Assembly (NCBI RefSeq): GCF_013282745.1
Contig: NZ_CP054044.1
Span: 744,001 to 808,000 of the forward strand
Source of the DNA: Yersinia bercovieri ATCC 43970
GTDB taxonomy: Bacteria > Pseudomonadota > Gammaproteobacteria > Enterobacterales > Enterobacteriaceae
DNA length: 64,000 nucleotides
Reading direction: 5' to 3'
The notes beneath the pieces were generated by a model. The model did not search any database. It was not told where the DNA came from and worked only from the letters and a program-made list of their open reading frames with translations. This document shows positions 1 through 64,000 of this stretch, one piece after another. How positions within the stretch are numbered: position 1 is the stretch's first letter; each line of letters opens with the position of its first letter. The position numbers were made by a program, and so were the translations under genes.

Positions 1-212
1 AGGCGGATGCCCGTGGTCGCACTGGATTTGAAGATAATCCCTACCCACAAGGGGATTATCTGCGAGCCGCATTCCAGATTGCCAATGGCGTATCGGTGCA
101 GGAAGTGGTCGCCAGCGGGCTACAAGGGTTGGCGATTCGTGACGAACTGAAACGCCGCCGTCAACAGGCGTTGGCGCAATGGAAGCAAGCTCAGGAAATT
201 GCGCCAGAATAA
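1..212 (+). CDS. cca: CCA tRNA nucleotidyltransferase, C-terminal end (partial)
   Basis: The last 69 codons of a gene that begins before the window, ending in TAA at 210-212. The tail contains [20 protein letters not shown] followed by an Arg/Gln-rich end, resembling the C-terminal (HD-side) end of enterobacterial multifunctional Cca. Cca adds or repairs the CCA 3' end of tRNAs; the long enterobacterial form also carries a phosphohydrolase domain. Gene order with uppP, folB, plsY and tsaD downstream supports the call. Only the C-terminus is visible, so catalytic residues cannot be checked. Confidence 0.85.
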
Positions 213-232
213 ACTCTGACCGCCATCAAACA

Positions 233-260
233 AAAAGCCCTGATTAATCAGGGCTTTTTT
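233..260. terminator. Bidirectional rho-independent terminator between cca and uppP
   Basis: Perfect stem AGCCCTGA/TCAGGGCT around a TTAA loop, with an A run before it and a T run after it. It can therefore stop both cca (+) and uppP (-), which converge here. Confidence 0.9.
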
Positions 261-282
261 ATGCTTCAAACTCATCACGCGG

Positions 283-1101
283 TTACATAAAGACCCAGTA
301 CACCGCAGCGGCGACCACAAAGCGATAGATGGCAAAAGGTACAAAGGAGATGCGTTTAATCAGTGACAGGAAGGTTTTGATAGCAATCAGCGCGACAATA
401 AATGCGGTGATGAATCCGACGGCAAACATCGGCAAATCACCCAGTGTCAGGAAGTGCAGACTCTTATATAAATCCAGCCCGCTGGCCCCCATCATCATCG
501 GCACCGCCAAAATAAAGGAGAACTCAGAGGCGGCATAGCGATTAACGCCGACCAGCATCCCGCCAGAGATGGTAGCACCAGAACGGGAGAACCCCGGCCA
601 CAGTGCCAGACACTGGAAGCAACCGATGGCAAAAGCCTGGCGATAGGTGATGTCATCCAGCCCGACGGCTTTCGCATTTTTAGGTTTGAACCACTCAGCG
701 GTCAATAGCAGCAAGCCACCGGCAACCAAGGCATACATGACACTGTGCGGGTTAAATAGCGACTTGATGACATTGTGGAATACCAATCCCAGCCCCACAG
801 CGGGCAGCATCGCCAGTAAAATATGGCCTAAGGTCAGATGGCCGCTGGTTTTCCCCTCATGAGGTACAGCGCCAAAATGGATGCCAATCAGGCCAAACAA
901 CCGCCGCCAGAACACCACTACCACGGCCAGAATCGACCCTAGCTGAATAATGACTTCAAAGGTCTTGGCTTTGTCACCAGTAAAGCCCAGTAACTCGCCG
1001 ACAATAATCATATGCCCGGTAGATGAAACCGGCAGAAACTCGGTCAGCCCTTCTACTACACCCAGAACAAAAGCCACAAACAGCGAATACATATCCGTCA
1101 T
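283..1101 (-). CDS. uppP: Undecaprenyl-diphosphatase UppP (BacA)
   Basis: Removes a phosphate from undecaprenyl diphosphate at the inner membrane, recycling the lipid carrier for peptidoglycan and O-antigen synthesis. The 272-residue protein is almost entirely hydrophobic helices. It carries the family motifs [14 protein letters not shown] near the N-terminus and [12 protein letters not shown] in the second half, which hold the catalytic Glu/Ser/Arg residues. The start chosen gives [11 protein letters not shown], matching the E. coli start; a longer in-frame extension upstream has no counterpart. It runs opposite to cca, sharing a terminator with it. Confidence 0.95.
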
Positions 1102-1305
1102 CAACGATACCCAATGCCATATTATAGAAACCAAAAAAACGGCAATATTGAAAACCATAGGATTAACAAAACGATATGGTTAACAAAACAGTGCCGTTCA
1201 AATTTAATATTTAATTAACTTATCACGCTATCCAATGCAATCAGACCACATTATCGATGCAGCGTTGCACTTTTATGTCATCCCGGCGAAAAAATAGCCC
1301 ATCAC

Positions 1306-1665
1306 TCAGTCAGGACGTTGGCCACGCTCGATCACCACGCCGACATTTCTGGCTTGAGCCACTGCCCCCGGTTTGCTGACCTTAATTCGCACCCAAGGCG
1401 ACTTAAAGCGCTGTAGCAGCAGTTCGGCAACCTCTTCAGCCACCCGTTCGACCAAGGCAAAACGTTGTAATTCCACATGTTTTATGACGCTATCACTGAT
1501 ATCGGCATAACTCAGGCAATCATTCACATCATCACTGACGGCAGCTTTGCGATTATCCCAGCCCATTTCGATATCGAACACCAGCTTTTGCTGAATGGTC
1601 TGCTCCCAGTCATAAACACCGATGGTGGTTATGACGCTGAGTTCTTCAATAAATACGATATCCAT
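1306..1665 (-). CDS. folB: Dihydroneopterin aldolase FolB
   Basis: Cytoplasmic folate-pathway enzyme converting 7,8-dihydroneopterin to 6-hydroxymethyl-dihydropterin and glycolaldehyde. The 119-residue protein starts [21 protein letters not shown], where the IGVYDWE segment holds the pterin-binding Glu region. The conserved Lys lies in [12 protein letters not shown] near the C-terminus. ATG at 1665 is preferred over GTG three bases upstream. It is divergent from plsY across about 107 bases, the usual enterobacterial arrangement. Confidence 0.95.
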
Positions 1666-1772
1666 CACGCCACTCTCTGTTTTTGTGCTCGCCGGATACC
1701 ACTTCCAGCCGAATATGCGTATTATCCACTGATGTGGGGATTAAAACGATCATTATTCAACAGGGCGGTGTT

Positions 1773-2423
1773 ATGAGTGCTATCGCGCTTGGCATGATTA
1801 TCTTCGCGTATTTGTGTGGCTCTATTTCCAGTGCGATCTTGGTCTGCCGGGTTGCCAAGCTGCCAGATCCGCGTGTGCATGGTTCCGGTAATCCCGGTGC
1901 CACCAATGTACTGCGCATTGGTGGCCGCGCTGCTGCCGCAACCGTCCTGATTTTTGATGTGCTGAAAGGCATGTTGCCAGTTTGGATAGCTTATCTGCTG
2001 CATGTTTCGCCACTCTATCTTGGCCTGACCGCTATTGCCGCCTGCCTCGGCCACATTTATCCGGTATTTTTCCACTTTAAAGGTGGCAAGGGTGTTGCCA
2101 CAGCATTCGGTGCTATCGCGCCCATCGGCTGGGATCTCACTGGCCTGATGACCGGCACTTGGTTGTTGACGGTATTGCTGAGCGGCTATTCATCTTTAGG
2201 GGCCATTATCAGCGCCCTGATAGCCCCCTTCTACGTCTGGTGGTTTAAACCGCAATTCACCTTCCCTGTCGCCATGCTCTCCTGCCTGATCCTAATGCGC
2301 CACCACGATAATATTCAACGTTTATGGCGCGGAAAAGAGAGTAAAATCTGGGACAAACTCAGAAAGAAAAAACAGAAAACCGCCGCCGAAGAGGCCGCAG
2401 AGTTGGAAGAGAAAGAGGATTAG
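1773..2423 (+). CDS. plsY: Glycerol-3-phosphate acyltransferase PlsY
   Basis: Inner-membrane enzyme that transfers an acyl group from acyl phosphate to glycerol-3-phosphate, the first step of phospholipid synthesis. The 216-residue protein has about five membrane helices and the signatures [12 protein letters not shown] and FKGGKGVAT. The C-terminus is cytoplasmic and charged (a KKKQK stretch then EEKED). The start at ATG 1773 matches the family N-terminus [17 protein letters not shown]; the frame is open further upstream but that stretch overlaps the folB promoter side. Confidence 0.95.
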
Positions 2424-2454
2424 TTTTGCCGAATGACCTCGCCATCCCACCGAA

Positions 2455-2575
2455 TCCAGAATGACTGAGCGGGAGCGAGGCAAGGCGCAGGGAGTTGAGA
2501 GAGGGAGCATACGTCAGTATGTGAGCATCGCGAGATGGCGCGGCAACACAGCCGCAGCCCCACTCAAACTTTCTG
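2455..2575. repeat. Imperfect palindromic intergenic repeat (ERIC-like, uncertain)
   Basis: A GC-rich, non-coding 120-base segment fills the gap between the convergent plsY and tsaD genes. Its core is CATAC-GTCA-GTATG (2508-2521) flanked by purine-rich GAGCGGGAGCGAGG on the left and a GC-rich right arm. Short mobile palindromes of the ERIC or Yersinia type have this look. There is no second copy in the window, so the family cannot be settled here. Confidence 0.4.
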
Positions 2576-2576
2576 A

Positions 2577-3590
2577 TCAGACTTTCGGCAACTCAGCCAA
2601 AGGCCAACGCGGCCTGACCGAAACGCTCAACTCACTACTCGCGCCACTTTTCAGTCGAATCAAACCCGCATAGGCGATCATCGCCCCATTATCGGTGCAA
2701 AATTCTGGCCGGGCATAGAACACCTCACCACCCCGCTTTTTCATCATTTCAGCCAGCTTTGAGCGCAAAGTGCGGTTAGCACTAACACCACCAGCGATGA
2801 CCAGGCGCTTGAAACCGGTCTGATCCAGCGCACGTTTGGATTTAATCGCCAGCGTATCCACTACCGCATCTTCAAATGCACGGGCAATATCGGCACGAGT
2901 TTGATCATCAGTGCCATTGGCACGAATCGTATTTGCTGCAAAGGTTTTCAGACCAGAAAAACTGAAATCCAACCCAGGACGGTCAGTCATTGGGCGCGGG
3001 AAGGTAAATCGCCCCGCAGCGCCTTGTTGCGCCATACGCGACAGCATCGGCCCACCGGGATAGTCCAGCCCTAATAATTTGGCTGTTTTATCGAAAGCTT
3101 CACCGGCGGCATCGTCAACAGATTCGCCCAGCAACAGATATTCGCCGATACCAGTTACGCTGATCAATTGGGTGTGACCACCGGAAACCAGTAACGCGAC
3201 AAAAGGAAATTCAGGCGCATTATCTTCCAGCATCGGTGCCAGTAAGTGGCCTTCCATATGATGAACCGGCACCGCAGGGACACCCCAGGCAAATGCCAAT
3301 GCACGGCCTACTGTGGCCCCGACCAATAATGCGCCAACCAAGCCCGGACCGGCGGTATAGGCCACGCCATCGATCTCTTTGGCACTCAGATTGGCTTCTT
3401 TCAATGCCGCCTGAATCAGCGGCACCGTTTTGCGCACATGATCACGGGAAGCCAGCTCAGGGACAACGCCGCCATAATCAGCATGCAATTTAACCTGACT
3501 GTACAGTTGGTTAGCTAACAGACCGGTTTCATCGTCATACACTGCAATTCCGGTTTCATCGCAGGACGTTTCTATACCCAAAACTCGCAT
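2577..3590 (-). CDS. tsaD: tRNA N6-threonylcarbamoyladenosine synthase subunit TsaD
   Basis: Catalytic subunit that transfers the threonylcarbamoyl group to A37 of tRNAs reading ANN codons, acting with TsaB and TsaE. ASKHA fold: IETSCDET at the N-terminus, the metal-binding HHMEGH motif, LVSGGHTQL, and [10 protein letters not shown] near the C-terminus. At 337 residues it has the E. coli length. ATG 3590 ([10 protein letters not shown]) is chosen over upstream in-frame codons. It is divergent from rpsU, as in E. coli. Confidence 0.97.
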
Positions 3591-4180
<590 letters not shown>

Positions 4181-4253
4181 TTCTTCGGGGGTAACCCCAC
4201 CGCGTAGTTTTTTATGTTCTAAGAACGCGCAGATCGAGTAGTTGCATACGAAG

Positions 4254-4293
4254 GCCGTGCTTTCCGAAAGGAATGCGCGGCTTGTTCTCGTTT
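4254..4293 (+). terminator. Attenuating hairpin between rpsU and dnaG
   Basis: Strong hairpin at 4254-4281: GCCG/CGGC base, then further pairs up to TTCC/GGAA closed by a GAAA tetraloop. It is followed by the T-rich TTGTTCTCGTTT. In E. coli a partial terminator at this position lowers dnaG expression relative to rpsU, and the same role is likely. Confidence 0.7.
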
Positions 4294-4315
4294 ATGGACT
4301 GACGACTAGGGGCCT

Positions 4316-6064
4316 ATGGCTGGACGAATTCCACGCGTATTTATCAATGACTTGCTAGCTCGCACCGACATCGTCGATCTTATCGATGCTCGGGTTAAGC
4401 TGAAGAAGCAAGGCAAAAATTACCATGCGTGCTGTCCGTTCCATCATGAGAAAACACCCTCATTCACCGTTAACGGCGAAAAGCAGTTCTATCACTGTTT
4501 CGGTTGCGGCGCACATGGTAATGCCGTTGATTTCTTGATGAATTATGATCGACTTGAATTTGTCGAAAGTATCGAGGAATTGGCTACCATGCACGGGCTG
4601 GAAGTGCCCTACGAGGCAGGAACCGGCACCACCCAGATCGAACGTCACCAACGACAAAGTCTTTATCAACTGATGGAGAGCCTGAGCGCATTCTATCAAC
4701 AATCACTCAACGGCCAGAACGCCAATCAGGCACGCGAATATCTTAAACATCGCGGTTTGAGTGAAGAGATCATCCAACATTTTGCTATCGGCTTTGCCCC
4801 GCCAGGTTGGGACAATGCCTTAAAACGTTTTGGCCGCGATGGCGAGAGCCGTACTGCGCTGAACGATGCAGGGATGCTGGTGACTAATGATACAGGGCGG
4901 ACTTACGATCGTTTTCGTGAGCGCGTCATGTTCCCTATCCGCGATAAGCGCGGGCGGGTTATCGCTTTTGGTGGGCGAATTCTGGGCGACGGAGTGCCGA
5001 AATACCTCAACTCCCCAGAAACAGAGATCTTTCATAAGGGCCGCCAGTTATACGGCTTGTATGAAGCGCAAGTGAATCACCCCAATCCAACACGTTTACT
5101 CGTGGTGGAAGGCTATATGGATGTGGTGGCATTAGCGCAATTTGGCATTGATTATGCTGTTGCCTCGCTGGGAACAGCGACGACCGCGGAACATATTCAA
5201 CTATTATTCCGCGCGACCGATAACGTAATTTGTTGTTATGACGGCGATCGGGCGGGTAGAGATGCCGCCTGGCGAGCATTAGAAACGGCACTGCCCTATC
5301 TAAATGATGGACGTCAGCTACGCTTTATGTTTTTGCCCGATGGCGAAGACCCGGACACTCTGGTACGTAAGGAAGGGAAAGACGCATTTGAACAGCGGAT
5401 GGAGGAGGCGCAGCCACTCTCAACCTTCTTGTTCGAAACGTTGATGCCACAGGTAGATTTAAGTAGCCCCGATGGGCGCGCCAAGTTAAGCACGCTGGCA
5501 CTACCTTTAATCAGCCAAGTGCCCGGTGAAACCTTACGCCTTTACCTGCGTCAGCAATTAGGCAATAAGTTAGGTCTACTTGATGACAGCCAGCTTGATA
5601 AGCTGATGCCAAAACAGGCTGATAATACGAATACCTACCAGCCGCCCCAGCTAAAACGCACAACCATGCGTATACTTATAGGGCTACTGGTACAGAACCC
5701 ACAACTGGCTACACTCATTCCCTCACTACAGGGGGTTGAACAAGCCAAGTTAGCCGGTTTACCGTTATTTATTGAGTTGGTTGAGACTTGTTTGGCCCAA
5801 CCGGGGCTGACAACCGGGCAGTTATTGGAACTGTACCGTGATAATAAATTCAGCCAACAGCTTGAAACTCTCGCAACATGGAACCACATGATTGTTGAGG
5901 ATATGGTCGAACCGACTTTTGTCGATACGCTAGCGAGCCTGTATGACTCCATTTTGGAGCAACGTCAGGAAACACTCATAGCACGTGACCGGACACATGG
6001 ATTAAACGCCGAAGAACGTAAAGAGCTTTGGTCTTTGAATCTGGCTTTAGCCAGAAAAAAATGA
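4316..6064 (+). CDS. dnaG: DNA primase
   Basis: Synthesises RNA primers at the replication fork with DnaB helicase. The 582-residue protein has the CHC2 zinc finger (C40, H43, C61, C64), then the catalytic core with the Toprim motifs [11 protein letters not shown] and [12 protein letters not shown] that bind Mg2+, and a C-terminal helicase-binding domain. Length equals E. coli DnaG. It follows rpsU in the same operon, after an attenuating hairpin. Confidence 0.98.
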
Positions 6065-6221
6065 ATCACCCAACGGCTTAATTGCCGATAAATGTGGGGG
6101 CGACTCCCCACAATATGCCGCCATAGCGGGCAGCGGCGACAAAAAAAGGCCCCAAATGCTATTGTTGGCGGTTTCGCCGACCGACACCAACCCAAATACT
6201 CTGAAGTGTGGATACCGTCTT

Positions 6222-8060
6222 ATGGAGCAAAACCCGCAGTCACAGCTGAAGCTACTTGTCACCCGTGGTAAGGAGCAAGGCTATCTGACCTATGCTGAGG
6301 TCAATGACCATCTGCCGGAAGATATCGTCGATTCCGATCAGATCGAAGACATCATCCAGATGATTAATGACATGGGCATACAGGTACTTGAAGAAGCCCC
6401 TGATGCCGATGATTTAATGCTGGCCGAGAACACCACTGATACCGACGATGACGCGGCGGAAGCTGCTGCACAGGTGTTGTCCAGTGTTGAATCTGAAATC
6501 GGGCGTACAACCGACCCGGTGCGTATGTATATGCGCGAAATGGGTACTGTTGAGCTATTGACCCGTGAAGGCGAGATTGATATCGCCAAACGTATCGAAG
6601 AGGGTATCAATCAGGTTCAGTGCTCGGTAGCTGAATACCCTGAAGCCATTACTTATTTGTTGGAACAATATGATCGTGTCGAAGCGGGTGAAGCCCGTTT
6701 ATCCGACCTGATCAACGGTTTTGTCGATCCCAATGCCGAAGAAGATATTGCGCCGACGGCAACTCACGTAGGCTCTGAATTATCCACTGAAGAGATGGAT
6801 GACGACGACAAAGAAGAAGAAGACGAAGAAGAAGAAGAAGACGACAACAGCATCGACCCAGAGCTGGCACGTCAGAAGTTCAGCGAATTGCGTGAGCAGT
6901 ATGAAACTACACGCATGGCAATCAAGAAAAATGGCCGTAGCCATGCCACTGCTGCTGCCGAGATTCTGAACCTTTCTGAGGTGTTCAAACAGTTCCGTCT
7001 GGTACCGAAGCAGTTCGACTATCTGGTCAATAACATGCGTGCCATGATGGATCGCGTTCGTACTCAAGAACGTATCATCATGAAGCTGTGTGTTGAACAG
7101 TGCAAAATGCCGAAGAAAAACTTCGTTACCCTGTTTGCCAGCAATGAGACCAGCGATACCTGGTTTGCGGCGGCAGTGGCTATGGGTAAACCATGGTCTG
7201 AGAAACTGAAAGATGTCTCGGATGATGTTCAACGTAGCTTGCAGAAATTACGCCAGATCGAAGAAGAGACGGGCCTGACGATTGAGCAAGTGAAAGACAT
7301 CAACCGCCGTATGTCTATCGGTGAAGCGAAAGCGCGTCGTGCTAAGAAAGAGATGGTTGAGGCTAACCTGCGTCTGGTTATCTCTATTGCGAAAAAATAC
7401 ACCAACCGTGGCCTACAATTCCTTGATTTAATTCAGGAAGGTAACATCGGTTTGATGAAAGCAGTAGATAAGTTCGAATACCGTCGTGGTTATAAGTTCT
7501 CAACTTATGCGACTTGGTGGATTCGTCAGGCAATCACCCGCTCTATCGCGGATCAGGCACGCACCATCCGTATCCCGGTGCATATGATTGAGACAATTAA
7601 CAAACTCAATCGTATCTCACGCCAGATGCTGCAAGAGATGGGCCGCGAGCCAACGCCAGAAGAGCTGGCTGAACGCATGCTGATGCCGGAAGACAAGATC
7701 CGCAAAGTGCTGAAGATTGCGAAAGAGCCAATCTCAATGGAAACCCCAATTGGTGATGATGAAGATTCACATCTGGGCGATTTCATCGAAGATACCACTC
7801 TGGAGCTGCCGCTGGACTCTGCAACTTCTGAGAGCCTGCGTTCTGCCACTCACGACGTGTTAGCTGGCCTGACCGCTCGTGAAGCGAAAGTTCTGCGTAT
7901 GCGTTTCGGTATCGATATGAACACTGACCACACTTTGGAAGAAGTGGGTAAGCAGTTCGACGTAACCCGTGAGCGTATTCGTCAGATCGAAGCGAAGGCA
8001 TTACGTAAATTACGCCATCCAAGCCGTTCTGAAGTGCTACGCAGCTTCCTCGACGATTAA
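6222..8060 (+). CDS. rpoD: RNA polymerase sigma-70 factor RpoD
   Basis: Primary sigma factor. The 612-residue protein (E. coli 613) starts [20 protein letters not shown], so ATG 6222 is used, although the frame is open further upstream. Order: region 1.1, region 1.2 ([16 protein letters not shown]), an acidic non-conserved stretch of Asp/Glu near residues 187-208, region 2 ([20 protein letters not shown], then the -10 melting segment [17 protein letters not shown]), region 3, and region 4 with the -35-binding helix [10 protein letters not shown]. The acidic stretch is encoded by short GAA/GAC repeats. Confidence 0.98.
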
Positions 8061-8088
8061 TCGTCGGTTGCAGTCATCAGCAAACAAA

Positions 8089-8120
8089 AACCCTCGGCAT
8101 GCCGGGGGTTTTCTTTTTTT
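8089..8120 (+). terminator. rpoD rho-independent terminator
   Basis: Stem AACCCTCGGC/GCCGGGGGTT with a two-base turn, followed by TTCTTTTTTT. It sits about 30 bases past the rpoD stop codon. Confidence 0.9.
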
Positions 8121-8248
8121 GACCCTAAACAGCATCTTCTACACCGAAAATCAGCACTGCTTTCCCCTGCCGCCGTAAAAAACCTTATATTTGTGCATAA
8201 AACGCGCACCTGATTCTTCAGCTCTAGACCGCAGGATAAAAACTACCG

Positions 8249-8254
8249 TATAAT
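8249..8254 (+). promoter_or_regulatory. -10 element of the tRNA-Ile2 promoter
   Basis: Perfect TATAAT 15 bases before the first tRNA base. The -35 box is poor (about TAGACC near 8225-8230, 18 bases away), so only the -10 is annotated. Confidence 0.5.
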
Positions 8255-8268
8255 CAGCGTCCAAGTTT

Positions 8269-8345
8269 GGCCCCTTAGCTCAGTTGGTTAGAGCACGCGA
8301 CTCATAATCGCTTGGTCACTGGTTCAAGTCCAGTAGGGGCCACCA
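8269..8345 (+). tRNA. ileX: tRNA-Ile2 (anticodon CAU, lysidine-modified)
   Basis: A 77-base cloverleaf with encoded CCA. Acceptor GGCCCCT pairs with AGGGGCC; the T arm is ACTGG-TTCAAGT-CCAGT; the anticodon CAT is at 8303-8305. The sequence closely matches E. coli ileX, which also lies just after rpoD, so it is the AUA-reading isoleucine tRNA whose C34 is modified by TilS, not a methionine tRNA. The top of the anticodon stem has a C-U mismatch where E. coli has G-U. This tRNA marks the left border of the accessory segment. Confidence 0.93.
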
Positions 8346-8370
8346 AATTTTAGTTTAAAATCATATAATT

Positions 8371-8400
8371 AAGCCACTTTTAACAAGGTGGCTTTTTTGT
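8371..8400 (+). terminator. tRNA-Ile2 terminator
   Basis: Stem AAGCCAC/GTGGCTT with a ten-base loop, then a run of T residues. It begins 26 bases after the tRNA. Confidence 0.85.
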
Positions 8401-9136
8401 TTTTGGTAGTCTGTGTCGCAAAAGTGTTGCAGAAAGATATCTAAACGAAGTCACAATACCGAGATTGAAAGCTATTTTAACCGCCTTCTTTACAACCCTT
8501 AGTTGGTAAAGCAAAATCATCAATGATTTTTGGACCATCCCCTTAACCGCTGAGTATTTATTGATACCTTAACGTATTATCTGACATGCCCGAAGCCCCA
8601 TGCACTGAACCACAAGCAATTAAAGACATCAATACAATGCTATTGACCAGTTAAGATATTATTTACCAGATAGTCAATGAAACTAAGCGGCTTAGCATCC
8701 AGCCGGATGGTATTCCTTTGCACTTTATATATCTCCATGCATTAATACTATTCTTATAAACCAAAGAGAAAATAGTCCTTAATAAAATCAATCCGAGATG
8801 AGAAGTCTTAAGTACCCATATGAACCAATTAATTTCTTTAAGATGCTTATAAATCCTCTGAATACATAAAATATTCATAATAATAATTATGTTCGATGTT
8901 CTCGTGATAACTTATAAATAACTTTGTGATAACACATTAACCCTCGCAGGGCAGCAACTATTGCAATTTTTGTTGCGGCCTGCTTCAAGCAAAGAAAGTT
9001 TCTTCTTCGAAGAGTCGCAAAATTTCATCCATCCAACCTCCGTTTCAGGGGATTTTAGCATGCCAAAATCCGGGTCTTAACTGAAGCCAGGATTTGCCCT
9101 AGGATAGGATAATTCAAATATAATACAGTATCACTA
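8401..9136. other. AT-rich gene-free gap at the left border of the accessory segment
   Basis: About 740 bases with no open frame that has both a good start and family resemblance. A 71-codon minus-strand frame at 8663-8878 and a roughly 52-codon frame at about 8384-8540 have no recognisable domain and are probably chance. No copy of the tRNA 3' end and no integrase are seen. It may be decayed insertion debris. Confidence 0.4.
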
Positions 9137-9163
9137 TTATGTTTTTTCCTTATATACCGATTT
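9137..9163 (+). promoter_or_regulatory. Weak sigma-28-like promoter candidate upstream of mcp1
   Basis: TTATGTTT, 11 bases, then ACCGATTT. Spacing and both boxes resemble the stronger sigma-28 promoters in this window, but the end of the -10 box deviates and the gene starts 187 bases later. It could be a chance match. Confidence 0.3.
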
Positions 9164-9251
9164 ATTTATAGTCTAGGCAGCTAAAAGCAAAGTAATGTTC
9201 TGAGTGACTTTAAAACTGCCAACATTAACCCAATTTATTTAACAAAATCAC

Positions 9252-9273
9252 AAATGTGAATTTCATTACATTT
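9252..9273 (+). promoter_or_regulatory. CRP-like operator upstream of mcp1
   Basis: AAATGTGA-ATTTCA-TTACATTT matches the 22-base CRP consensus at both arms with a single core mismatch (TTACA for TCACA). It lies 78 bases before the mcp1 start codon, a position suited to activation by cAMP-CRP. Matching was done by eye. Confidence 0.5.
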
Positions 9274-9350
9274 AAATGCGATTAAAAATGTCACGAATAG
9301 ATGCTAAAAACGTAACATTTAAGCAAATATTTAATACTTGGATTTAGATT

Positions 9351-10928
9351 ATGAATAATATTCCCTTATTAAAAGTTGTTAAGATAATTATGTCATTATT
9401 GTTAATAATGATGGTTCTGTTTGCCGTTCATGATATATATTCATCACAGCAAGGCTATCAGCAAACTCTATTTGCAGAAGAAACAAAGTCACAAAGAGAC
9501 GATATCGACCGTCTTCACTATAACTTAGCAAGTCTACGAGCAATATTTAATAATCAGGTAATAGGTTCTTTAACTAATGTCCCATTAGATAAAGAAGAGA
9601 TTAAACACTTTATCGAATTGACTACTTCGTCAAGGGAGTTACTAGCCTCTTATATCGAAGCAATGGAAAACGATCGTCGTTACGACGCAACAACCGCTGT
9701 TCTACATAAAAACATCACGGCTATTCTAGATCATATGGAGGATGCAGCGAATGGATTTATCACTGGTAATATCAATAACGACTTAAGTTTAAGAGAAGCA
9801 TATCAACAAGTTAATGATAGCATTGCAGAATTTTCAGCAGTCAATACTGATATCTATATGTCTACCTTGCATAGTGCCAATACTGTTAAAAAACAATCGT
9901 ATGTGATTGCCATTACACTGTTACTTTCTTATATTTTAATTACAGTGGTAGCGACAACATGGTTCAATAAAAATATAATACTAAAAATTAAACTTGCCTG
10001 TGATATTTTTGATAAAATAAGCAAAGGTGATTTGAATTCTGACATCTCATATAAAAGTAAAAGCGAAATAGGTTTCCTCTTTTCTTGTTTGGAAGATATG
10101 CAAAACTCTCTGAAAAAGATCATCTCTTCGGTCAAGGGAAGCACTATCATCATTACTCGTGGTTCAACAGAGATTGCCGACGCTAACTTTAATCTGTCCT
10201 CTCGCATTGAACAACAGGCTAGCGCACTTCAGGAAACAGCAGCCAGCATGGAGGAGATAAAAACGACCGTCCTCAGCAATGCCCAAAATGCACAACAGAC
10301 AAACCAGCTATCACATACAGCGAGTCTGGCCGCCAAGAATGGCGCTGATATAATGCATAAAGTTGTCTCGACTATGGCAGATATTGAGACGCTCACGAAA
10401 AAAATCGCAGGCATCACCACTGTCATTGACGGTATTGCCAGTCAAACCAATATTCTGGCACTCAACGCGGCTGTTGAAGCCGCACGGGCAGGCGAGCAAG
10501 GCAGAGGATTCGCCGTTGTAGCCTCCGAAGTTAGAAATTTAGCCTCACGCAGTAGTACTTCCGCCAGAGAAATTAGTGTGTTGATAAATGACGCCATCGA
10601 TAATATTTCACGTGGTTCTCAACTTGTGACTAATGCGGGTGAAACCATGAGTGACATTGTCAGTTCCATTACCAACGTTAGCAATATTATGCAGGAAATT
10701 TCTATTGCTTCCGAGGAGCAAAGTGCGGGTGTCAATTTAATCGCTGTAGCTATTAACCAGATGGATACAATGACACAACAAAATGCTTCGTTAGTAGAAG
10801 AGACTGCTCGCAACACCCGAACGCTGAGCAACCAGACTAAAGAACTATCCGCAACGGTTTCAGTGTTTCAGATCGACAATGAAGACTATCAGCAAAAAAC
10901 CGTGTCTTCTCAGGAAGTAGAAGCATGA
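9351..10928 (+). CDS. Methyl-accepting chemotaxis protein (mcp1)
   Basis: Inner-membrane chemoreceptor of 525 residues. TM1 is at about 8-28, a periplasmic four-helix-type sensor domain spans about 29-183, and TM2 is at about 184-204. HAMP follows, then a coiled-coil signalling domain whose hairpin tip contains [18 protein letters not shown], which contacts CheA and CheW. The ligand is unknown. It lacks a C-terminal xWETF pentapeptide (ends SSQEVEA), so methylation would need help from a tethered receptor. It is AT-rich, faces away from the flagellar operons, and lies at the outer edge of the island. The ribosome binding site is weak. Confidence 0.9.
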
Positions 10929-11547
10929 TGCTCAGTGGGGTACAACTCTCGTTCAGCGGTATCTTTCTGTACTGAAGTTAGTATCAGTCTGGTCTCACCC
11001 CGCCATGGCCTATTCGAATGACAGCCACAGAGGTGGCTGTCGCGGCAGCCCCTGTGGTCGAAGACTTCAATATAATCGAAAAGATCTGCACAAGGTCAAT
11101 TCACGCGATATTCGGACAGATATAAGAGTGATTACCCAACAGTTATGACCATGACGCATGCTGGGCGCCAGATTATTTGGCCGACAGAAGCCCTTCCAGA
11201 ATAACATTAATGTTACGGGCAACATGAGTCGCAAAGGTAATTATCTGGATAATATCGGTACAAATAGGTTTATCGCAGTCTGAAATCAGGGAGGGTTAAC
11301 TATCGCGGTGATGAAACTCGGAACCAGAATATTGTGGGCGATAACAATGAGTGAATATATATCTAAATGAAGATAATCGATGAACAGGATTACTTGACCG
11401 TGACACCACAACGTCCTTTCACTGGATGAGAAGCAGAAGAAGTGGGAACGGTCATAAATGAAATATCATGGGGCACATTTATCGTTAAATAGCATGATTC
11501 TAATCGTACTCTTTCACTATTGATGACAAGACGAAATAAATCATTTC
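10929..11547. other. Gene-free gap, possibly a decayed coding fragment
   Basis: About 620 bases between convergent mcp1 and the LuxR gene. A perfect 9-base hairpin (GACAGCCAC/GTGGCTGTC, loop AGAG) lies at 11020-11041 without a T run. A 41-codon frame at 11158-11283 reads NNINVTGNMSRKGN, and a nearby second frame reads DETRNQNIVGDNNE. These Asn/Gly-rich repeats recall the tail of VgrG or haemagglutinin-like proteins, so this may be the ruin of a larger gene. That reading is weak. Confidence 0.35.
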
Positions 11548-12165
11548 TTAGTTAAATCTCTCATACAGTTCAATTAAGTTATTCACCTTACATTTTTTGA
11601 AAATTTTTGAGCGATACCCTCCCATAGATCTAGGACTGATGTAAAGTGACCTGGCAATATCCAAATTAGACATACCTAATATAAGACACTGAAAAACCTG
11701 ACTTTCACGTAGGGATAAAATGGATTTTTTCGGTCTATTGAGCAAATCTGCTGAGCTGTCTTTTTCTAAGAAAACCGCTGGATTGTGAATTATGTTGTAT
11801 AACATAGATTCAACTTTCTCTTCCGAGGTTTCCTTACTTAACACGAAAGAAGACATTTTAGTTAAGATATCGTAATACCCTAATAAATCAGGATCTTTTG
11901 TGAATATAAGACACCTATCTTTCTTTACGTGATCATGAATAAGATCAAAAAAAACAGTTTGCTCATGCCCGGACACATTATCAGAATCGAAAATAACGAA
12001 TATATCATTTAATGTTATTAATTTTTGTTTAAAATCAGATAGAGAGTTACAAATGAATACATTTGGGCTTATATTCATTGGCTTAAGCGTTAAGGCATTC
12101 TCTACTTTTATTTTGAAAAAATATCTAATTAAGTCACAATTACTGAATATTAGGATGTTATTCAT
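11548..12165 (-). CDS. LuxR-family response-regulator-like transcription factor
   Basis: A 205-residue protein. The C-terminal 60 residues form a LuxR/FixJ helix-turn-helix: ILSLRESQVFQCLILGMSN then LDIARSLYISPRSMGGYRSK, including the conserved Glu and the recognition helix. The N-terminal 130 residues have a receiver-like alpha/beta pattern (ILIFSNCDLIRYFF, FVIFDSDN), but I do not see the full acidic pocket and phospho-Asp set. It may be an atypical receiver or another sensor fold. AGAGG precedes the ATG. It lies downstream of fliR in the same direction but 415 bases away, so it probably has its own promoter. It could regulate the flagellar island; target unknown. Confidence 0.8.
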   Translation of the reverse strand: MNNILIFSNCDLIRYFFKIKVENALTLKPMNISPNVFICNSLSDFKQKLITLNDIFVIFDSDNVSGHEQTVFFDLIHDHVKKDRCLIFTKDPDLLGYYDILTKMSSFVLSKETSEEKVESMLYNIIHNPAVFLEKDSSADLLNRPKKSILSLRESQVFQCLILGMSNLDIARSLYISPRSMGGYRSKIFKKCKVNNLIELYERFN

Positions 12166-12580
12166 AAAACCTCTACCACTTACAATAAATTAGATCAAAA
12201 AAGATAGAATTGATATTCTATGCGCGTCAGCAAGAAAATAACCAACTCGCTGTAGTTAACCCATTCCCTTCAGAATATCTATATTAAAAACCGAATAATT
12301 AATACATTAGCCATGAAAAGGACAATTTCATAAGCGAAATCTTTAATTGAATATAGATATCCGGATGTGATTTAATCTTTATTAATATAACTAATGAGTC
12401 AAAATTAAAATATAATGACACCTCTAAAACAATAGATGTTATTGATAAACAAGAGAGGTCATAGGCATCTATTCTACTGATTTCATTGGTTATCACAACC
12501 TATTTCACTCAAAACAATCGAGCAAACAACAAACAATTTTCACGCTAAAATGAGAGGTAATATTTTAATGAATGGGTATT
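12166..12580. other. AT-rich gap between fliR and the LuxR gene
   Basis: About 415 bases, strongly AT-rich, no convincing gene. A 65-codon minus-strand frame at 12299-12496 has no ribosome binding site or recognisable domain. It presumably holds the promoter of the LuxR gene. No clear terminator for the fliL-R operon was seen. Confidence 0.4.
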
Positions 12581-13360
12581 TCATGATAACAAGAGAATTA
12601 TTTTCGATAAATGTCCGAATATTACTTCCAGCATATTCTCGAAAAATGGTGATAATGTATACATAATCATTGACATAGCCATCATTCCTATACTCAACGT
12701 CAGAGGAAAGCCGACAACAAAGATAGATAACTGAGGCGTAAGACGATTCAGCAACCCCAATGTGAGATTGAGACATAACAACAACGTAATTATTGGCAAA
12801 CCTAACATCAACCCACTACTGAAAACCAGTCCTGCTGTTCGCGCAAGGTAAATAAAACTTTCTGGATTCAAGGTATTTTCGCTAATGGGTAATACAATAA
12901 AGCTATCCGATAAGATACTTAGCATCCATAAATGCCCGTTAAAGGTCAGAAATAGCAATGTTACTAACAGATTAAGTATTCTTGAAATGACCGGCATATT
13001 CCCACCGGCAGCAGGATCATAGAAGGTCGCAAAGGATAGGCCCATTTGCATACCAATAATCTCTCCAGCATTGCGAACAGCTACGAATATAAGCTGTACT
13101 GTCAGTCCCATGGCAGCCCCAATGATAAATTGTTGCGCACCTACCCATATTCCTGAAATGGAAAATATTTCAATATGACTATTAGGAATATTTGGGCCAA
13201 TCAATAGAGCGATAATAACCGCCAGCGCTACCTTGGTTTTTCTATCAATACCTTTTTCATTGAATATTGGCGCAGTACTGAACAATGCCAATATTCTCAG
13301 CATTGGCCAAAAAAATTGGTTAATAATGGAATAGAGACTGACTATTGATAAGGTCAGCAT
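12581..13360 (-). CDS. fliR: Flagellar export gate protein FliR
   Basis: Integral membrane component of the type III export gate, assembling with FliP and FliQ into the helical export pore inside the MS ring. It has 259 residues and about six hydrophobic segments, starting MLTLSIVSLYSIINQFFWPM. The conserved GMQMGLSFATFYDP segment is present. Last gene of the fliLMNOPQR operon, two bases after fliQ. Confidence 0.95.
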   Translation of the reverse strand: MLTLSIVSLYSIINQFFWPMLRILALFSTAPIFNEKGIDRKTKVALAVIIALLIGPNIPNSHIEIFSISGIWVGAQQFIIGAAMGLTVQLIFVAVRNAGEIIGMQMGLSFATFYDPAAGGNMPVISRILNLLVTLLFLTFNGHLWMLSILSDSFIVLPISENTLNPESFIYLARTAGLVFSSGLMLGLPIITLLLCLNLTLGLLNRLTPQLSIFVVGFPLTLSIGMMAMSMIMYTLSPFFENMLEVIFGHLSKIILLLS

Positions 13361-13362
13361 GG

Positions 13363-13632
13363 TTATCCAATGACATAGGGTAAATTGCTATAGAGTGTGC
13401 GTGTGTAGTCAAGAAAGACACTCAGCATCCAGGGCCCCAAAATTATACCAACAGCAATGATAACTAATATTTTGGGTATAAATGACAATGTCATTTCATT
13501 TATTTGAGTGGAAGCCTGCAAAACACTGACAATAAGCCCAGTAAATAATGCAGCAAATAGTAATGGCGCGGCAATCATCAGCCCCACTTTGATTGCCTGA
13601 AAGCCCATCGCCATCACGCTTTCTGGTGTCAT
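13363..13632 (-). CDS. fliQ: Flagellar export gate protein FliQ
   Basis: An 89-residue, two-helix membrane protein of the FliPQR export pore, starting MTPESVMAMGFQAIKVGLMI; E. coli FliQ is also 89 residues. The conserved ATQINEMTLSFIPK segment sits between the two hydrophobic stretches. It lies between fliP and fliR in the canonical order. Confidence 0.96.
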   Translation of the reverse strand: MTPESVMAMGFQAIKVGLMIAAPLLFAALFTGLIVSVLQASTQINEMTLSFIPKILVIIAVGIILGPWMLSVFLDYTRTLYSNLPYVIG

Positions 13633-13645
13633 TTTCTTATCCTGT

Positions 13646-14419
13646 TTAACTAAAAAAACTTTGTGCTAAGGAACCCATTAATAGCTGCCAACCGTCAACC
13701 AAAACGAACAGCATTAATTTGAAGGGTAATGAGATTGTTGCAGGAGGAACCATCATCATACCCAGCGCCATTAAGACACTGGCAACAACGAGATCAATGA
13801 TCAGGAAAGGAATAAACACAGTGAAACCAATCTGAAAACCTGTTTTAAGTTCGCTGGTCACAAAGGCCGGGAGTAAAACCCGCAAAGGAACATCGTCCTT
13901 GCTTTGGAAATTCTCCTCTTTCGCCATACGCGCATAAAGAGCCAGATCGCTTTCCCTTGTCTGTTCCAACATAAATACCCGCAGAGGCTGAACACCTCTT
14001 TCCAGCGCAGTCTCCATGGAGATTTTGTCTTCGGACAAAGGTTGCCAAGCTTCTTTATATATCTGATTAAAAACAGGTGACATCACGTAGAAAGTCAAAA
14101 ATAGAGCCAATGCCAGTAGTACCTGATTAGGGGGGGTAGACGGCGTACCAAGCGCATTACGTAATAATCCTAATACAATGATAATACGGGTAAACCCTGT
14201 CATCATTAGCAAGATGGCAGGTAAAAATGTTAAAGACGTAAGTAAGACTAACGTCTGCACAGGCAATGACCAATTCTCTCCATCAGCAGAACGCGCGACC
14301 ATCAAATCAGCATTTGCCGCCCACACACTCTGTATTGGTAGCAATAATCCCAAAACTAATAGGGTGACTGTTCCCAAGAGCATCCATGGATTGATGCGCT
14401 GTGCTGGCAAAATATTCAT
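13646..14419 (-). CDS. fliP: Flagellar export gate protein FliP
   Basis: Core pore-forming component of the type III export gate. The 257-residue protein begins with a cleavable leader ([20 protein letters not shown] ending near VWA-AN), as usual for FliP. Four membrane helices follow, with the FliP signatures [19 protein letters not shown] and [16 protein letters not shown]. The start overlaps the fliO stop by four bases. Confidence 0.96.
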
Positions 14420-14811
14420 GCTGTAGGCCCTGCTTTGCGTTTTTTTAACATACCGAGCAGAGTTGACTGAAAATCGCCGGATAATAATGGTTCAGGAGTC
14501 ATAGCATGATCATCAAACTGATCAAATGTCCCCAGGCAACTGATTTGGCTAGTGGTAACACCGAGTAATAATCTTTTATCACCTATATCTACCACGACAA
14601 TACGTTCACGCTGCCCCAGTGAATAACTGGATACAACTGAAAGTATTTGGTTTCCTTTAGGTAAGCGCGGAGTCAATCCAGTTCGGCGAGCAATCCATGC
14701 AATAGCAGTGATAATCATTAATATAAGTATCAATGAACCACCGACAGTGGCCAATATTGAGCCAGAGTTTGTGGCCTCACTCATCGAGTGTATTGTTTGG
14801 GTATTCATCAT
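14416..14811 (-). CDS. fliO: Flagellar export protein FliO
   Basis: Small bitopic membrane protein that helps assemble the FliP pore. It has 131 residues, one membrane helix near 20-42 ([20 protein letters not shown]) and a cytoplasmic tail with the FliO core [21 protein letters not shown]. It overlaps fliN by four bases (ATGA) and fliP by four bases, implying translational coupling. Confidence 0.93.
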
Positions 14812-15197
14812 CGACTCAGGCGATACATTCTTTCTGAAGGTGTAATAATATCTGTAATGCGGATGCCAAATTTATCGGAAACAACAACAACTTCACCTTG
14901 GGCAATTAAATAGCCATTGATCAGAATATCCAACGGTTCACCCGCCAAACCTTCCAGAGAGACAACAGACCCCTGACTGAGGCGCAGTAACTCCTTGATA
15001 GTCATTTTAGTCCGACCTAATTCAACGGTCATTTTAACTGGAATATCGAGAATTAAATCAAGATCTTCAGAAAAATTAGGCACCAGATTATCCTTTGGTG
15101 GTGAGCTATCTGCGGCCAGTTGCTCACTCATAGCGTCCCCCCAAAGATTATCAATGGATTGCTTATCAGCATCTGACGAGGATGTGGTATCACTCAT
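14808..15197 (-). CDS. fliN: Flagellar motor switch protein FliN
   Basis: C-ring protein that, with FliM and FliG, sets rotation direction and docks the FliH-FliI export complex. The 129 residues comprise a flexible acidic N-terminal part and the C-terminal SpoA domain (LDIPVKMTVELGRTKMTIKE, then LRLSQGSVVSLEGLAGEPLD). It lies between fliM and fliO. Confidence 0.97.
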   Translation of the reverse strand: MSDTTSSSDADKQSIDNLWGDAMSEQLAADSSPPKDNLVPNFSEDLDLILDIPVKMTVELGRTKMTIKELLRLSQGSVVSLEGLAGEPLDILINGYLIAQGEVVVVSDKFGIRITDIITPSERMYRLSR

Positions 15198-15204
15198 GAG
15201 GGAA

Positions 15205-16203
15205 TTACTCCTTTTTTAAAGATAATAGCGCCGGATTTAATATTTTCTCAACTTTGAGAGCATATTGCTTATTCATGTAACCGTATTTACCAGAAAATAC
15301 CGGAACGCCATCAACACAGGCTTCAATACTTTCTTTTTTATCTATTGGGATAACATCGCCCTCTTTCATGCTCATGATATTAGAAAGACGAGTTGATATA
15401 TCTGCAAATTTTGCCACCAATTCAAGTTCAGTTTCTCTGACCTGAGAAGCAAGTGTATTTCGCCATTGTTTTTCTTCTTGTCTTGAGCTTTCCATTGGCG
15501 GACTGGTTAACAGTTCGCGTAAAGGTTCAATAATGCTAAAAGGAATGCAAATATCGAACTCTCCCCGGTGCGGGCCTATTTCTACATAAAATGGTGTTGT
15601 CACAACAATATCGTTCGGTGATGAAGTGATATTGGTAAATTTCACCTGTATCTCTGCACGAACGTATTCAGTTTTCAGTTTAAAAATAGAGCTCCATGCA
15701 AAATCATAGGCTTCCAGCGCCATGGCTAGCATGCGATTAATGACGCGCTGCTCTGTTGGCGTAAATTCACGCCCATCCGCTTTCGTTGGAAATCGGCCAT
15801 CACCACCAAATAAGTTATCTACAGCCATGAATACCAAATTCGGCGAGAAAACAAAAAGTGCAGTACCGCGCAGGGGGTTCATATGGACCAGATTAAGGTT
15901 GGTCGGCACGGGAAGATTCCGCGCAAAATCATGATACGGCTGTATTTTAATATTTCCGGCAGTTATATCTGGGCTACGACGCAAAAGATTAAATAGCCCT
16001 ATTCTGAACTGGCGAGCAAAACGTTCATTAATAATTTCCAGAGAGTGCAAACGCTCACGAACAACACGGCGCTGTGTATTTGGATCATAAGGCTTGATGC
16101 CCTCATCCAATGTTCTATTGTTTGCTATACTTTCATTTTCGGTATTGCTGCCGCCATTTAAAAGGCGGTCTATTTCAGCCTGAGATAATATGCTGTCAGA
16201 CAT
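15205..16203 (-). CDS. fliM: Flagellar motor switch protein FliM
   Basis: C-ring switch protein that binds CheY-P and contacts FliG. The 332 residues start MSDSILSQAEIDRLLNG, the CheY-P-binding N-terminal peptide. Next comes the CheC-like middle domain with the GGDGRFPT loop, then a C-terminal SpoA domain. Length and order match E. coli FliM. Six bases separate it from fliL. Confidence 0.97.
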   Translation of the reverse strand: MSDSILSQAEIDRLLNGGSNTENESIANNRTLDEGIKPYDPNTQRRVVRERLHSLEIINERFARQFRIGLFNLLRRSPDITAGNIKIQPYHDFARNLPVPTNLNLVHMNPLRGTALFVFSPNLVFMAVDNLFGGDGRFPTKADGREFTPTEQRVINRMLAMALEAYDFAWSSIFKLKTEYVRAEIQVKFTNITSSPNDIVVTTPFYVEIGPHRGEFDICIPFSIIEPLRELLTSPPMESSRQEEKQWRNTLASQVRETELELVAKFADISTRLSNIMSMKEGDVIPIDKKESIEACVDGVPVFSGKYGYMNKQYALKVEKILNPALLSLKKE

Positions 16204-16208
16204 AGGAT

Positions 16209-16715
16209 TTACCGTAAAATAAATGCATTAAATAATACATCAGTAATCACCACACTCTGATTAGGTGTAAGTGGCTCACTAACAACGCTTTTAATTTTTT
16301 CAATTAATTGCTGCTTCCCTTTATCAGCCGATATGTTTTCTGCTGTTTGCTGTGCTAAAAGTATAAGCAATCGACTACGTACTTCCGGTAAGAATTTTTC
16401 TATCAATACTTTTGAATTTTCGTCTTTCACCCGTAAGGTCAAGCCAATATGCAATACACGACCATCATCAGTTGGTGTCGGTTTAAGGCTAACGGTGAAC
16501 GTATCCATTTGTATATATAATGGAATAATAGGTTCAGATATTGGTGTCGCTACCGTATCGTTGTTATCACCGGATACATGAGCCTTGATATTTTTCATTT
16601 CATAAAAAGTGTAACCAGCCAAGGCGCATGCACCTATGGTAATTAACATCATAAACAAAATCACCAGAGAGCTTTTTTTCCCTCCTTTGGCAATTTTGGT
16701 GTTATTTTTTGTCAT
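16209..16715 (-). CDS. fliL: Flagellar basal body-associated protein FliL
   Basis: Inner-membrane protein that surrounds the stator units and supports motor torque. The 168-residue protein has a basic N-terminus (MTKNNTKIAKGGKKSS), one membrane helix at about 17-36, and a periplasmic stomatin-like domain. ATG 16715, with an AGGA box upstream, is chosen over an in-frame TTG 39 bases earlier. First gene of the fliLMNOPQR set, separated from fliK by a hairpin. Confidence 0.92.
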   Translation of the reverse strand: MTKNNTKIAKGGKKSSLVILFMMLITIGACALAGYTFYEMKNIKAHVSGDNNDTVATPISEPIIPLYIQMDTFTVSLKPTPTDDGRVLHIGLTLRVKDENSKVLIEKFLPEVRSRLLILLAQQTAENISADKGKQQLIEKIKSVVSEPLTPNQSVVITDVLFNAFILR

Positions 16716-16742
16716 TTTAAAAAAAATCCTGTTATAAAATAC

Positions 16743-16772
16743 TTCGAATGCCAATAACAGAAGGCATTCGAA
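16743..16772 (-). other. Inverted repeat in the fliK-fliL gap
   Basis: Perfect 10-base arms TTCGAATGCC/GGCATTCGAA around a 10-base spacer. Without a clean T run it is a weak terminator candidate. It may reduce read-through from fliFGHIJK or protect the fliL mRNA end. Confidence 0.5.
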
Positions 16773-16862
16773 TGAGCAGAGTATTCTATTACAGTTAACC
16801 TCTAGGGCAATTCACTAAAGAAATTGAATTACTGCCGCCAATTCGCTTGATGAGTTAATTAG

Positions 16863-18077
16863 CTAAACAAATGTATTTATTCCACTGGTGTAATTCACCG
16901 TTCTGATATTAATTTCACCTGTCTCTTCAGGGAGTTGTCTGATGCTTTCATCATCAAGATCGTGCTGTTTTGCTGCTCTATCAGATTGAGAAAACGCCCC
17001 CCACGATGAGGATGAATCAGCGCCAACGCTACTTTGGCCCAAATTAATGCCTGATTCTGCCAATGAGGTACGTAAGTTTTGCATTGAGGCCTCCAGGGCC
17101 GCACGTACCTGATGATTTTCCGTCACAAAATGCAACTGTACCTGATCACTATTCATCCGTAGGTTAATTTGCAAAGCGCCTAACTCTTCAGGGTGCAGCC
17201 GTAACTCCGCATTATGGATGCCGTTGCGCGAAAAATAAGACAATTGTTGGCTCAAGGCTTGTTGCCATGCGGGTGTCCCTAATCCTTGACTCAACACGGT
17301 GGGTGATGTGGTGGTTGAGACTGGCTGGGAGCTGGACACATCAGGAGCCGCAGACAAATGTGGTCGTAGGGTGATGTCCGACGTCTGTGGTAGCTGGCTG
17401 TCCTGTGTCAATGGTGTTGGCACATTGAGTGGTGAGTTTACTGGCATCAATGCATTTTCTTTGAGATACGCCGCGCCATCATTCGCCCGTGGAAGTGAAG
17501 CATCGCGCTGCTCAGTTGCTGCTTTGTCTGCCATCTGCTTCCCCTGTAGGACTTCCGGCAAAGAGTGGGTGAAACTTTTCGTAATGCTGTTATCACTCAT
17601 TGCGGCGGGGTTACTCTGCCGCTCCCGACCTTGTGAATTGGCAAGATCAGGATCCGTGTCCGCCATCTCCTCTGCGCCCTGTTCATCTGTCAATTCAACA
17701 GGGGCGGGGGTCACCGTGATTACTGGTGTTGTCGCGGCACCCAATGCGACATTAACCACTAACTGCTGCAAATGTTGAAGCTGTGGATCTTGGAGAGCCG
17801 GGGTCTCGGGCTGCTGCTCTTCATCGGATATTTCGGCAATCATACCGATCAACTCTGCATCAATAGTGTCCGGGTAATCAGGTCTCTCCACTGTTTCTAT
17901 CAGGCCAGGAAGCTGCTGTTCAGGTTGCACGAGTTCAGCATTCGACGCCTTTTTCACAGGGCCTGGAGTGAGCATATTTTCCAACGTTGTAGAAAAATCC
18001 AAGCCGTCTGCTGTTGCAGCCTGTTGATTGTTTTTTGCGGTCAATCCAGTAATGGCAGGTATGGCATTGACGATCAT
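16863..18077 (-). CDS. fliK: Flagellar hook-length control protein FliK
   Basis: Secreted molecular ruler that measures the hook and then triggers the FlhB specificity switch. The 404 residues include a long, Gln/Pro/Ser-rich, low-conservation N-terminal and middle part. The conserved C-terminal switch domain follows, with WQQALSQQLSYFSRNGIHNA and LRLHPEELGALQINLRM. The start overlaps the fliJ stop by four bases. Its partner FlhB is frameshifted here (see flhB). Confidence 0.93.
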   Translation of the reverse strand: MIVNAIPAITGLTAKNNQQAATADGLDFSTTLENMLTPGPVKKASNAELVQPEQQLPGLIETVERPDYPDTIDAELIGMIAEISDEEQQPETPALQDPQLQHLQQLVVNVALGAATTPVITVTPAPVELTDEQGAEEMADTDPDLANSQGRERQSNPAAMSDNSITKSFTHSLPEVLQGKQMADKAATEQRDASLPRANDGAAYLKENALMPVNSPLNVPTPLTQDSQLPQTSDITLRPHLSAAPDVSSSQPVSTTTSPTVLSQGLGTPAWQQALSQQLSYFSRNGIHNAELRLHPEELGALQINLRMNSDQVQLHFVTENHQVRAALEASMQNLRTSLAESGINLGQSSVGADSSSSWGAFSQSDRAAKQHDLDDESIRQLPEETGEINIRTVNYTSGINTFV

Positions 18078-18523
18078 AATATTTTTTTCCCCATACTGGC
18101 ACGTTGTGCAAATTCATCCATCATCTTCTGTTCCAGACGATTCTCTTTTAATAGTCTCGCCGCATCGCCTCTGCTTTTCAGTGTCTCAAAGGCGTTGAGA
18201 CGTTTCTTATCACGTTTCCAATCCAATAATGTCTCTTCGACCGAGTTCTGGCATTTCTCCACATGGCCGGCATGTTGTTTGACGACCTGCCCCAGTGAAT
18301 CAATAAAAGATTGTCGGTTTAGCAAGTCAGCTATCAGAATACCTTTACCTGAAATATTGGCGCGTAGTTGCTGCTGGTATTCCAATTCGAAACTTTCCAG
18401 TTGTTCATGTTGTATCGTGGCCTGAGTGTACACTTGCTGCACTTTGCCTAATTGAACAGTAGTGTCACTCAACGTTTGCTCTGCAAGATCGCGTAGGACA
18501 TCCATTGGACTGGTAATTGCCAT
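18074..18523 (-). CDS. fliJ: Flagellar export protein FliJ
   Basis: Coiled-coil protein that plugs the FliI hexamer like the gamma subunit of F-ATPase and couples it to FlhA. The 149 residues are predicted almost wholly helical, with Gln/Glu/Lys-rich heptads (EQLESFELEYQQQLRAN) and no hydrophobic segment. It lies between fliI and fliK. Confidence 0.93.
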   Translation of the reverse strand: MAITSPMDVLRDLAEQTLSDTTVQLGKVQQVYTQATIQHEQLESFELEYQQQLRANISGKGILIADLLNRQSFIDSLGQVVKQHAGHVEKCQNSVEETLLDWKRDKKRLNAFETLKSRGDAARLLKENRLEQKMMDEFAQRASMGKKIL

Positions 18524-18525
18524 GA

Positions 18526-19908
18526 TTAATTGCTCATATTAGAACTGTCGGAAAACATGTCAGAAAGCCTGTCGCAGGCCTCCTCATAACCACTACTCTC
18601 ATAGATGACCTGCTGCAAAAAACGCTCCATATCGGGATATAAGCGGATGGCTTTATCCAGTAATGGATCGCTGCCTGCCGCATAAGCCCCGACACTGACA
18701 AGATCACGATTTCGTTGATATGATGAGAGTAACTGCTTAAAAGACTGCACTTTTTTGTAATGCGTTGCGTCAATCAACTCTGTCATTGCGCGGCTTATTG
18801 ATGCTTCAATATCGATGGCCGGATAGTGGCCGGATTCAGCAAGCCGCCGTGATAGAACAATGTGCCCATCAAGAATGGCGCGAGCGGAATCTGCTATCGG
18901 ATCTTGTTGATCATCGCCCTCGGTCAACACCGTATAAAATGCGGTGATTGACCCACCCTCTTTGACGCCGTTACCCGCTCGCTCCACCAGGGCAGGTAAT
19001 TTTGCAAACACTGATGGGGGATAACCCTTGGTTGCAGGTGGTTCACCAATGGCCAAGGCGATCTCACGTTGTGCCATGGCGTAGCGTGTTAGCGAATCCA
19101 TTATGAGCAGTACATCCATGCCCCGATCACGGAAGTCCTCAGCAATACGGGTGGCGTATACCGCGCCTTGCATACGCAATATAGGCGAGACATCCGCAGG
19201 TGCCGCGATAACCACGGAGCGAGTTCGCCCCTCTTCACCTAGAATATTTTCGATAAAATCTTTCACTTCTCGGCCACGCTCGCCGATAAGTCCTACGACG
19301 ATAACATCAGCTTTGGTATAGCGTGCCATCATGCCGAGTAGCACACTTTTCCCCACCCCAGAACCGGCAAACAGCCCCATGCGCTGGCCTCGTCCTACAG
19401 TCAGCAGCCCATTGATGGCTCTGACGCCGACATCCAGCACATGCTTAATTGGATCTCGTAATAGTGGGTTAACCGGTTGCGTAAATAAGGATCCGTGCTT
19501 TGCACAACCTGGGGGCGGTAGCCCGTCAAGTGGTCGTGCACTCGCATCCAGTACTCGGCCTAAGAGTTCCGGCCCCAACGGTAACTGTTTCCCCTTGGTG
19601 ATACCGGCACCACTTTCAAACGCATAAACCCGCGCCCCAGGTAGAATTCCATCAACATTTTCAAGTGGCATCAAATACAGGATTTCACCATTGAAACCAA
19701 CAACTTCACTTTCTATTTTATCCGTGCCATTACCTCTATTTCGCTCAACAATGCAAAGAGTGCCAATGGGTAATTTCAGGCCAACAGCCTCCATCACCAA
19801 TCCTGTTGCCCGCGTTAATTTTCCATATTGCTGGAAAGGCGGCAGCGAGATGATCTGTTTCTCTTTTCTATCAATGGCATCCAGCCAGTTTTTTAGGCGC
19901 AGGGTCAT
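18526..19908 (-). CDS. fliI: Flagellum-specific ATPase FliI
   Basis: Type III export ATPase, homologous to the F1 beta subunit. The 460-residue protein has Walker A ([17 protein letters not shown]), the catalytic region [13 protein letters not shown], Walker B ([20 protein letters not shown]) and the tail region [10 protein letters not shown]. Length matches E. coli FliI (457). It overlaps fliH by four bases. Confidence 0.97.
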
Positions 19909-20612
19909 GAGGGATAATCCTCACGTCCGAGTTCACACAGCGCTTGCCAGCGCGTTGTCATTGTCGCGTCGAACTCCCCCTCCGCCGAGGTTATCCGGCA
20001 GCCGCCGGGTAGAATTTGCGCGTCAGAACGCAACTCCCATCCCAATGACTCAAGTGACTTACCGACGTTTTGCTCAACGATGTCGACATCCGCAGGGTTA
20101 ACCCATAACTGTGCTTTTCCCTTAAAGAGGGTTTCTTCTTGTAGCAACTGCTGAATTTTTTCTAGCAGCACTTCATTGTCACAAACAATATTCTTACCCA
20201 AGATCGCGCGAGCAGCAGTTAAGGATAATTGCACTAAGCGGGATGGAATCACGCTATCAAGGTTGTCCAGAGCTACCCGAAACGCTTCAAGCAGTGTGGA
20301 AAAACGCGCCCCTATTTCACTTTGCTGTAGATTTGCCTCGGTAAGCCCCTGTTCGAAGCCCTCTTTTTGTCCTTGGCTAAACCCAGCTTCGTAGCCCTGC
20401 TTTTTTCCCTCTTCAATACCGCTGGCCTGTCCCTTGGCAAACCCCTTTTGTTCCGCTTGTTGGCGAAGCCGTGAGAGTTCAGCCTGCAGTAGCTCATCGG
20501 AATGATGGGGGCTTGCCGACTCAATAATCTCATGCTCAGACTGATCATATTCACCCAGTAAATTCTGCGGCTGCCAGCTTTGCCAGTCGAGTTTTGGTTC
20601 ATTATCAGACAT
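19905..20612 (-). CDS. fliH: Flagellar export regulator FliH
   Basis: Stator-like regulator that dimerises, binds FliI and anchors it to FliN. The 235 residues show the typical central helix with repeated GxxxG-type spacing ([20 protein letters not shown], then [17 protein letters not shown]). ATG 20612 ([13 protein letters not shown]) is preferred over an earlier in-frame start because it matches FliH N-termini and overlaps the fliG stop by eight bases. Confidence 0.94.
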
Positions 20613-21591
20613 AGGCATCGTCACTGCCCCCAATTGCCACATCACCGGATTCAGCTAACCGTCTAACAATCAATAGGATACTCTTCTGTTCAGCTTCGAC
20701 TTGAGACATACGAATTGGCCCACGAGAACCAAGATCTTCCATCATTATCTCCGCCTGACGTCTGGACATATTTCGGAAGAACTTATCGCGAAGTGCCGCA
20801 TCGGCTCCTTTAAGGGCGATGATCAGTGACTCGTTCTCAATTTCCTGGAGAATGCGCTGAATACTGCGATCTTCAATTCCAACCAGATTTTCGAACAAGA
20901 ACATTTCATCAATAATTTTCTGTGCCAACTCTTGGTCAAATTCACGAACAGCCTCAATTGCAGCCTCTTCCAACTGAGATTTCATCAAGTTAAGAATTTC
21001 AGCCGCAGGGCGTACCCCACCCATTTTGCTACGTTTCAAGTTCTGTCCATGCAGCAGACCATTGAGCACTTCTGTCAGCTCCTGCAGTGCCGCCGGTTGA
21101 ACACCGCCAAAAGTAGCAATACGTAGCATAATGTCATTACGTTCACGATCATCAAATTTGCTCAATACATCAGCAGCTTGCCCACGTTTAAGGTGAACAA
21201 GGATGGTGGCTATAATTTGCGGGTGCTCGTCACGAATTAAATCGAATGCCACCTGAGGCTCCATAAAGTTCAGCGTCTCAATACCATTTGTGCCATTTTG
21301 CGTATCCAGTAAATCTTCAAGTAAGCTCGATGCTCTCTCTTCACCTAATGCTTTCACCAGCACACTGCGCAGGTAATCATTGGTATTGACACTCAGTGCT
21401 GCAAACTCACTGGAGTCGCGCTGAAACTCTTTCAGGACGGAACTAAGCTGTTCATGGGTAAAACCGCCCATGTTGACCATCGACCCACTAATTTGTTTCA
21501 CTTCGTGCGTACTGAGATGCTTGAATACTTCAGCAGCCAGTCCATCACCGAGTGTCAACATGACAATTGCACTTTTATCAGAGGCATTCAT
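20605..21591 (-). CDS. fliG: Flagellar motor switch protein FliG
   Basis: C-ring protein that interacts with MotA and transmits torque. The 328 residues run from [20 protein letters not shown] through the middle PAA-containing ARM repeats to the C-terminal torque helix with charged residues ([19 protein letters not shown]). Length is close to the E. coli 331. The start codon overlaps the fliF stop by one base (TAATG). Confidence 0.97.
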
Positions 21592-23300
21592 TATGATTTC
21601 AGCTCCTTGTTAATCCACTCGCGAATGACCAGAGCAACAACCCGAGGCTCCTGTTCTGCCAATTCCCGCAGATTCTGCGTATTAAGTTCAGCTTCGACGC
21701 GTTGTTCCGCTTTGGCTCTTTCACCACTTTCAGCTTTACGCTTATGCGCATCCAGTTCTGCCTGACGAGCTTCTTTCTCTAATTCCAAACGAGCCAATAT
21801 CAGTTCTTGGTTTCTCAGCCATGCAGGTTTGATAGCCTTGCGCCAGAATAGCCAAGCCACAATCGCCACCAATAAATAGCGACCCGCCGCCATTAACAGA
21901 TTAATAAAGCCGGCTTGCTGCCAAAATGGCGGTGCAACCTCCTCTTCAACATTGTTGAAAGGAGAATTAACAATATTTACCGTGTCACCACGCTCCGCAG
22001 AAAATCCTACGGCCTCTTTCACTAATGCGCTGATCTGCTCCATCTGCTCTTTGGGTAGAGGGGCAGATTCACCCTCTGCGGTCGGTAAGTAATTAATCAC
22101 GACAGCAATAGAGAGACGTTCGATACTGCCGGTACTGCGCTTGATGTGAGTCAGTGTTCGATCAAGTTCGTAGTTGGTGGTGTTATCCCGACGATTGTTG
22201 AAAGGTATCGGAGTTGCGACTGTCGCCGCGCCACCTTTGGCCCCTGTCGCTCCTGCTGTTGCTGCACCTGCCGCCCCAGTCGCGCCAGGTGCCGTCGGCG
22301 TAGCCGCTTGAGTTATCGGTGCAGTCGCAGGAAGCGAGGGTTGATTGCTTAATGCGCCCGGTACGCCACCCACACCACCCTTGCCGCCCTGCTCAGCGTC
22401 ACTGGATTGGCTGCTGCGGATCGACATCCGATCAGGTGCCGTATTCGGTTGAAATTGTTCAGCCGTTTGCTCGTGTAAAGTGAAGTCAAGCTGTGCTGTC
22501 ACCTGCGATTTGACGTTATTGCGCCCAACAATTGGGGACAGAATCGACTGAATACGCTGCTGAAAATCAGCTTCCACTTCACTGGTGAATTTAAGCTGCG
22601 AGGTCTGAGTCGTTTGGCCCCCACGCTGCGTTAACAGACGACCGTTTTGATCCACAATCGTGACGCTATCGGCACTCAAACCCGGTACTGCGCTGGCAAT
22701 AAGATAAGTGATCGCACTTACTTGTTCGCCTTCCAGTAAGCGCCCATTATTCAGACGGACGGTCACTGATGCGGATGGCTGTTTTTGCTCACGAACAAAC
22801 ATTGAGGGCTTTGGCATAGCCAAATGCACACGAGCGCCATTGACTGAGCCAAGGGTTTCAATCGTGCGTGACAACTCCCCTTCCAACGCACGCTGGAAGT
22901 TAACTTGCTCACTAAATTGGCTGATACCAAACTTTTCCTGGTCCAGTAATTCAAACCCAACGGCTCCGCCCTTGGGTAATCCGAGTTGAGCAAGTTTGAG
23001 GCGAGCTTCATAGACTTTATCGGCAGGCACCATAATCGCCCCGCCACGATCTTCAAAACGATAGGGCACATTCATTTGTGCCAATTGCGAGACAATAGCC
23101 CCACCATCTTGATCCGTAATGTTACTGAACAAAACCCGGTAATCCGGTGATTTTGCCCAAAATAATAGTGCGATAATAAGCGTTATGGCCGCTGAAGCAC
23201 TGATAAGCAGAATAATCTTAGGGCTGGAACGAATACGTTCTAATACTGCCATAAGATTAGCTGTACTGGTTTTTTTGATACCATTTGTCGTGGCATTCAT
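21591..23300 (-). CDS. fliF: Flagellar MS-ring protein FliF
   Basis: Builds the MS ring in the inner membrane around the export gate. The 569 residues contain TM1 at about 31-50 and a ring-building YscJ-like domain. A periplasmic part follows with a Gly/Ala/Thr-rich insert at about 325-370 ([19 protein letters not shown]), then TM2 near 460 and a cytoplasmic FliG-binding tail. First gene of the fliFGHIJK operon, divergent from fliE. Confidence 0.97.
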
Positions 23301-23449
23301 GCCGTAGTCCTGTAAAAAAATTAATGACGCAATATAGACGTGTTATTGCGAATCAGCACTCCGGTTACGGGGATGAAGAAACGAAGCGGTAAATACACTG
23401 ACATAATTCAAGTCGCGTATTATCCCCTAATTGTATTTTTTTTAAGTCT

Positions 23450-23479
23450 CGATAAGCTGAAATTTTCGTCAGCTTATCG
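23450..23479. promoter_or_regulatory. Inverted repeat in the fliF-fliE divergent promoter region
   Basis: Perfect 11-base arms CGATAAGCTGA/TCAGCTTATCG with an eight-base spacer, midway between two divergent operons that FlhD4C2 is expected to control. It could be an operator or a hairpin. The half-site ATAAGCTGA recurs in the palindrome ahead of srfA. Confidence 0.45.
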
Positions 23480-23578
23480 GATTATTTTATTTGTAGCTTG
23501 CTATGTTAAGCTTTGGTTATTAAATACGAAGTAAGAAAAGCAAGTAAATCTCAATACGTAGATTTAAAGGAATTAGTG

Positions 23579-23914
23579 ATGTCTATTCAATCGATCAGTG
23601 GTGTTCTGGAACAAATTAACTTCCAGGCCCAGCAAGTTTCAAACACTCAACGATCGCCATTCATCTCAGATCGTCAAGGTGTTGAAAAACCACTACAATT
23701 TTCTGACATACTGTTTAGCAGTGTTAATAGTATCAATGAAATACAAACCCAGGCTAAAAGTCAGTCACAAGACTATCTGACAGGCGCAACTGACATTGGT
23801 CTTAATGACGTAATGGTTTCTTTGCAGAAGTCATCTCTGGCATTAAATTTAGGTGTTCAGGTGCGTAATAAATTAGTTAGTGCGTACCAAGAAGTCATGA
23901 ACATGTCAGTGTAA
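23579..23914 (+). CDS. fliE: Flagellar hook-basal body complex protein FliE
   Basis: First periplasmic rod-side subunit exported; it joins the MS ring to the rod. The 111 residues end in the conserved SSLALNLGVQVRNKLVSAYQ segment followed by EVMNMSV. ATG 23579 follows an AAAGGAAT ribosome binding site. An upstream extension of the frame is ignored because it does not match FliE. A single gene divergent from fliF, followed by 210 bases before cheR. Confidence 0.96.
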   Translation: MSIQSISGVLEQINFQAQQVSNTQRSPFISDRQGVEKPLQFSDILFSSVNSINEIQTQAKSQSQDYLTGATDIGLNDVMVSLQKSSLALNLGVQVRNKLVSAYQEVMNMSV

Positions 23915-24124
23915 GTAAACTGCCTAACATATTTGTTAATAAGCAATATAGTCTACTGATAATTTTCACCCTATTTTCCGTAGGCATCTGTGACTTCTAA
24001 GTTCCCGAAGCAGAATCGGCTCTTTTTCACTAAATGCCCGCACCAAGATACAGCAGTATTGAGATGTTCTCAATCTTACATGCGTACAGTTATTATCTAG
24101 CAGAAACATTGGCGAAATTCAAAA

Positions 24125-24961
24125 TTGAATAATACAAAATTACGTATTCAGGAAGAGCTCTCAGATAAAGACCTGCAAAAGATCAGTGAGTTAATTTATC
24201 AACGCGCAGGGATTGTATTAAATAATCAGAAGCGGGATATGGTCTATAACCGCCTTTCTCGGCGGTTACGTGATTTAAAAATGACCAGTTTTACCGAGTA
24301 TTTAGTGCGGCTCGAATCAGATAAGAATAGCGATGAGTGGCAAGCCTTTATCAATACGCTAACAACTAATTTGACGTCATTCTTTCGGGAGGCATACCAC
24401 TTCCCTATCTTGGCCGAACATGCCCGTAGCAGAGGGTCAAATTATACCGTGTGGTGCGCGGCGGCCTCGACAGGGGAAGAGCCTTGCTCTATTGCAATGA
24501 CACTGCATGAGAAATTAGGTTCCAGTATTGCCGGTCCAAGAGTATGGGCGACAGATATAGATACTGAGGTGTTAGGTAAAGCAAAAAATGCGGTTTATCG
24601 ATTATCCGATCTGGAAAGCCTGACCCAGGATCAAAGAAAAAACTATTTTTTGCAGGGAACCGGAGCACAAGCGGGTTTAGTGAAAGTAAGAAAAGAATTG
24701 CTCTCAACTATTCAGTATCAACAACTTAATTTACTCGATCCAAATTGGGATATTCCTGCGCCCTTTGACGCTATTTTTTGTCGGAATGTCATGATCTATT
24801 TCGATCAGAAAACACAGGAAAAGTTGATGTCCCGCTTTGCCCGGATGCTGAAACCGGGAGGGATTTTATTTGCTGGCCATTCTGAACATTTTAACAATAT
24901 GAATGGGCCTTTCCGTCTACGTGGGCAGTCAGTGTATTACCTGGCTCAAGAGACATTATGA
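24125..24961 (+). CDS. cheR: Chemotaxis protein methyltransferase CheR
   Basis: Methylates glutamates of chemoreceptors using S-adenosylmethionine. The 278 residues show the N-terminal helical domain ([20 protein letters not shown]) and the SAM-binding Rossmann part with [15 protein letters not shown] and [14 protein letters not shown]. The only plausible start is TTG 24125 with no clear ribosome binding site: a stop codon lies 27 bases upstream in frame and the next ATG is inside the conserved domain. Translation may therefore be weak. It overlaps cheB by four bases. Confidence 0.94.
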
Positions 24962-26004
24962 AAAAGATAACTGTACTTTGTGTTGATGATTCGGCGTTGA
25001 TACGCAGTATTATGAGCGATATTGTGAATCAACAACCTGATATGGAAATGGTGGCTACTGCGCCAGATCCTATTATTGCCCGAGATTTGATCAAACTTTA
25101 TAACCCCGACGTATTAACGTTGGATGTAGAGATGCCGCGTATGGATGGTCTGGATTTTCTGGAACGTCTCATGCGTCTGCGCCCGATGCCCGTCATTATG
25201 ATCTCTTCCCTGACAGGTAAAGGTTCAGAGATAACACTGAGTGCGTTGGAATTGGGGGCGGTAGATTTTGTCACTAAGCCACAAATGGGGCTTAAGGATG
25301 GAATGATGCAATATATTGAAATTATTGCAGAAAAAATCCGTATAGCCTCGCGTGCTCAGGTGCGACGTAGTGGCAAACTGACCAGTCCACCTAAAGCCCT
25401 GACTATCCCATTGGTGGGTAGCGAAAAGATTATTGCGATCGGCTCATCCACTGGCGGCACAGAGGCCTTACGGCAGTTATTAATGCCAATGCCACTCAGT
25501 TGCCCTGGCATCGTGATAGCTCAGCATATGCCACCAGGATTTACCCGCTCTTTTGCCGAGCGCCTTAACAATCTCTGTCAGATAGCGGTAAAAGAAGCTG
25601 AAGATGGTGATCGCGTATTGCCTGGCCATGCCTATATCGCGCCGGGGGATCTGCATATGGAACTCATCCGTAGTGGTGCGAATTACCATATAAGTTTGAA
25701 TAAGTTACCTGCGGTAAATCGCCATCGTCCAGCGGTTGATGTCTTGTTTAAATCCGTCGCCAAATCTGCGGGGAAAAATGCAGTGGGCGCAATTTTGACT
25801 GGCATGGGTAACGACGGTGCCGCCGGGTTATTAGAGATGCGTAAAGCCGGTGCACACACACTGGCTCAAAGTGAGAAAAGCTGTGTGGTATTTGGTATGC
25901 CGCGTGAGGCGATTGCGCTCGGAGCAGCTTGCCAAACTGTAGACCTCGACGATATTAGCCAGCACATACTCAGTAGCATTGTCGGTCAGGCTCGCAGAAT
26001 TTAA
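24958..26004 (+). CDS. cheB: Chemotaxis methylesterase/glutaminase CheB
   Basis: Response regulator that removes receptor methyl groups when phosphorylated by CheA. The receiver domain has [13 protein letters not shown] with the phospho-Asp. A linker follows, then the catalytic domain with [10 protein letters not shown] (Ser), AQHMPPGFT (His) and [12 protein letters not shown] (Asp). At 348 residues it matches E. coli CheB (349). Part of cheRBYZ. Confidence 0.96.
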
Positions 26005-26030
26005 TTTAACTTACCCCCTACTCTCATTGG

Positions 26031-26055
26031 GCACCCTTCATTGGGTGCATTTTAC
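26031..26055 (+). other. Small hairpin between cheB and cheY
   Basis: GCACCC-TTCATT-GGGTGC followed by ATTTTAC. The weak T tract suggests at most partial termination or an mRNA end that favours cheY over cheB. Confidence 0.4.
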
Positions 26056-26072
26056 ATTTATAGGATACATAC

Positions 26073-26462
26073 ATGGCAGATAAGAATTTACGTTTCTTGG
26101 TTATTGATGATTTCGCCACAATGCGCCGAATCGTTCGTAATCTTCTTCAGGATCTTGGTTTCAAGAATATTGATGAGGCAGAAGATGGTCTGGATGCTTT
26201 AACCAAGTTACGTGCATCAAAATTTGATTTTGTGATAAGCGATTGGAATATGCCCAATCTTGATGGGCTGCAATTATTATCCGAGATTCGCAAAGATGAG
26301 AATCTGAATAAAATTCCGGTTCTGATGGTGACTGCCGAAGCAAAAAAAGAAAATATCATTGCTGCCGCTCAAGCGGGTGCGAATGGTTATGTGGTGAAGC
26401 CGTTTACCGCAGCCACACTCGAAGAGAAGTTAAACAAAATATTTGAAAAACTCGGATGGTAA
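26073..26462 (+). CDS. cheY: Chemotaxis response regulator CheY
   Basis: Single-domain receiver phosphorylated by CheA; CheY-P binds FliM and reverses the motor. In 129 residues all active-site positions are visible: D12/D13, phospho-acceptor D57 ([13 protein letters not shown]), the Thr in MVTAEA, and the Lys in VVKPF. It carries an AGGATA box and sits just before cheZ. Confidence 0.97.
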
Positions 26463-26465
26463 GCC

Positions 26466-27107
26466 ATGAATACATTACCAGGTAAGTCTTCAGAAGATAA
26501 TGATAAAGATATTTTTTCCCGTATTGGCCACCTCACGCGCTTATTACGCGACAGTATGGCGAGTTTTGGCTTAGATCGCGCAATTATGGATGTCGCGGAA
26601 GCCATCCCTGATGCCCGTGATCGTTTAAGTTATGTGGTTGGAAAAACATCTAAAGCAGCAGATTGCGCATTAAACTGCGTGGAAATAGCGCGTCCCCTTC
26701 AGGATGAGCTGAGTAACAATGCAACCGCACTAACTGAACGATGGGATGCATGGTTTGACGATCCAATTGAATTACCCATGGCTCGTGAATTGGTAACAGA
26801 TACCCGAGAGTTTTTGAGTAACACACCGAAAATTGCCAGCAAGACTAATGAGCAGTTAATGGAAATCATGATGGCTCAAGATTTTCAGGATCTCACCGGT
26901 CAGGTTATTCAAAATATGATGGCGCTGATAGAGAGTGTCGAAAAAGAGCTTATTCTCGTCTTGGTCGAAAATATGCCCAACTCGTCCTCATCTCCTGCTG
27001 AAAAATTAGATAATCTGAAAAATGGACCTCAGATTAACCAATCCGTCGCAGGTATTGTTGCCAATCAAGATCAGGTTGATGATTTACTCGAAACATTAGG
27101 GTTTTAA
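26466..27107 (+). CDS. cheZ: CheY-P phosphatase CheZ
   Basis: Dephosphorylates CheY-P. The 213-residue helical protein has the catalytic stretch MAQDFQDLTGQVIQNMM with the conserved Asp and Gln, and ends in the CheY-binding peptide DQVDDLLETLGF. Its presence places the chemotaxis system in the beta/gamma-proteobacterial type. It follows cheY by three bases. Confidence 0.96.
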   Translation: MNTLPGKSSEDNDKDIFSRIGHLTRLLRDSMASFGLDRAIMDVAEAIPDARDRLSYVVGKTSKAADCALNCVEIARPLQDELSNNATALTERWDAWFDDPIELPMARELVTDTREFLSNTPKIASKTNEQLMEIMMAQDFQDLTGQVIQNMMALIESVEKELILVLVENMPNSSSSPAEKLDNLKNGPQINQSVAGIVANQDQVDDLLETLGF

Positions 27108-27273
27108 CCCTCAACGTGGCCCAGTTACCTGAATGTCGCAAAGCCGTAGAAAATAGACACCTATTCACGGCTCCCGGACGATACATTCATGCAATGACCA
27201 CGTGTTATTTTTGATTCAGTCAACCATTCATTAATGTTAGCCAGCATCTGCGGCAGTTTGTTTAGTCGAGCCC

Positions 27274-28418
27274 ATGTCCGAAGAAAGTGATGTAGAAAAA
27301 ACAGAGGAACCCACCCCCAGCGACGCTCAAAAGCGCGTGAAGATGGGCAAATTCCGCGTTCTAAAGAGTTAACCTCAATACTGATGCTATTGGCAGGATG
27401 GTCTCTGATTCTAATTGGTGGCAATCATGTTGCCGGGAAACTTGTCCAGTTGCTGCATAACGGACTGATGTTTGACCGATTGATCGTACTTGATACTGAC
27501 GTGATGCTTATCCGGGTCTATGAGCTGTTTAAGATGGCTATTTTTTCGGTGCTACCCATCTTACTCGGCCTATTTGTAACCGGTATTGCATCACCGATGC
27601 TGCTCGGTGGGCTGAATTTAAGTGGCAAGTCATTAAAAGTAGATCTCAAGCGTTTGAATCCCTTATCCGGATTAAAACGTATGTTTTCGACACAAATGGT
27701 GTCCGAGTTATTAAAAAGCATCCTGAAAGTAATGCTGGTTGGTTCTGCCTGTGCCATTTTTATCTTGGGTAATAAAGCACATATGATCCAGCTTATTTAC
27801 GAGCCGATAAATATCGCCTTAAAGGATGCGCGAACCATTATTTCTGGATGTTTATTGATGGTTATTTTGGCACTGATCCCACTTGTGGGTTATGACGTCT
27901 TCTACCAGATAATGAGCAATCTTAAAAAGTTACGTATGAGTCGCCAAGAAATACGCGATGAATTTAAACAGCAGGAGGGGGATCCGCACTTAAAAGGCCG
28001 GATCAAGCAACTCCAACGTTTAGCCGCAAGCCAGCGAATGATGAGTGATATTCCCAATGCCGATGTCATCGTCAATAACCCCACTCATTATTCCATCGCC
28101 CTTAGCTATAAAGAGGGTGGAATGTTAGCCCCTACGATGTTGGCCAAAGGTGCTGGCGAGGTTGCATTACGCATTCGAGAAGAGGCCCTTAAGCATCGCA
28201 TTCCAATGCTTGAAGCACCGCCGCTGGCACGTGCCCTGTATCGTCATTGCGAGATAGGGGAACAGATCCCAACAGAATTGTATGGCGCGGTCGCCGAAGT
28301 TTTAGCCTGGGTATACAGCATAAAACGCTGGCGAAAAGGCAACGGAATACGTCCTAAAAAACCTGAAAATCTTCCTGTGCCTGCCGCACTGGATTTTGCA
28401 CAAGAGAGTAAAGAGTGA
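27274..28418 (+). pseudogene. flhB: Flagellar export switch protein FlhB, frameshifted
   Basis: FlhB controls the change of export substrate from hook to filament and cleaves itself at NPTH. The ATG at 27274 reads MSEESDVEKTEEPTP, a typical FlhB start, but then runs to a stop at 27370-27372. From 27318 onward the neighbouring frame continues the family sequence (QRRSKAREDGQIPRSKELTS), the membrane domain and the cytoplasmic tail with VNNPTHYSIAL. Five C residues at 27314-27318 would need to be six to join the frames, giving 381 residues, the normal length. The next in-frame ATG (27384) would drop about 37 residues. All neighbours are intact. Error, mutation or slippage cannot be told apart here. 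The stop overlaps flhA by four bases. Confidence 0.9.
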
Positions 28419-30526
28419 TGGCCAATTTAGCCACCAAATTACATCTACCGGATTTTAAACAAACGCAGTGGCAAATACTGGCAGGCCCAGTATTAATCTT
28501 GACCATTTTGGCGATGATGATATTGCCTCTGCCGCCGTTTATTCTGGATCTATTATTCACCTTCAACATCGTGCTCTCCCTGATGATTTTGTTGGTGGCT
28601 ATGTTTACGCAAAAGACACTGGAATTCGCAGCATTTCCTACTGTTTTGCTGTTTGCTACCCTATTGCGTCTGGCGTTAAACATTGCTTCGACCCGTATTA
28701 TCCTCATGTATGGTCACACGGGGGATGGGGCTGCCGGCCAAGTGATCGATGCCTTTGGCCATTTCTTGGTTGGCGGTAACTTTGCCATTGGTATTATTGT
28801 TTTTGTGATTTTAATCATCATCAACTTTATGGTCATCACCAAAGGGGCCGGGCGTATTGCTGAAGTCGGCGCTCGTTTTGTGCTTGATGGTATGCCCGGT
28901 AAACAGATGGCTATCGATGCCGATCTGAATGCGGGAATTATTGGCGAAGAAGAGGCAAAACGCCGCCGTAGCGATGTCACCCAAGAAGCTGACTTCTATG
29001 GTTCAATGGATGGCGCCAGTAAATTTGTGCGCGGTGATGCCATCGCAGGCTTGTTGATTATGGCGATTAACGTCATTGGCGGCCTGTTCATTGGCATTCT
29101 ACAACACGACATGTCGTTTTCTGAGGCAGCGGGAACCTACACTCTGCTGACGATCGGTGATGGCTTGGTCGCTCAGATCCCAGGTTTGATTATTTCAACT
29201 GCCGCAGGGGTTATTGTTACACGCGTTGCCACCGATCAGGATGTGGGTGAACAGATGGTAAGCCAGCTGTTTAATAACCCACAGGTTATGGTGCTGGCAG
29301 CTGGCGTTACCGGCCTGCTCGGGATCATCCCAGGTATGCCAAACTTTGTGTTCCTGCTGTTTACCGTGGGGCTACTGGCCCTTGCCTGGTGGATGCGCGG
29401 CCGCCAATTAGCTGATCCGACTGGCAGTAAGCGGGCAATGAGCAAGGAAGATAAAACGTCGAGTAAAGCGGAGGCACAGGCCGCGCAAGTCAGTGAAGCC
29501 TCATGGTCTGATGTACAGCACGAAGATGTTCTAGGCTTGGAAGTGGGCTACCGCTTGATCCCCATGGTAGACAGTGAGCAAAATGGTCAGTTATTGACAC
29601 GAATTCGCGGCATCCGTAAGAAGTTTGCTCAGGAAATGGGCTTCCTGCCACCTGCTGTACATATTCGTGATAATTTGGATTTAGCACCGACAGACTATCG
29701 TATCCTATTGAAAGGCGTGGAAATTGGTCGCGGAGAAATACAGCCAGAACGCTGGATGGCGATCAATCCTGGCTGCGCCGATGGGGAGTTGGCCGGTGAG
29801 GCTTGCCAAGATCCTGCCTTTGGTTTACCAGCAGTATGGATTGACGAGGTACTGCGCGAACAAGCCCAAACACTCGGCTACACTGTTGTTGATCCAAGCT
29901 CAGTTATCGCCACGCACTTGAATCATTTAATCTCAACCCATACCGATGAACTATTTGGCCGTCAGGAGACCCAGCAATTACTGGATCGTCTAACTAAAGA
30001 TATGCCTAAATTGGTTGAAGACCTTATTCCCGGCATCATCTCTCTGACCATCTTCCATAAGGTCTTGCAGAACTTATTGGCCGAACGTATTTCGATTCGT
30101 GATATCAGAACGATAATTGATACGCTTGCCGAATGCTCAGCGGTCCAAACTGACCCTGATGAACTCACCGCACAAGTGCGTATCAGACTGGGACGAGCTA
30201 TCACCCAGAAGTGGTTCCCTGGCAATGATGAAATTCAAGTAATCGGATTAGACCTTAATCTCGAAAGACTTCTCATTCAGGCGACCCAAAGTGGCAGTGC
30301 GATAGAACCCGGTATCGCCGATAACATCATGCGGCAAACTGAGAAAGCCATTTTGCAACAAGATGCGATAGCTGCACCGTTGGTACTGCTGGTCAACCAA
30401 CCTTTACGTTTCATGCTGTCACGTTTCCTGCGTCGGGCGTTCCCTCAACTCGCGGTATTATCCAACCAGGAAATCAGCAACAATCGCACTGTACGCATGT
30501 CATATATTATTGGTGGAAAAGAATGA
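28415..30526 (+). CDS. flhA: Flagellar export gate protein FlhA
   Basis: Proton-driven export gate ring; the cytoplasmic domain docks substrates and chaperones. The 703 residues have eight or so membrane helices in the first half and the conserved FHIPEP-family segment around RIAEVGARFVLDGMPGKQM. A four-part cytoplasmic domain ends in RTVRMSYIIGG. Length is slightly above E. coli (692). It overlaps flhB and flhE by four bases each, so it depends on translation through the frameshifted flhB. Confidence 0.97.
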   Translation: MMANLATKLHLPDFKQTQWQILAGPVLILTILAMMILPLPPFILDLLFTFNIVLSLMILLVAMFTQKTLEFAAFPTVLLFATLLRLALNIASTRIILMYGHTGDGAAGQVIDAFGHFLVGGNFAIGIIVFVILIIINFMVITKGAGRIAEVGARFVLDGMPGKQMAIDADLNAGIIGEEEAKRRRSDVTQEADFYGSMDGASKFVRGDAIAGLLIMAINVIGGLFIGILQHDMSFSEAAGTYTLLTIGDGLVAQIPGLIISTAAGVIVTRVATDQDVGEQMVSQLFNNPQVMVLAAGVTGLLGIIPGMPNFVFLLFTVGLLALAWWMRGRQLADPTGSKRAMSKEDKTSSKAEAQAAQVSEASWSDVQHEDVLGLEVGYRLIPMVDSEQNGQLLTRIRGIRKKFAQEMGFLPPAVHIRDNLDLAPTDYRILLKGVEIGRGEIQPERWMAINPGCADGELAGEACQDPAFGLPAVWIDEVLREQAQTLGYTVVDPSSVIATHLNHLISTHTDELFGRQETQQLLDRLTKDMPKLVEDLIPGIISLTIFHKVLQNLLAERISIRDIRTIIDTLAECSAVQTDPDELTAQVRIRLGRAITQKWFPGNDEIQVIGLDLNLERLLIQATQSGSAIEPGIADNIMRQTEKAILQQDAIAAPLVLLVNQPLRFMLSRFLRRAFPQLAVLSNQEISNNRTVRMSYIIGGKE

Positions 30527-30927
30527 AGTGCTCATCGTTAATAATGCTGCTGTCTTTGAGTATATTCCCACTGATGGCTTCTGCTGTCAGTGGCTCGTGG
30601 AGTGGCAGTGCCGCCGGTGGGGTTGTCAGTGTCGGGGGGCAAATATTGGCGAGCCGCCCATTAACACCGGCGTTTCCGCCTGGCGCGACGTTACACCGTA
30701 TTGCATGGCGTATTACACTGCTCTCTGCTGCCCCACCAGGATTACAAATAAAATTGTGCAGCCAGAAAAGCTGTATCTTGCTGGATTCACTCTCCGGGCA
30801 AAAGAGCCTCGACACATCATTCACCGCTCAGGGGCCTTTCTATTTTATCTATTCAGTAGAGAGCCGAGGGCAGCTCTTTCCTCCCCTTAATGTGGTAAGC
30901 AATCAACTGACCATTAATTATCGTTAA
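30523..30927 (+). CDS. flhE: Flagellar protein FlhE
   Basis: Periplasmic protein encoded after flhBA in enterobacteria; in Salmonella it limits proton leakage through the export apparatus. The 134 residues have a signal peptide (LIMLLSLSIFPLMASA, cleaved before VSGSW) and two Cys (LKLCSQKSC-type pair, here LCSQKSCILLD), likely a disulfide. It ends the flhBAE operon. Confidence 0.9.
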   Translation: MKCSSLIMLLSLSIFPLMASAVSGSWSGSAAGGVVSVGGQILASRPLTPAFPPGATLHRIAWRITLLSAAPPGLQIKLCSQKSCILLDSLSGQKSLDTSFTAQGPFYFIYSVESRGQLFPPLNVVSNQLTINYR

Positions 30928-31042
30928 TAATTAACTGGGTAAAAAATTTCAAATATAAGAGTATCATTGCGTCAGCAAGAGTGGGTAAATAGGAAGGTAG
31001 CATTGGGCTAATTGCCAATGCATCAAAGAGTAAAAGAAAGTT

Positions 31043-31075
31043 AAGGCTATTTTATTTTCAAAATAGCCTTTTTTG
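31043..31075 (+). terminator. flhBAE rho-independent terminator
   Basis: Perfect 11-base stem AAGGCTATTTT/AAAATAGCCTT with a six-base loop and a T run. It ends four bases before the fliT stop codon, so it separates the converging flhBAE and fliDST operons. Confidence 0.9.
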
Positions 31076-31078
31076 GGA

Positions 31079-31417
31079 TTAATGGTAGATAGAGGTAAAT
31101 TGTGATAGGTAAGCCTTATTGCACTTCTGTCCCTGATACAAAGAAGATATATCCTGCTTTAATACATCAAGACGCTCTTCGAGCACTTTCGTTATTTCAT
31201 CTTCATTTTCAAGCAAACTGGTTATAATCATACCCAAACTTTTCTTCTCATCTGGTATCATCTCTGTCGGTTGCGTTTCAATAAGAGCCTGCAAATTAAC
31301 AATATAAACCTCAGCTAATTCAATAAACTCCGTCCACTTTCCTTCCTTAACCATATCTAATAGGTTCAAATTTAATTTATAAATATTTTCGTAATCTTCT
31401 GATAGTTTATTAACCAT
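31079..31417 (-). CDS. fliT: Flagellar export chaperone FliT
   Basis: Chaperone for the cap protein FliD and, in Salmonella, an anti-FlhDC factor. The 112-residue helical protein is short and poorly conserved at sequence level, so the call rests on its position after fliS, its length and the pattern MVNKLSEDYENIYKLNLNLL. ATG 31417 overlaps the fliS stop by eight bases; a longer in-frame start is rejected. Confidence 0.82.
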   Translation of the reverse strand: MVNKLSEDYENIYKLNLNLLDMVKEGKWTEFIELAEVYIVNLQALIETQPTEMIPDEKKSLGMIITSLLENEDEITKVLEERLDVLKQDISSLYQGQKCNKAYLSQFTSIYH

Positions 31418-31817
31418 TTTTTTTCTGTGATTCCTTAGGTTCAATCTCCTTCCATGTATTGGCAAGGTTCGTTAATATTTCGCTGATGCTGGTGAGTTCT
31501 GAAGGTGAGTTGTGTAGATTGGCCTGAAGCAAAGTCCTTGACATATAATCATATAAGCGTTCAAGGTCCTGTGCGATATTCTGTCCTTTCTCATGATTCA
31601 ATGAGGCTCGCAATCCATTATCGATAATATTAATCGCTTTGGATATCATCTCCCCACGCTTTGCAATATTTCCATTTTCAAAATATATTTTTGCTCGTAG
31701 CACTGCATTAAGGGCACCATCCAACAGCATCGAAATTAACTGATGAGGTGACGCCCCCGCCAATTGGCTCTCCAGGCCAACTCGGGCGTAGGCTTTAATT
31801 CCCGGATTTGAATACAT
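31410..31817 (-). CDS. fliS: Flagellin chaperone FliS
   Basis: Binds the C-terminus of flagellin and prevents early polymerisation. The 135-residue four-helix protein has the motifs YARVGLESQLAGASPHQLIS, MLLDGAL and KAINIIDNGLRASL. Start at ATG 31817 (MYSNPGIKAYA), preceded by CGGAGA; a 15-codon upstream extension is not FliS-like. Confidence 0.94.
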   Translation of the reverse strand: MYSNPGIKAYARVGLESQLAGASPHQLISMLLDGALNAVLRAKIYFENGNIAKRGEMISKAINIIDNGLRASLNHEKGQNIAQDLERLYDYMSRTLLQANLHNSPSELTSISEILTNLANTWKEIEPKESQKKNG

Positions 31818-31877
31818 ATTTTCTCCGTAATAGATTGGCAGAAGACCTTCATCTCCTGCCAAATTAAGCTGAATAAC

Positions 31878-33332
31878 CTAGAGCGACGCCAAGATAGATC
31901 CTAGCTGGTTACTCAGGTTATTAAGTTTTGACATAGTGCTATCGAGATTCTGAAACTGCGCCCGGTAACGCTCCACCTGTGAGTCAATGAGCTTTTGGGT
32001 CTTTTCAATTTGGGTCGTCATCAATTTGACTTGCGAGTCAAGACTGGTCGTGGATGCCTTGATGACTCCATCAATCTTTTTATCTGTATCCCCAACATAG
32101 TTGGTAATCATCGAGTTCAGCGATGTTGCCAAGCCCTCATTATCGCCACGACCAATAAACATATTAGCGATACCATCGGGATTATTGGCGATGGCTTCAT
32201 CTAACTTGCCTTCATTCAGGGTCATTTGCCCGGTGGCAGCATCGATTTTGATCCCTAAATCAGCGAGTGAACCATAATCGTCTGACGAATCACCATAAAC
32301 ACCATTGACTGCAGAACGAAATTCACTCACCAGGCCACGCAAGGTGGAGTCACCCATCAGCGCACCATTCTGGCTATTCTGGGTAGCGACATCTGAGTCA
32401 GTTAAACCTGAGGTCTCGTTAGGCACATACTTGCTGGCTGCGCTCGTCAGATTGAGCAGGGCATTGTACTTCTCAACAAAGTCCTTGACGCCAGACTTGA
32501 TGGCTGACGAATCTCTCGTTAGCGTCAGCTGCTCTGATTTTCCCTCTTCCGATTCACTTTTCAGTACCAGTGTCACACCCGTAATGATGTCGGAGATGTT
32601 ATTTGTCGAGCGGGTATATTCACTGCCATCAACACTGAGTTTGGCATCTTGAGCCGCACTAACCGATGTCATGGCATCACCATTCGAAGTACCTTCCGGA
32701 TCATTACCGCCGTTTTGGGTGTTTAATATGCCACCCAATTGATCGTCACCCGTGACACTCACCGACATTTCGCCATCAGAACCGGTGTTTTTTGACGTCA
32801 GTACCAACTGATAGCCATCATCCGTGCGCTGCACTGAAGCAGTAACATCACTATCCTGCTTGTTAATAGCATCCTTGATTTGGTTCAGAGAGGTTTGATC
32901 ATCCTTCAGCTCAACGCTCGTTGTGTTACCATTTCCTGTGGTAATGGTAATAGTCCGAGTACCTCCAGCTTGATCACCCAGCCGGTCATCAGCGCTCTGA
33001 AACCCTTCGGTCCTGAGTTTGTGTGCCGTTGCCAGCTGATTAATCGTCACCACATGACTATCTGCATTGGCATCAGATGTTGCTGTTGCAGTAAAGGCCT
33101 TATTTGAACTGACAGTTAAAGTGTTAAATGCATCGCCAGTCAGTTTTTTAACGCTACTTTGCAATGCAGACAGTGAGCTGGAGATTTGTCCCCAGGCAGA
33201 AATTTTTGACTTATAACTGGTTTGCAGACGGGTATAGGGTGCCAGACGTGTCTGCTCCCCCGCCCTGATCTGTTCGAGCATGCTCGCAGTGTCTATGCCA
33301 GAGCCGATACCCAATGATGATAAAGTTGCCAT
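31878..33332 (-). CDS. fliD: Flagellar filament cap protein FliD
   Basis: Forms the cap that folds flagellin at the filament tip. The 484 residues begin MATLSSLGIGSGIDTASMLE, the conserved start, and end in a coiled-coil region (RYRAQFQNLDSTMSKLNNLS). The middle is variable, as expected for a surface protein. Preceded by AGGAGA and by a strong sigma-28 promoter; transcribed divergently from fliC. Confidence 0.96.
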   Translation of the reverse strand: MATLSSLGIGSGIDTASMLEQIRAGEQTRLAPYTRLQTSYKSKISAWGQISSSLSALQSSVKKLTGDAFNTLTVSSNKAFTATATSDANADSHVVTINQLATAHKLRTEGFQSADDRLGDQAGGTRTITITTGNGNTTSVELKDDQTSLNQIKDAINKQDSDVTASVQRTDDGYQLVLTSKNTGSDGEMSVSVTGDDQLGGILNTQNGGNDPEGTSNGDAMTSVSAAQDAKLSVDGSEYTRSTNNISDIITGVTLVLKSESEEGKSEQLTLTRDSSAIKSGVKDFVEKYNALLNLTSAASKYVPNETSGLTDSDVATQNSQNGALMGDSTLRGLVSEFRSAVNGVYGDSSDDYGSLADLGIKIDAATGQMTLNEGKLDEAIANNPDGIANMFIGRGDNEGLATSLNSMITNYVGDTDKKIDGVIKASTTSLDSQVKLMTTQIEKTQKLIDSQVERYRAQFQNLDSTMSKLNNLSNQLGSILASL

Positions 33333-33383
33333 TAAATTCTCCTATATAGAATTTATCTTATTTTATTTGCACTTCTCTATTAG

Positions 33384-33410
33384 CTATCGGTTTTAATCCG
33401 ATAAAGTTTA
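33384..33410 (-). promoter_or_regulatory. Sigma-28 (FliA) promoter of fliDST
   Basis: TAAACTTT, 11 bases, then ACCGATAG. The FliA consensus is TAAAGTTT-N11-GCCGATAA. It ends 52 bases before the fliD start codon. Confidence 0.8.
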
Positions 33411-33662
33411 ATTTTTTGTCACTAACTCATCAACCCAATATCCGTAAAAAAACACGCTCACGCTCTTTTCAACAAATAGATTTAGATATTTAGTCAATTG
33501 CGTTTCACCATCAATAGGCTAACCGTCAAATTACCGCCATTAGTGTAGGCATTTATGCAATTTGGCTATTTTGACCGTCAAATTAATAAATTAGCGTATA
33601 AAGAGAAACAACTCCACTTCATATTAAATTCAAAAAAAAACGAAAAAATTTGCCACAAGGCA
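33411..33662. other. Central part of the fliD-fliC divergent region
   Basis: The gap between fliD and fliC is 437 bases, AT-rich and gene-free. It carries one sigma-28 promoter for each gene at its two sides. I see no further recognisable site in the middle. Confidence 0.5.
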
Positions 33663-33689
33663 TTTAGATGTTTTTTTTAATGCCGATAT
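33663..33689 (+). promoter_or_regulatory. Sigma-28 (FliA) promoter of fliC
   Basis: TTTAGATG, 11 bases (mostly T), then GCCGATAT. The -10 box is seven of eight to consensus; the -35 box is weaker but resembles TTTAGTTT at flgK and flgM. It ends 80 bases before the fliC ATG. Confidence 0.65.
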
Positions 33690-33769
33690 ATTTAACATGC
33701 GAACGAAACACGCATAGTTATATTGCAAAAGTATTGCAGTGTTAATCTATAAATATATGAGGCAATTTC

Positions 33770-34912
33770 ATGGCACAAGTCATTAACACCAACTCACTGA
33801 GCTTGGTAGCACAAAATAACTTAAATAAATCTCAGTCTTCACTGGGTACCGCAATTGAGCGTCTCTCTTCAGGTCTACGTATTAACAGCGCGAAAGATGA
33901 TGCTGCGGGTCAGGCGATCAGCAACCGCTTCACAGCGAGCATCAACGGTCTAAGCCAGGCTTCACGTAACGCCAATGATGGTATTTCTCTTGCGCAGACC
34001 ACTGAAGGTGCCCTGAATGAGGTGAACGATAACCTGCAAAATATCCGTCGACTGACCTTACAGGCGCAGAATGGCACCAACTCCGATTCTGACCGTCAGT
34101 CAATTCAGGATGAAATCGATGCACGTCTGGCAGAAATCAACCGTATCTCTGAACAGACTGAATTCAACGGTGTAAAAGTACTGAGTAAAGACCAGTCACT
34201 AAGCATTCAGGTGGGTTCCAACGATGGCCAGACCATTAGTATTGACCTGAGCAAGATGGACGCAACCACACTGAATATGGCTGATTTTAACGTAGCCTCC
34301 TCAGAGAGCAGCGTTGAAGGTTTTACCATCAAACAAGTGTCTGCAGGCATGACGTTAGAGGGCAAGGATGGTACTGATGATGTCTCAGTGACCTTAACCG
34401 CTACTGACATTGCAGCTATGGAGGAGGAAGCATTCGGGGTTGGCGGCTCAGGCACAGTCCATATGATTACAGATGATACGACTGGCGATATCAGCTTTGT
34501 TGCCATCGGTCAAAAGAGTGATGGTACAGAAGTTAGCATTAACTTAGACACTACATTTAATTTTACTGATACAGAAGTAACATTTGCAGCGGGCACGGCA
34601 GCAAGTGATACTGATCTGGAGATGATAGCTGGCGGAACAAGCACCCAGTTAGCTACGATTGATGAAGCATTATCGATGGTTGATGGACTACGTTCTAGCC
34701 TGGGTGCTTCCCAGAACCGTTTTGCTTCTGTTATCAGTAACCTGAACAGCACTGTCAATAACTTACAGGATGCGCGTTCACGTATCCTGGATGCCGACTT
34801 CGCGTCTGAAGTATCTGAAATGAGCCGTGCGAATATTCTGCAATCAGCGGGTATCAGTGTACTGGCCCAGGCAAACCAGGTACCTCAGAACGTACTGTCC
34901 CTGCTGCGCTAA
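33770..34912 (+). CDS. fliC: Flagellin
   Basis: Filament subunit. The 380 residues have the conserved D0/D1 ends: [20 protein letters not shown] and [18 protein letters not shown] at the N-terminus, and [20 protein letters not shown] at the C-terminus. The central variable domain is short (about residues 175-285) and acidic, so the filament surface is smaller than in E. coli FliC (about 500). Own sigma-28 promoter and terminator, so it is monocistronic. Confidence 0.97.
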
Positions 34913-34939
34913 TTACTCTTAATACCCTCTTAGCCCCTA

Positions 34940-34970
34940 AACCCAGCCCTCATCGGCTGGGTTTTTATTT
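34940..34970 (+). terminator. fliC rho-independent terminator
   Basis: Stem AACCCAGCC/GGCTGGGTT with a six-base loop, then TTTATTT. It lies 28 bases after the fliC stop codon. Confidence 0.9.
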
Positions 34971-35269
34971 AGAATAATATCCTCCCATAACTTATTAGTG
35001 TAACAGTCTATTTTCTGACTCTCTTTTATTAAAAAGCAGCATGACAAACGTCAATGAATATTTAATGAAGGTACATTATGATTTAATTGGCTATTTAGCC
35101 AGAGGACAAACACACCCACATAAATAAAAATTCAAAAGCAGTAACATATAAACCTCATCAACATTATTAGGATAACCACCGCTGACTGAATACCACAACA
35201 GATATGAGATGACTTGGTGAGTAACATGCCAGGAAAACAGCGATATCTTTACACTAAAAAGGATACACC
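34971..35269. other. Gap between fliC terminator and the following small ORF
   Basis: About 300 AT-rich bases without a gene. It should contain the promoter of the small ORF at 35270, but no clear sigma-28 or sigma-70 box was found by eye. Confidence 0.4.
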
Positions 35270-35497
35270 ATGAAAAACATGACTGACGAGAGAGAAATAT
35301 TGCTTAATGATGTAATGAATAAGATAAAGATAGATATCGAAAGTATTGTCAACCAATACACAGGAGAAGATCCCCGCATCGAGTTAATTTTAGATAATGA
35401 GTGTGCGGCATTTCAATTCTTACTTGAAAATGAGATTGAAGTAAAAGTAACACTCTCACGGACATTGAGTATTCTCCTGCAACCCCAAAAACAGTGA
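35270..35497 (+). CDS. Small acidic protein of unknown function next to flagellin
   Basis: A 75-residue frame with a good ribosome binding site (AAAAGGATACACC before ATG). It begins MKNMTDEREILLNDVMNKIK and is acidic, without signal peptide or membrane helix. The pattern suggests an N-terminal helix followed by beta strands (RIELIL, EVKVTLSRTLSILL). I recognise no family; it is not FlaG, FliS or FliT. It stands alone between fliC and mcp2 on the plus strand. A flagellar role is only suggested by location. Confidence 0.55.
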   Translation: MKNMTDEREILLNDVMNKIKIDIESIVNQYTGEDPRIELILDNECAAFQFLLENEIEVKVTLSRTLSILLQPQKQ

Positions 35498-35651
35498 ATC
35501 CATAAACCGTCCATTCATTATACTTTATAGCCCGTTTTAGCATATAAATGTCGCGTAGCCTGTCAATAACTGGGCAATTCCATAATATTAGTGCAGGTAT
35601 TTTACTGTGCTATTGCAGAAATAGGTAGAACAACGGGCGGGAAGAACCTAT

Positions 35652-35750
35652 ATGAAATCATCGCTTAATCAGATTGAATCGACAGAGGCCAATCCACATC
35701 AATCAATAAGCAAAAAATCTAATGTCGGTAATAGCAGAAGAGGGAAATGA
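35652..35750 (+). CDS. Possible 32-residue basic peptide
   Basis: ATG 35652 is preceded by GGGAAG at seven bases. The frame reads MKSSLNQIESTEANPHQSIS and ends in basic KKSNVGNSRRGK. It has no known relatives that I recognise and may be chance. The rest of the 369-base gap (35498-35866) shows only the mcp2 terminator. Confidence 0.22.
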   Translation: MKSSLNQIESTEANPHQSISKKSNVGNSRRGK

Positions 35751-35812
35751 GATTAACTAATGCAGAACATCAACATGATGTCGTGTTAATGCAGAGAATC
35801 GGGCAAATTGGC

Positions 35813-35846
35813 ATAATAAAAAAGCGGCAGAATATATCCTGCCGCT
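35813..35846 (-). terminator. mcp2 rho-independent terminator
   Basis: Perfect 8-base stem AGCGGCAG/CTGCCGCT with an eight-base loop. On the minus strand it is followed by a T run (CCGCTTTTTTATTATG). It lies about 20 bases past the mcp2 stop codon. Confidence 0.9.
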
Positions 35847-35866
35847 GGGACTATCGGATTAATTTA

Positions 35867-37387
35867 TTAGCGGGATAATTCTGCTTCATTAAGTTGAAAA
35901 ACTGACACCATCTCTTCCATTACCATGGTCTGTTCATTCATCAATGCGGTAATGGTCGCAGACTCTTCAACCAAGGCCGAGTTCTGCTGAGTCACCACAT
36001 CCATTTCATTAATAGCGACGGCTACCTGGCGAATACCCATGCTCTGCTCCTCAGATGCTTGGGTAATATCTTGCATAATACCACTCACTTTACTGACCAT
36101 GGCAACAATCTCAGTCATGGTATTTTTAGCGCTGTCTACTCGCTTGCTCCCGGTCTGAGTATCATGAACAGAGTGCTCAATCAGACCACGAATCTCTTTA
36201 GCGGCATCTGCACTTCTCTGTGCCAAATTACGAACTTCAGTTGCGACTACAGCAAAACCTCGGCCCTGCTCACCGGCACGGGCTGCTTCAACCGCAGCAT
36301 TAAGCGCCAGAATATTAGTTTGACCAGCAATACCGTCGATCACCTTAATAATATTGGAAATCTGGCTGGCATGATTGGCAATAGTATCCATCGAGTGAAC
36401 GACATCGACCATAATCAATGAGCCACTATCCGCCATGTCTTTAGTGTCCATGGCCAGCTTATTCGCTTCATGGGCATGGGTAGTATTATTCTCAACGGTG
36501 GTCTTGATTTGCTCCATACTGGCTGCTGTTTCTTGCAAGGCACTTGCCTGCTCTTCAGTACGCGAAGATAAATCATTATTCCCCTCAGCGATCTCCACTG
36601 AGTTATTTTTGATATTAGTTGCCGCCTCTTTGACTCCTGATATTATTTCAGCCAAAGATTTTCGCATAAGCTCAATATTGACAAACAGTTTACCAATCTC
36701 ATTACTGCCATATTGCGGCACTTTTTTGGCAAGCTGTCCTTTGCTTATTTCAGAGAAAATAGTTGATGCTTCAGCCAAACGATCAAGTACATTTCGAGTG
36801 ATATAACGGAACAGTGATAAATACAGCAAGATAAATAGCCCGGAAATGATTACCAACGAGACAATCAGCGCACGGTGCAATAACTCGGTTTTATTCTCGT
36901 AAGAGGAGATAAGATCCGCAGATATTTTTAAATATTCTTGGTTTAAACCTTCAAGCTGATGCATAAGAGCATCAGATTCATTGATGATCTGAGCACTCTG
37001 ATGTAAGTTATCCAGAGAGCGCATGTAATTGTCCAGAAGTTTAACAAATACAGCACCGGCACGCTCAGATAACTCCTGATTATAAGTTGATGTTTTTGGT
37101 TCGCGGATCCATTGTTCAACAATACTCCGCACCTCTTTATTATGATTACGTATGGCGTTAACTCTTGCTGGATCAATAGGCTGATTCGACATCGCAGCCA
37201 TTGTAAGAGAGGCAAGTTCACCACGAACTGTTCTCAATTTATATTGAGCCTGTTGCACCAAATTTACTCGGGTATGTAGACTGACCGTATCTGAAAAATT
37301 ATCACGGGCATCACTAGACATTTTTAGGCTGAGACCAGCCAGAAAAATAAAAAATAGCACAATCATGCCAAGATAAAATCTCATCAT
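35867..37387 (-). CDS. Methyl-accepting chemotaxis protein (mcp2)
   Basis: Chemoreceptor of 506 residues from ATG 37387 (MMRFYLGMIVLFFIFLAG). TM1 is at about 3-20, then a four-helix periplasmic domain, TM2 near 185-205, HAMP, and a signalling hairpin with [19 protein letters not shown]. An upstream in-frame ATG at 37465 would add 26 hydrophobic residues and lies inside a 27-base palindrome, so the shorter start is preferred without certainty. It ends NEAELSR, with no xWETF tether. It lies after cheW in the same direction and ends in a strong terminator. Ligand unknown. Confidence 0.9.
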   Translation of the reverse strand: MMRFYLGMIVLFFIFLAGLSLKMSSDARDNFSDTVSLHTRVNLVQQAQYKLRTVRGELASLTMAAMSNQPIDPARVNAIRNHNKEVRSIVEQWIREPKTSTYNQELSERAGAVFVKLLDNYMRSLDNLHQSAQIINESDALMHQLEGLNQEYLKISADLISSYENKTELLHRALIVSLVIISGLFILLYLSLFRYITRNVLDRLAEASTIFSEISKGQLAKKVPQYGSNEIGKLFVNIELMRKSLAEIISGVKEAATNIKNNSVEIAEGNNDLSSRTEEQASALQETAASMEQIKTTVENNTTHAHEANKLAMDTKDMADSGSLIMVDVVHSMDTIANHASQISNIIKVIDGIAGQTNILALNAAVEAARAGEQGRGFAVVATEVRNLAQRSADAAKEIRGLIEHSVHDTQTGSKRVDSAKNTMTEIVAMVSKVSGIMQDITQASEEQSMGIRQVAVAINEMDVVTQQNSALVEESATITALMNEQTMVMEEMVSVFQLNEAELSR

Positions 37388-37458
37388 CTTTTTAACACTA
37401 ACAATATATAACAAAATAACCACCCTTATCACTTTTATAATTATTGCTGTTAATAAAA

Positions 37459-37485
37459 CAAACATAAGTGATTAACTTATGTTTG
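37459..37485. promoter_or_regulatory. 27-base interrupted palindrome at the 5' side of mcp2
   Basis: Perfect 11-base arms CAAACATAAGT/ACTTATGTTTG around GATTA. It covers the first possible mcp2 start codon (37465). It could be an operator for a dimeric regulator or a translation-blocking hairpin. Confidence 0.5.
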
Positions 37486-37503
37486 CCAAATACCGCATAG
37501 AAG

Positions 37504-37529
37504 TATCATGGATACAGAGTCCCATGATA
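37504..37529. promoter_or_regulatory. Second inverted repeat between cheW and mcp2
   Basis: Perfect 8-base arms TATCATGG/CCATGATA with a ten-base spacer, 19 bases from the 27-base palindrome. Together they make this 160-base gap unusually rich in symmetry. Function unknown. Confidence 0.35.
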
Positions 37530-37627
37530 AGAATGCGATAAGCATTAAGATAATAAACAGAGTATTCTAGCCTGCTATATTATTATAGAGGCTTATTTTT
37601 CCAAAAATAAAGAGTAGGACAGTCGTA

Positions 37628-38134
37628 TTATTCGTGGATAGTTTCAGTGATTTGATCGACAAGATCCATTTCCTCACTGTTGAGCAGTTTCTCAATATCA
37701 ACCAGAATAAGCATACGCTCGTTAACTGTGCCTAACCCCAATAAATACTCAGTGGAGAGTGTTACAGAGAAGTCAGGAGCAGGCCTAATTTGTTCATCGG
37801 TTAATGCGAGTACATCTGAAACACCATCAACTACAATACCGACAATACGGCTGGTCAAATTTAGTACAATGATAACGGTGTTTTCATCGATCTCTGCAGA
37901 ATGCAGTTGGAATTTAACTCTGAGATCAATGATAGGTACGATGACACCACGAAGATTAGTTACGCCAGTAATAAAATCTGGGGTGTTCGCAATACGCGTG
38001 ACACGATCATAGCTACGGATTTCCTGAACTTTCAGGATTTCAATACCATACTCCTCCTTACCTAACGTGAATACCAGATATTCCTGGCCGGAATTTTGTT
38101 CACCCATTCGTTTTTCTGTTCCAGATAAGTTCAT
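37628..38134 (-). CDS. cheW: Chemotaxis coupling protein CheW
   Basis: Adaptor joining chemoreceptors to CheA. The 168 residues form the SH3-like CheW fold, with [20 protein letters not shown], then [16 protein letters not shown] and [11 protein letters not shown]. Length matches E. coli CheW (167). Last gene of the motABcheAW order, 27 bases after cheA. Confidence 0.97.
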
Positions 38135-38161
38135 TGAATTACCTCATTCAATCGATTCAAG

Positions 38162-40192
38162 TTAATTTTGTTTTTCAGCCACTGTTTTATCTTTACAAAG
38201 CGTGACCAAGGCGGCGACGTCCAAAATTAATGCGACACTGCCATCACCCAATATGGTCGCTGCCGATATACCTGGCACTTTACGGTAATTAAGCTCTAGG
38301 TTTTTGACCACCACTTGATGTTGGCCAATTAGCTGATCGACAAGCAGTGCATAACGGCAACCTGCACTTTGCAAAATAACGGCAATTCCTTCATTGGCCA
38401 GTGTTGAATCGCTGACGATATCGAATATCTGATGTAGTTCGACCAGAGGCATATATTCACCCCGGACCTGTAGCATCAATTCATTACCCGCCATTCGATA
38501 CAGTGCATTTTCAGACGGCTTGAGCGATTCCATTACTGTTCCCAGCGGCAAAACATAAATCTCATTGCCCACTCGTACTGACATACCATCTAATATTGCC
38601 AACGTCAGCGGTAAAATAATTCGAATGGTCGTGCCTTTATTCTCAACTGAATGGATTTCGACATGGCCGCCCATTGCCATAATATTTCTGCGCACCACAT
38701 CCATGCCAACACCACGGCCTGAAACATCCGTGACCTTTTCTGCTGTCGAGAAACCGGCAGCAAAAATGAGCATCCAAATCTCTTCGTCACTCCAGTTTTC
38801 GTTAATCACCATCCCTTGCGAACGTGCACGGGCGAGGATTTTGTCACGATTCAGGCCAGCCCCGTCATCGATCACTTCGATCACAATGCTGCCACCGTGA
38901 TGTTCTGCTGAAAGGGTGAGATTGCCTTTAGTCGGTTTTCCTTTCTCTCGACGGATCTCCGTTGACTCAATACCATGATCCAGGCTGTTGCGCACCAAGT
39001 GAGTCAGCGGGTCAATAATCCGTTCAATCAAGCTCTTATCCAGCTCGGCAGAACCGCCTTTTAAGGTTAATTCAACCTCTTTATTCAGTTTACCGCCCAG
39101 ATCATGCACCAGACGCGGGAAGCGACTGAACACATACTCCATAGGCATCATCCGGATGGACATCACGGATTGCTGCAAATCCCGTGCATTGCGCTCCATC
39201 TGACCAATGCTGCTGATCAATGAGTCATGCAAGGCGGGATCCAGTGATGCTGAAAGCTGTGACAGCATGGCCTGAGTAATGATCAGTTCGCCGACCTGGT
39301 TAATGATTTGGTCGACTTTCTCCACCGCGACTCGAAGGCTGCTTGATTCAGACGCCGGGGCTTTTGATGCTGCTTTTGGTCTTGGTGGTGTGACCGCTGC
39401 GGGATTTTCACTCGGGGTCGCGGCAGCTTCTTTAGGAGGCTGGCTTGCGGAGATAGTAGGTGTCGCACCTTCCGCATCCGCCGTCATCGGCTCGCTCTGT
39501 TCAGTATGATCTTCTGCCGCCGGTTCAGTTGCCGTGATAACAATCTGCTCAGGTTCAAGAATGAAACACAACACCGCGAGTATATCGTCAGCTGATGTCG
39601 TAGTTTGCAAATGTACCTGCAACCCATTGGCCTGCGGTTGTATGCTGATCACCTCACCCAGGTTTGCCAACTCTTCTTGCAACACCACTTTATCGCTTTC
39701 AGAAATATCACTGAGTGAAACGGTCAATAGATTAAAAGCGAAATTCGGTTCAGCTATCCGTGCTATTTTTTGCTCGGGCTGTACAACCACGGAGGTACTA
39801 CTATTCTTCTCTTCCAGCGCTATTAGTCGTAGGGCATTACAAATATATTCGAAACTTTCTTGGTTAGGTTCCTGTGAGGATTTATACGCATCAAGTTGAT
39901 CTTGCATAATGTCTTTGCTCTCCAGAAACAAATTAATGATGTTACTGTTTAACCGCAGTTCCCCACGTCGGGCATCATCCAACAAGTTTTCCAGTATGTG
40001 CGTTGTTTCTTGCAACACCGTAAAACCAAAGGTACCTGCTCCCCCTTTTATTGAGTGGGCAGCGCGAAATATCGCGTTTAGCATTTCCTTATCTGGCGAA
40101 ATGAAATCTAGCTCCAGAAGATGCCTTTCCATATCAGCCAATAATTCATCAGCTTCATCAAAAAAGGTTTGGTAAAAATCACTCACGTCCAT
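38162..40192 (-). CDS. cheA: Chemotaxis histidine kinase CheA
   Basis: Autophosphorylating kinase that feeds CheY and CheB. The 676 residues in order: P1 (phospho-His in AAHSIKGGAGTFGF, about residue 46), P2, and an Ala/Pro/Glu-rich linker near 235-285. P3 dimerisation follows, then P4 kinase (RNSLDHGIE N box, DDGAGL G1, GRGVGMDVV G2) and P5 CheW-like. ATG 40192 (MDVSDFYQTFFDEADEL) is chosen over an in-frame TTG nine bases earlier. It overlaps the motB end by 14 bases. Confidence 0.97.
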   Translation of the reverse strand: MDVSDFYQTFFDEADELLADMERHLLELDFISPDKEMLNAIFRAAHSIKGGAGTFGFTVLQETTHILENLLDDARRGELRLNSNIINLFLESKDIMQDQLDAYKSSQEPNQESFEYICNALRLIALEEKNSSTSVVVQPEQKIARIAEPNFAFNLLTVSLSDISESDKVVLQEELANLGEVISIQPQANGLQVHLQTTTSADDILAVLCFILEPEQIVITATEPAAEDHTEQSEPMTADAEGATPTISASQPPKEAAATPSENPAAVTPPRPKAASKAPASESSSLRVAVEKVDQIINQVGELIITQAMLSQLSASLDPALHDSLISSIGQMERNARDLQQSVMSIRMMPMEYVFSRFPRLVHDLGGKLNKEVELTLKGGSAELDKSLIERIIDPLTHLVRNSLDHGIESTEIRREKGKPTKGNLTLSAEHHGGSIVIEVIDDGAGLNRDKILARARSQGMVINENWSDEEIWMLIFAAGFSTAEKVTDVSGRGVGMDVVRRNIMAMGGHVEIHSVENKGTTIRIILPLTLAILDGMSVRVGNEIYVLPLGTVMESLKPSENALYRMAGNELMLQVRGEYMPLVELHQIFDIVSDSTLANEGIAVILQSAGCRYALLVDQLIGQHQVVVKNLELNYRKVPGISAATILGDGSVALILDVAALVTLCKDKTVAEKQN

Positions 40193-41168
40193 CTTGTTCA
40201 ACCTTTTCCTGTGTAGAATTAGTCTGAACAGAGTCTGTTTCGACTGCGATTTCCGCTGTTTTTTCGCGAGTCGACATCATTTTCAGTTCAGTTATTATTT
40301 TCTCACTCCCTTGATTATCTGAAACACTCTGTAAAACGGTATCCTCTTCCAGAATGTCTTTTTCCTTATTCTTGCTCAGTACTAAAATACTGATGCGCCT
40401 GTTGATAGGATCATCCGGCCTAACATTTTCCAGATTCATCATGTTTGCCGTGCCTATCACACGCAGAAATTTATTTTCAGCCAATCCACCGGCAACCAGA
40501 GTTTGTCGTGATGCATTGGCCCGATCAGCCGAAAGCTCCCAATTGCTGTATCCCACTTCTCCGCGAGCATAGGGCAATGAGTCCGTGTGACCTGTCAGGC
40601 TGATTTTGTTTGGCAGGTCGTTCAGCACCGGAACCAATGCCTGGAGGATCCCACGCATATAAGGTTCTAACTCTTTGCTGCCGACCTTGAACATTGGGCG
40701 CTCTTGACTATCAATGACCTGGATAAGTAATCCATCCTCGGTCAGGGAAAGTCTAAGATTCGATTTATAATTACTCAGACGTGGATCATTCTTAATGAGG
40801 TCTTTAAGTTTTTGGTGCGCACGCTGTAAATTCAGCGATTGCTTGCGCTCATCCAGTTTGTTCAGTGTCTGCCGGAATACTTCCCCCTCTTGTTTCGCAA
40901 AATCATCGCCACCACCAGGAATAGGGCTGTCACTCAGACTGACTCTCTCCCCTTGTGCCATCCCCAGCTTGAGCGGTGTTTTGAAATAATCCGCAATTTG
41001 CTCACGTTGTAAGGGAGTCGAGGACGACAGCAGCCACATCACCAAAAAAAAAGCCATCATGGCTGTCATAAAATCCGCATAAGCTATTTTCCATGAACCA
41101 CCATGGTGCTCAGCTTTATGCCGTTTGCGTTTGCGAACAATAATGACGGGTTGTACAGATTTGTTCAT
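40179..41168 (-). CDS. motB: Flagellar stator protein MotB
   Basis: Peptidoglycan-anchored half of the proton-driven stator. The 329 residues have a basic N-terminus, a single membrane helix with the essential proton-binding D32 (AYADFMTAMMAFFLVMWL), a plug/linker, and a C-terminal OmpA-like domain (LTGHTDSLPYA, NWELSADRAN). A hydrophilic tail follows the OmpA domain, longer than in E. coli MotB (308). The start overlaps motA by four bases. Confidence 0.97.
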   Translation of the reverse strand: MNKSVQPVIIVRKRKRHKAEHHGGSWKIAYADFMTAMMAFFLVMWLLSSSTPLQREQIADYFKTPLKLGMAQGERVSLSDSPIPGGGDDFAKQEGEVFRQTLNKLDERKQSLNLQRAHQKLKDLIKNDPRLSNYKSNLRLSLTEDGLLIQVIDSQERPMFKVGSKELEPYMRGILQALVPVLNDLPNKISLTGHTDSLPYARGEVGYSNWELSADRANASRQTLVAGGLAENKFLRVIGTANMMNLENVRPDDPINRRISILVLSKNKEKDILEEDTVLQSVSDNQGSEKIITELKMMSTREKTAEIAVETDSVQTNSTQEKVEQDGRE

Positions 41169-42055
41169 GACGAGCTATCCGAGGTATTGCTATTTGAGGT
41201 GGATTTCGCCTCACGGACATGATCTTCCAGTTCAAGGAAAGTTGGGCGCTCAGGAGAGAACAGCGTTTTTCGGCCAAATTCAACCGCGATCTGTGGTGCA
41301 TAGCCATTCATACTGGAGAGCAGTGTCACTCGAATACACTGCAACATTTTGATCTCTTCGCTGCTCTTTTGGCGCAACAGGGAAGCTAGCGGCAACACAA
41401 AACCATAGGCCAGCAAAATACCCAGGAATGTCCCCACCATGGCATGAGCAATAAGTTCGCCTAGCTCTGCGGCCGGACGATCTGCTGCGGCTAATGCATT
41501 CACCACCCCCATTACTGCCGCAACAATACCGAATGCAGGCAATGCATCACCGACAGCATTTAAACTATGGGCGGGGACTTCATGTTCATGCTCACAGGTT
41601 TCAATTTCTTCATCCATCAATGCTTCTATTTCAAAAGAATTCATACTCCCGCTGACCATCATGCGTAAATAGTCGATAATAAACGTCATCAACATTGGAT
41701 CAGCAAGTAAACGCGGATAAGCAGAGAATATGGCACTATTCTGCGGGTCCTCAATATCACTCTCCAGCGTCATAATGCCATTCTGCCTACTTTTGGTCAG
41801 CAGCAGATACAACATCGCCAGAAGGTCCATATAAAGTACCTTGGTATAACTTGAGCCTTTTAATAAATGTGGGAAGGCTTTAAAGGTCGCTTTTATTGAT
41901 TTACCATTATTACCTACAATAAAAGCACCGACACCTGCGCCTCCGATAATCAAAAGTTCCGTTGGTTGATAAAGCGCAGCAAGCTCTCCTCCTGCGAGAC
42001 TAAATCCACCAAAAACAGTCAAAATGACAACCAGATAACCAATAATGACTAACAC
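41165..42055 (-). CDS. motA: Flagellar stator protein MotA
   Basis: Channel-forming stator subunit with four membrane helices and a large cytoplasmic loop that pushes on FliG. The 296 residues include GGAGVGAFIVGNNGKSIK, the loop charges in SRQNGIMTLESDIE, and the channel helix segment DALPAFGIVAAVMGVV. GTG 42055 is chosen, as in E. coli motA, because AAGGAG lies at proper distance; a GTG two codons earlier is too close to the box. Confidence 0.96.
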   Translation of the reverse strand: MLVIIGYLVVILTVFGGFSLAGGELAALYQPTELLIIGGAGVGAFIVGNNGKSIKATFKAFPHLLKGSSYTKVLYMDLLAMLYLLLTKSRQNGIMTLESDIEDPQNSAIFSAYPRLLADPMLMTFIIDYLRMMVSGSMNSFEIEALMDEEIETCEHEHEVPAHSLNAVGDALPAFGIVAAVMGVVNALAAADRPAAELGELIAHAMVGTFLGILLAYGFVLPLASLLRQKSSEEIKMLQCIRVTLLSSMNGYAPQIAVEFGRKTLFSPERPTFLELEDHVREAKSTSNSNTSDSSS

Positions 42056-42190
42056 ATACACTCCTTAACTCTTAATTACTCTAATCTCACCTAACTATTT
42101 GGTTACCATGAGTTTCAAATACAGGGTGTCCGTACCGTATAAGTCCGATACTATTCTTTAATATTAACTTTTTATTAACCACTCAGTCAG

Positions 42191-42745
42191 TTATATGCCG
42201 AGGGTATCACCCACTGCTAAGTCAGGTGTTTTACATTTCTTTACTGCACGAGAAGGTGGGCTACACAGACTACATGTAAATGAACCTTTCGAGTGTTCAT
42301 TCGTTACGACAAAGCCACCACCACAAATACAGCATTCTTTATGTTTTATAATTCCACAATTGATGAATCTTAATAATGTCCATGCGCGAGTTAATCCAAG
42401 AACTTGTTTTTCACCTTGCTGTGGTGGACATTGTTCCAGGTATAATCGATAGGCTTTTACCGTTGCCTCAATTGGCCGACAAGATTCCGTCTTTTGCAAA
42501 TAAAGGTAAATGTTATAAAACATAGATGAATGAATATTTTGTTCCCAAGCCATAAACCAATCTTCAGAGAACGGCAACATCCCTTTAGGTGGTGGTACAC
42601 CTCTAAGCTCTTTATAGAGCCGCAATAATCTTCTACGACTTAAACTGGTTTCGCTTTCCAACATTTGCATACGAGCACCAAAAGAAATCAGCTCCATCGC
42701 AATTTGTACTTCTTTCATTTCCTGTAATATACTTTTCTCACTCAT
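42191..42745 (-). CDS. flhC: Flagellar master regulator subunit FlhC
   Basis: With FlhD forms the FlhD4C2 activator of class 2 flagellar promoters. The 184 residues carry the zinc-binding cysteines (CCICGG and CSLC) and the conserved [23 protein letters not shown] 42745 ([14 protein letters not shown]) follows AAGGAAG and matches E. coli FlhC. It lies 14 bases after flhD and 135 bases before motA. Confidence 0.97.
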
Positions 42746-42759
42746 GATCACAAACTTCC

Positions 42760-43125
42760 TTAAGACGGTGTAATATTTTGCTCAGAAAGCGAGTTAAGCA
42801 AGTTAGTCGACAAAATTATGCCTGTATGGATCTGTTGTAAGGCTTCAATACGAGAATCTTTAGTTAAGTTATCAATCACAATTTCGTTATCAATACGAAG
42901 ACGGCAAATGAGCTGATTGGTCGATGCCAGCTTAATCAACTGAGGGAGTGAGAGCTCTTTCAATGAATCAATAGCTTCTTCAGTCAATCCTAAACGAAAA
43001 CCAGCGGCAAACTTATCTTCTCTAATTAATTGTTGCGCCAGCAACAGGTAAGATAAGTTAATGTCGTGTATTCTTTGTAGCTGTTCGTCAATATGTCCTG
43101 CAATCATTTTCGTTACCATATTCAT
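42760..43125 (-). CDS. flhD: Flagellar master regulator subunit FlhD
   Basis: Helical partner of FlhC. The 121 residues contain [29 protein letters not shown] and [17 protein letters not shown] segments, characteristic of FlhD. The N-terminus is slightly longer than E. coli; ATG at 43119 with GGTGAG upstream is an alternative. Its presence shows this locus is of the primary (FlhDC) type rather than the LafK-controlled lateral type. Confidence 0.96.
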
Positions 43126-43623
43126 CTCACCGACTGCATGGATGAATGTTAATTAATATGTTAAAAATTGGTAATTAGACTAAAACTATAGTTATACTGC
43201 TGATTACAGTAAATAGATTAAAACAACCATAGGATAATCTTTACCATCACATTGGTTATAATGTAGAGACGATAAATCCGACTCTGTAAATCCTGCGATT
43301 ATACAAGCCGTGCTCATGCTCTCTCATTCAGTTGAGATAAAAAATTGTCTTTCTAACTCCGTAAAACTCAATACAAAAAATGACGTTAATTGCGAAGACC
43401 AATAGTCAAACCTAATATCTCAAAGTGATTATTGGCGAGAGGGATACTGTTCAAACATAATAAACACTTAATGTTAGAATTTCAACATTAAGTTGACTAA
43501 AACCCATCAACCACCAATATCAACTTGATAAAAATCACTAATAAAATCAAATCATTACAAACAAATCCCCTCTAAAGTGATTAAAGTCACATAGTAAGAA
43601 TTTTCTTATAAAATTATGTGTAA
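43126..43623 (-). promoter_or_regulatory. Long regulatory region upstream of flhDC
   Basis: Nearly 500 AT-rich bases without a gene between fliA and flhD. Long leaders here are usual because flhDC integrates many signals. A CRP-like half-symmetric site lies at its far end (43576-43591). No unambiguous promoter boxes were assigned by eye. Confidence 0.6.
43576..43591. promoter_or_regulatory. CRP-like site upstream of flhDC
   Basis: AGTGA-TTAAAG-TCACA matches the CRP core TGTGA-N6-TCACA at nine of ten positions. It lies about 450 bases before flhD and 33 bases past the fliA stop. cAMP-CRP activates flhDC in E. coli; the larger distance here makes the role less certain. Confidence 0.45.
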
Positions 43624-44349
43624 TCAGATGTTTATAGCATCCAATCTTGCCCGCAAACGCTTAATTGCCTGACTATGCAACTGACTGACTCTCGTTTCAG
43701 TTACGTTTAATAAAACACTTATTTCCTTCATGTTCAGCTCTTGTTGATAATACAAATTCAATAACAACTGCTCCCGCTCTGGAAGTGCTTTTATCTCTCG
43801 GCTAATTTGTTTTGTTAAATTCCCTTTCATTATTTCATGCAAAGGATTTAACATTTCATGTTGCGTATCCGATTGCTCAAAACCATCTGCAAGTTCTTCT
43901 TGCAATTCATCTAAAGAGTAGAGTTGGCTGCTATTTGTATCTGCCAGCATTTTCTGATATTCAGGTAATGTTACTCCCATGCTGTTGGCCACATCAGCTT
44001 CTGTCGCAACATGGCCACTTTCCTGTTCAATCCGTTGAATTATGACTGCAATTTCACGTGCATTACTGCGAACCCTACGGGGAACCCAATCTCGTTCCCG
44101 TAGCTCATCTATCATTGCCCAACGTACTCGTTGGGTAATGTAAGTACTTAATCCAATCCCCTTTTTAGGATCAAAATGATCAATAGCTGTCAGTAACCCT
44201 ATTGCACCAGCCTGTATAAGATCATCAAGCTCTACACTAGCAGGTAATCTAGCCTGCAAACGCAGAGCCTCATGTCTAACTAAGAAACCATATTTGGGCC
44301 ATAACTGATCTTTCTGTATTACGCCATCATGGTTATAAATACCATTCAC
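43624..44349 (-). CDS. fliA: Flagellar sigma-28 factor FliA
   Basis: Directs RNA polymerase to late flagellar and chemotaxis promoters and is inhibited by FlgM. The 241 residues include region 2 (LVRHEALRLQARLPASVELD, then STYITQRVRWAMIDELRERD), region 3 with WVPRRVRSNAREI, and region 4 (ALPEREQLLLNLYYQ, TETRVSQLHSQAIKRL). GTG 44349 is chosen because E. coli FliA also starts with GTG at this place; a TTG 15 bases upstream is in frame. No fliZ follows it, unlike E. coli. Confidence 0.95.
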   Translation of the reverse strand: MNGIYNHDGVIQKDQLWPKYGFLVRHEALRLQARLPASVELDDLIQAGAIGLLTAIDHFDPKKGIGLSTYITQRVRWAMIDELRERDWVPRRVRSNAREIAVIIQRIEQESGHVATEADVANSMGVTLPEYQKMLADTNSSQLYSLDELQEELADGFEQSDTQHEMLNPLHEIMKGNLTKQISREIKALPEREQLLLNLYYQQELNMKEISVLLNVTETRVSQLHSQAIKRLRARLDAINI

Positions 44350-44538
44350 AATTACATTATCCAACCTACAAAAAAACGAACTATATTATTGAGGATTAAT
44401 GCGAGATCAAATAGCGTGATAAGGTCGTACTATATTGCCCAATCCGGAACTTTGATTTAATCATCACTACCAAAAACGTCATGATGAACCTATCACCTAG
44501 GATACTTATTAGTACTGCTAATAAATCCAACAGTCTGA

Positions 44539-46224
44539 TTAAAACGTTTCCCACTGTTCTTCAGCGATACTTTTATTCATCTCGGATTGCTTGGCAGATA
44601 CAGGTCCAGGTCGTAGCGTTTTTTTATCACGATTTCGCTCTATTCCATTATCGCGTTCTCTATGGGTCTTTCTATTGCCAATATTTTTATTGATAGTGAA
44701 CTTAGAAATGATGCTATCTAACTCTTCTGACTGCATTTCCAGATTATTGGCAGCCAGTGCAGCTTCTTCGACCATGGCAGCATTTTGTTGAGTCACCTGA
44801 TCCATCTCATTGACTGCTTGGGCAATTTGATTAATACCTGCACTTTGCTCATCAGAAGCAGAGGTAATTTCACCCATTATATCAGTCACTTGGGTAACAG
44901 AGCTTACAATGTCCTTCATTACGGTTCCAGCCTGATCTACCTGCTGAGAACCTGTATTCATGTTCGCTACACAAGTCGTTATAAGCTGACTAATTTCTTT
45001 GGCTGCATCAGCACTGCGCTTGGCCAAACTACGTACTTCCCCAGCAACGACCGCAAATCCGCGCCCTTGCTCACCGGCCCTTGCGGCTTCAACCGCCGCG
45101 TTAAGCGCAAGAATATTAGTTTGATTAGCAATACTATCGATGACGCCATTAATATCTGCAATTTGACGCGAACTTTGCGTAATCTGTTGCATGATGTCAT
45201 CAAGATTAGTCATAACATTGCCACCATTGCGTGCATTGAGACTTGCACTTTCTGCCAGTTGGCGTGCGGTATGAGCATTATCCGCATTCTGACGAACCGT
45301 TGTTTTGAGCTGTTCCATACTGGCTGCGGTTTGTTGCAATGCCGACGCTTGCTCTTCAGTTCGGGCTGACAAATCATTATTACCCTGAGCGATCTCTTGA
45401 GCATTGCTATAAATTCGACTCACACCGTCGTTGATATTAGAGACAGTACCTGTCAACGACACACGCATTTTTTCCAGCTCAACCAGCATCAGACCAAGTT
45501 CATTTTCATCACCAACCTGGATCTCTTCACTTAAGTCACCACTGGCGATCTTTTTGATCGATGCTGAAGTTTGTGACATCCGCGTGGTCAAAGTACGTTT
45601 TAGCCATATGCGAACAAGCACTAACAAGACGATTGAAATAATCGGCACCACTATCGCCATGGTAACCATCTGGCGATACACACTGTCTGCACCCTGAATA
45701 AAGTTATCATTAAGATGATTAGCAATATTTTGGTAGGCGTTTATATTTTCTCTTAAAATCGTGCGTTCTTGCATTTCCTTCTCCAGGGTATCGGGCATAC
45801 CGGCTGGATTGGAGATATAGTCCGCTTTATCAAGAGTGGTGTTCAATACACGTAGAAACTGCTTATTTAGTACAATAGCGGCTTGTTCTACCTCAGTTGA
45901 ATTGAACCCCGTTGACATGAAGCTATCCATTGTCGCTTTTGAATTAGCGAGAATATCTTTAGCATTGGCGATCGATTGCGGGTCAATAGTCCTATTAAGA
46001 CTTGATTGTAACAACAACCCATTAACTTGCGCCAACCCACTATAAAGATTGAAGATGGAGCTTTGCATACCCTCCATATTTGAAGTCGATACAATGGTAC
46101 GATTAAAGTTATCTTTGCTCTCAATAGAGTTGAACAAACTGAACACGGCTATCACACTCAACGATAGGGCGAACATACATATAATGAAAGTAATGCCTGT
46201 AGATATTTTCATTTTTTTTAACAT
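44539..46224 (-). CDS. Methyl-accepting chemotaxis protein with CheR tether (mcp3)
   Basis: Chemoreceptor of 561 residues from ATG 46224 (MLKKMKISTGITFIICMF). TM1 is at about 9-30, followed by a Tar-type periplasmic helical bundle, TM2 near 190-210, HAMP, and the hairpin [19 protein letters not shown]. It ends EEQWETF, matching the NWETF pentapeptide that binds CheR and CheB. It is the only receptor of the three with this tether, so it may assist methylation of the others. It lies between flgL and fliA and seems to be its own transcription unit. Confidence 0.92.
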   Translation of the reverse strand: MLKKMKISTGITFIICMFALSLSVIAVFSLFNSIESKDNFNRTIVSTSNMEGMQSSIFNLYSGLAQVNGLLLQSSLNRTIDPQSIANAKDILANSKATMDSFMSTGFNSTEVEQAAIVLNKQFLRVLNTTLDKADYISNPAGMPDTLEKEMQERTILRENINAYQNIANHLNDNFIQGADSVYRQMVTMAIVVPIISIVLLVLVRIWLKRTLTTRMSQTSASIKKIASGDLSEEIQVGDENELGLMLVELEKMRVSLTGTVSNINDGVSRIYSNAQEIAQGNNDLSARTEEQASALQQTAASMEQLKTTVRQNADNAHTARQLAESASLNARNGGNVMTNLDDIMQQITQSSRQIADINGVIDSIANQTNILALNAAVEAARAGEQGRGFAVVAGEVRSLAKRSADAAKEISQLITTCVANMNTGSQQVDQAGTVMKDIVSSVTQVTDIMGEITSASDEQSAGINQIAQAVNEMDQVTQQNAAMVEEAALAANNLEMQSEELDSIISKFTINKNIGNRKTHRERDNGIERNRDKKTLRPGPVSAKQSEMNKSIAEEQWETF

Positions 46225-46366
46225 AGTAGATATCAATCTAAGCAGATGCCTGCTTAAATTATTCCTCAAAAATAAGATGTTGTGATTTATTAATACTATA
46301 ATTTTACATACTAGTTAAGTAATGATGTTTATAGTTTAATTATAGTGAAACACTGTCGAGTTAAGG

Positions 46367-47284
46367 TTACATATTAAATATAGACATTTTCTGCATACTC
46401 TGAAAAACCATCATGGAGGAGCTCAGAGCAAAATCAGACATTTTAGATTGGGCTATCAATGTAATAATTGAATCGTAATCCGACCCCACTGTTTCTTGCA
46501 GTCTGGATTCAATATTGATTTTTTGTGTCGCTGAGTTCAAGGCCAAAGAGTCAATCTGCTGGAGATTAGTACCTACTTGCGCCTGAATTTTACCCAGATT
46601 GTCGATACCATTTTTCACCGCGATATTGGCGCTATCCAATACTTGATGTAGCGCCTCGCGGTCAGCATCATCAACTATAGGGGTATTTAGTGCAGCAATA
46701 GCGCTGTCCAATGCAGCAAAGATATCGTCAGATGTCCCAGTCATAAAAACATCGCTACCAATATGGCCTACCTGCATTTCGGTACTATCGGCGACGATCT
46801 GGGTGGGCGGGGTATCCCCGCCAACATACGAACCATCTTTCTGGAAAGGCTCAGAGCCTGTTTTAAATCCAGCGAAAATGAAACGGCCATTACTGTTTTT
46901 GCTATTTGCCAAATCCAATAAGTTGTCGCGAATGCCCTGCAATTCCGTGGCCAGTGCTGCTCTGTCTGCATCCGAGTGAGTATCATTGCCAGCTGCAATA
47001 ATCTTTTCACTCAAATTCTTGGTTAAAATATTCCCCACAGAACTGAGAACATTATCTTCCTGTTCAAGCGCATCTTGAGCATATAAGCGCGCTGTATCAA
47101 ATTGATTAATATTTGATAGTGCATTTTGATAAATAATGGCCTGTGAAGCACCAGCGGGGTCATCAGAAGGCGTCAATAAATTTCTCTGGGCTGATAAGCG
47201 CATGTAAATATTATTGTTAGTCGTCATGGCCTTTGACATACTATCGATATTATGTTGATACATGTACTGGGTGCTGAGACGCAT
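46367..47284 (-). CDS. flgL: Hook-filament junction protein FlgL
   Basis: HAP3, joining hook and filament. The 305 residues have flagellin-like ends: MRLSTQYMYQHNIDSMSKAM at the N-terminus and a helical C-terminus. Length is near E. coli FlgL (317). Second gene of the flgKL operon, 51 bases after flgK. Confidence 0.95.
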   Translation of the reverse strand: MRLSTQYMYQHNIDSMSKAMTTNNNIYMRLSAQRNLLTPSDDPAGASQAIIYQNALSNINQFDTARLYAQDALEQEDNVLSSVGNILTKNLSEKIIAAGNDTHSDADRAALATELQGIRDNLLDLANSKNSNGRFIFAGFKTGSEPFQKDGSYVGGDTPPTQIVADSTEMQVGHIGSDVFMTGTSDDIFAALDSAIAALNTPIVDDADREALHQVLDSANIAVKNGIDNLGKIQAQVGTNLQQIDSLALNSATQKINIESRLQETVGSDYDSIITLIAQSKMSDFALSSSMMVFQSMQKMSIFNM

Positions 47285-47335
47285 TGTTATTTCCTCAATC
47301 TCTTATCAAATTACTCGCAATACCGTTAATGGGGC

Positions 47336-48979
47336 TTATCTAATACTTAATAATGTGTCAAAAAGGGTTGTCGCCGTTTGGAGTACTTTTGTATTGGCGT
47401 TAAAGTATTGGCTATACATTTCCAGCCTCATATACTCCTCATTCAGATCAACACCGATAACGCTTTGCTGTTGAAGTGCTACCGCTTCTAAAACATTACC
47501 CCCTGTTGTCACATCGCTTTTTAGTGCCGTCATTGATGACCCAACGGAACTGACCAAGCTGGCATACGCTTCGGTCAAAGTGCCATTACCGATCAACGTG
47601 GCGTCTTTAATCGCAATCATCTCTTTGATGTTTTCGTTATTACTGACATCACTCGGATCAGATGAACTTGAGGCCGCTATTTCGTCACCTTGTGTAATGG
47701 CGACATTGAGTGACCCCGCAATGCCTGACGTTGGGTTCAAAACAAAACTGTCATTGGGTTCTGGTGTTCCCTGCGGTGTAATAGAAATACCATCGAATTC
47801 AAGTTCGCCCGCAGCGCCAATGGTGGGGGTAATCGTTCTACCATCACTGGTTTTTACTTCCCAATCGTTTTGTCCAGGACCTTTATACGTTAAAGTATAA
47901 TCTTCAGCTTTGACTTGGCTGATATCGGTAAAGCTGATGTCTAATGTGGCATCGCTGGCATTATTTCGGTTAGCGAGTGCAACCGGATTGGCAATATTAA
48001 ATATATCGCCGCCCGGATTGCCATCAAGATCATAACCTGCAGCATTAACTTCATTGAACTTATTCGCCATCTGCAAGGCGAGCTGGTTTAATTGGTTACG
48101 AGCATCTACGAGATCCTCATTGCGGAATTTAAATAACCCGCCCAATTTTCCACTCGTCATTGTAGATTCGTTAAGTTGCATCTTATTACCGGATGCATCA
48201 ATGTAGGACACTACCGTTTTGCTCGGGTCTTCAGCCGAAGATGATGTTTCAAGCTCATAGGCGCGATTGCCATTAACCAATTGCATCCCATTAGTGAGAG
48301 TGACATTCACCCGGCCTGTGGTTGTATCTTCATTAACTCTAATACCAACAGCGCCACTGAGCTGTTCTAATAACATATCTCGCTGATCAAGTAAGTCGGC
48401 AGGAAGACCACCCGTCTGTCCATGAATCTTGGTGATTTCATCATTCAGTTTTGCCAACTGTTTTACATTAGCGTTAATGTCATTTACGGTTTGGTTAATT
48501 TGTGTATTCGTACTCTTTTCTAATCCGTTGAGGGTACGGCTATTACTATTAAATTGACTCGAGATCGCTCTAAATTGAGATAAGGCTCCCTGGCGGGCAG
48601 CTGGACTCACTGGATCACTGCTCATTTTTTCCAGTGCGGTAAAGATATTATTCATCGACACAGAAATATTGTTGGTATCATCGCCGAACATATTATCAAT
48701 TTGACTAAGTTGGTTATGACGGCTTGTCAATGCGCTGAAATCAGTAACGGCACTACGCAGCTGATTATTGATAAAGCCATCGTAAGCACGCTGGACGCCA
48801 TCAACCTGAACGCCATAACCAAAGAAACCGACATTGGTTGTGCGACCACCCGCTTGACCGAGCATAATACTCTGGCGACTGTACCCTGCTGTCATGGCAT
48901 TATTTAAGTTGTTACCTACGACATTGAGCGCTGCCTGAGCCGAGCTCAATCCGCTTTGGGCCAAATTCATTAGATTCAT
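47336..48979 (-). CDS. flgK: Hook-filament junction protein FlgK
   Basis: HAP1, the first junction protein on the hook. The 547 residues start MNLMNLAQSGLSSAQAALNV with the axial-protein signature NNLNNAMTAGYSR, and end in a conserved helical terminus (EEYMRLEMYSQYFNANTKVL). Preceded by a sigma-28 promoter and a small hairpin. Confidence 0.96.
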   Translation of the reverse strand: MNLMNLAQSGLSSAQAALNVVGNNLNNAMTAGYSRQSIMLGQAGGRTTNVGFFGYGVQVDGVQRAYDGFINNQLRSAVTDFSALTSRHNQLSQIDNMFGDDTNNISVSMNNIFTALEKMSSDPVSPAARQGALSQFRAISSQFNSNSRTLNGLEKSTNTQINQTVNDINANVKQLAKLNDEITKIHGQTGGLPADLLDQRDMLLEQLSGAVGIRVNEDTTTGRVNVTLTNGMQLVNGNRAYELETSSSAEDPSKTVVSYIDASGNKMQLNESTMTSGKLGGLFKFRNEDLVDARNQLNQLALQMANKFNEVNAAGYDLDGNPGGDIFNIANPVALANRNNASDATLDISFTDISQVKAEDYTLTYKGPGQNDWEVKTSDGRTITPTIGAAGELEFDGISITPQGTPEPNDSFVLNPTSGIAGSLNVAITQGDEIAASSSSDPSDVSNNENIKEMIAIKDATLIGNGTLTEAYASLVSSVGSSMTALKSDVTTGGNVLEAVALQQQSVIGVDLNEEYMRLEMYSQYFNANTKVLQTATTLFDTLLSIR

Positions 48980-49024
48980 AAATCACCATCGCTATACTTC
49001 TTGAAAAATTGCTAGCATTTTCTT

Positions 49025-49041
49025 CTAGGAAATCTTCCTAG
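49025..49041 (-). other. Small hairpin in the flgK leader
   Basis: CTAGGAA-ATC-TTCCTAG, a perfect 7-base stem with a three-base loop, between the flgK promoter and start codon. It may stabilise the mRNA. Low significance. Confidence 0.35.
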
Positions 49042-49062
49042 GAAAATTCGTACATATCTAAT

Positions 49063-49089
49063 CTATCGGTTATTAAAAAATAAACTAAA
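49063..49089 (-). promoter_or_regulatory. Sigma-28 (FliA) promoter of flgKL
   Basis: TTTAGTTT, 11 bases, then ACCGATAG. The -10 box is identical to that of fliD and the -35 box identical to that of flgM. It lies 84 bases before the flgK ATG, just past the flgJ stop codon. Confidence 0.8.
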
Positions 49090-49099
49090 CCGTTAAGGG

Positions 49100-50071
49100 C
49101 TAAAATAATGAAGAAAGATCGGTCTTGTAGGCGCTCAGGCCTTGATTTATATTCCCTTTTACCTGTTGCATGATACTGATTAATTTTTTTGCATAACTTG
49201 GGTCAGTAGCATATCCACCTGATTGTAGGGCATGTGCAGCATTTTCCGCTGTGTTAGATTTGGCAACATTTTGATAGCGGGGGTTATTCATCAATAATGA
49301 GGTGTAATCAGTGAGAGCTTCTGCATAGGATGGATATACTTTGAAAGCAGCTTTGACCTTCTGTGCCTTGCCATTAATATATTCTGTTGTGGTTATTTCA
49401 GTCGTCTCACCTTTCCAGTTCGGTGTCGCTTTTATACCGAATAAGTTATGGCTAGGCTTACCTTCTTTCGTCTCAATTTCCCTATTCCCCCAACCAGATT
49501 CAAGTGCGGCTTGGGCAATAATTAATTGATGAGGAATACCACTTTTTTGTGCAGCAGTTATCGCTGGCCCCAAGATGCGCGAAATAAAGTGAGTGCTATT
49601 CCCCGCAGCGCTGTTGTAGCGTGTCGCCCCCCCCTCATTATTATTCTTCGCCTCAGCACTATTGTGCGCGCCAGCATTGGGTTGAGGTGTGACATATTGC
49701 TGCTTAACCAGCGCTGGATTGAGGCTATAGGGTGCCGGGGCTGCGCCCGGTGTATTGGGTATGATGGGCATTTCACCGCCCATCTGTTTCACCATTAAGT
49801 CAGCGAACCCCATCTTGCTTTGTTGAGCAATATCCTGCGATATCTGCTGATCATACATGGAGGTAAACATGTCAGATTGCTGACTATTCAATAAGCCATC
49901 TTTAAAAGAAGCGTCACGCATGCTTTTGAGCATCATCTGAATAAACATGCCCTCCATTTGCTTTGCCGCTTCTTTTATCCCCTGCGGGGAGTTATTTTTC
50001 ACCTCTAACTTTAGTGCACCAAGGCTTTGAACATCGAAGGCTGCGCCTGTAGAAAGTGGTGAGCTGCTCAT
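49100..50071 (-). CDS. flgJ: Flagellar rod assembly protein/muramidase FlgJ
   Basis: Rod-capping chaperone fused to a peptidoglycan hydrolase that opens the wall for the rod. The 323 residues have an N-terminal rod-cap domain (KQMEGMFIQMMLKSMRDASF) and a C-terminal glucosaminidase domain with IAQAALESGWGNREI carrying the catalytic Glu and HNLFGIKA. The start overlaps the flgI stop by one base. Confidence 0.96.
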   Translation of the reverse strand: MSSSPLSTGAAFDVQSLGALKLEVKNNSPQGIKEAAKQMEGMFIQMMLKSMRDASFKDGLLNSQQSDMFTSMYDQQISQDIAQQSKMGFADLMVKQMGGEMPIIPNTPGAAPAPYSLNPALVKQQYVTPQPNAGAHNSAEAKNNNEGGATRYNSAAGNSTHFISRILGPAITAAQKSGIPHQLIIAQAALESGWGNREIETKEGKPSHNLFGIKATPNWKGETTEITTTEYINGKAQKVKAAFKVYPSYAEALTDYTSLLMNNPRYQNVAKSNTAENAAHALQSGGYATDPSYAKKLISIMQQVKGNINQGLSAYKTDLSSLF

Positions 50072-51192
50072 TAGTTAGTCTCCAATTTGGCCCGTAAACA
50101 ACCCGCGCTTTTCATTGATTGCAAGATTGACATCAAATCATTCGGTGTTGCGCCCAAGTTGTTTAACGCACGAATAACGTTGTTAAGGTCAGCACTGGTG
50201 TTTACTCGCTGTAAATAGCCATTTTGTTCACGAATCGATATTTCCGTATTGGGTGTTACCACCGTCTGTCCGCCCGCCAGTGGCGTATTGGGTTGGCTAA
50301 CCTCATTTGTTTGGGAGACTTCCACCGTCAAATCGCCCTGAGCAACGGCGCAAGCATCAAGCACCACATGCCGATTCATCACCACCGATCCCGTACGAGA
50401 ATTGATAATCACTTTTGCATCCATGATGTCAATTTGGATTGGAATATCTTGTACTTCTGCCAAAAAGCGCACTTTTGCTGCACTGTCAGTCGGTGCATTG
50501 AGTTTGATGGTCCGAGAGTCTTCAGCCATTGCGACCCCACCACCTAATCGGCGATTTATTGCATCACTCATTTTCTGAGCAACAGAGAAATCATCTTCAT
50601 TGAGCTGAAGACGTAGAATATTCTCATTGGCAAATGAGACGGGAACTTCGCGTTCAACGGACGCACCGCCACTTATCCGGGCACCGTTTAGCTGATTTAC
50701 CTGTACCCGATTCCCACCACTTTGCGCCCCCGCTCCCGATACCAGTAAATTCCCCTGAGCAAGGGCGTAAATCTGGTTATCAACCCCTTTCAGAGGGGTC
50801 ATGAGTAACGTACCGCCACGCAGGCTTTTCGCATTACCCAGTGAAGAGACAACAACATCAATTTTCTCGCCTGGACGTGAAAATGGCGGCAACTCAGCGG
50901 TGACCATCACGGCGGCAACATTTCGAAGCTGCATATTGGTGCCTGGAGGCACGGTGATCCCTAACTGCGATAACATGTTACTGAGGCTTTGTGTGGTGAA
51001 CGGGGTTTGCATGGTCTGATCGCCAGTGCCATCAAGCCCGACGACCAGTCCGTACCCCATCAGAGAGTTGCTACGAACGCCCTGAAGAGTGGTTAAATCA
51101 CGAATTCGCTCTGCCTGAGCATCTTGCGGTACGAGAAAAATCAAGCCGGTAAAAAACAAGCTCAGGCATAACGTTAAAAATGAAGTATTCAT
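50071..51192 (-). CDS. flgI: Flagellar P-ring protein FlgI
   Basis: Periplasmic P-ring subunit around the rod. The 373 residues begin with a Sec signal peptide ([22 protein letters not shown], cleaved before ERIRDL). The conserved [19 protein letters not shown] follows, and two conserved cysteines are visible near the C-terminus ([15 protein letters not shown]). Follows flgH. Confidence 0.97.
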
Positions 51193-51203
51193 TAGCTTTT
51201 ACA

Positions 51204-51959
51204 TTAAATGGGAGAAATATTGAGGAACAGACGCTGTAACCAACCCATCTGCTGCGCTTCGTTGATGTACCCATTACCGACGTATTCAATGCGTGCGTCG
51301 GATACTTGAGTAGAGATCACTGTGTTACTACTGCTGATGGTTCGTGGATTGACTACGCCGGAGAAACGAATAAATTCGGTCCCCTGATTAATGGCGATTT
51401 GCTTCTCACCAACCACCCTGAGGTTGCCGTTTTCCAGTAATTGTTGCACGGTGACGGTAATCGTCCCGCTGAAGGTATTTCTCGCGGCGGCCCCGCCTTT
51501 ACCTGAGAAATCGCTACTCCCACTAATGGCTGTATTGGCCCGATCGCCACCCAGTAGCCCAGACAACATATTTGGGACAGCGTCGACAGATATCCCGGTG
51601 GAGCCACCACGGTTAGCACTGGCTGAAGAGCTTTTACTGGCGCTGACATTTTCTTGCAGCACGATGGTCAAAGTATCACCGACATTTCTCGGTCTACGAT
51701 CTTCAAACATCGGCTGATAGCCATAGCTCATTGCCTGTCCGGTCTGAAAAATTGACCCATTCACGGTGGTCATCGTGGGTGAGGCCGGGCTGGCAGTTGT
51801 TACACCCCCCACCAGTGGCTGATGAGGGATGTAGGAACACCCCGTCAGAAACAATGTCAGCACTATCGGGGACAAAAACGACCCCATAACACTTTTAGAA
51901 CCAAGGAGTGCATGGGGGGCGTTTCTTTTGGGTATGGCGTAACAAGACTGGTTTTTCAT
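51204..51959 (-). CDS. flgH: Flagellar L-ring lipoprotein FlgH
   Basis: Outer-membrane L-ring subunit. The lipobox LTGC follows a hydrophobic stretch ([13 protein letters not shown]). The body shows [20 protein letters not shown] and [16 protein letters not shown] 51959, with a GGA box, gives 251 residues and an unusually long 41-residue leader including the Cys; an internal ATG at 51887 would give a more normal leader but lacks a binding site. The N-terminus is therefore uncertain. Confidence 0.94.
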
Positions 51960-52032
51960 TTCATCCACTGCGGTCAAAATAGCCATAAATCGGCCCTTGC
52001 TTTGAGCACAAGGGCCTGGCTGATAGGTGTTA

Positions 52033-52815
52033 TCAAAGCTGCGTCAGGCGTTGCAACATCTGGTCAGATGTTGATACCGCTTTACTGTTAATTTCATAGG
52101 CACGTTGAGTCTGGATCATATTAACCAGCTCTTCTGCCACGTTGACGTTGGAGGTCTCGACATACCCTTGTCTGAGCGTGCCGCTGCCATTCAGACCTGG
52201 CGTAGTTTCATTAGGTGCGCCAGAGGACTGCGTCTCGCGGTAGAGGTTTTCACCGATGCTTTCCAGACCAGAATCGTTAATAAAGGTACTTAACGTGATC
52301 TGTCCTACCTGCTGTGGAGCCGTTTGTCCCTGAACGGTGACACTCACGATGCCGTCATTACCTACTGTCAATGTTTCGGCATCCGGCGGGAGAGTGATGG
52401 CCGGTTGAACCGGGTAACCGCTGGAGGTCACCAACTGGCCATTTTGATCAATCTGGAACGAACCATCGCGAGTAAAAGCCGTGGTTCCGTCAGCAAGCTG
52501 AATCTGGAAAAAACCGTTTCCTTGAATTGCCAGATCTTTGCTGTTGCTGGTTTGGTTCAGGCTCCCCTGGCTATGAAGACGTTCAGTCGATACAGGTCGA
52601 ACCCCAGTCCCCAATTGCAAGCCAGAGGGTATCGTTGTCTGCTCCGTGGACTGCGCGCCAGGCTGTCGTAGCGTCTGATAAAGCAGATCTTCAAATACCG
52701 CACGCTGTCGTTTGAATCCATTGGTGCTCACGTTTGCCAGGTTGTTAGAGATAACATCCATATTGGTTTGCTGAGCTTCAAGACCTGTTTTGGCAATCCA
52801 TAAAGAACGGATCAT
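52033..52815 (-). CDS. flgG: Distal rod protein FlgG
   Basis: Distal rod subunit of the drive shaft. The 260 residues start [20 protein letters not shown], carry the rod signature [15 protein letters not shown], and end [20 protein letters not shown]. Length equals E. coli FlgG. Part of flgBCDEFGHIJ. Confidence 0.97.
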
Positions 52816-52839
52816 ACTGAAATTCCTCTTCGCCGGGAC

Positions 52840-53595
52840 TTACCCCATGGCCAGTAATTGGTTAGCTTTCTTTTCGTTATCATCCACCGCACTGATGACT
52901 TTTATATTCATGTCAAATCCGCGTGCTGTGGCAATCATGTCCACCATGGATTTAACGGGACTCACATTGCTGCTTTCCAGTGCCCCCGGCGCTAACTGCA
53001 AACTTTGGTCGGCAGGTAACGCCATCAATCCGGCATTAGGCGAGGTTTCAGCAATATGAAACAGACCATCGTCACCGTGACGCAGATCCTGAAGCCGAGC
53101 ATTAACCAGCTTGAGTCTTCCCACTTGAGCAAGCGCTGAAGGCTCCTCTCCCGCGCCGAGAGCGGTAATGGTTCCGTCTGGTGCTATCGTTAATTCTGCC
53201 TGTGGTGGGACATTTATCGGGCCACCATCCCCCAGCACGGCACGCCCATTGACCCTCAGCAAACCCTCGCTATCAATATCGATATTGCCCGCGCGGGTAT
53301 AAGCCTCTCCGCCGCCGAGAAGTTCGACGGCCAGCCAACCATCCTGCGGCAAAGCAACATCAAGGTTGCGGCCTGTCTGGTTAATGGTTCCCATCGAATC
53401 ATCGTGATACGGCGTAGATTCGGTTACCAATGTGCGGGTTTCAACTGATGGCCCATTAATCGGCACGGCACGAAATGCCGAAAGCTGTGCACGAAAACCC
53501 GTGGTTGATGCATTGGCCAAATTGTTGGACGTCACGCCCTGACGATTAAGGGCGGCATTAGCCGCGCCCATTGCGGTGTAAATTGCGCGATCCAT
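52840..53595 (-). CDS. flgF: Proximal rod protein FlgF
   Basis: Proximal rod subunit. The 251 residues begin MDRAIYTAMGAANAALNRQG with the rod signature NNLANASTTGFRAQ and end in the axial helix SMVDMIATARGFDMNIKVIS. Length equals E. coli FlgF. Between flgE and flgG. Confidence 0.96.
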   Translation of the reverse strand: MDRAIYTAMGAANAALNRQGVTSNNLANASTTGFRAQLSAFRAVPINGPSVETRTLVTESTPYHDDSMGTINQTGRNLDVALPQDGWLAVELLGGGEAYTRAGNIDIDSEGLLRVNGRAVLGDGGPINVPPQAELTIAPDGTITALGAGEEPSALAQVGRLKLVNARLQDLRHGDDGLFHIAETSPNAGLMALPADQSLQLAPGALESSNVSPVKSMVDMIATARGFDMNIKVISAVDDNEKKANQLLAMG

Positions 53596-53606
53596 AGGAG
53601 CCGCCG

Positions 53607-54833
53607 TTAACTGAGGTTAGCCAGAATCTGAAGGAGTTCAGACTGGGTCTTAATGGTCTGTGAGTTGGACTGATAGTTACGTTGATAAACGATCATATTG
53701 ACCATCTCTTTACTCAGATCAACGTTGGAGGCTTCAAGTTTATTACCAGACAATTTCCCCAAGTTCCCCGTACCTGAAATGCCAGTGACGGGCTGCCCGG
53801 ACTCCGGTGTTTCTAACCAACAGTTATCGCCTTGAGATGACAGACCGCCTGGATTGGTGAAGCTCGATAACACAACCTGCCCAAGTAATTGCTGCTCGCC
53901 ATTACTATAAGAAGCAATAATCTCGCCACCATCTCCAACGGTATAACCATTCATCATGCCGGGGGCGTAACCCGTCGTTGACTGCCTATCCATTGAGGTC
54001 TCGGAGGCTTGTTGGGTCATCCCCGCAAGATCCAGATCAAAATTCAGTGGCTCACCGCCGTTAAAAGCAGCCCCTTGAATATTTAATTTTGCAGGTGTGG
54101 TGACCAACTGACCCGAAGTATCGAACTGAATGTCCAGCTCCTGATAAACCGCATCACCTGCACCATCAACCTTTGGTGAAGTGGTATTGCTGGAGTAGGC
54201 TTTCCATTCGTTGTCACCGGTTTTAACGAAGTAAATATTGATAGTGTGCTTGTTGCCCAAACTATCATATGCATCTAACTGGCTGACTGAGCTATAACTA
54301 CTGTTATCAGCGGGATCAAAGGGATTGACGGTTTGATCTATCGCCTCAGTACCAGAGTCCAGATTCCCATTCAGGATACCGCTATCAGACGCACGAGCAG
54401 GCATCTGCCCGTTAGGGATCTGAATCGGGCCAACGGCAGCACCTGGCTGAATAGTTGGTGGGTTACCGGTAGCCTGGAAACCGGTCAAATTCATGCCTTG
54501 GTTATTGACAATGAAACCATCGGCATCGGTTTTGAATTGTCCATTGCGGCTATAAAACACCCGCCCGGCGTCATTCGTTAAACGGAAAAAACCGTTCCCC
54601 TGAATACCCATATCCAGGCTGCTGTTCCCCATGCCCAAAACACCGTCACTGAAATTTTGATTAACAGAAGAAACCTGTACCCCCATCCCTACCTGGGATC
54701 CAGCAAATACGTCGGCAAAGGCGATAGAACCCGATTTGAACCCAACTGTTTGGGAGTTCGCAATATTGTTACCCACAACATCGAGTGCTTGCGAAGCTGC
54801 GCTTAAACCACTAAGGCCCTGTGAAAAACTCAT
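53607..54833 (-). CDS. flgE: Hook protein FlgE
   Basis: Structural subunit of the hook. The 408 residues start MSFSQGLSGLSAASQALDVV with the axial signature NNIANSQTVGFKSG and end VNMIVYQRNYQSNSQTIKTQ. Length matches enterobacterial FlgE (about 402). Follows flgD by 43 bases. Confidence 0.97.
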   Translation of the reverse strand: MSFSQGLSGLSAASQALDVVGNNIANSQTVGFKSGSIAFADVFAGSQVGMGVQVSSVNQNFSDGVLGMGNSSLDMGIQGNGFFRLTNDAGRVFYSRNGQFKTDADGFIVNNQGMNLTGFQATGNPPTIQPGAAVGPIQIPNGQMPARASDSGILNGNLDSGTEAIDQTVNPFDPADNSSYSSVSQLDAYDSLGNKHTINIYFVKTGDNEWKAYSSNTTSPKVDGAGDAVYQELDIQFDTSGQLVTTPAKLNIQGAAFNGGEPLNFDLDLAGMTQQASETSMDRQSTTGYAPGMMNGYTVGDGGEIIASYSNGEQQLLGQVVLSSFTNPGGLSSQGDNCWLETPESGQPVTGISGTGNLGKLSGNKLEASNVDLSKEMVNMIVYQRNYQSNSQTIKTQSELLQILANLS

Positions 54834-54876
54834 TATTGATATTCCTGAACGCTAAAAAATAAAATTCGAGATCTGA

Positions 54877-55554
54877 TCACTCAATTAAATAAATGTTGCC
54901 TAATGTCGCCGTCCCATTTAATCCCAACTGCAATACTGCGCCGGCAGTGGTAAATGAAACACCGTCCACTTTTGCTTTTTTCAAAGCAGAGACATTTGGC
55001 ACACTACCGTCACTGTTTGATGCTGAGAATGAAACCTTATATCCACCCTCAATATCAGTTGGTGGTTCGGCGGGTTGGAAGCTACTCAAATCGTCGAAAG
55101 TGAATTTATTCACACCTGCTTTGACATTTTCCAAGACGGCAGAATAAGCATTACCCTGCGAATCAGTTAACGTCACCGTCACTTTGTCCACATCGGTATC
55201 CGCAGCGAACGCAAATTCTTTATTGCCATCGTCTGCAAAAGAAATAACCGATTCGCCTTCAATCCAGACATTACGGCCGACCCACTCCGCAGCATTCATT
55301 TGCTGCATACTGGTCACAAGAGTACCGACGCTATTAAGGGTACTATTGAGCTGTTGAACCCCTGATGCGGTATTAAATTGCGCCAATTGAGAGGTCAGCT
55401 GGTTATTATCCATTGGGTTAGTTGGATCTTGGTTTTGCATTTGTGCAACGAGGAGTGTCATAAAACTATTAGATAAATCCTCGATACTGTTACCACCGCT
55501 GGACCCCGTACCTCCAGATACATCAGTGGAATTCATTACTGATGAAACACCCAT
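54877..55554 (-). CDS. flgD: Hook-cap scaffold protein FlgD
   Basis: Cap needed for hook polymerisation, later displaced. The 225 residues include the conserved DLSNSFMTLLVAQMQNQDPT and NPMDNNQLTSQLAQFNT near the N-terminus, and a beta-rich FlgD Ig-like domain. Between flgC and flgE. Confidence 0.95.
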   Translation of the reverse strand: MGVSSVMNSTDVSGGTGSSGGNSIEDLSNSFMTLLVAQMQNQDPTNPMDNNQLTSQLAQFNTASGVQQLNSTLNSVGTLVTSMQQMNAAEWVGRNVWIEGESVISFADDGNKEFAFAADTDVDKVTVTLTDSQGNAYSAVLENVKAGVNKFTFDDLSSFQPAEPPTDIEGGYKVSFSASNSDGSVPNVSALKKAKVDGVSFTTAGAVLQLGLNGTATLGNIYLIE

Positions 55555-55564
55555 TTCTGGCTCC

Positions 55565-55969
55565 TTACTGACCCAAGGTCAATGTTTTTAACATCATTGA
55601 TTTAGCTGTATTTAGAACTTCTACATTGGCCTGATAACTTCGGGAGGCAGAAATGGTATTCACCATTTCACTCACGACATTGACATTTGGCATGCGCACG
55701 TAGCCTTTATCATCTGCCAATGGGTTACCTGGTTCATAGACCATCCGATCGGGATCACTGCTCTCCATCACATCACTCACCCGAACCCCGCCAATTTCTT
55801 GTCCTGGAGCACTATTGACCTGAAAAACAACCTGACGCGCGCGATAAGGTTGCCCATCAGGGCCGACAGCACTGTCGGCATTGGCCATATTACTGGCACT
55901 GACATTAAGTCGTTTCGATTGGGCTGCCATAGCTGAGCCCGAAATATCAAAGATGCTAAATGTTGACAT
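55565..55969 (-). CDS. flgC: Proximal rod protein FlgC
   Basis: Rod subunit. The 134 residues show [20 protein letters not shown] and the C-terminal [20 protein letters not shown]. Length equals E. coli FlgC. Follows flgB by 14 bases. Confidence 0.96.
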
Positions 55970-55983
55970 CGCTATAATTATTC

Positions 55984-56391
55984 CTAATTGATGACAGCCA
56001 TCATGCTTTTAATTTGCGTACTGAGAATCGTTAAGCTGGACTGATATTTCATGCTATTATCAGCAAAATTAATTCGCTCACGATCCATATCAACAGTATT
56101 GCCATCTGCACTGGGTTGGTCCGGAATGCGATAAAGTAATTGGCTATCATTCATCCTAGATTTCATACCTGCAATATGTGCACCTGAGGTGAGTCCTAAG
56201 GAGAGTGAGCCTTTTTCAGGCGCACTGCGATCCACTGCAGTTTTTAATTGTTGAGAAAAATCAATATCTCTCGCCAAATACCCAGGTGTGTCGACATTAG
56301 CTATATTAGAGGCCAAAATGTCCTGACGCTGAGTCAATAACCTTAGTGCATCTTGCTGAAAACGAAACGCGTTATCAAGTTTATCAATCAT
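55984..56391 (-). CDS. flgB: Proximal rod protein FlgB
   Basis: First rod subunit after FliE. The 135 residues include [20 protein letters not shown] and the end [20 protein letters not shown]. First gene of the long flgBCDEFGHIJ operon, divergent from flgA. Confidence 0.96.
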
Positions 56392-56661
56392 GAAAGAATT
56401 GACCTCTACTAAGTGAAAAATAACGCTGCCATTTTATGGTTGAATGGTTCAATTTTATACTGCGAGGATATGACAAAAGTAACCTTAATTAAAAGGATGA
56501 CTCACTCAGAGGGCATTAATAACCGCTATCGGGAGAATTGGCGCCAATAATTTGCGTATTTAGCATGTTAATAAACTTAATTTCTGACATATAATTTTTA
56601 TTATCAAAACCAATTATAAACTCTTTTTGCCCACATCCATATTATTAAGGTTATAAAATCC
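56392..56661. promoter_or_regulatory. Divergent flgA/flgB promoter region
   Basis: 270 bases between two class 2 operons. AAAATAACGCTGCCATT near its flgB end contains pieces resembling the FlhD4C2 half-site (AATGGC and AATAACG), but the arrangement is not canonical. Regulation by FlhDC is inferred from the family. Confidence 0.4.
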
Positions 56662-57372
56662 ATGCTTCCCTCACGTAGCCACTTTATTACATTATTAACA
56701 CTTATTGTCTGTTTCAAGATGTTTGATGCGACGGCGGCCCCCCAGCCATCGGATAACGCACTGGAGACACAAATAGCAGCACTGCTAAATTCTCAGCGCG
56801 GGAGTGCCACTGACGCCGACGTTACTCGAACCATAAAAATCCTAACTCCTCCCGAGCAACTCACCTCCCTGTGCCCCAACCCAGAACTCTCACTTGCAGG
56901 TAATAACACTCGTCTCACTGGCAACAAAAGTGTGATTGCACAATGTGAAGGCCAGCGAAAATTTATCCAGATAGCGGTGTATGCACAAGGCACTTGGTGG
57001 ACGCCAAGCCATCCCCTTAAACCAGGCGTCACCATCCAGCCAGAAGATCTTGAATCTCGAACTGGCTCCCTGGCACGCCTGCCAGAGGGGGTAGTCTTCA
57101 ACAAAGAGCATATTATTGGTCTAACAACCACCCGCTCCATTAATCGTGGGCAGCCTGTGCTTCAAAATCAGTTACGGCAACCTCGGGTTATTATGACCGG
57201 GCAGGAAGTCGAGATGATAGCAACAGGGCCAGGGTTTAGGATCCGGTCAAGAGGCAAGGCACTGGATAACGCCGCGCTGGGAGGAACACTCCGAATTATC
57301 ACGAAGACAGGACAAATAATGACCGGCACAGTCACCGCAGAGGGGAAAGTGAACATTGACCTCAAAGAATAA
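56662..57372 (+). CDS. flgA: P-ring assembly chaperone FlgA
   Basis: Periplasmic chaperone for FlgI. The 236 residues have a signal peptide (FITLLTLIVCFKMFDATA-A) and the C-terminal SAF-type domain with LKPGVTIQPEDLESRTGSLA and NRGQPVLQNQLRQPRVI. Two cysteines (SLCPN, AQCEGQ) may form a disulfide. First gene of flgAMN; the flgM promoter lies right after it. Confidence 0.94.
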   Translation: MLPSRSHFITLLTLIVCFKMFDATAAPQPSDNALETQIAALLNSQRGSATDADVTRTIKILTPPEQLTSLCPNPELSLAGNNTRLTGNKSVIAQCEGQRKFIQIAVYAQGTWWTPSHPLKPGVTIQPEDLESRTGSLARLPEGVVFNKEHIIGLTTTRSINRGQPVLQNQLRQPRVIMTGQEVEMIATGPGFRIRSRGKALDNAALGGTLRIITKTGQIMTGTVTAEGKVNIDLKE

Positions 57373-57373
57373 T

Positions 57374-57400
57374 TTTAGTTTTTTTGATATCCACCGATAT
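57374..57400 (+). promoter_or_regulatory. Sigma-28 (FliA) promoter of flgMN
   Basis: TTTAGTTT, 11 bases, then ACCGATAT, starting two bases after the flgA stop. It ends 55 bases before flgM. It lets FliA drive its own inhibitor, as in Salmonella. Confidence 0.8.
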
Positions 57401-57455
57401 TATATTCATACCACTACCACTAGGTCGCAATAGTAACGAATTCCCGGGGATGACG

Positions 57456-57749
57456 ATGAGTATAGATCGAGCACAACAACCATTATCAATGACCACTGCG
57501 AATGCTCCGCAGGATTTAAAATTACGCCCAAGAACAGCAGAGCTGAGTTCACAATCCATCGTGAGCAACGAAAACTCCGGCACACAGGTTAAATTGAGTA
57601 AGTTGACCAATCAGATACAGACAGATAGCTCCCGCGATATTGATTACGATCGCCTTGCTAAAATTCAGGCATCTATGGATGCAGGTGAACTTGTTCTCGA
57701 CAGCGACAAAATTGCTAATGTCTTGGTACAAGATATATTTCAACACTAA
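57456..57749 (+). CDS. flgM: Anti-sigma-28 factor FlgM
   Basis: Binds FliA until exported through the finished hook. The 97 residues start MSIDRAQQPLSMTTANAPQD; the disordered N-terminal half and C-terminal helices (DYDRLAKIQASMDAGELVLD, SDKIANVLVQDI) are typical. ATG 57456 follows GGGGA at five bases; an upstream in-frame extension is rejected. Confidence 0.95.
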   Translation: MSIDRAQQPLSMTTANAPQDLKLRPRTAELSSQSIVSNENSGTQVKLSKLTNQIQTDSSRDIDYDRLAKIQASMDAGELVLDSDKIANVLVQDIFQH

Positions 57750-57766
57750 CAAACTATTATAAAAAA

Positions 57767-58216
57767 ATGAAAATGGAAAATTTACGCTCCATTCTACTCA
57801 AATTGGAGGATTCCCTCGAGGAACTGGAAGCAATTCTTATCGAAGAGGCGAATCAATTAAAACGGCCACAAATAAATCCTGTTTCACTGCAGATTGTGTC
57901 TGACAGCAAAAGTCAATTATTGTCTACCATCAGCCATTATGATGAACTGCGCAAGCAACAGGAGATAACGTTACAACACACGGCGCCTTATCCTAAAAAT
58001 GCAAGGTTTTCATCCTACTGGAAAAATATTACCCAAAAAGTTAAAGCCGCTGATGAGCTAAATAAAAAAGTCTATGTGTTGCTCGATATACACATGCAAA
58101 AAGCCAATAACCTGAAAAACATTGTTAATAAAGCAAGCACAGGCTCATCATTATATGGTTCTGAAGGACATTCAAATCAGCCTTCTTCTGGAAAAGTTTA
58201 TAACATCAGTGTCTAA
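57767..58216 (+). CDS. flgN: Export chaperone FlgN
   Basis: Chaperone of FlgK and FlgL. The 149-residue helical protein starts MKMENLRSILLKLEDSLEEL and is Lys/Glu/Gln-rich without hydrophobic segments. The call rests on its place after flgM, its length and the helical pattern. Last gene of the flagellar locus, followed by a terminator. Confidence 0.9.
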   Translation: MKMENLRSILLKLEDSLEELEAILIEEANQLKRPQINPVSLQIVSDSKSQLLSTISHYDELRKQQEITLQHTAPYPKNARFSSYWKNITQKVKAADELNKKVYVLLDIHMQKANNLKNIVNKASTGSSLYGSEGHSNQPSSGKVYNISV

Positions 58217-58245
58217 ATATCTTCGTCTGGCATTTTCACCCTATG

Positions 58246-58275
58246 TAAACTTCCTTTAACAAGGAAGTTTATTTT
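58246..58275 (+). terminator. flgAMN rho-independent terminator
   Basis: Stem TAAACTTCCTT/AAGGAAGTTTA with a TAAC loop and ATTTT tail, 30 bases after flgN. Confidence 0.85.
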
Positions 58276-58285
58276 CCAGCATCAA

Positions 58286-58301
58286 TCAGCTTATAAGCTG
58301 A
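58286..58301. promoter_or_regulatory. 16-base perfect palindrome upstream of srfA
   Basis: TCAGCTTATAAGCTGA reads the same on both strands and sits between the flgN terminator and srfA. Its half-site matches the arms of the fliF-fliE inverted repeat, suggesting a shared regulator. No convincing sigma-28 box was found between it and srfA. Confidence 0.45.
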
Positions 58302-58414
58302 CACTTTTGTCCGCTCCTCGCCCCTTCTCTTTGCCGTTTTTTTTGCCACTAAAGCGTTAAAATAGACTGTGCAGAATTGATTAGCGAATATGCCTAACAG
58401 GCAAGGTTGATGAA

Positions 58415-59782
58415 GTGGCAAAAATAATATTGCGTAGTGGTTATCTAAATGAACTCACTGCGCTGGGTGAGAATGGGCAGACCATATTTGATTCGGCGTT
58501 ACAAATACGCGAAACATTGCGTCTGCGAAAACAAAAAATAGTGCTGGATTGTTTGGCTATTCCCCAGCTCAATGATGCTGAAGAAAAAGTCGACTGGTAT
58601 GCCCCATTTGAGGGCGCTATCACACCTTGGGCATCAGCGAGTCAAGACCAGCGTCAACATGCGCTGCGTTATTTGGAAAACTGCCTGGCCACCTCTTCAA
58701 CGATAAGTCAGCGCTGCCTACACGCCGAGAAAACCGCAGTACAGTTATTCGGTTCCTTGATGACCAAAGCACTCCAATTTCCTGCCAGCCAATATATTTA
58801 TCTGGTTGCAGATAAGCCCGTCATTACCTTCTGGGGATTTGTGAATTTGGGCGACTCCGCACGGGAGGATGTGCTTGAGTGCTTGTCGCTATCCGAGCTG
58901 CCAGATGTAGAAATAGCCGATCCTGTCAAGCCATCTTTGGCAACAACCGTAGTGGAAGAAGCGGATGAGGATGAGGATGAGGATGAGGAGTATCTGGCAG
59001 ATCCTGAGCCAACTCGAGTCACATTGAGCCAGCCAGAAATGCCTCTTTTATCTCCCGTCGTTGCAACAGTGGTGGCAAAACCGATCCCCCCGAGTGCGTC
59101 AGAATCATCACCGGAAAAATCACGCGCACTCCGGCCACGTTTGATGCCAAAAATCATTGCGCTAGTCTCACTTTTTGTCATCGCGCCATTGGCCTACTCG
59201 TATCTGGCCGCGGTATTTCCATCGCTATTCACCCAAAGTGAGTCGCCCGACGCGTTTATACCTACAATCGAAGCGCCAATAGCCCCAATGATCCAATTAA
59301 CTAATACCCTGCCATTACAACCGGCCCAGGTCGTCCCGCCCCCTGTTGTGGTAAAGCCACCGGTCAACACGCCGGAGAGAGAACAGAGCAAACCGGCCAA
59401 AAATGCACTGGTGCTTCCTGCGGAGGCGGTTAAAGCCGGGTCAACCAAATTTCTAAATGGTGCCTGGCGAGCCACTATTGATGTCAAAGATCCCCTCACC
59501 GGCAAGCCGCCGAGCCTGCGCTATCAGATAAATAATAATAGCGGCACCGTTCGGACAATGCATGGCGACAACGTCACCTGTAAATCAGACATCCAATTAG
59601 GCTTGATGCCATCGGGCAATCTCAGTATCAAGAGTCGCGGCCAAGCCAAATGCAGCGACGGCAGCCGCTACCCCATTCCCGATATTATTTGCACACAGCC
59701 CCTCTCCGGTGTGGCGCAGTGCACAGGGAGCTATGCGGGTGACACCGTTGTTCCAATCACGTTTATTAAAGTGAGTAAATAA
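58415..59782 (+). CDS. srfA: SrfA-like membrane protein
   Basis: A 455-residue protein and first gene of srfABC, a triad conserved in enterobacteria and first named from SsrAB-linked screens in Salmonella; its biochemical role is not settled. Cytoplasmic N-terminal domain (about 1-165), an acidic linker with an Asp/Glu run at 182-192, and one membrane helix at about 246-268 (KIIALVSLFVIAPLAYSYLA). A proline-rich stretch follows, then a C-terminal domain from about 350 with four cysteines (VTCKSD, AKCSDG, IICTQP, AQCTGS), likely periplasmic disulfides. Starts at GTG 58415 after AAGG. Three bases separate it from srfB. Confidence 0.8.
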   Translation: MAKIILRSGYLNELTALGENGQTIFDSALQIRETLRLRKQKIVLDCLAIPQLNDAEEKVDWYAPFEGAITPWASASQDQRQHALRYLENCLATSSTISQRCLHAEKTAVQLFGSLMTKALQFPASQYIYLVADKPVITFWGFVNLGDSAREDVLECLSLSELPDVEIADPVKPSLATTVVEEADEDEDEDEEYLADPEPTRVTLSQPEMPLLSPVVATVVAKPIPPSASESSPEKSRALRPRLMPKIIALVSLFVIAPLAYSYLAAVFPSLFTQSESPDAFIPTIEAPIAPMIQLTNTLPLQPAQVVPPPVVVKPPVNTPEREQSKPAKNALVLPAEAVKAGSTKFLNGAWRATIDVKDPLTGKPPSLRYQINNNSGTVRTMHGDNVTCKSDIQLGLMPSGNLSIKSRGQAKCSDGSRYPIPDIICTQPLSGVAQCTGSYAGDTVVPITFIKVSK

Positions 59783-59785
59783 CCC

Positions 59786-62737
59786 ATGTTGATAAACCTT
59801 ATCGATTACCCATCGAGTGTCACTCTGGTCAAAAACAGCGGTATCCAGTTCCTGGATTTTGGTATTACTCCTGTGATGGACAACCCCCATAGCGGCCGTT
59901 TTGTTCGCCAAAGTGTTAACGGCCCGCTACTGCGACTCAGCTATGAGACCCAATCAGGCAAATTCACCCTGCCGGGTGAGAATGGCAGTGAGCCGGAGAT
60001 CCTCAAGCCAGAAAGTACGATTTCACTCGAAGACTCTCTGCGGGTCTTGGATAGTCTCTGGCTGCCGCTGCCTTTTATGCGTTTTAGTTCCGCACGGAGC
60101 CTGAGCAGCAGTCCGGAGAACTGGGCACGCGTTCATATTAAGCGCCTGCAAAAACCCGATCCCGCCGGTAATACCTTACGTATCTGCATTGCTTTTGATA
60201 CCAAAGTGCATGCTGAGGATGATGCCAGCGCCCAATTGATGCCCACGCGAGCAGATGTCCGTAATGGCACTCGTTTTGTCCTCGCCTGGCATAATAATGA
60301 AATCAATGAGTTTCTTGATCAAACATGGGTAGATGGCTGGCTTCGTGAGGTCTTTGTCCACTATTACGCCACCCGTCAAGACGAAAATGGGGAGCGCGAT
60401 ATCAATAGTGCAATGAAAGCATTTGAATATCAGGCACATTTCCTCAATATTCTGGAAATGCTCGGCACCCAAGTCGCTGTACCTGACGTGCAAATAGTGA
60501 CACAGACACTGAACTCGCCCATGGTCCCGGTTGATCTGATACTTGATGTGGGTAATAGCCATACTTGTGGCGTATTACTTGAAGATCATGGCGAAAAAAA
60601 TGCCGGGTTACAGCAAAGTTCAGAACTACACATCCGTTCACTGGGCGATCCCCAACTTATCAGCGCCCCCCTGTTCACCAGCCGTCTGGAGTTCAATGAG
60701 GCAAAGTTTGGTAAACATCATTTCTCAATGGAGAGTGGCCGTGAAGATGCCTTTATCTGGCCCTCGATTGTTCGGGTTGGGGATGAAGCTGGTCGCCTGG
60801 CGATGCAGCGGAAAGGCACTGATGGCATTAGCGGGATCTCAAGTCCACGGCGTTATCTCTGGGATGATATGCCCGCCCCTCAAGCCTGGCGTTTCAGCCA
60901 GTTCAGTGGCAAAAAACAGAGTGAGCCGCGCGCGATTGCACTTCCACTCATGAATTTGATGAATGATGATGGCCAACCTTTGCATAGCCTGCCACCAGAG
61001 GAGCGGTTGCCCGTATTTTCATCCAATTATAGCCGCAGCTCTCTAATGACCATGATGTTATGTGAGGTCATCACTCAGGCATTGGTGCAAATCAACAGTG
61101 TCAGTCATCGGCAAAACATGGGGCTAATACATGCTCCCCGTCGCCTGCGTAGCCTGATCCTTACCCTGCCCTCCGCGATGCCAAAACAAGAGCGTGAAAT
61201 TTTTCGGCTTCGGGTGAAAGAAGCCACACAGTTGGTCTGGAAAGCCCTTGGATGGCAATCGGATGAAGAGGGGATAGACACCTTACCACTGCCAGAGGTG
61301 CATATGGAGTGGGACGAAGCGACCTGTGGCCAGCTGGTCTGGCTCTATAATGAAACAATGAATAATTATGCCGGACACGCCCGAACCCTCTTCCAGAGTT
61401 TGGCGCGCCCCGAACGCCTGACGCCACCGAATACCGCCTTCGGTAGCACTCTGCGCGTGGCCTCTATTGATATTGGTGGCGGCACCACCGACATGGCGAT
61501 TACGCAATATCAGTTAGATGACGGCATTGGCAGCAATATAAAAATCACCCCACGTTTGCTGTTCAGAGAGGGATTTAAAATTGCAGGGGACGACCTTCTG
61601 CTGGATGTCATCCAGTATTGTGTTCTGCCTGCCCTACAACAAGTGTTGCTTGATGCTGGCATTGCGGATGTCGAAAGCATCATGGCAAAATTATTCGGTG
61701 ACGTGGATCTTGATGACAACCGGGCCACACTGCGCCAGCAGACCACCTTGCAGCTGTTTATTCCGCTCGGCCATGCCATTCTGGCAAGCTGGGAAAAGAG
61801 TGACCCACTGGATCCTTACGCCCAGTTGGAGGGCACATTTGGTGAGCTACTGAGCCAGCCACCCACAGCAAACGTAATAAATTATATTCATCAGCTAATT
61901 CAGCCTTTATTACCCGTAGAAGCTCTCCCGTTTGACGTACTGAATACGCCCTTGCAAATAGCGCTGGCGACCCTCAAAGAAGCACTGTTGACGGGGCGAT
62001 TTAGCCTCACCGCCCCCCTACAGTCACTCGGCGAAATCATCCGCCATTACTGTTGTGATGTACTGCTTGTCACGGGGCACCCCGCTTGCCTACCAGGTGT
62101 TCAGGCACTGTTGCGCTACCTGCAACCCGTCCCCATCAGTCGTATTGTCTGGTTAGGGGGTTATCCCATTCACCGACAATTTCCTTTTGGTCGTCATGGC
62201 TGTGTTGCGAACCCGAAATCAACCGCAGCCCTGGGCGCCATGTTATACCGGCTGGCGATCGACTTGCGTCTGCCTGGTTTCAATTTTAAAGCGGCAGATA
62301 TCCAAGCCTATTCCACCATTCGTTATCTCGGCGTGCTTGATGGCAGTCATAATTTGCATGAGGATAATGTCTGGTATGCCGATATTGACCTGGATAACCC
62401 CGACGCGCATCTGGATAGCCAGCTTTGCTTCCCACTGAGGGGGGATACCTATTTGGGCTTCCGCCAGTTGGCGGATGCACACTGGCCAGCGACGCCACTG
62501 TATATACTGAAAATAACCACTCCCGAGTTAGCTAAGCGCATTGCTGGCGATGGCGTATTGTATGTCCGGCTACAATATGACCCACATAGTGCCGACTTTT
62601 CACTGGTGGAAGCCAAAATGCAGGATGGCAGCCCCGTCCCACTCACAGCCCTGAAATTAAAACTAAATACCCTTGCCAACAGCTATAGCGGAGCAAATCA
62701 CTACTGGATCGATAGCGGGAGTGTCTACTCAAAATGA
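59786..62737 (+). CDS. srfB: SrfB, actin/Hsp70-like putative virulence protein
   Basis: A 983-residue cytoplasmic protein of the SrfB family, annotated as virulence-associated; the mechanism is unknown. It shows ASKHA-type ATPase motifs: phosphate-1 LILDVGNSHTCGVLL (about 251-265), phosphate-2 ASIDIGGGTTDMAI (about 559-572), and an adenosine-like LLVTGHPACLPGVQAL further on. The first 240 residues form a separate domain. No signal peptide or membrane helix. ATGA overlap with srfC implies coupled translation. Confidence 0.85.
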   Translation: MLINLIDYPSSVTLVKNSGIQFLDFGITPVMDNPHSGRFVRQSVNGPLLRLSYETQSGKFTLPGENGSEPEILKPESTISLEDSLRVLDSLWLPLPFMRFSSARSLSSSPENWARVHIKRLQKPDPAGNTLRICIAFDTKVHAEDDASAQLMPTRADVRNGTRFVLAWHNNEINEFLDQTWVDGWLREVFVHYYATRQDENGERDINSAMKAFEYQAHFLNILEMLGTQVAVPDVQIVTQTLNSPMVPVDLILDVGNSHTCGVLLEDHGEKNAGLQQSSELHIRSLGDPQLISAPLFTSRLEFNEAKFGKHHFSMESGREDAFIWPSIVRVGDEAGRLAMQRKGTDGISGISSPRRYLWDDMPAPQAWRFSQFSGKKQSEPRAIALPLMNLMNDDGQPLHSLPPEERLPVFSSNYSRSSLMTMMLCEVITQALVQINSVSHRQNMGLIHAPRRLRSLILTLPSAMPKQEREIFRLRVKEATQLVWKALGWQSDEEGIDTLPLPEVHMEWDEATCGQLVWLYNETMNNYAGHARTLFQSLARPERLTPPNTAFGSTLRVASIDIGGGTTDMAITQYQLDDGIGSNIKITPRLLFREGFKIAGDDLLLDVIQYCVLPALQQVLLDAGIADVESIMAKLFGDVDLDDNRATLRQQTTLQLFIPLGHAILASWEKSDPLDPYAQLEGTFGELLSQPPTANVINYIHQLIQPLLPVEALPFDVLNTPLQIALATLKEALLTGRFSLTAPLQSLGEIIRHYCCDVLLVTGHPACLPGVQALLRYLQPVPISRIVWLGGYPIHRQFPFGRHGCVANPKSTAALGAMLYRLAIDLRLPGFNFKAADIQAYSTIRYLGVLDGSHNLHEDNVWYADIDLDNPDAHLDSQLCFPLRGDTYLGFRQLADAHWPATPLYILKITTPELAKRIAGDGVLYVRLQYDPHSADFSLVEAKMQDGSPVPLTALKLKLNTLANSYSGANHYWIDSGSVYSK

Positions 62738-64000
62738 ATCCATCTGACCCGATGCTAACTCATCTGACGAACTGGTTACAACGTACCCGTGAGCACTCTC
62801 CACAGCTGCATCTTGAAGCGGACGGGCTGCTGGCACGACTCACTCATTGGTGCCATCGTCAGCAAAAAATTAGCGCGCTAAGCCACACGCCAATGACCCT
62901 TGGCTTGTATGGCAACGCCATTGAAGGCAAGCATCATTTACTCAAAATGATCATCACTGAGGGGCGAGATGAGCTGTATGTTCAGTTGGGTGAAAACACA
63001 CTTAACTACCTGACACACATCAACCCCGGTCATGGGCCAACCTCAATGGCGGTGCGTTTCACCGATGCGCAGCAACCCGTGGTAGAGAATTACCCGCTGT
63101 TACTGACCTTGTTCAGTGAAAGTGAGTTAGCCCAACGGCTGATACGCCAACATCCGCCGGGTCACCCCTCCCAGCCGCGATCCAGCAGTGTTATTACGGC
63201 TACCTTAGCCAAGCTACAAGCACGACGTCAGCCAGAGCCGAATGCCGGCATGACCAGCGAACAGTTCTCATCAATAATGCACTGTTATCAGCAGAATATT
63301 CGCCAGCCATATCAACTGGATGATGGGCTTCAGTACCAGATGGCAGAATTGGCACCTTGGTTGAGTCTCACTGACCGCGCGGAATTACTGTCACTATTAT
63401 GGGGAGGGAATGCAGCGCTAACATCCCAATGGCGGCAACAAGCTCAAACACTCAAACAGTTGGGAAACCTCTCTCACGTTTTAGCACCAGCCAGTTTGGT
63501 TGTTGATGGCTTCCTCCTTCCCCGCGAAGGATTCCTGCTCCCGATTTCGTCAGAGCAATCGGTGCAAGAGGTTGATGTTATTGTTTGCTTGCGTAAAAAT
63601 GCAGCCGCACCCACATACCAAAGCATCACCGAGCAGGAACTGGCGCGTGTTTGTGCTGAAATCACATTCACACTCAGCCACCCATCTGCACTCGCTGGTG
63701 TCGAACTGGTGGATATCCCAACACACCAATTAAGTGACTATCAAGAGCGCCTACAACCGGACACCTTGTTGATCTGTGATGCCGCGATGGATGCTCAACA
63801 TGTCTCGCCGATGGCGAAGAGTTTGGCACAGTGGGTTCAACACACCCAGCCGCAGAGCCAAAACAGTCTGCCTCGACTGATCTGGGCCATCACGCCATTC
63901 GATATGCGTTTTACCCAAGGTAAACCTTATGATAAGGCCGTTCAGCAGGCGATTACCGCACTTGGTATCCGCTGGGGGACATTGCAGGCCGTGGATAAGC
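62734..64000 (+). CDS. srfC: SrfC-like protein, N-terminal part (cut by window edge)
   Basis: An open frame of 422 codons runs from ATG 62734 to the window end. Near residue 55-75 it has LGLYGNAIEGKHHLLKMI, a Walker A-like GxxxxGK with His where Ser/Thr is usual. Then comes INPGHGPTSMAVRFTD, which resembles the switch region seen in SrfC and dynamin-like GTPases. It is the third gene of srfABC. The GTPase assignment is inferred and the C-terminus is not visible. Confidence 0.8.
   Translation, partial: MNPSDPMLTHLTNWLQRTREHSPQLHLEADGLLARLTHWCHRQQKISALSHTPMTLGLYGNAIEGKHHLLKMIITEGRDELYVQLGENTLNYLTHINPGHGPTSMAVRFTDAQQPVVENYPLLLTLFSESELAQRLIRQHPPGHPSQPRSSSVITATLAKLQARRQPEPNAGMTSEQFSSIMHCYQQNIRQPYQLDDGLQYQMAELAPWLSLTDRAELLSLLWGGNAALTSQWRQQAQTLKQLGNLSHVLAPASLVVDGFLLPREGFLLPISSEQSVQEVDVIVCLRKNAAAPTYQSITEQELARVCAEITFTLSHPSALAGVELVDIPTHQLSDYQERLQPDTLLICDAAMDAQHVSPMAKSLAQWVQHTQPQSQNSLPRLIWAITPFDMRFTQGKPYDKAVQQAITALGIRWGTLQAVDK

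What the first reader, a model, noticed from the sequence alone, without database searches (positions are those of the whole stretch)
27274..27400. flhB is split by a one-base shortfall in a C tract
The FlhB start MSEESDVEKTEEPTP and the remainder (from QRRSKAREDGQIPRS) lie in two frames joined at CCCCC, 27314-27318. With six C residues a 381-residue FlhB results, the normal length. All other flagellar genes read through. FlhB is essential for rod, hook and filament export, so this isolate may be non-motile from this locus. Alternatives: a sequencing or assembly error; an on/off slippage switch; -1 slippage, where the Pro tRNA on CCC can re-pair one base back; or a late ATG at 27384 lacking about 37 residues.
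Basis: partly seen in the sequence, partly recalled or inferred. Interest (0 to 1): 0.75.

Follow-up and report, generated by a model that had tools for sequence, protein, structure and literature searches.

The report
Probable assembly error in second flagellum
A gene of a second, already described flagellar gene set in a Yersinia genome looks broken, but the same genome assembly also shows the essential gene dnaA broken in the same way, so the break is most likely a sequence-reading error and not biology.

Summary
In detail: the two parts of flhB lie in different frames that meet at CCCCC, 27314-27318. It is most likely an assembly artefact. In 1.06 Mb of this chromosome, 654 reference ORFs of a sister species gave four further mid-gene breaks at G/C runs: metH, dnaA, pldB and an enoyl-CoA hydratase-family gene. 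All four shift the frame in the same sense as flhB. dnaA is essential (recalled), single-copy here, and in one open frame in 24 of 24 other Yersinia genomes. An uninterrupted 381-aa FlhB identical to both window pieces is in public data. The locus is not the primary flagellum: it fits flag-3b (PMC7526173), and the primary set, with an intact 384-aa FlhB, lies 2.35 Mb away. A loss of motility is therefore not expected even if the break is real. A phase switch, programmed slippage and a genuine late start are not supported. Caveat: the other four breaks are at runs of seven, and no G/C run of 3-6 was seen shortened (0 of 2151 sites, only 59 of them of five or six), so a real recent mutation stays possible.

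The parts
27274..27372 (+). First piece of flhB: correct N-terminus (15 residues), then out of frame to TAA
27314..27318 (+). CCCCC run at which the two frames meet
27291..28418 (+). Second open frame, holding the rest of FlhB (PF01312, 378.6 bits); its first usable start is ATG 27384 (344 aa)
27384..27386 (+). Late ATG, 11 nt after the TAA of the first frame; within the first membrane helix by my reading; not the start used in relatives
28415..30526 (+). flhA, uninterrupted; an ATG at 28418 overlaps the flhB stop by one base
12581..58216 (.). Flag-3b-type flagellar locus: fliR..fliF(-), fliE cheRBYZ flhBAE(+), fliTSD(-), fliC(+), mcp, cheWA motBA flhCD fliA, mcp, flgL..flgB(-), flgAMN(+)
   Evidence: genes not scanned with Pfam are named from position and from recall; order compared with PMC7526173

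Best explanation
The frame break in flhB is most likely a base-calling/assembly error in a G/C run, in an otherwise uninterrupted flag-3b flagellar locus of a Yersinia (probably Y. bercovieri). Shown: this assembly contains other one-sense frame breaks at G/C runs, one of them in single-copy dnaA, which a living cell could hardly tolerate. Inferred: that the flhB break, at a shorter run, has the same origin. The cell then makes an ordinary 381-aa FlhB, the export-gate and substrate-switch protein of its second, predicted peritrichous flagellum.
For: Survey of 1.064 Mb of G000 with 654 tested G015 reference ORFs (of 858) gave 17 candidate breaks. Seven of the 17 have a G/C run of four or more near the break, and all seven shift in one sense (net -1, or +8, which is the same modulo 3); the other ten are of both senses. 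Four of the seven are mid-gene with 88% identity or more on both sides: metH (G7), an enoyl-CoA hydratase-family gene (G7), dnaA (G7) and pldB (G7, the +8 case); the rest are flhB (C5) and two N-terminal cases, glpX and ref 354108. The reciprocal survey, 657 of 861 G000 references on G015, gave 9 candidates, none with a G/C run of four or more near the break. dnaA is single-copy in G000 and split in two frames; 24 of 24 other Yersinia genomes, G015 (source of the query) included, have it in one open frame, in G014 from the very start of a contig. Intact FlhB P0001 (cluster of 3 sequences on 25 contigs, longest 4.54 Mb against this chromosome's 4.33 Mb) is identical to the window on both sides of the break. 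All 48 ORFs of the orthologous locus have counterparts here. Deletions at homopolymers are the typical long-read error; in one MinION assembly deletion errors went with runs of two to eight (passages of PMC12007338).
Against: The four other mid-gene breaks are at runs of seven and flhB is at a run of five. Among 2151 orthologous G/C runs of 3-6 with identical 11-nt flanks none differed in length between G000 and G015, but only 59 of these were of five or six. Undercalling of short runs is thus not demonstrated. Five runs of eight G/C stand inside open ORFs of G000, so long runs are not always shortened. The genome is rated 100% complete, 0.01 contaminated. In PMC12007338 A/T runs gave about twice as many such errors as G/C runs, whereas here the clear mid-gene breaks are all at G/C. 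Reads and sequencing method were not available. Slippage mutations in living cells also favour runs, and 6 of 95 flag-3b loci carry transposases, pseudogenes or deletions (PMC7526173). The tool gives no sources for P0001, so its strain is unknown.
Confidence: 0.8

Rival explanations
1. A real, recent one-base mutation has inactivated flhB of the second flagellum in this isolate. Flag-3b export and filament assembly fail, while the primary flagellum still works.
For: The break is there in the deposited sequence at a run, a usual site of slippage mutation; no short G/C run is shown to be miscalled in this assembly; flag-3b loci with pseudogenes, transposases or deletions are on record (6 of 95). 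At least one other small break in this genome is not at a run and is probably real: a 101-aa gene with a net 31-nt loss.
Against: Same-sense G/C-run breaks in dnaA and three other genes make an artefact the simpler account. No second lesion was found in the locus, and the sequence on both sides of the break is identical to an intact public FlhB.
Confidence: 0.16
2. A truncated FlhB of 344 aa is made from ATG 27384, either as a normal late start or by re-initiation 11 nt after the TAA of the first frame.
For: The TAA at 27370-27372 lies 11 nt before ATG 27384, a geometry that suits re-initiation.
Against: Relatives keep the N-terminus: 78 of 80 loci and 119 of 120 listed homologues. [quoted passage not shown] The product would start within the first membrane helix (my reading).
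Confidence: 0.02
3. The run is a contingency (phase-variation) tract or a programmed ribosomal slippage site that regulates FlhB.
For: Homopolymer phase variation of flagellar genes is known in Helicobacter and Campylobacter (recalled; search listing only). A proline codon on a C run allows one-base re-pairing in principle.
Against: The run is only five long; the 64-kb window holds 52 G/C runs of five or more. Of 24 relatives' loci tried, the 18 that could be read (15 distinct genomes; three appear twice) all have a continuous frame, and the run is interrupted there in 8 of them (L036, L038, L039, L041-L045). I made no dedicated search for a stimulator structure.
Confidence: 0.02

Closest known systems
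Flag-3b supernumerary peritrichous flagellar locus of Enterobacterales (De Maayer et al. 2020, PMC7526173)
   Same: Block 3 (flgNMA-L, fliA, flhDC, motAB, cheAW), then an MCP island and block 2 (fliCDST), then block 1 (flhEAB cheZYBR fliE-R); no fliZ-like gene noticed; flag-3b is present in 39 of 394 Yersinia strains in that study
   Different: flhB is split in this assembly. A second MCP gene lies between fliA and flgL, in G015 too; I did not see whether the published loci have it
Primary flagellum FlhB (flag-1) of the same genome
   Same: Same family, same place after cheY-cheZ and before flhA
   Different: 56% identical over 343 residues; intact, 384 aa
Homopolymer indel errors of long-read assemblies (PMC12007338, passages)
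   Same: Gene-fragmenting, one-base, deletion-like, at homopolymers
   Different: The sequencing method of this genome is not known to me; there A/T runs dominated, here G/C runs

Membership tests
Flag-3b flagellar locus | Gene blocks in flag-3b order, no fliZ, MCP island beside fliC | tested here: met
   Gene order against the text of PMC7526173 section 6. Absence of fliZ rests on no such gene being seen, not on a dedicated search. Figures and supplementary tables were not seen.
Flag-3b flagellar locus | Clusters with flag-3b and not flag-1 in phylogeny | tested here: inconclusive
   Identity only: 86-88% to the second copies of three named Yersinia and of G015, 80% to Rahnella bonaserana, about 56% to flag-1 FlhB. 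No tree built.
Pseudogene (true inactivating mutation) | Break present in the organism, confirmed by independent reads | not testable with these tools
   No reads, no second assembly of the isolate
Homopolymer assembly error | Same assembly shows run-linked breaks of one sense in genes that must be intact | tested here: met
   dnaA, and with it metH, pldB and a hydratase gene; essentiality of dnaA is recalled
Homopolymer assembly error | Runs as short as the one in flhB are shortened in this assembly | tested here: not met
   0 of 2151 G/C runs of 3-6 (59 of them of five or six) with identical flanks differ from G015; the test cannot see runs whose flanks differ, flhB among them
Phase-variable contingency tract | Unusually long run, variable between clones | tested here: not met
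   Run of five, one of 37 G/C runs of five or more in the locus; variation between clones not testable

The most novel reading that the evidence does not exclude
The break is real and recent, and the second flagellum is kept working by exchange with the primary export gate (flag-1 FlhB, 56% identical) or by a re-initiated FlhB lacking its gate-entrance N-terminus, which would show that two peritrichous systems in one cell can share an export part.
Probability: 0.02. Interest if true: 0.5.

Novelty: not a real feature. Interest (0 to 1): 0.1.

Why it matters
It warns that single frame breaks in this assembly, in flhB and even in dnaA, should not be read as biology. If the break were real, it would be expected to disable only the supernumerary flagellum and not the primary one.

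Tried and rejected
Late start at 27384 as the normal start: rejected. Phase switch and programmed slippage: rejected for want of a long or conserved run. Primary-flagellum defect: rejected; flag-1 flhB is intact. Species identity: only one 20-kb plasmid stretch was compared (best match Y. bercovieri, 99.0% over 87%), so the species is probable, not shown. Terminal candidates of the frame survey that lie in ORF extensions upstream of the likely start were not counted as breaks, by inspection: glpX (its family profile starts at residue 47), the 274-aa ORF at C1:710058, flgI and flgH. The candidates with G015 references 39754, 335101, 354108, 395666, 414022, 701556 and 809184 were not resolved one by one; none of them is a mid-gene break at a G/C run with 88% identity or more on both sides. 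The nine G015 candidates were not resolved either. Inner-stop flags were looked at for seven G000 cases only; most sit within the first or last few residues. In one search, 6 of 24 loci did not fit the search pattern and were left out. Two of 80 loci lacked the expected start: L047 (end of contig) and L088 (see noticed). L115 and L119-L124 were fetched and not used. Papers: PMC7526173 abstract, sections 6 and 9 and passages; PMC7064499, PMC7911332 and PMC12007338 passages; PMC2831843 one passage of no use; all others search listings only. Searches for Yersinia + flhB + frameshift (16 papers) and for Y. bercovieri with flagella or complete genome and PacBio gave listings in which no title told of a broken flag-3b flhB; that is no proof that none exists.

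Full report
Observation. The finding is described correctly. ATG 27274 opens MSEESDVEKTEEPTP, then 17 unrelated residues to TAA 27370-27372. The rest of FlhB is in another frame, open from 27291, whose first start codon is ATG 27384 (344 aa) and which ends at 28418. The frames meet at CCCCC, 27314-27318. The second piece scores 378.6 bits with PF01312.

Which flagellum. The window is G000:C1:744001-808000 of a 4.40-Mb, two-contig Yersinia genome (genus from the named relatives). PF01312 has three matches: this locus, a second cheY-cheZ-flhB set at C1:3.125 Mb with an uninterrupted 384-aa FlhB, and a type III secretion SctU-like gene at 1.759 Mb (the SctU label is my reading). Of 49 window ORFs between 12581 and 58216, 48 have a match in the 100-kb region around the second set, a few of them partial; the one without is fliT, and one of the 48 (27161-27424, minus strand) is probably not a gene. 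The window locus has the gene blocks and order described for flag-3b (PMC7526173 section 6), found there in 39 of 394 Yersinia strains. So the window locus is a supernumerary flagellum, predicted peritrichous, and the primary set is elsewhere and intact at flhB.

Intact copies. The protein search scored 7999 candidates; 976 passed and 120 were listed, of which 119 are 379-383 aa long and one 354. P0001, 381 aa, stands for 3 sequences on 25 contigs, the longest 4.54 Mb. It matches the window at 15 of 15 residues before the break and at 367 of 367 from residue 15 on. The tool gives no source for it, and does not say how many of the 25 contigs carry the full-length form. In the genus search (25 genomes, own included) the six others with a second-type copy (G004, G015, G018, G024, G013, G014; 67-88% identical) have it without stops and with open frames of 386-398 codons, against 375 here. 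Of 80 related loci from named genomes, primary and second type mixed, 78 have a start 30-55 codons upstream in the same frame.

Is the assembly to be trusted at runs? I compared G000 with G015, a congeneric genome in one contig, over 1.064 Mb, window included, in steps. In the final survey 654 of 858 reference ORFs passed the identity and score limits and gave 17 candidate breaks; 46 of 49 flag-1 references gave none; the reciprocal test of 657 of 861 gave 9, none with a G/C run near the break. In G000 seven of the 17 have a G/C run of four or more near the break, all shifting in one sense. Four of these are mid-gene breaks at a run of seven with 88% identity or more on both sides: metH, an enoyl-CoA hydratase-family gene, lysophospholipase L2 (pldB) and dnaA (families from NCBIfam). 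flhB is the fifth; the other two are N-terminal, glpX (probably an ORF extension) and reference 354108 (not resolved). Other clear damage: a 101-aa gene at C1:722.5 kb with a net 31-nt loss, not at a run. dnaA is decisive: it is essential in this order (recalled), has no second copy in G000 (the other match is a 27%-identical paralogue), and is in one open frame in the 24 other Yersinia genomes. The assembly therefore very probably holds run-linked errors.

Limits. The flhB run is shorter than the other four. Orthologous G/C runs of 3-6 with identical 11-nt flanks agree in all 2151 sites, but only 59 of these are of five or six, so an undercall of short runs is neither seen nor well tested. 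In the same 1.064 Mb, 4 of 32 runs of seven G/C sit at a clear break, against 1 (flhB) of 972 runs of five or six (run counts, breaks); five runs of eight stand in open ORFs. A steep dependence on length fits base-calling error but fits slippage mutation too. A/T runs with identical flanks differ at 13 sites, in both senses, which I read as natural variation. What tips the balance for flhB is that a break of this sense in a G/C run is expected from the error, whereas a random inactivating mutation could have been of many other kinds. I put artefact at 0.8.

If the break were real. The first piece is too short to act. Translation could restart at ATG 27384, 11 nt after the TAA, giving FlhB without its first 37 residues. 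[quoted passage not shown] I would expect poor or no flag-3b export. Flag-1 would still serve motility. These are inferences.

Verdict. Ordinary: a known kind of locus with a probable sequence error.

Noticed in passing
G000:C1 about 1325620 (L193, 17620-17626): dnaA is split in two frames at a run of seven G/C; 24 of 24 other Yersinia genomes have it in one frame.
   Followed up: yes
G000:C1 about 1013717, 1433989, 1649254: metH, an enoyl-CoA hydratase-family gene and lysophospholipase L2 (pldB) are likewise split at runs of seven G/C.
   Followed up: partly
G000:C1:722544-722568: A 101-aa gene (monooxygenase-like by recall) has a net 31-nt loss with frame change, not at a run; probably a true pseudogene.
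   Followed up: partly
L088, upstream of 8001 (Kluyvera genomosp. 3 YDC799, CP022114): Another flhB whose N-terminal residues appear out of frame just before the same Pro-Thr-Pro codons, in a complete genome.
   Followed up: no
window 58415-62737: An ORF of 455 aa without Pfam match and an SrfB-family gene (PF07520) follow flgN; no match among ORFs of the 260-kb G015 region.
   Followed up: no
window 11548-12165: A LuxR-type regulator gene next to fliR, without a match among ORFs of the 260-kb G015 region.
   Followed up: no
G000:C2:1-20000: Plasmid stretch 99.0% identical over 87% to a Y. bercovieri plasmid; the matched stretch of that record lists a large-clostridial-toxin-like glycosyltransferase domain protein. 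Left alone.
   Followed up: no
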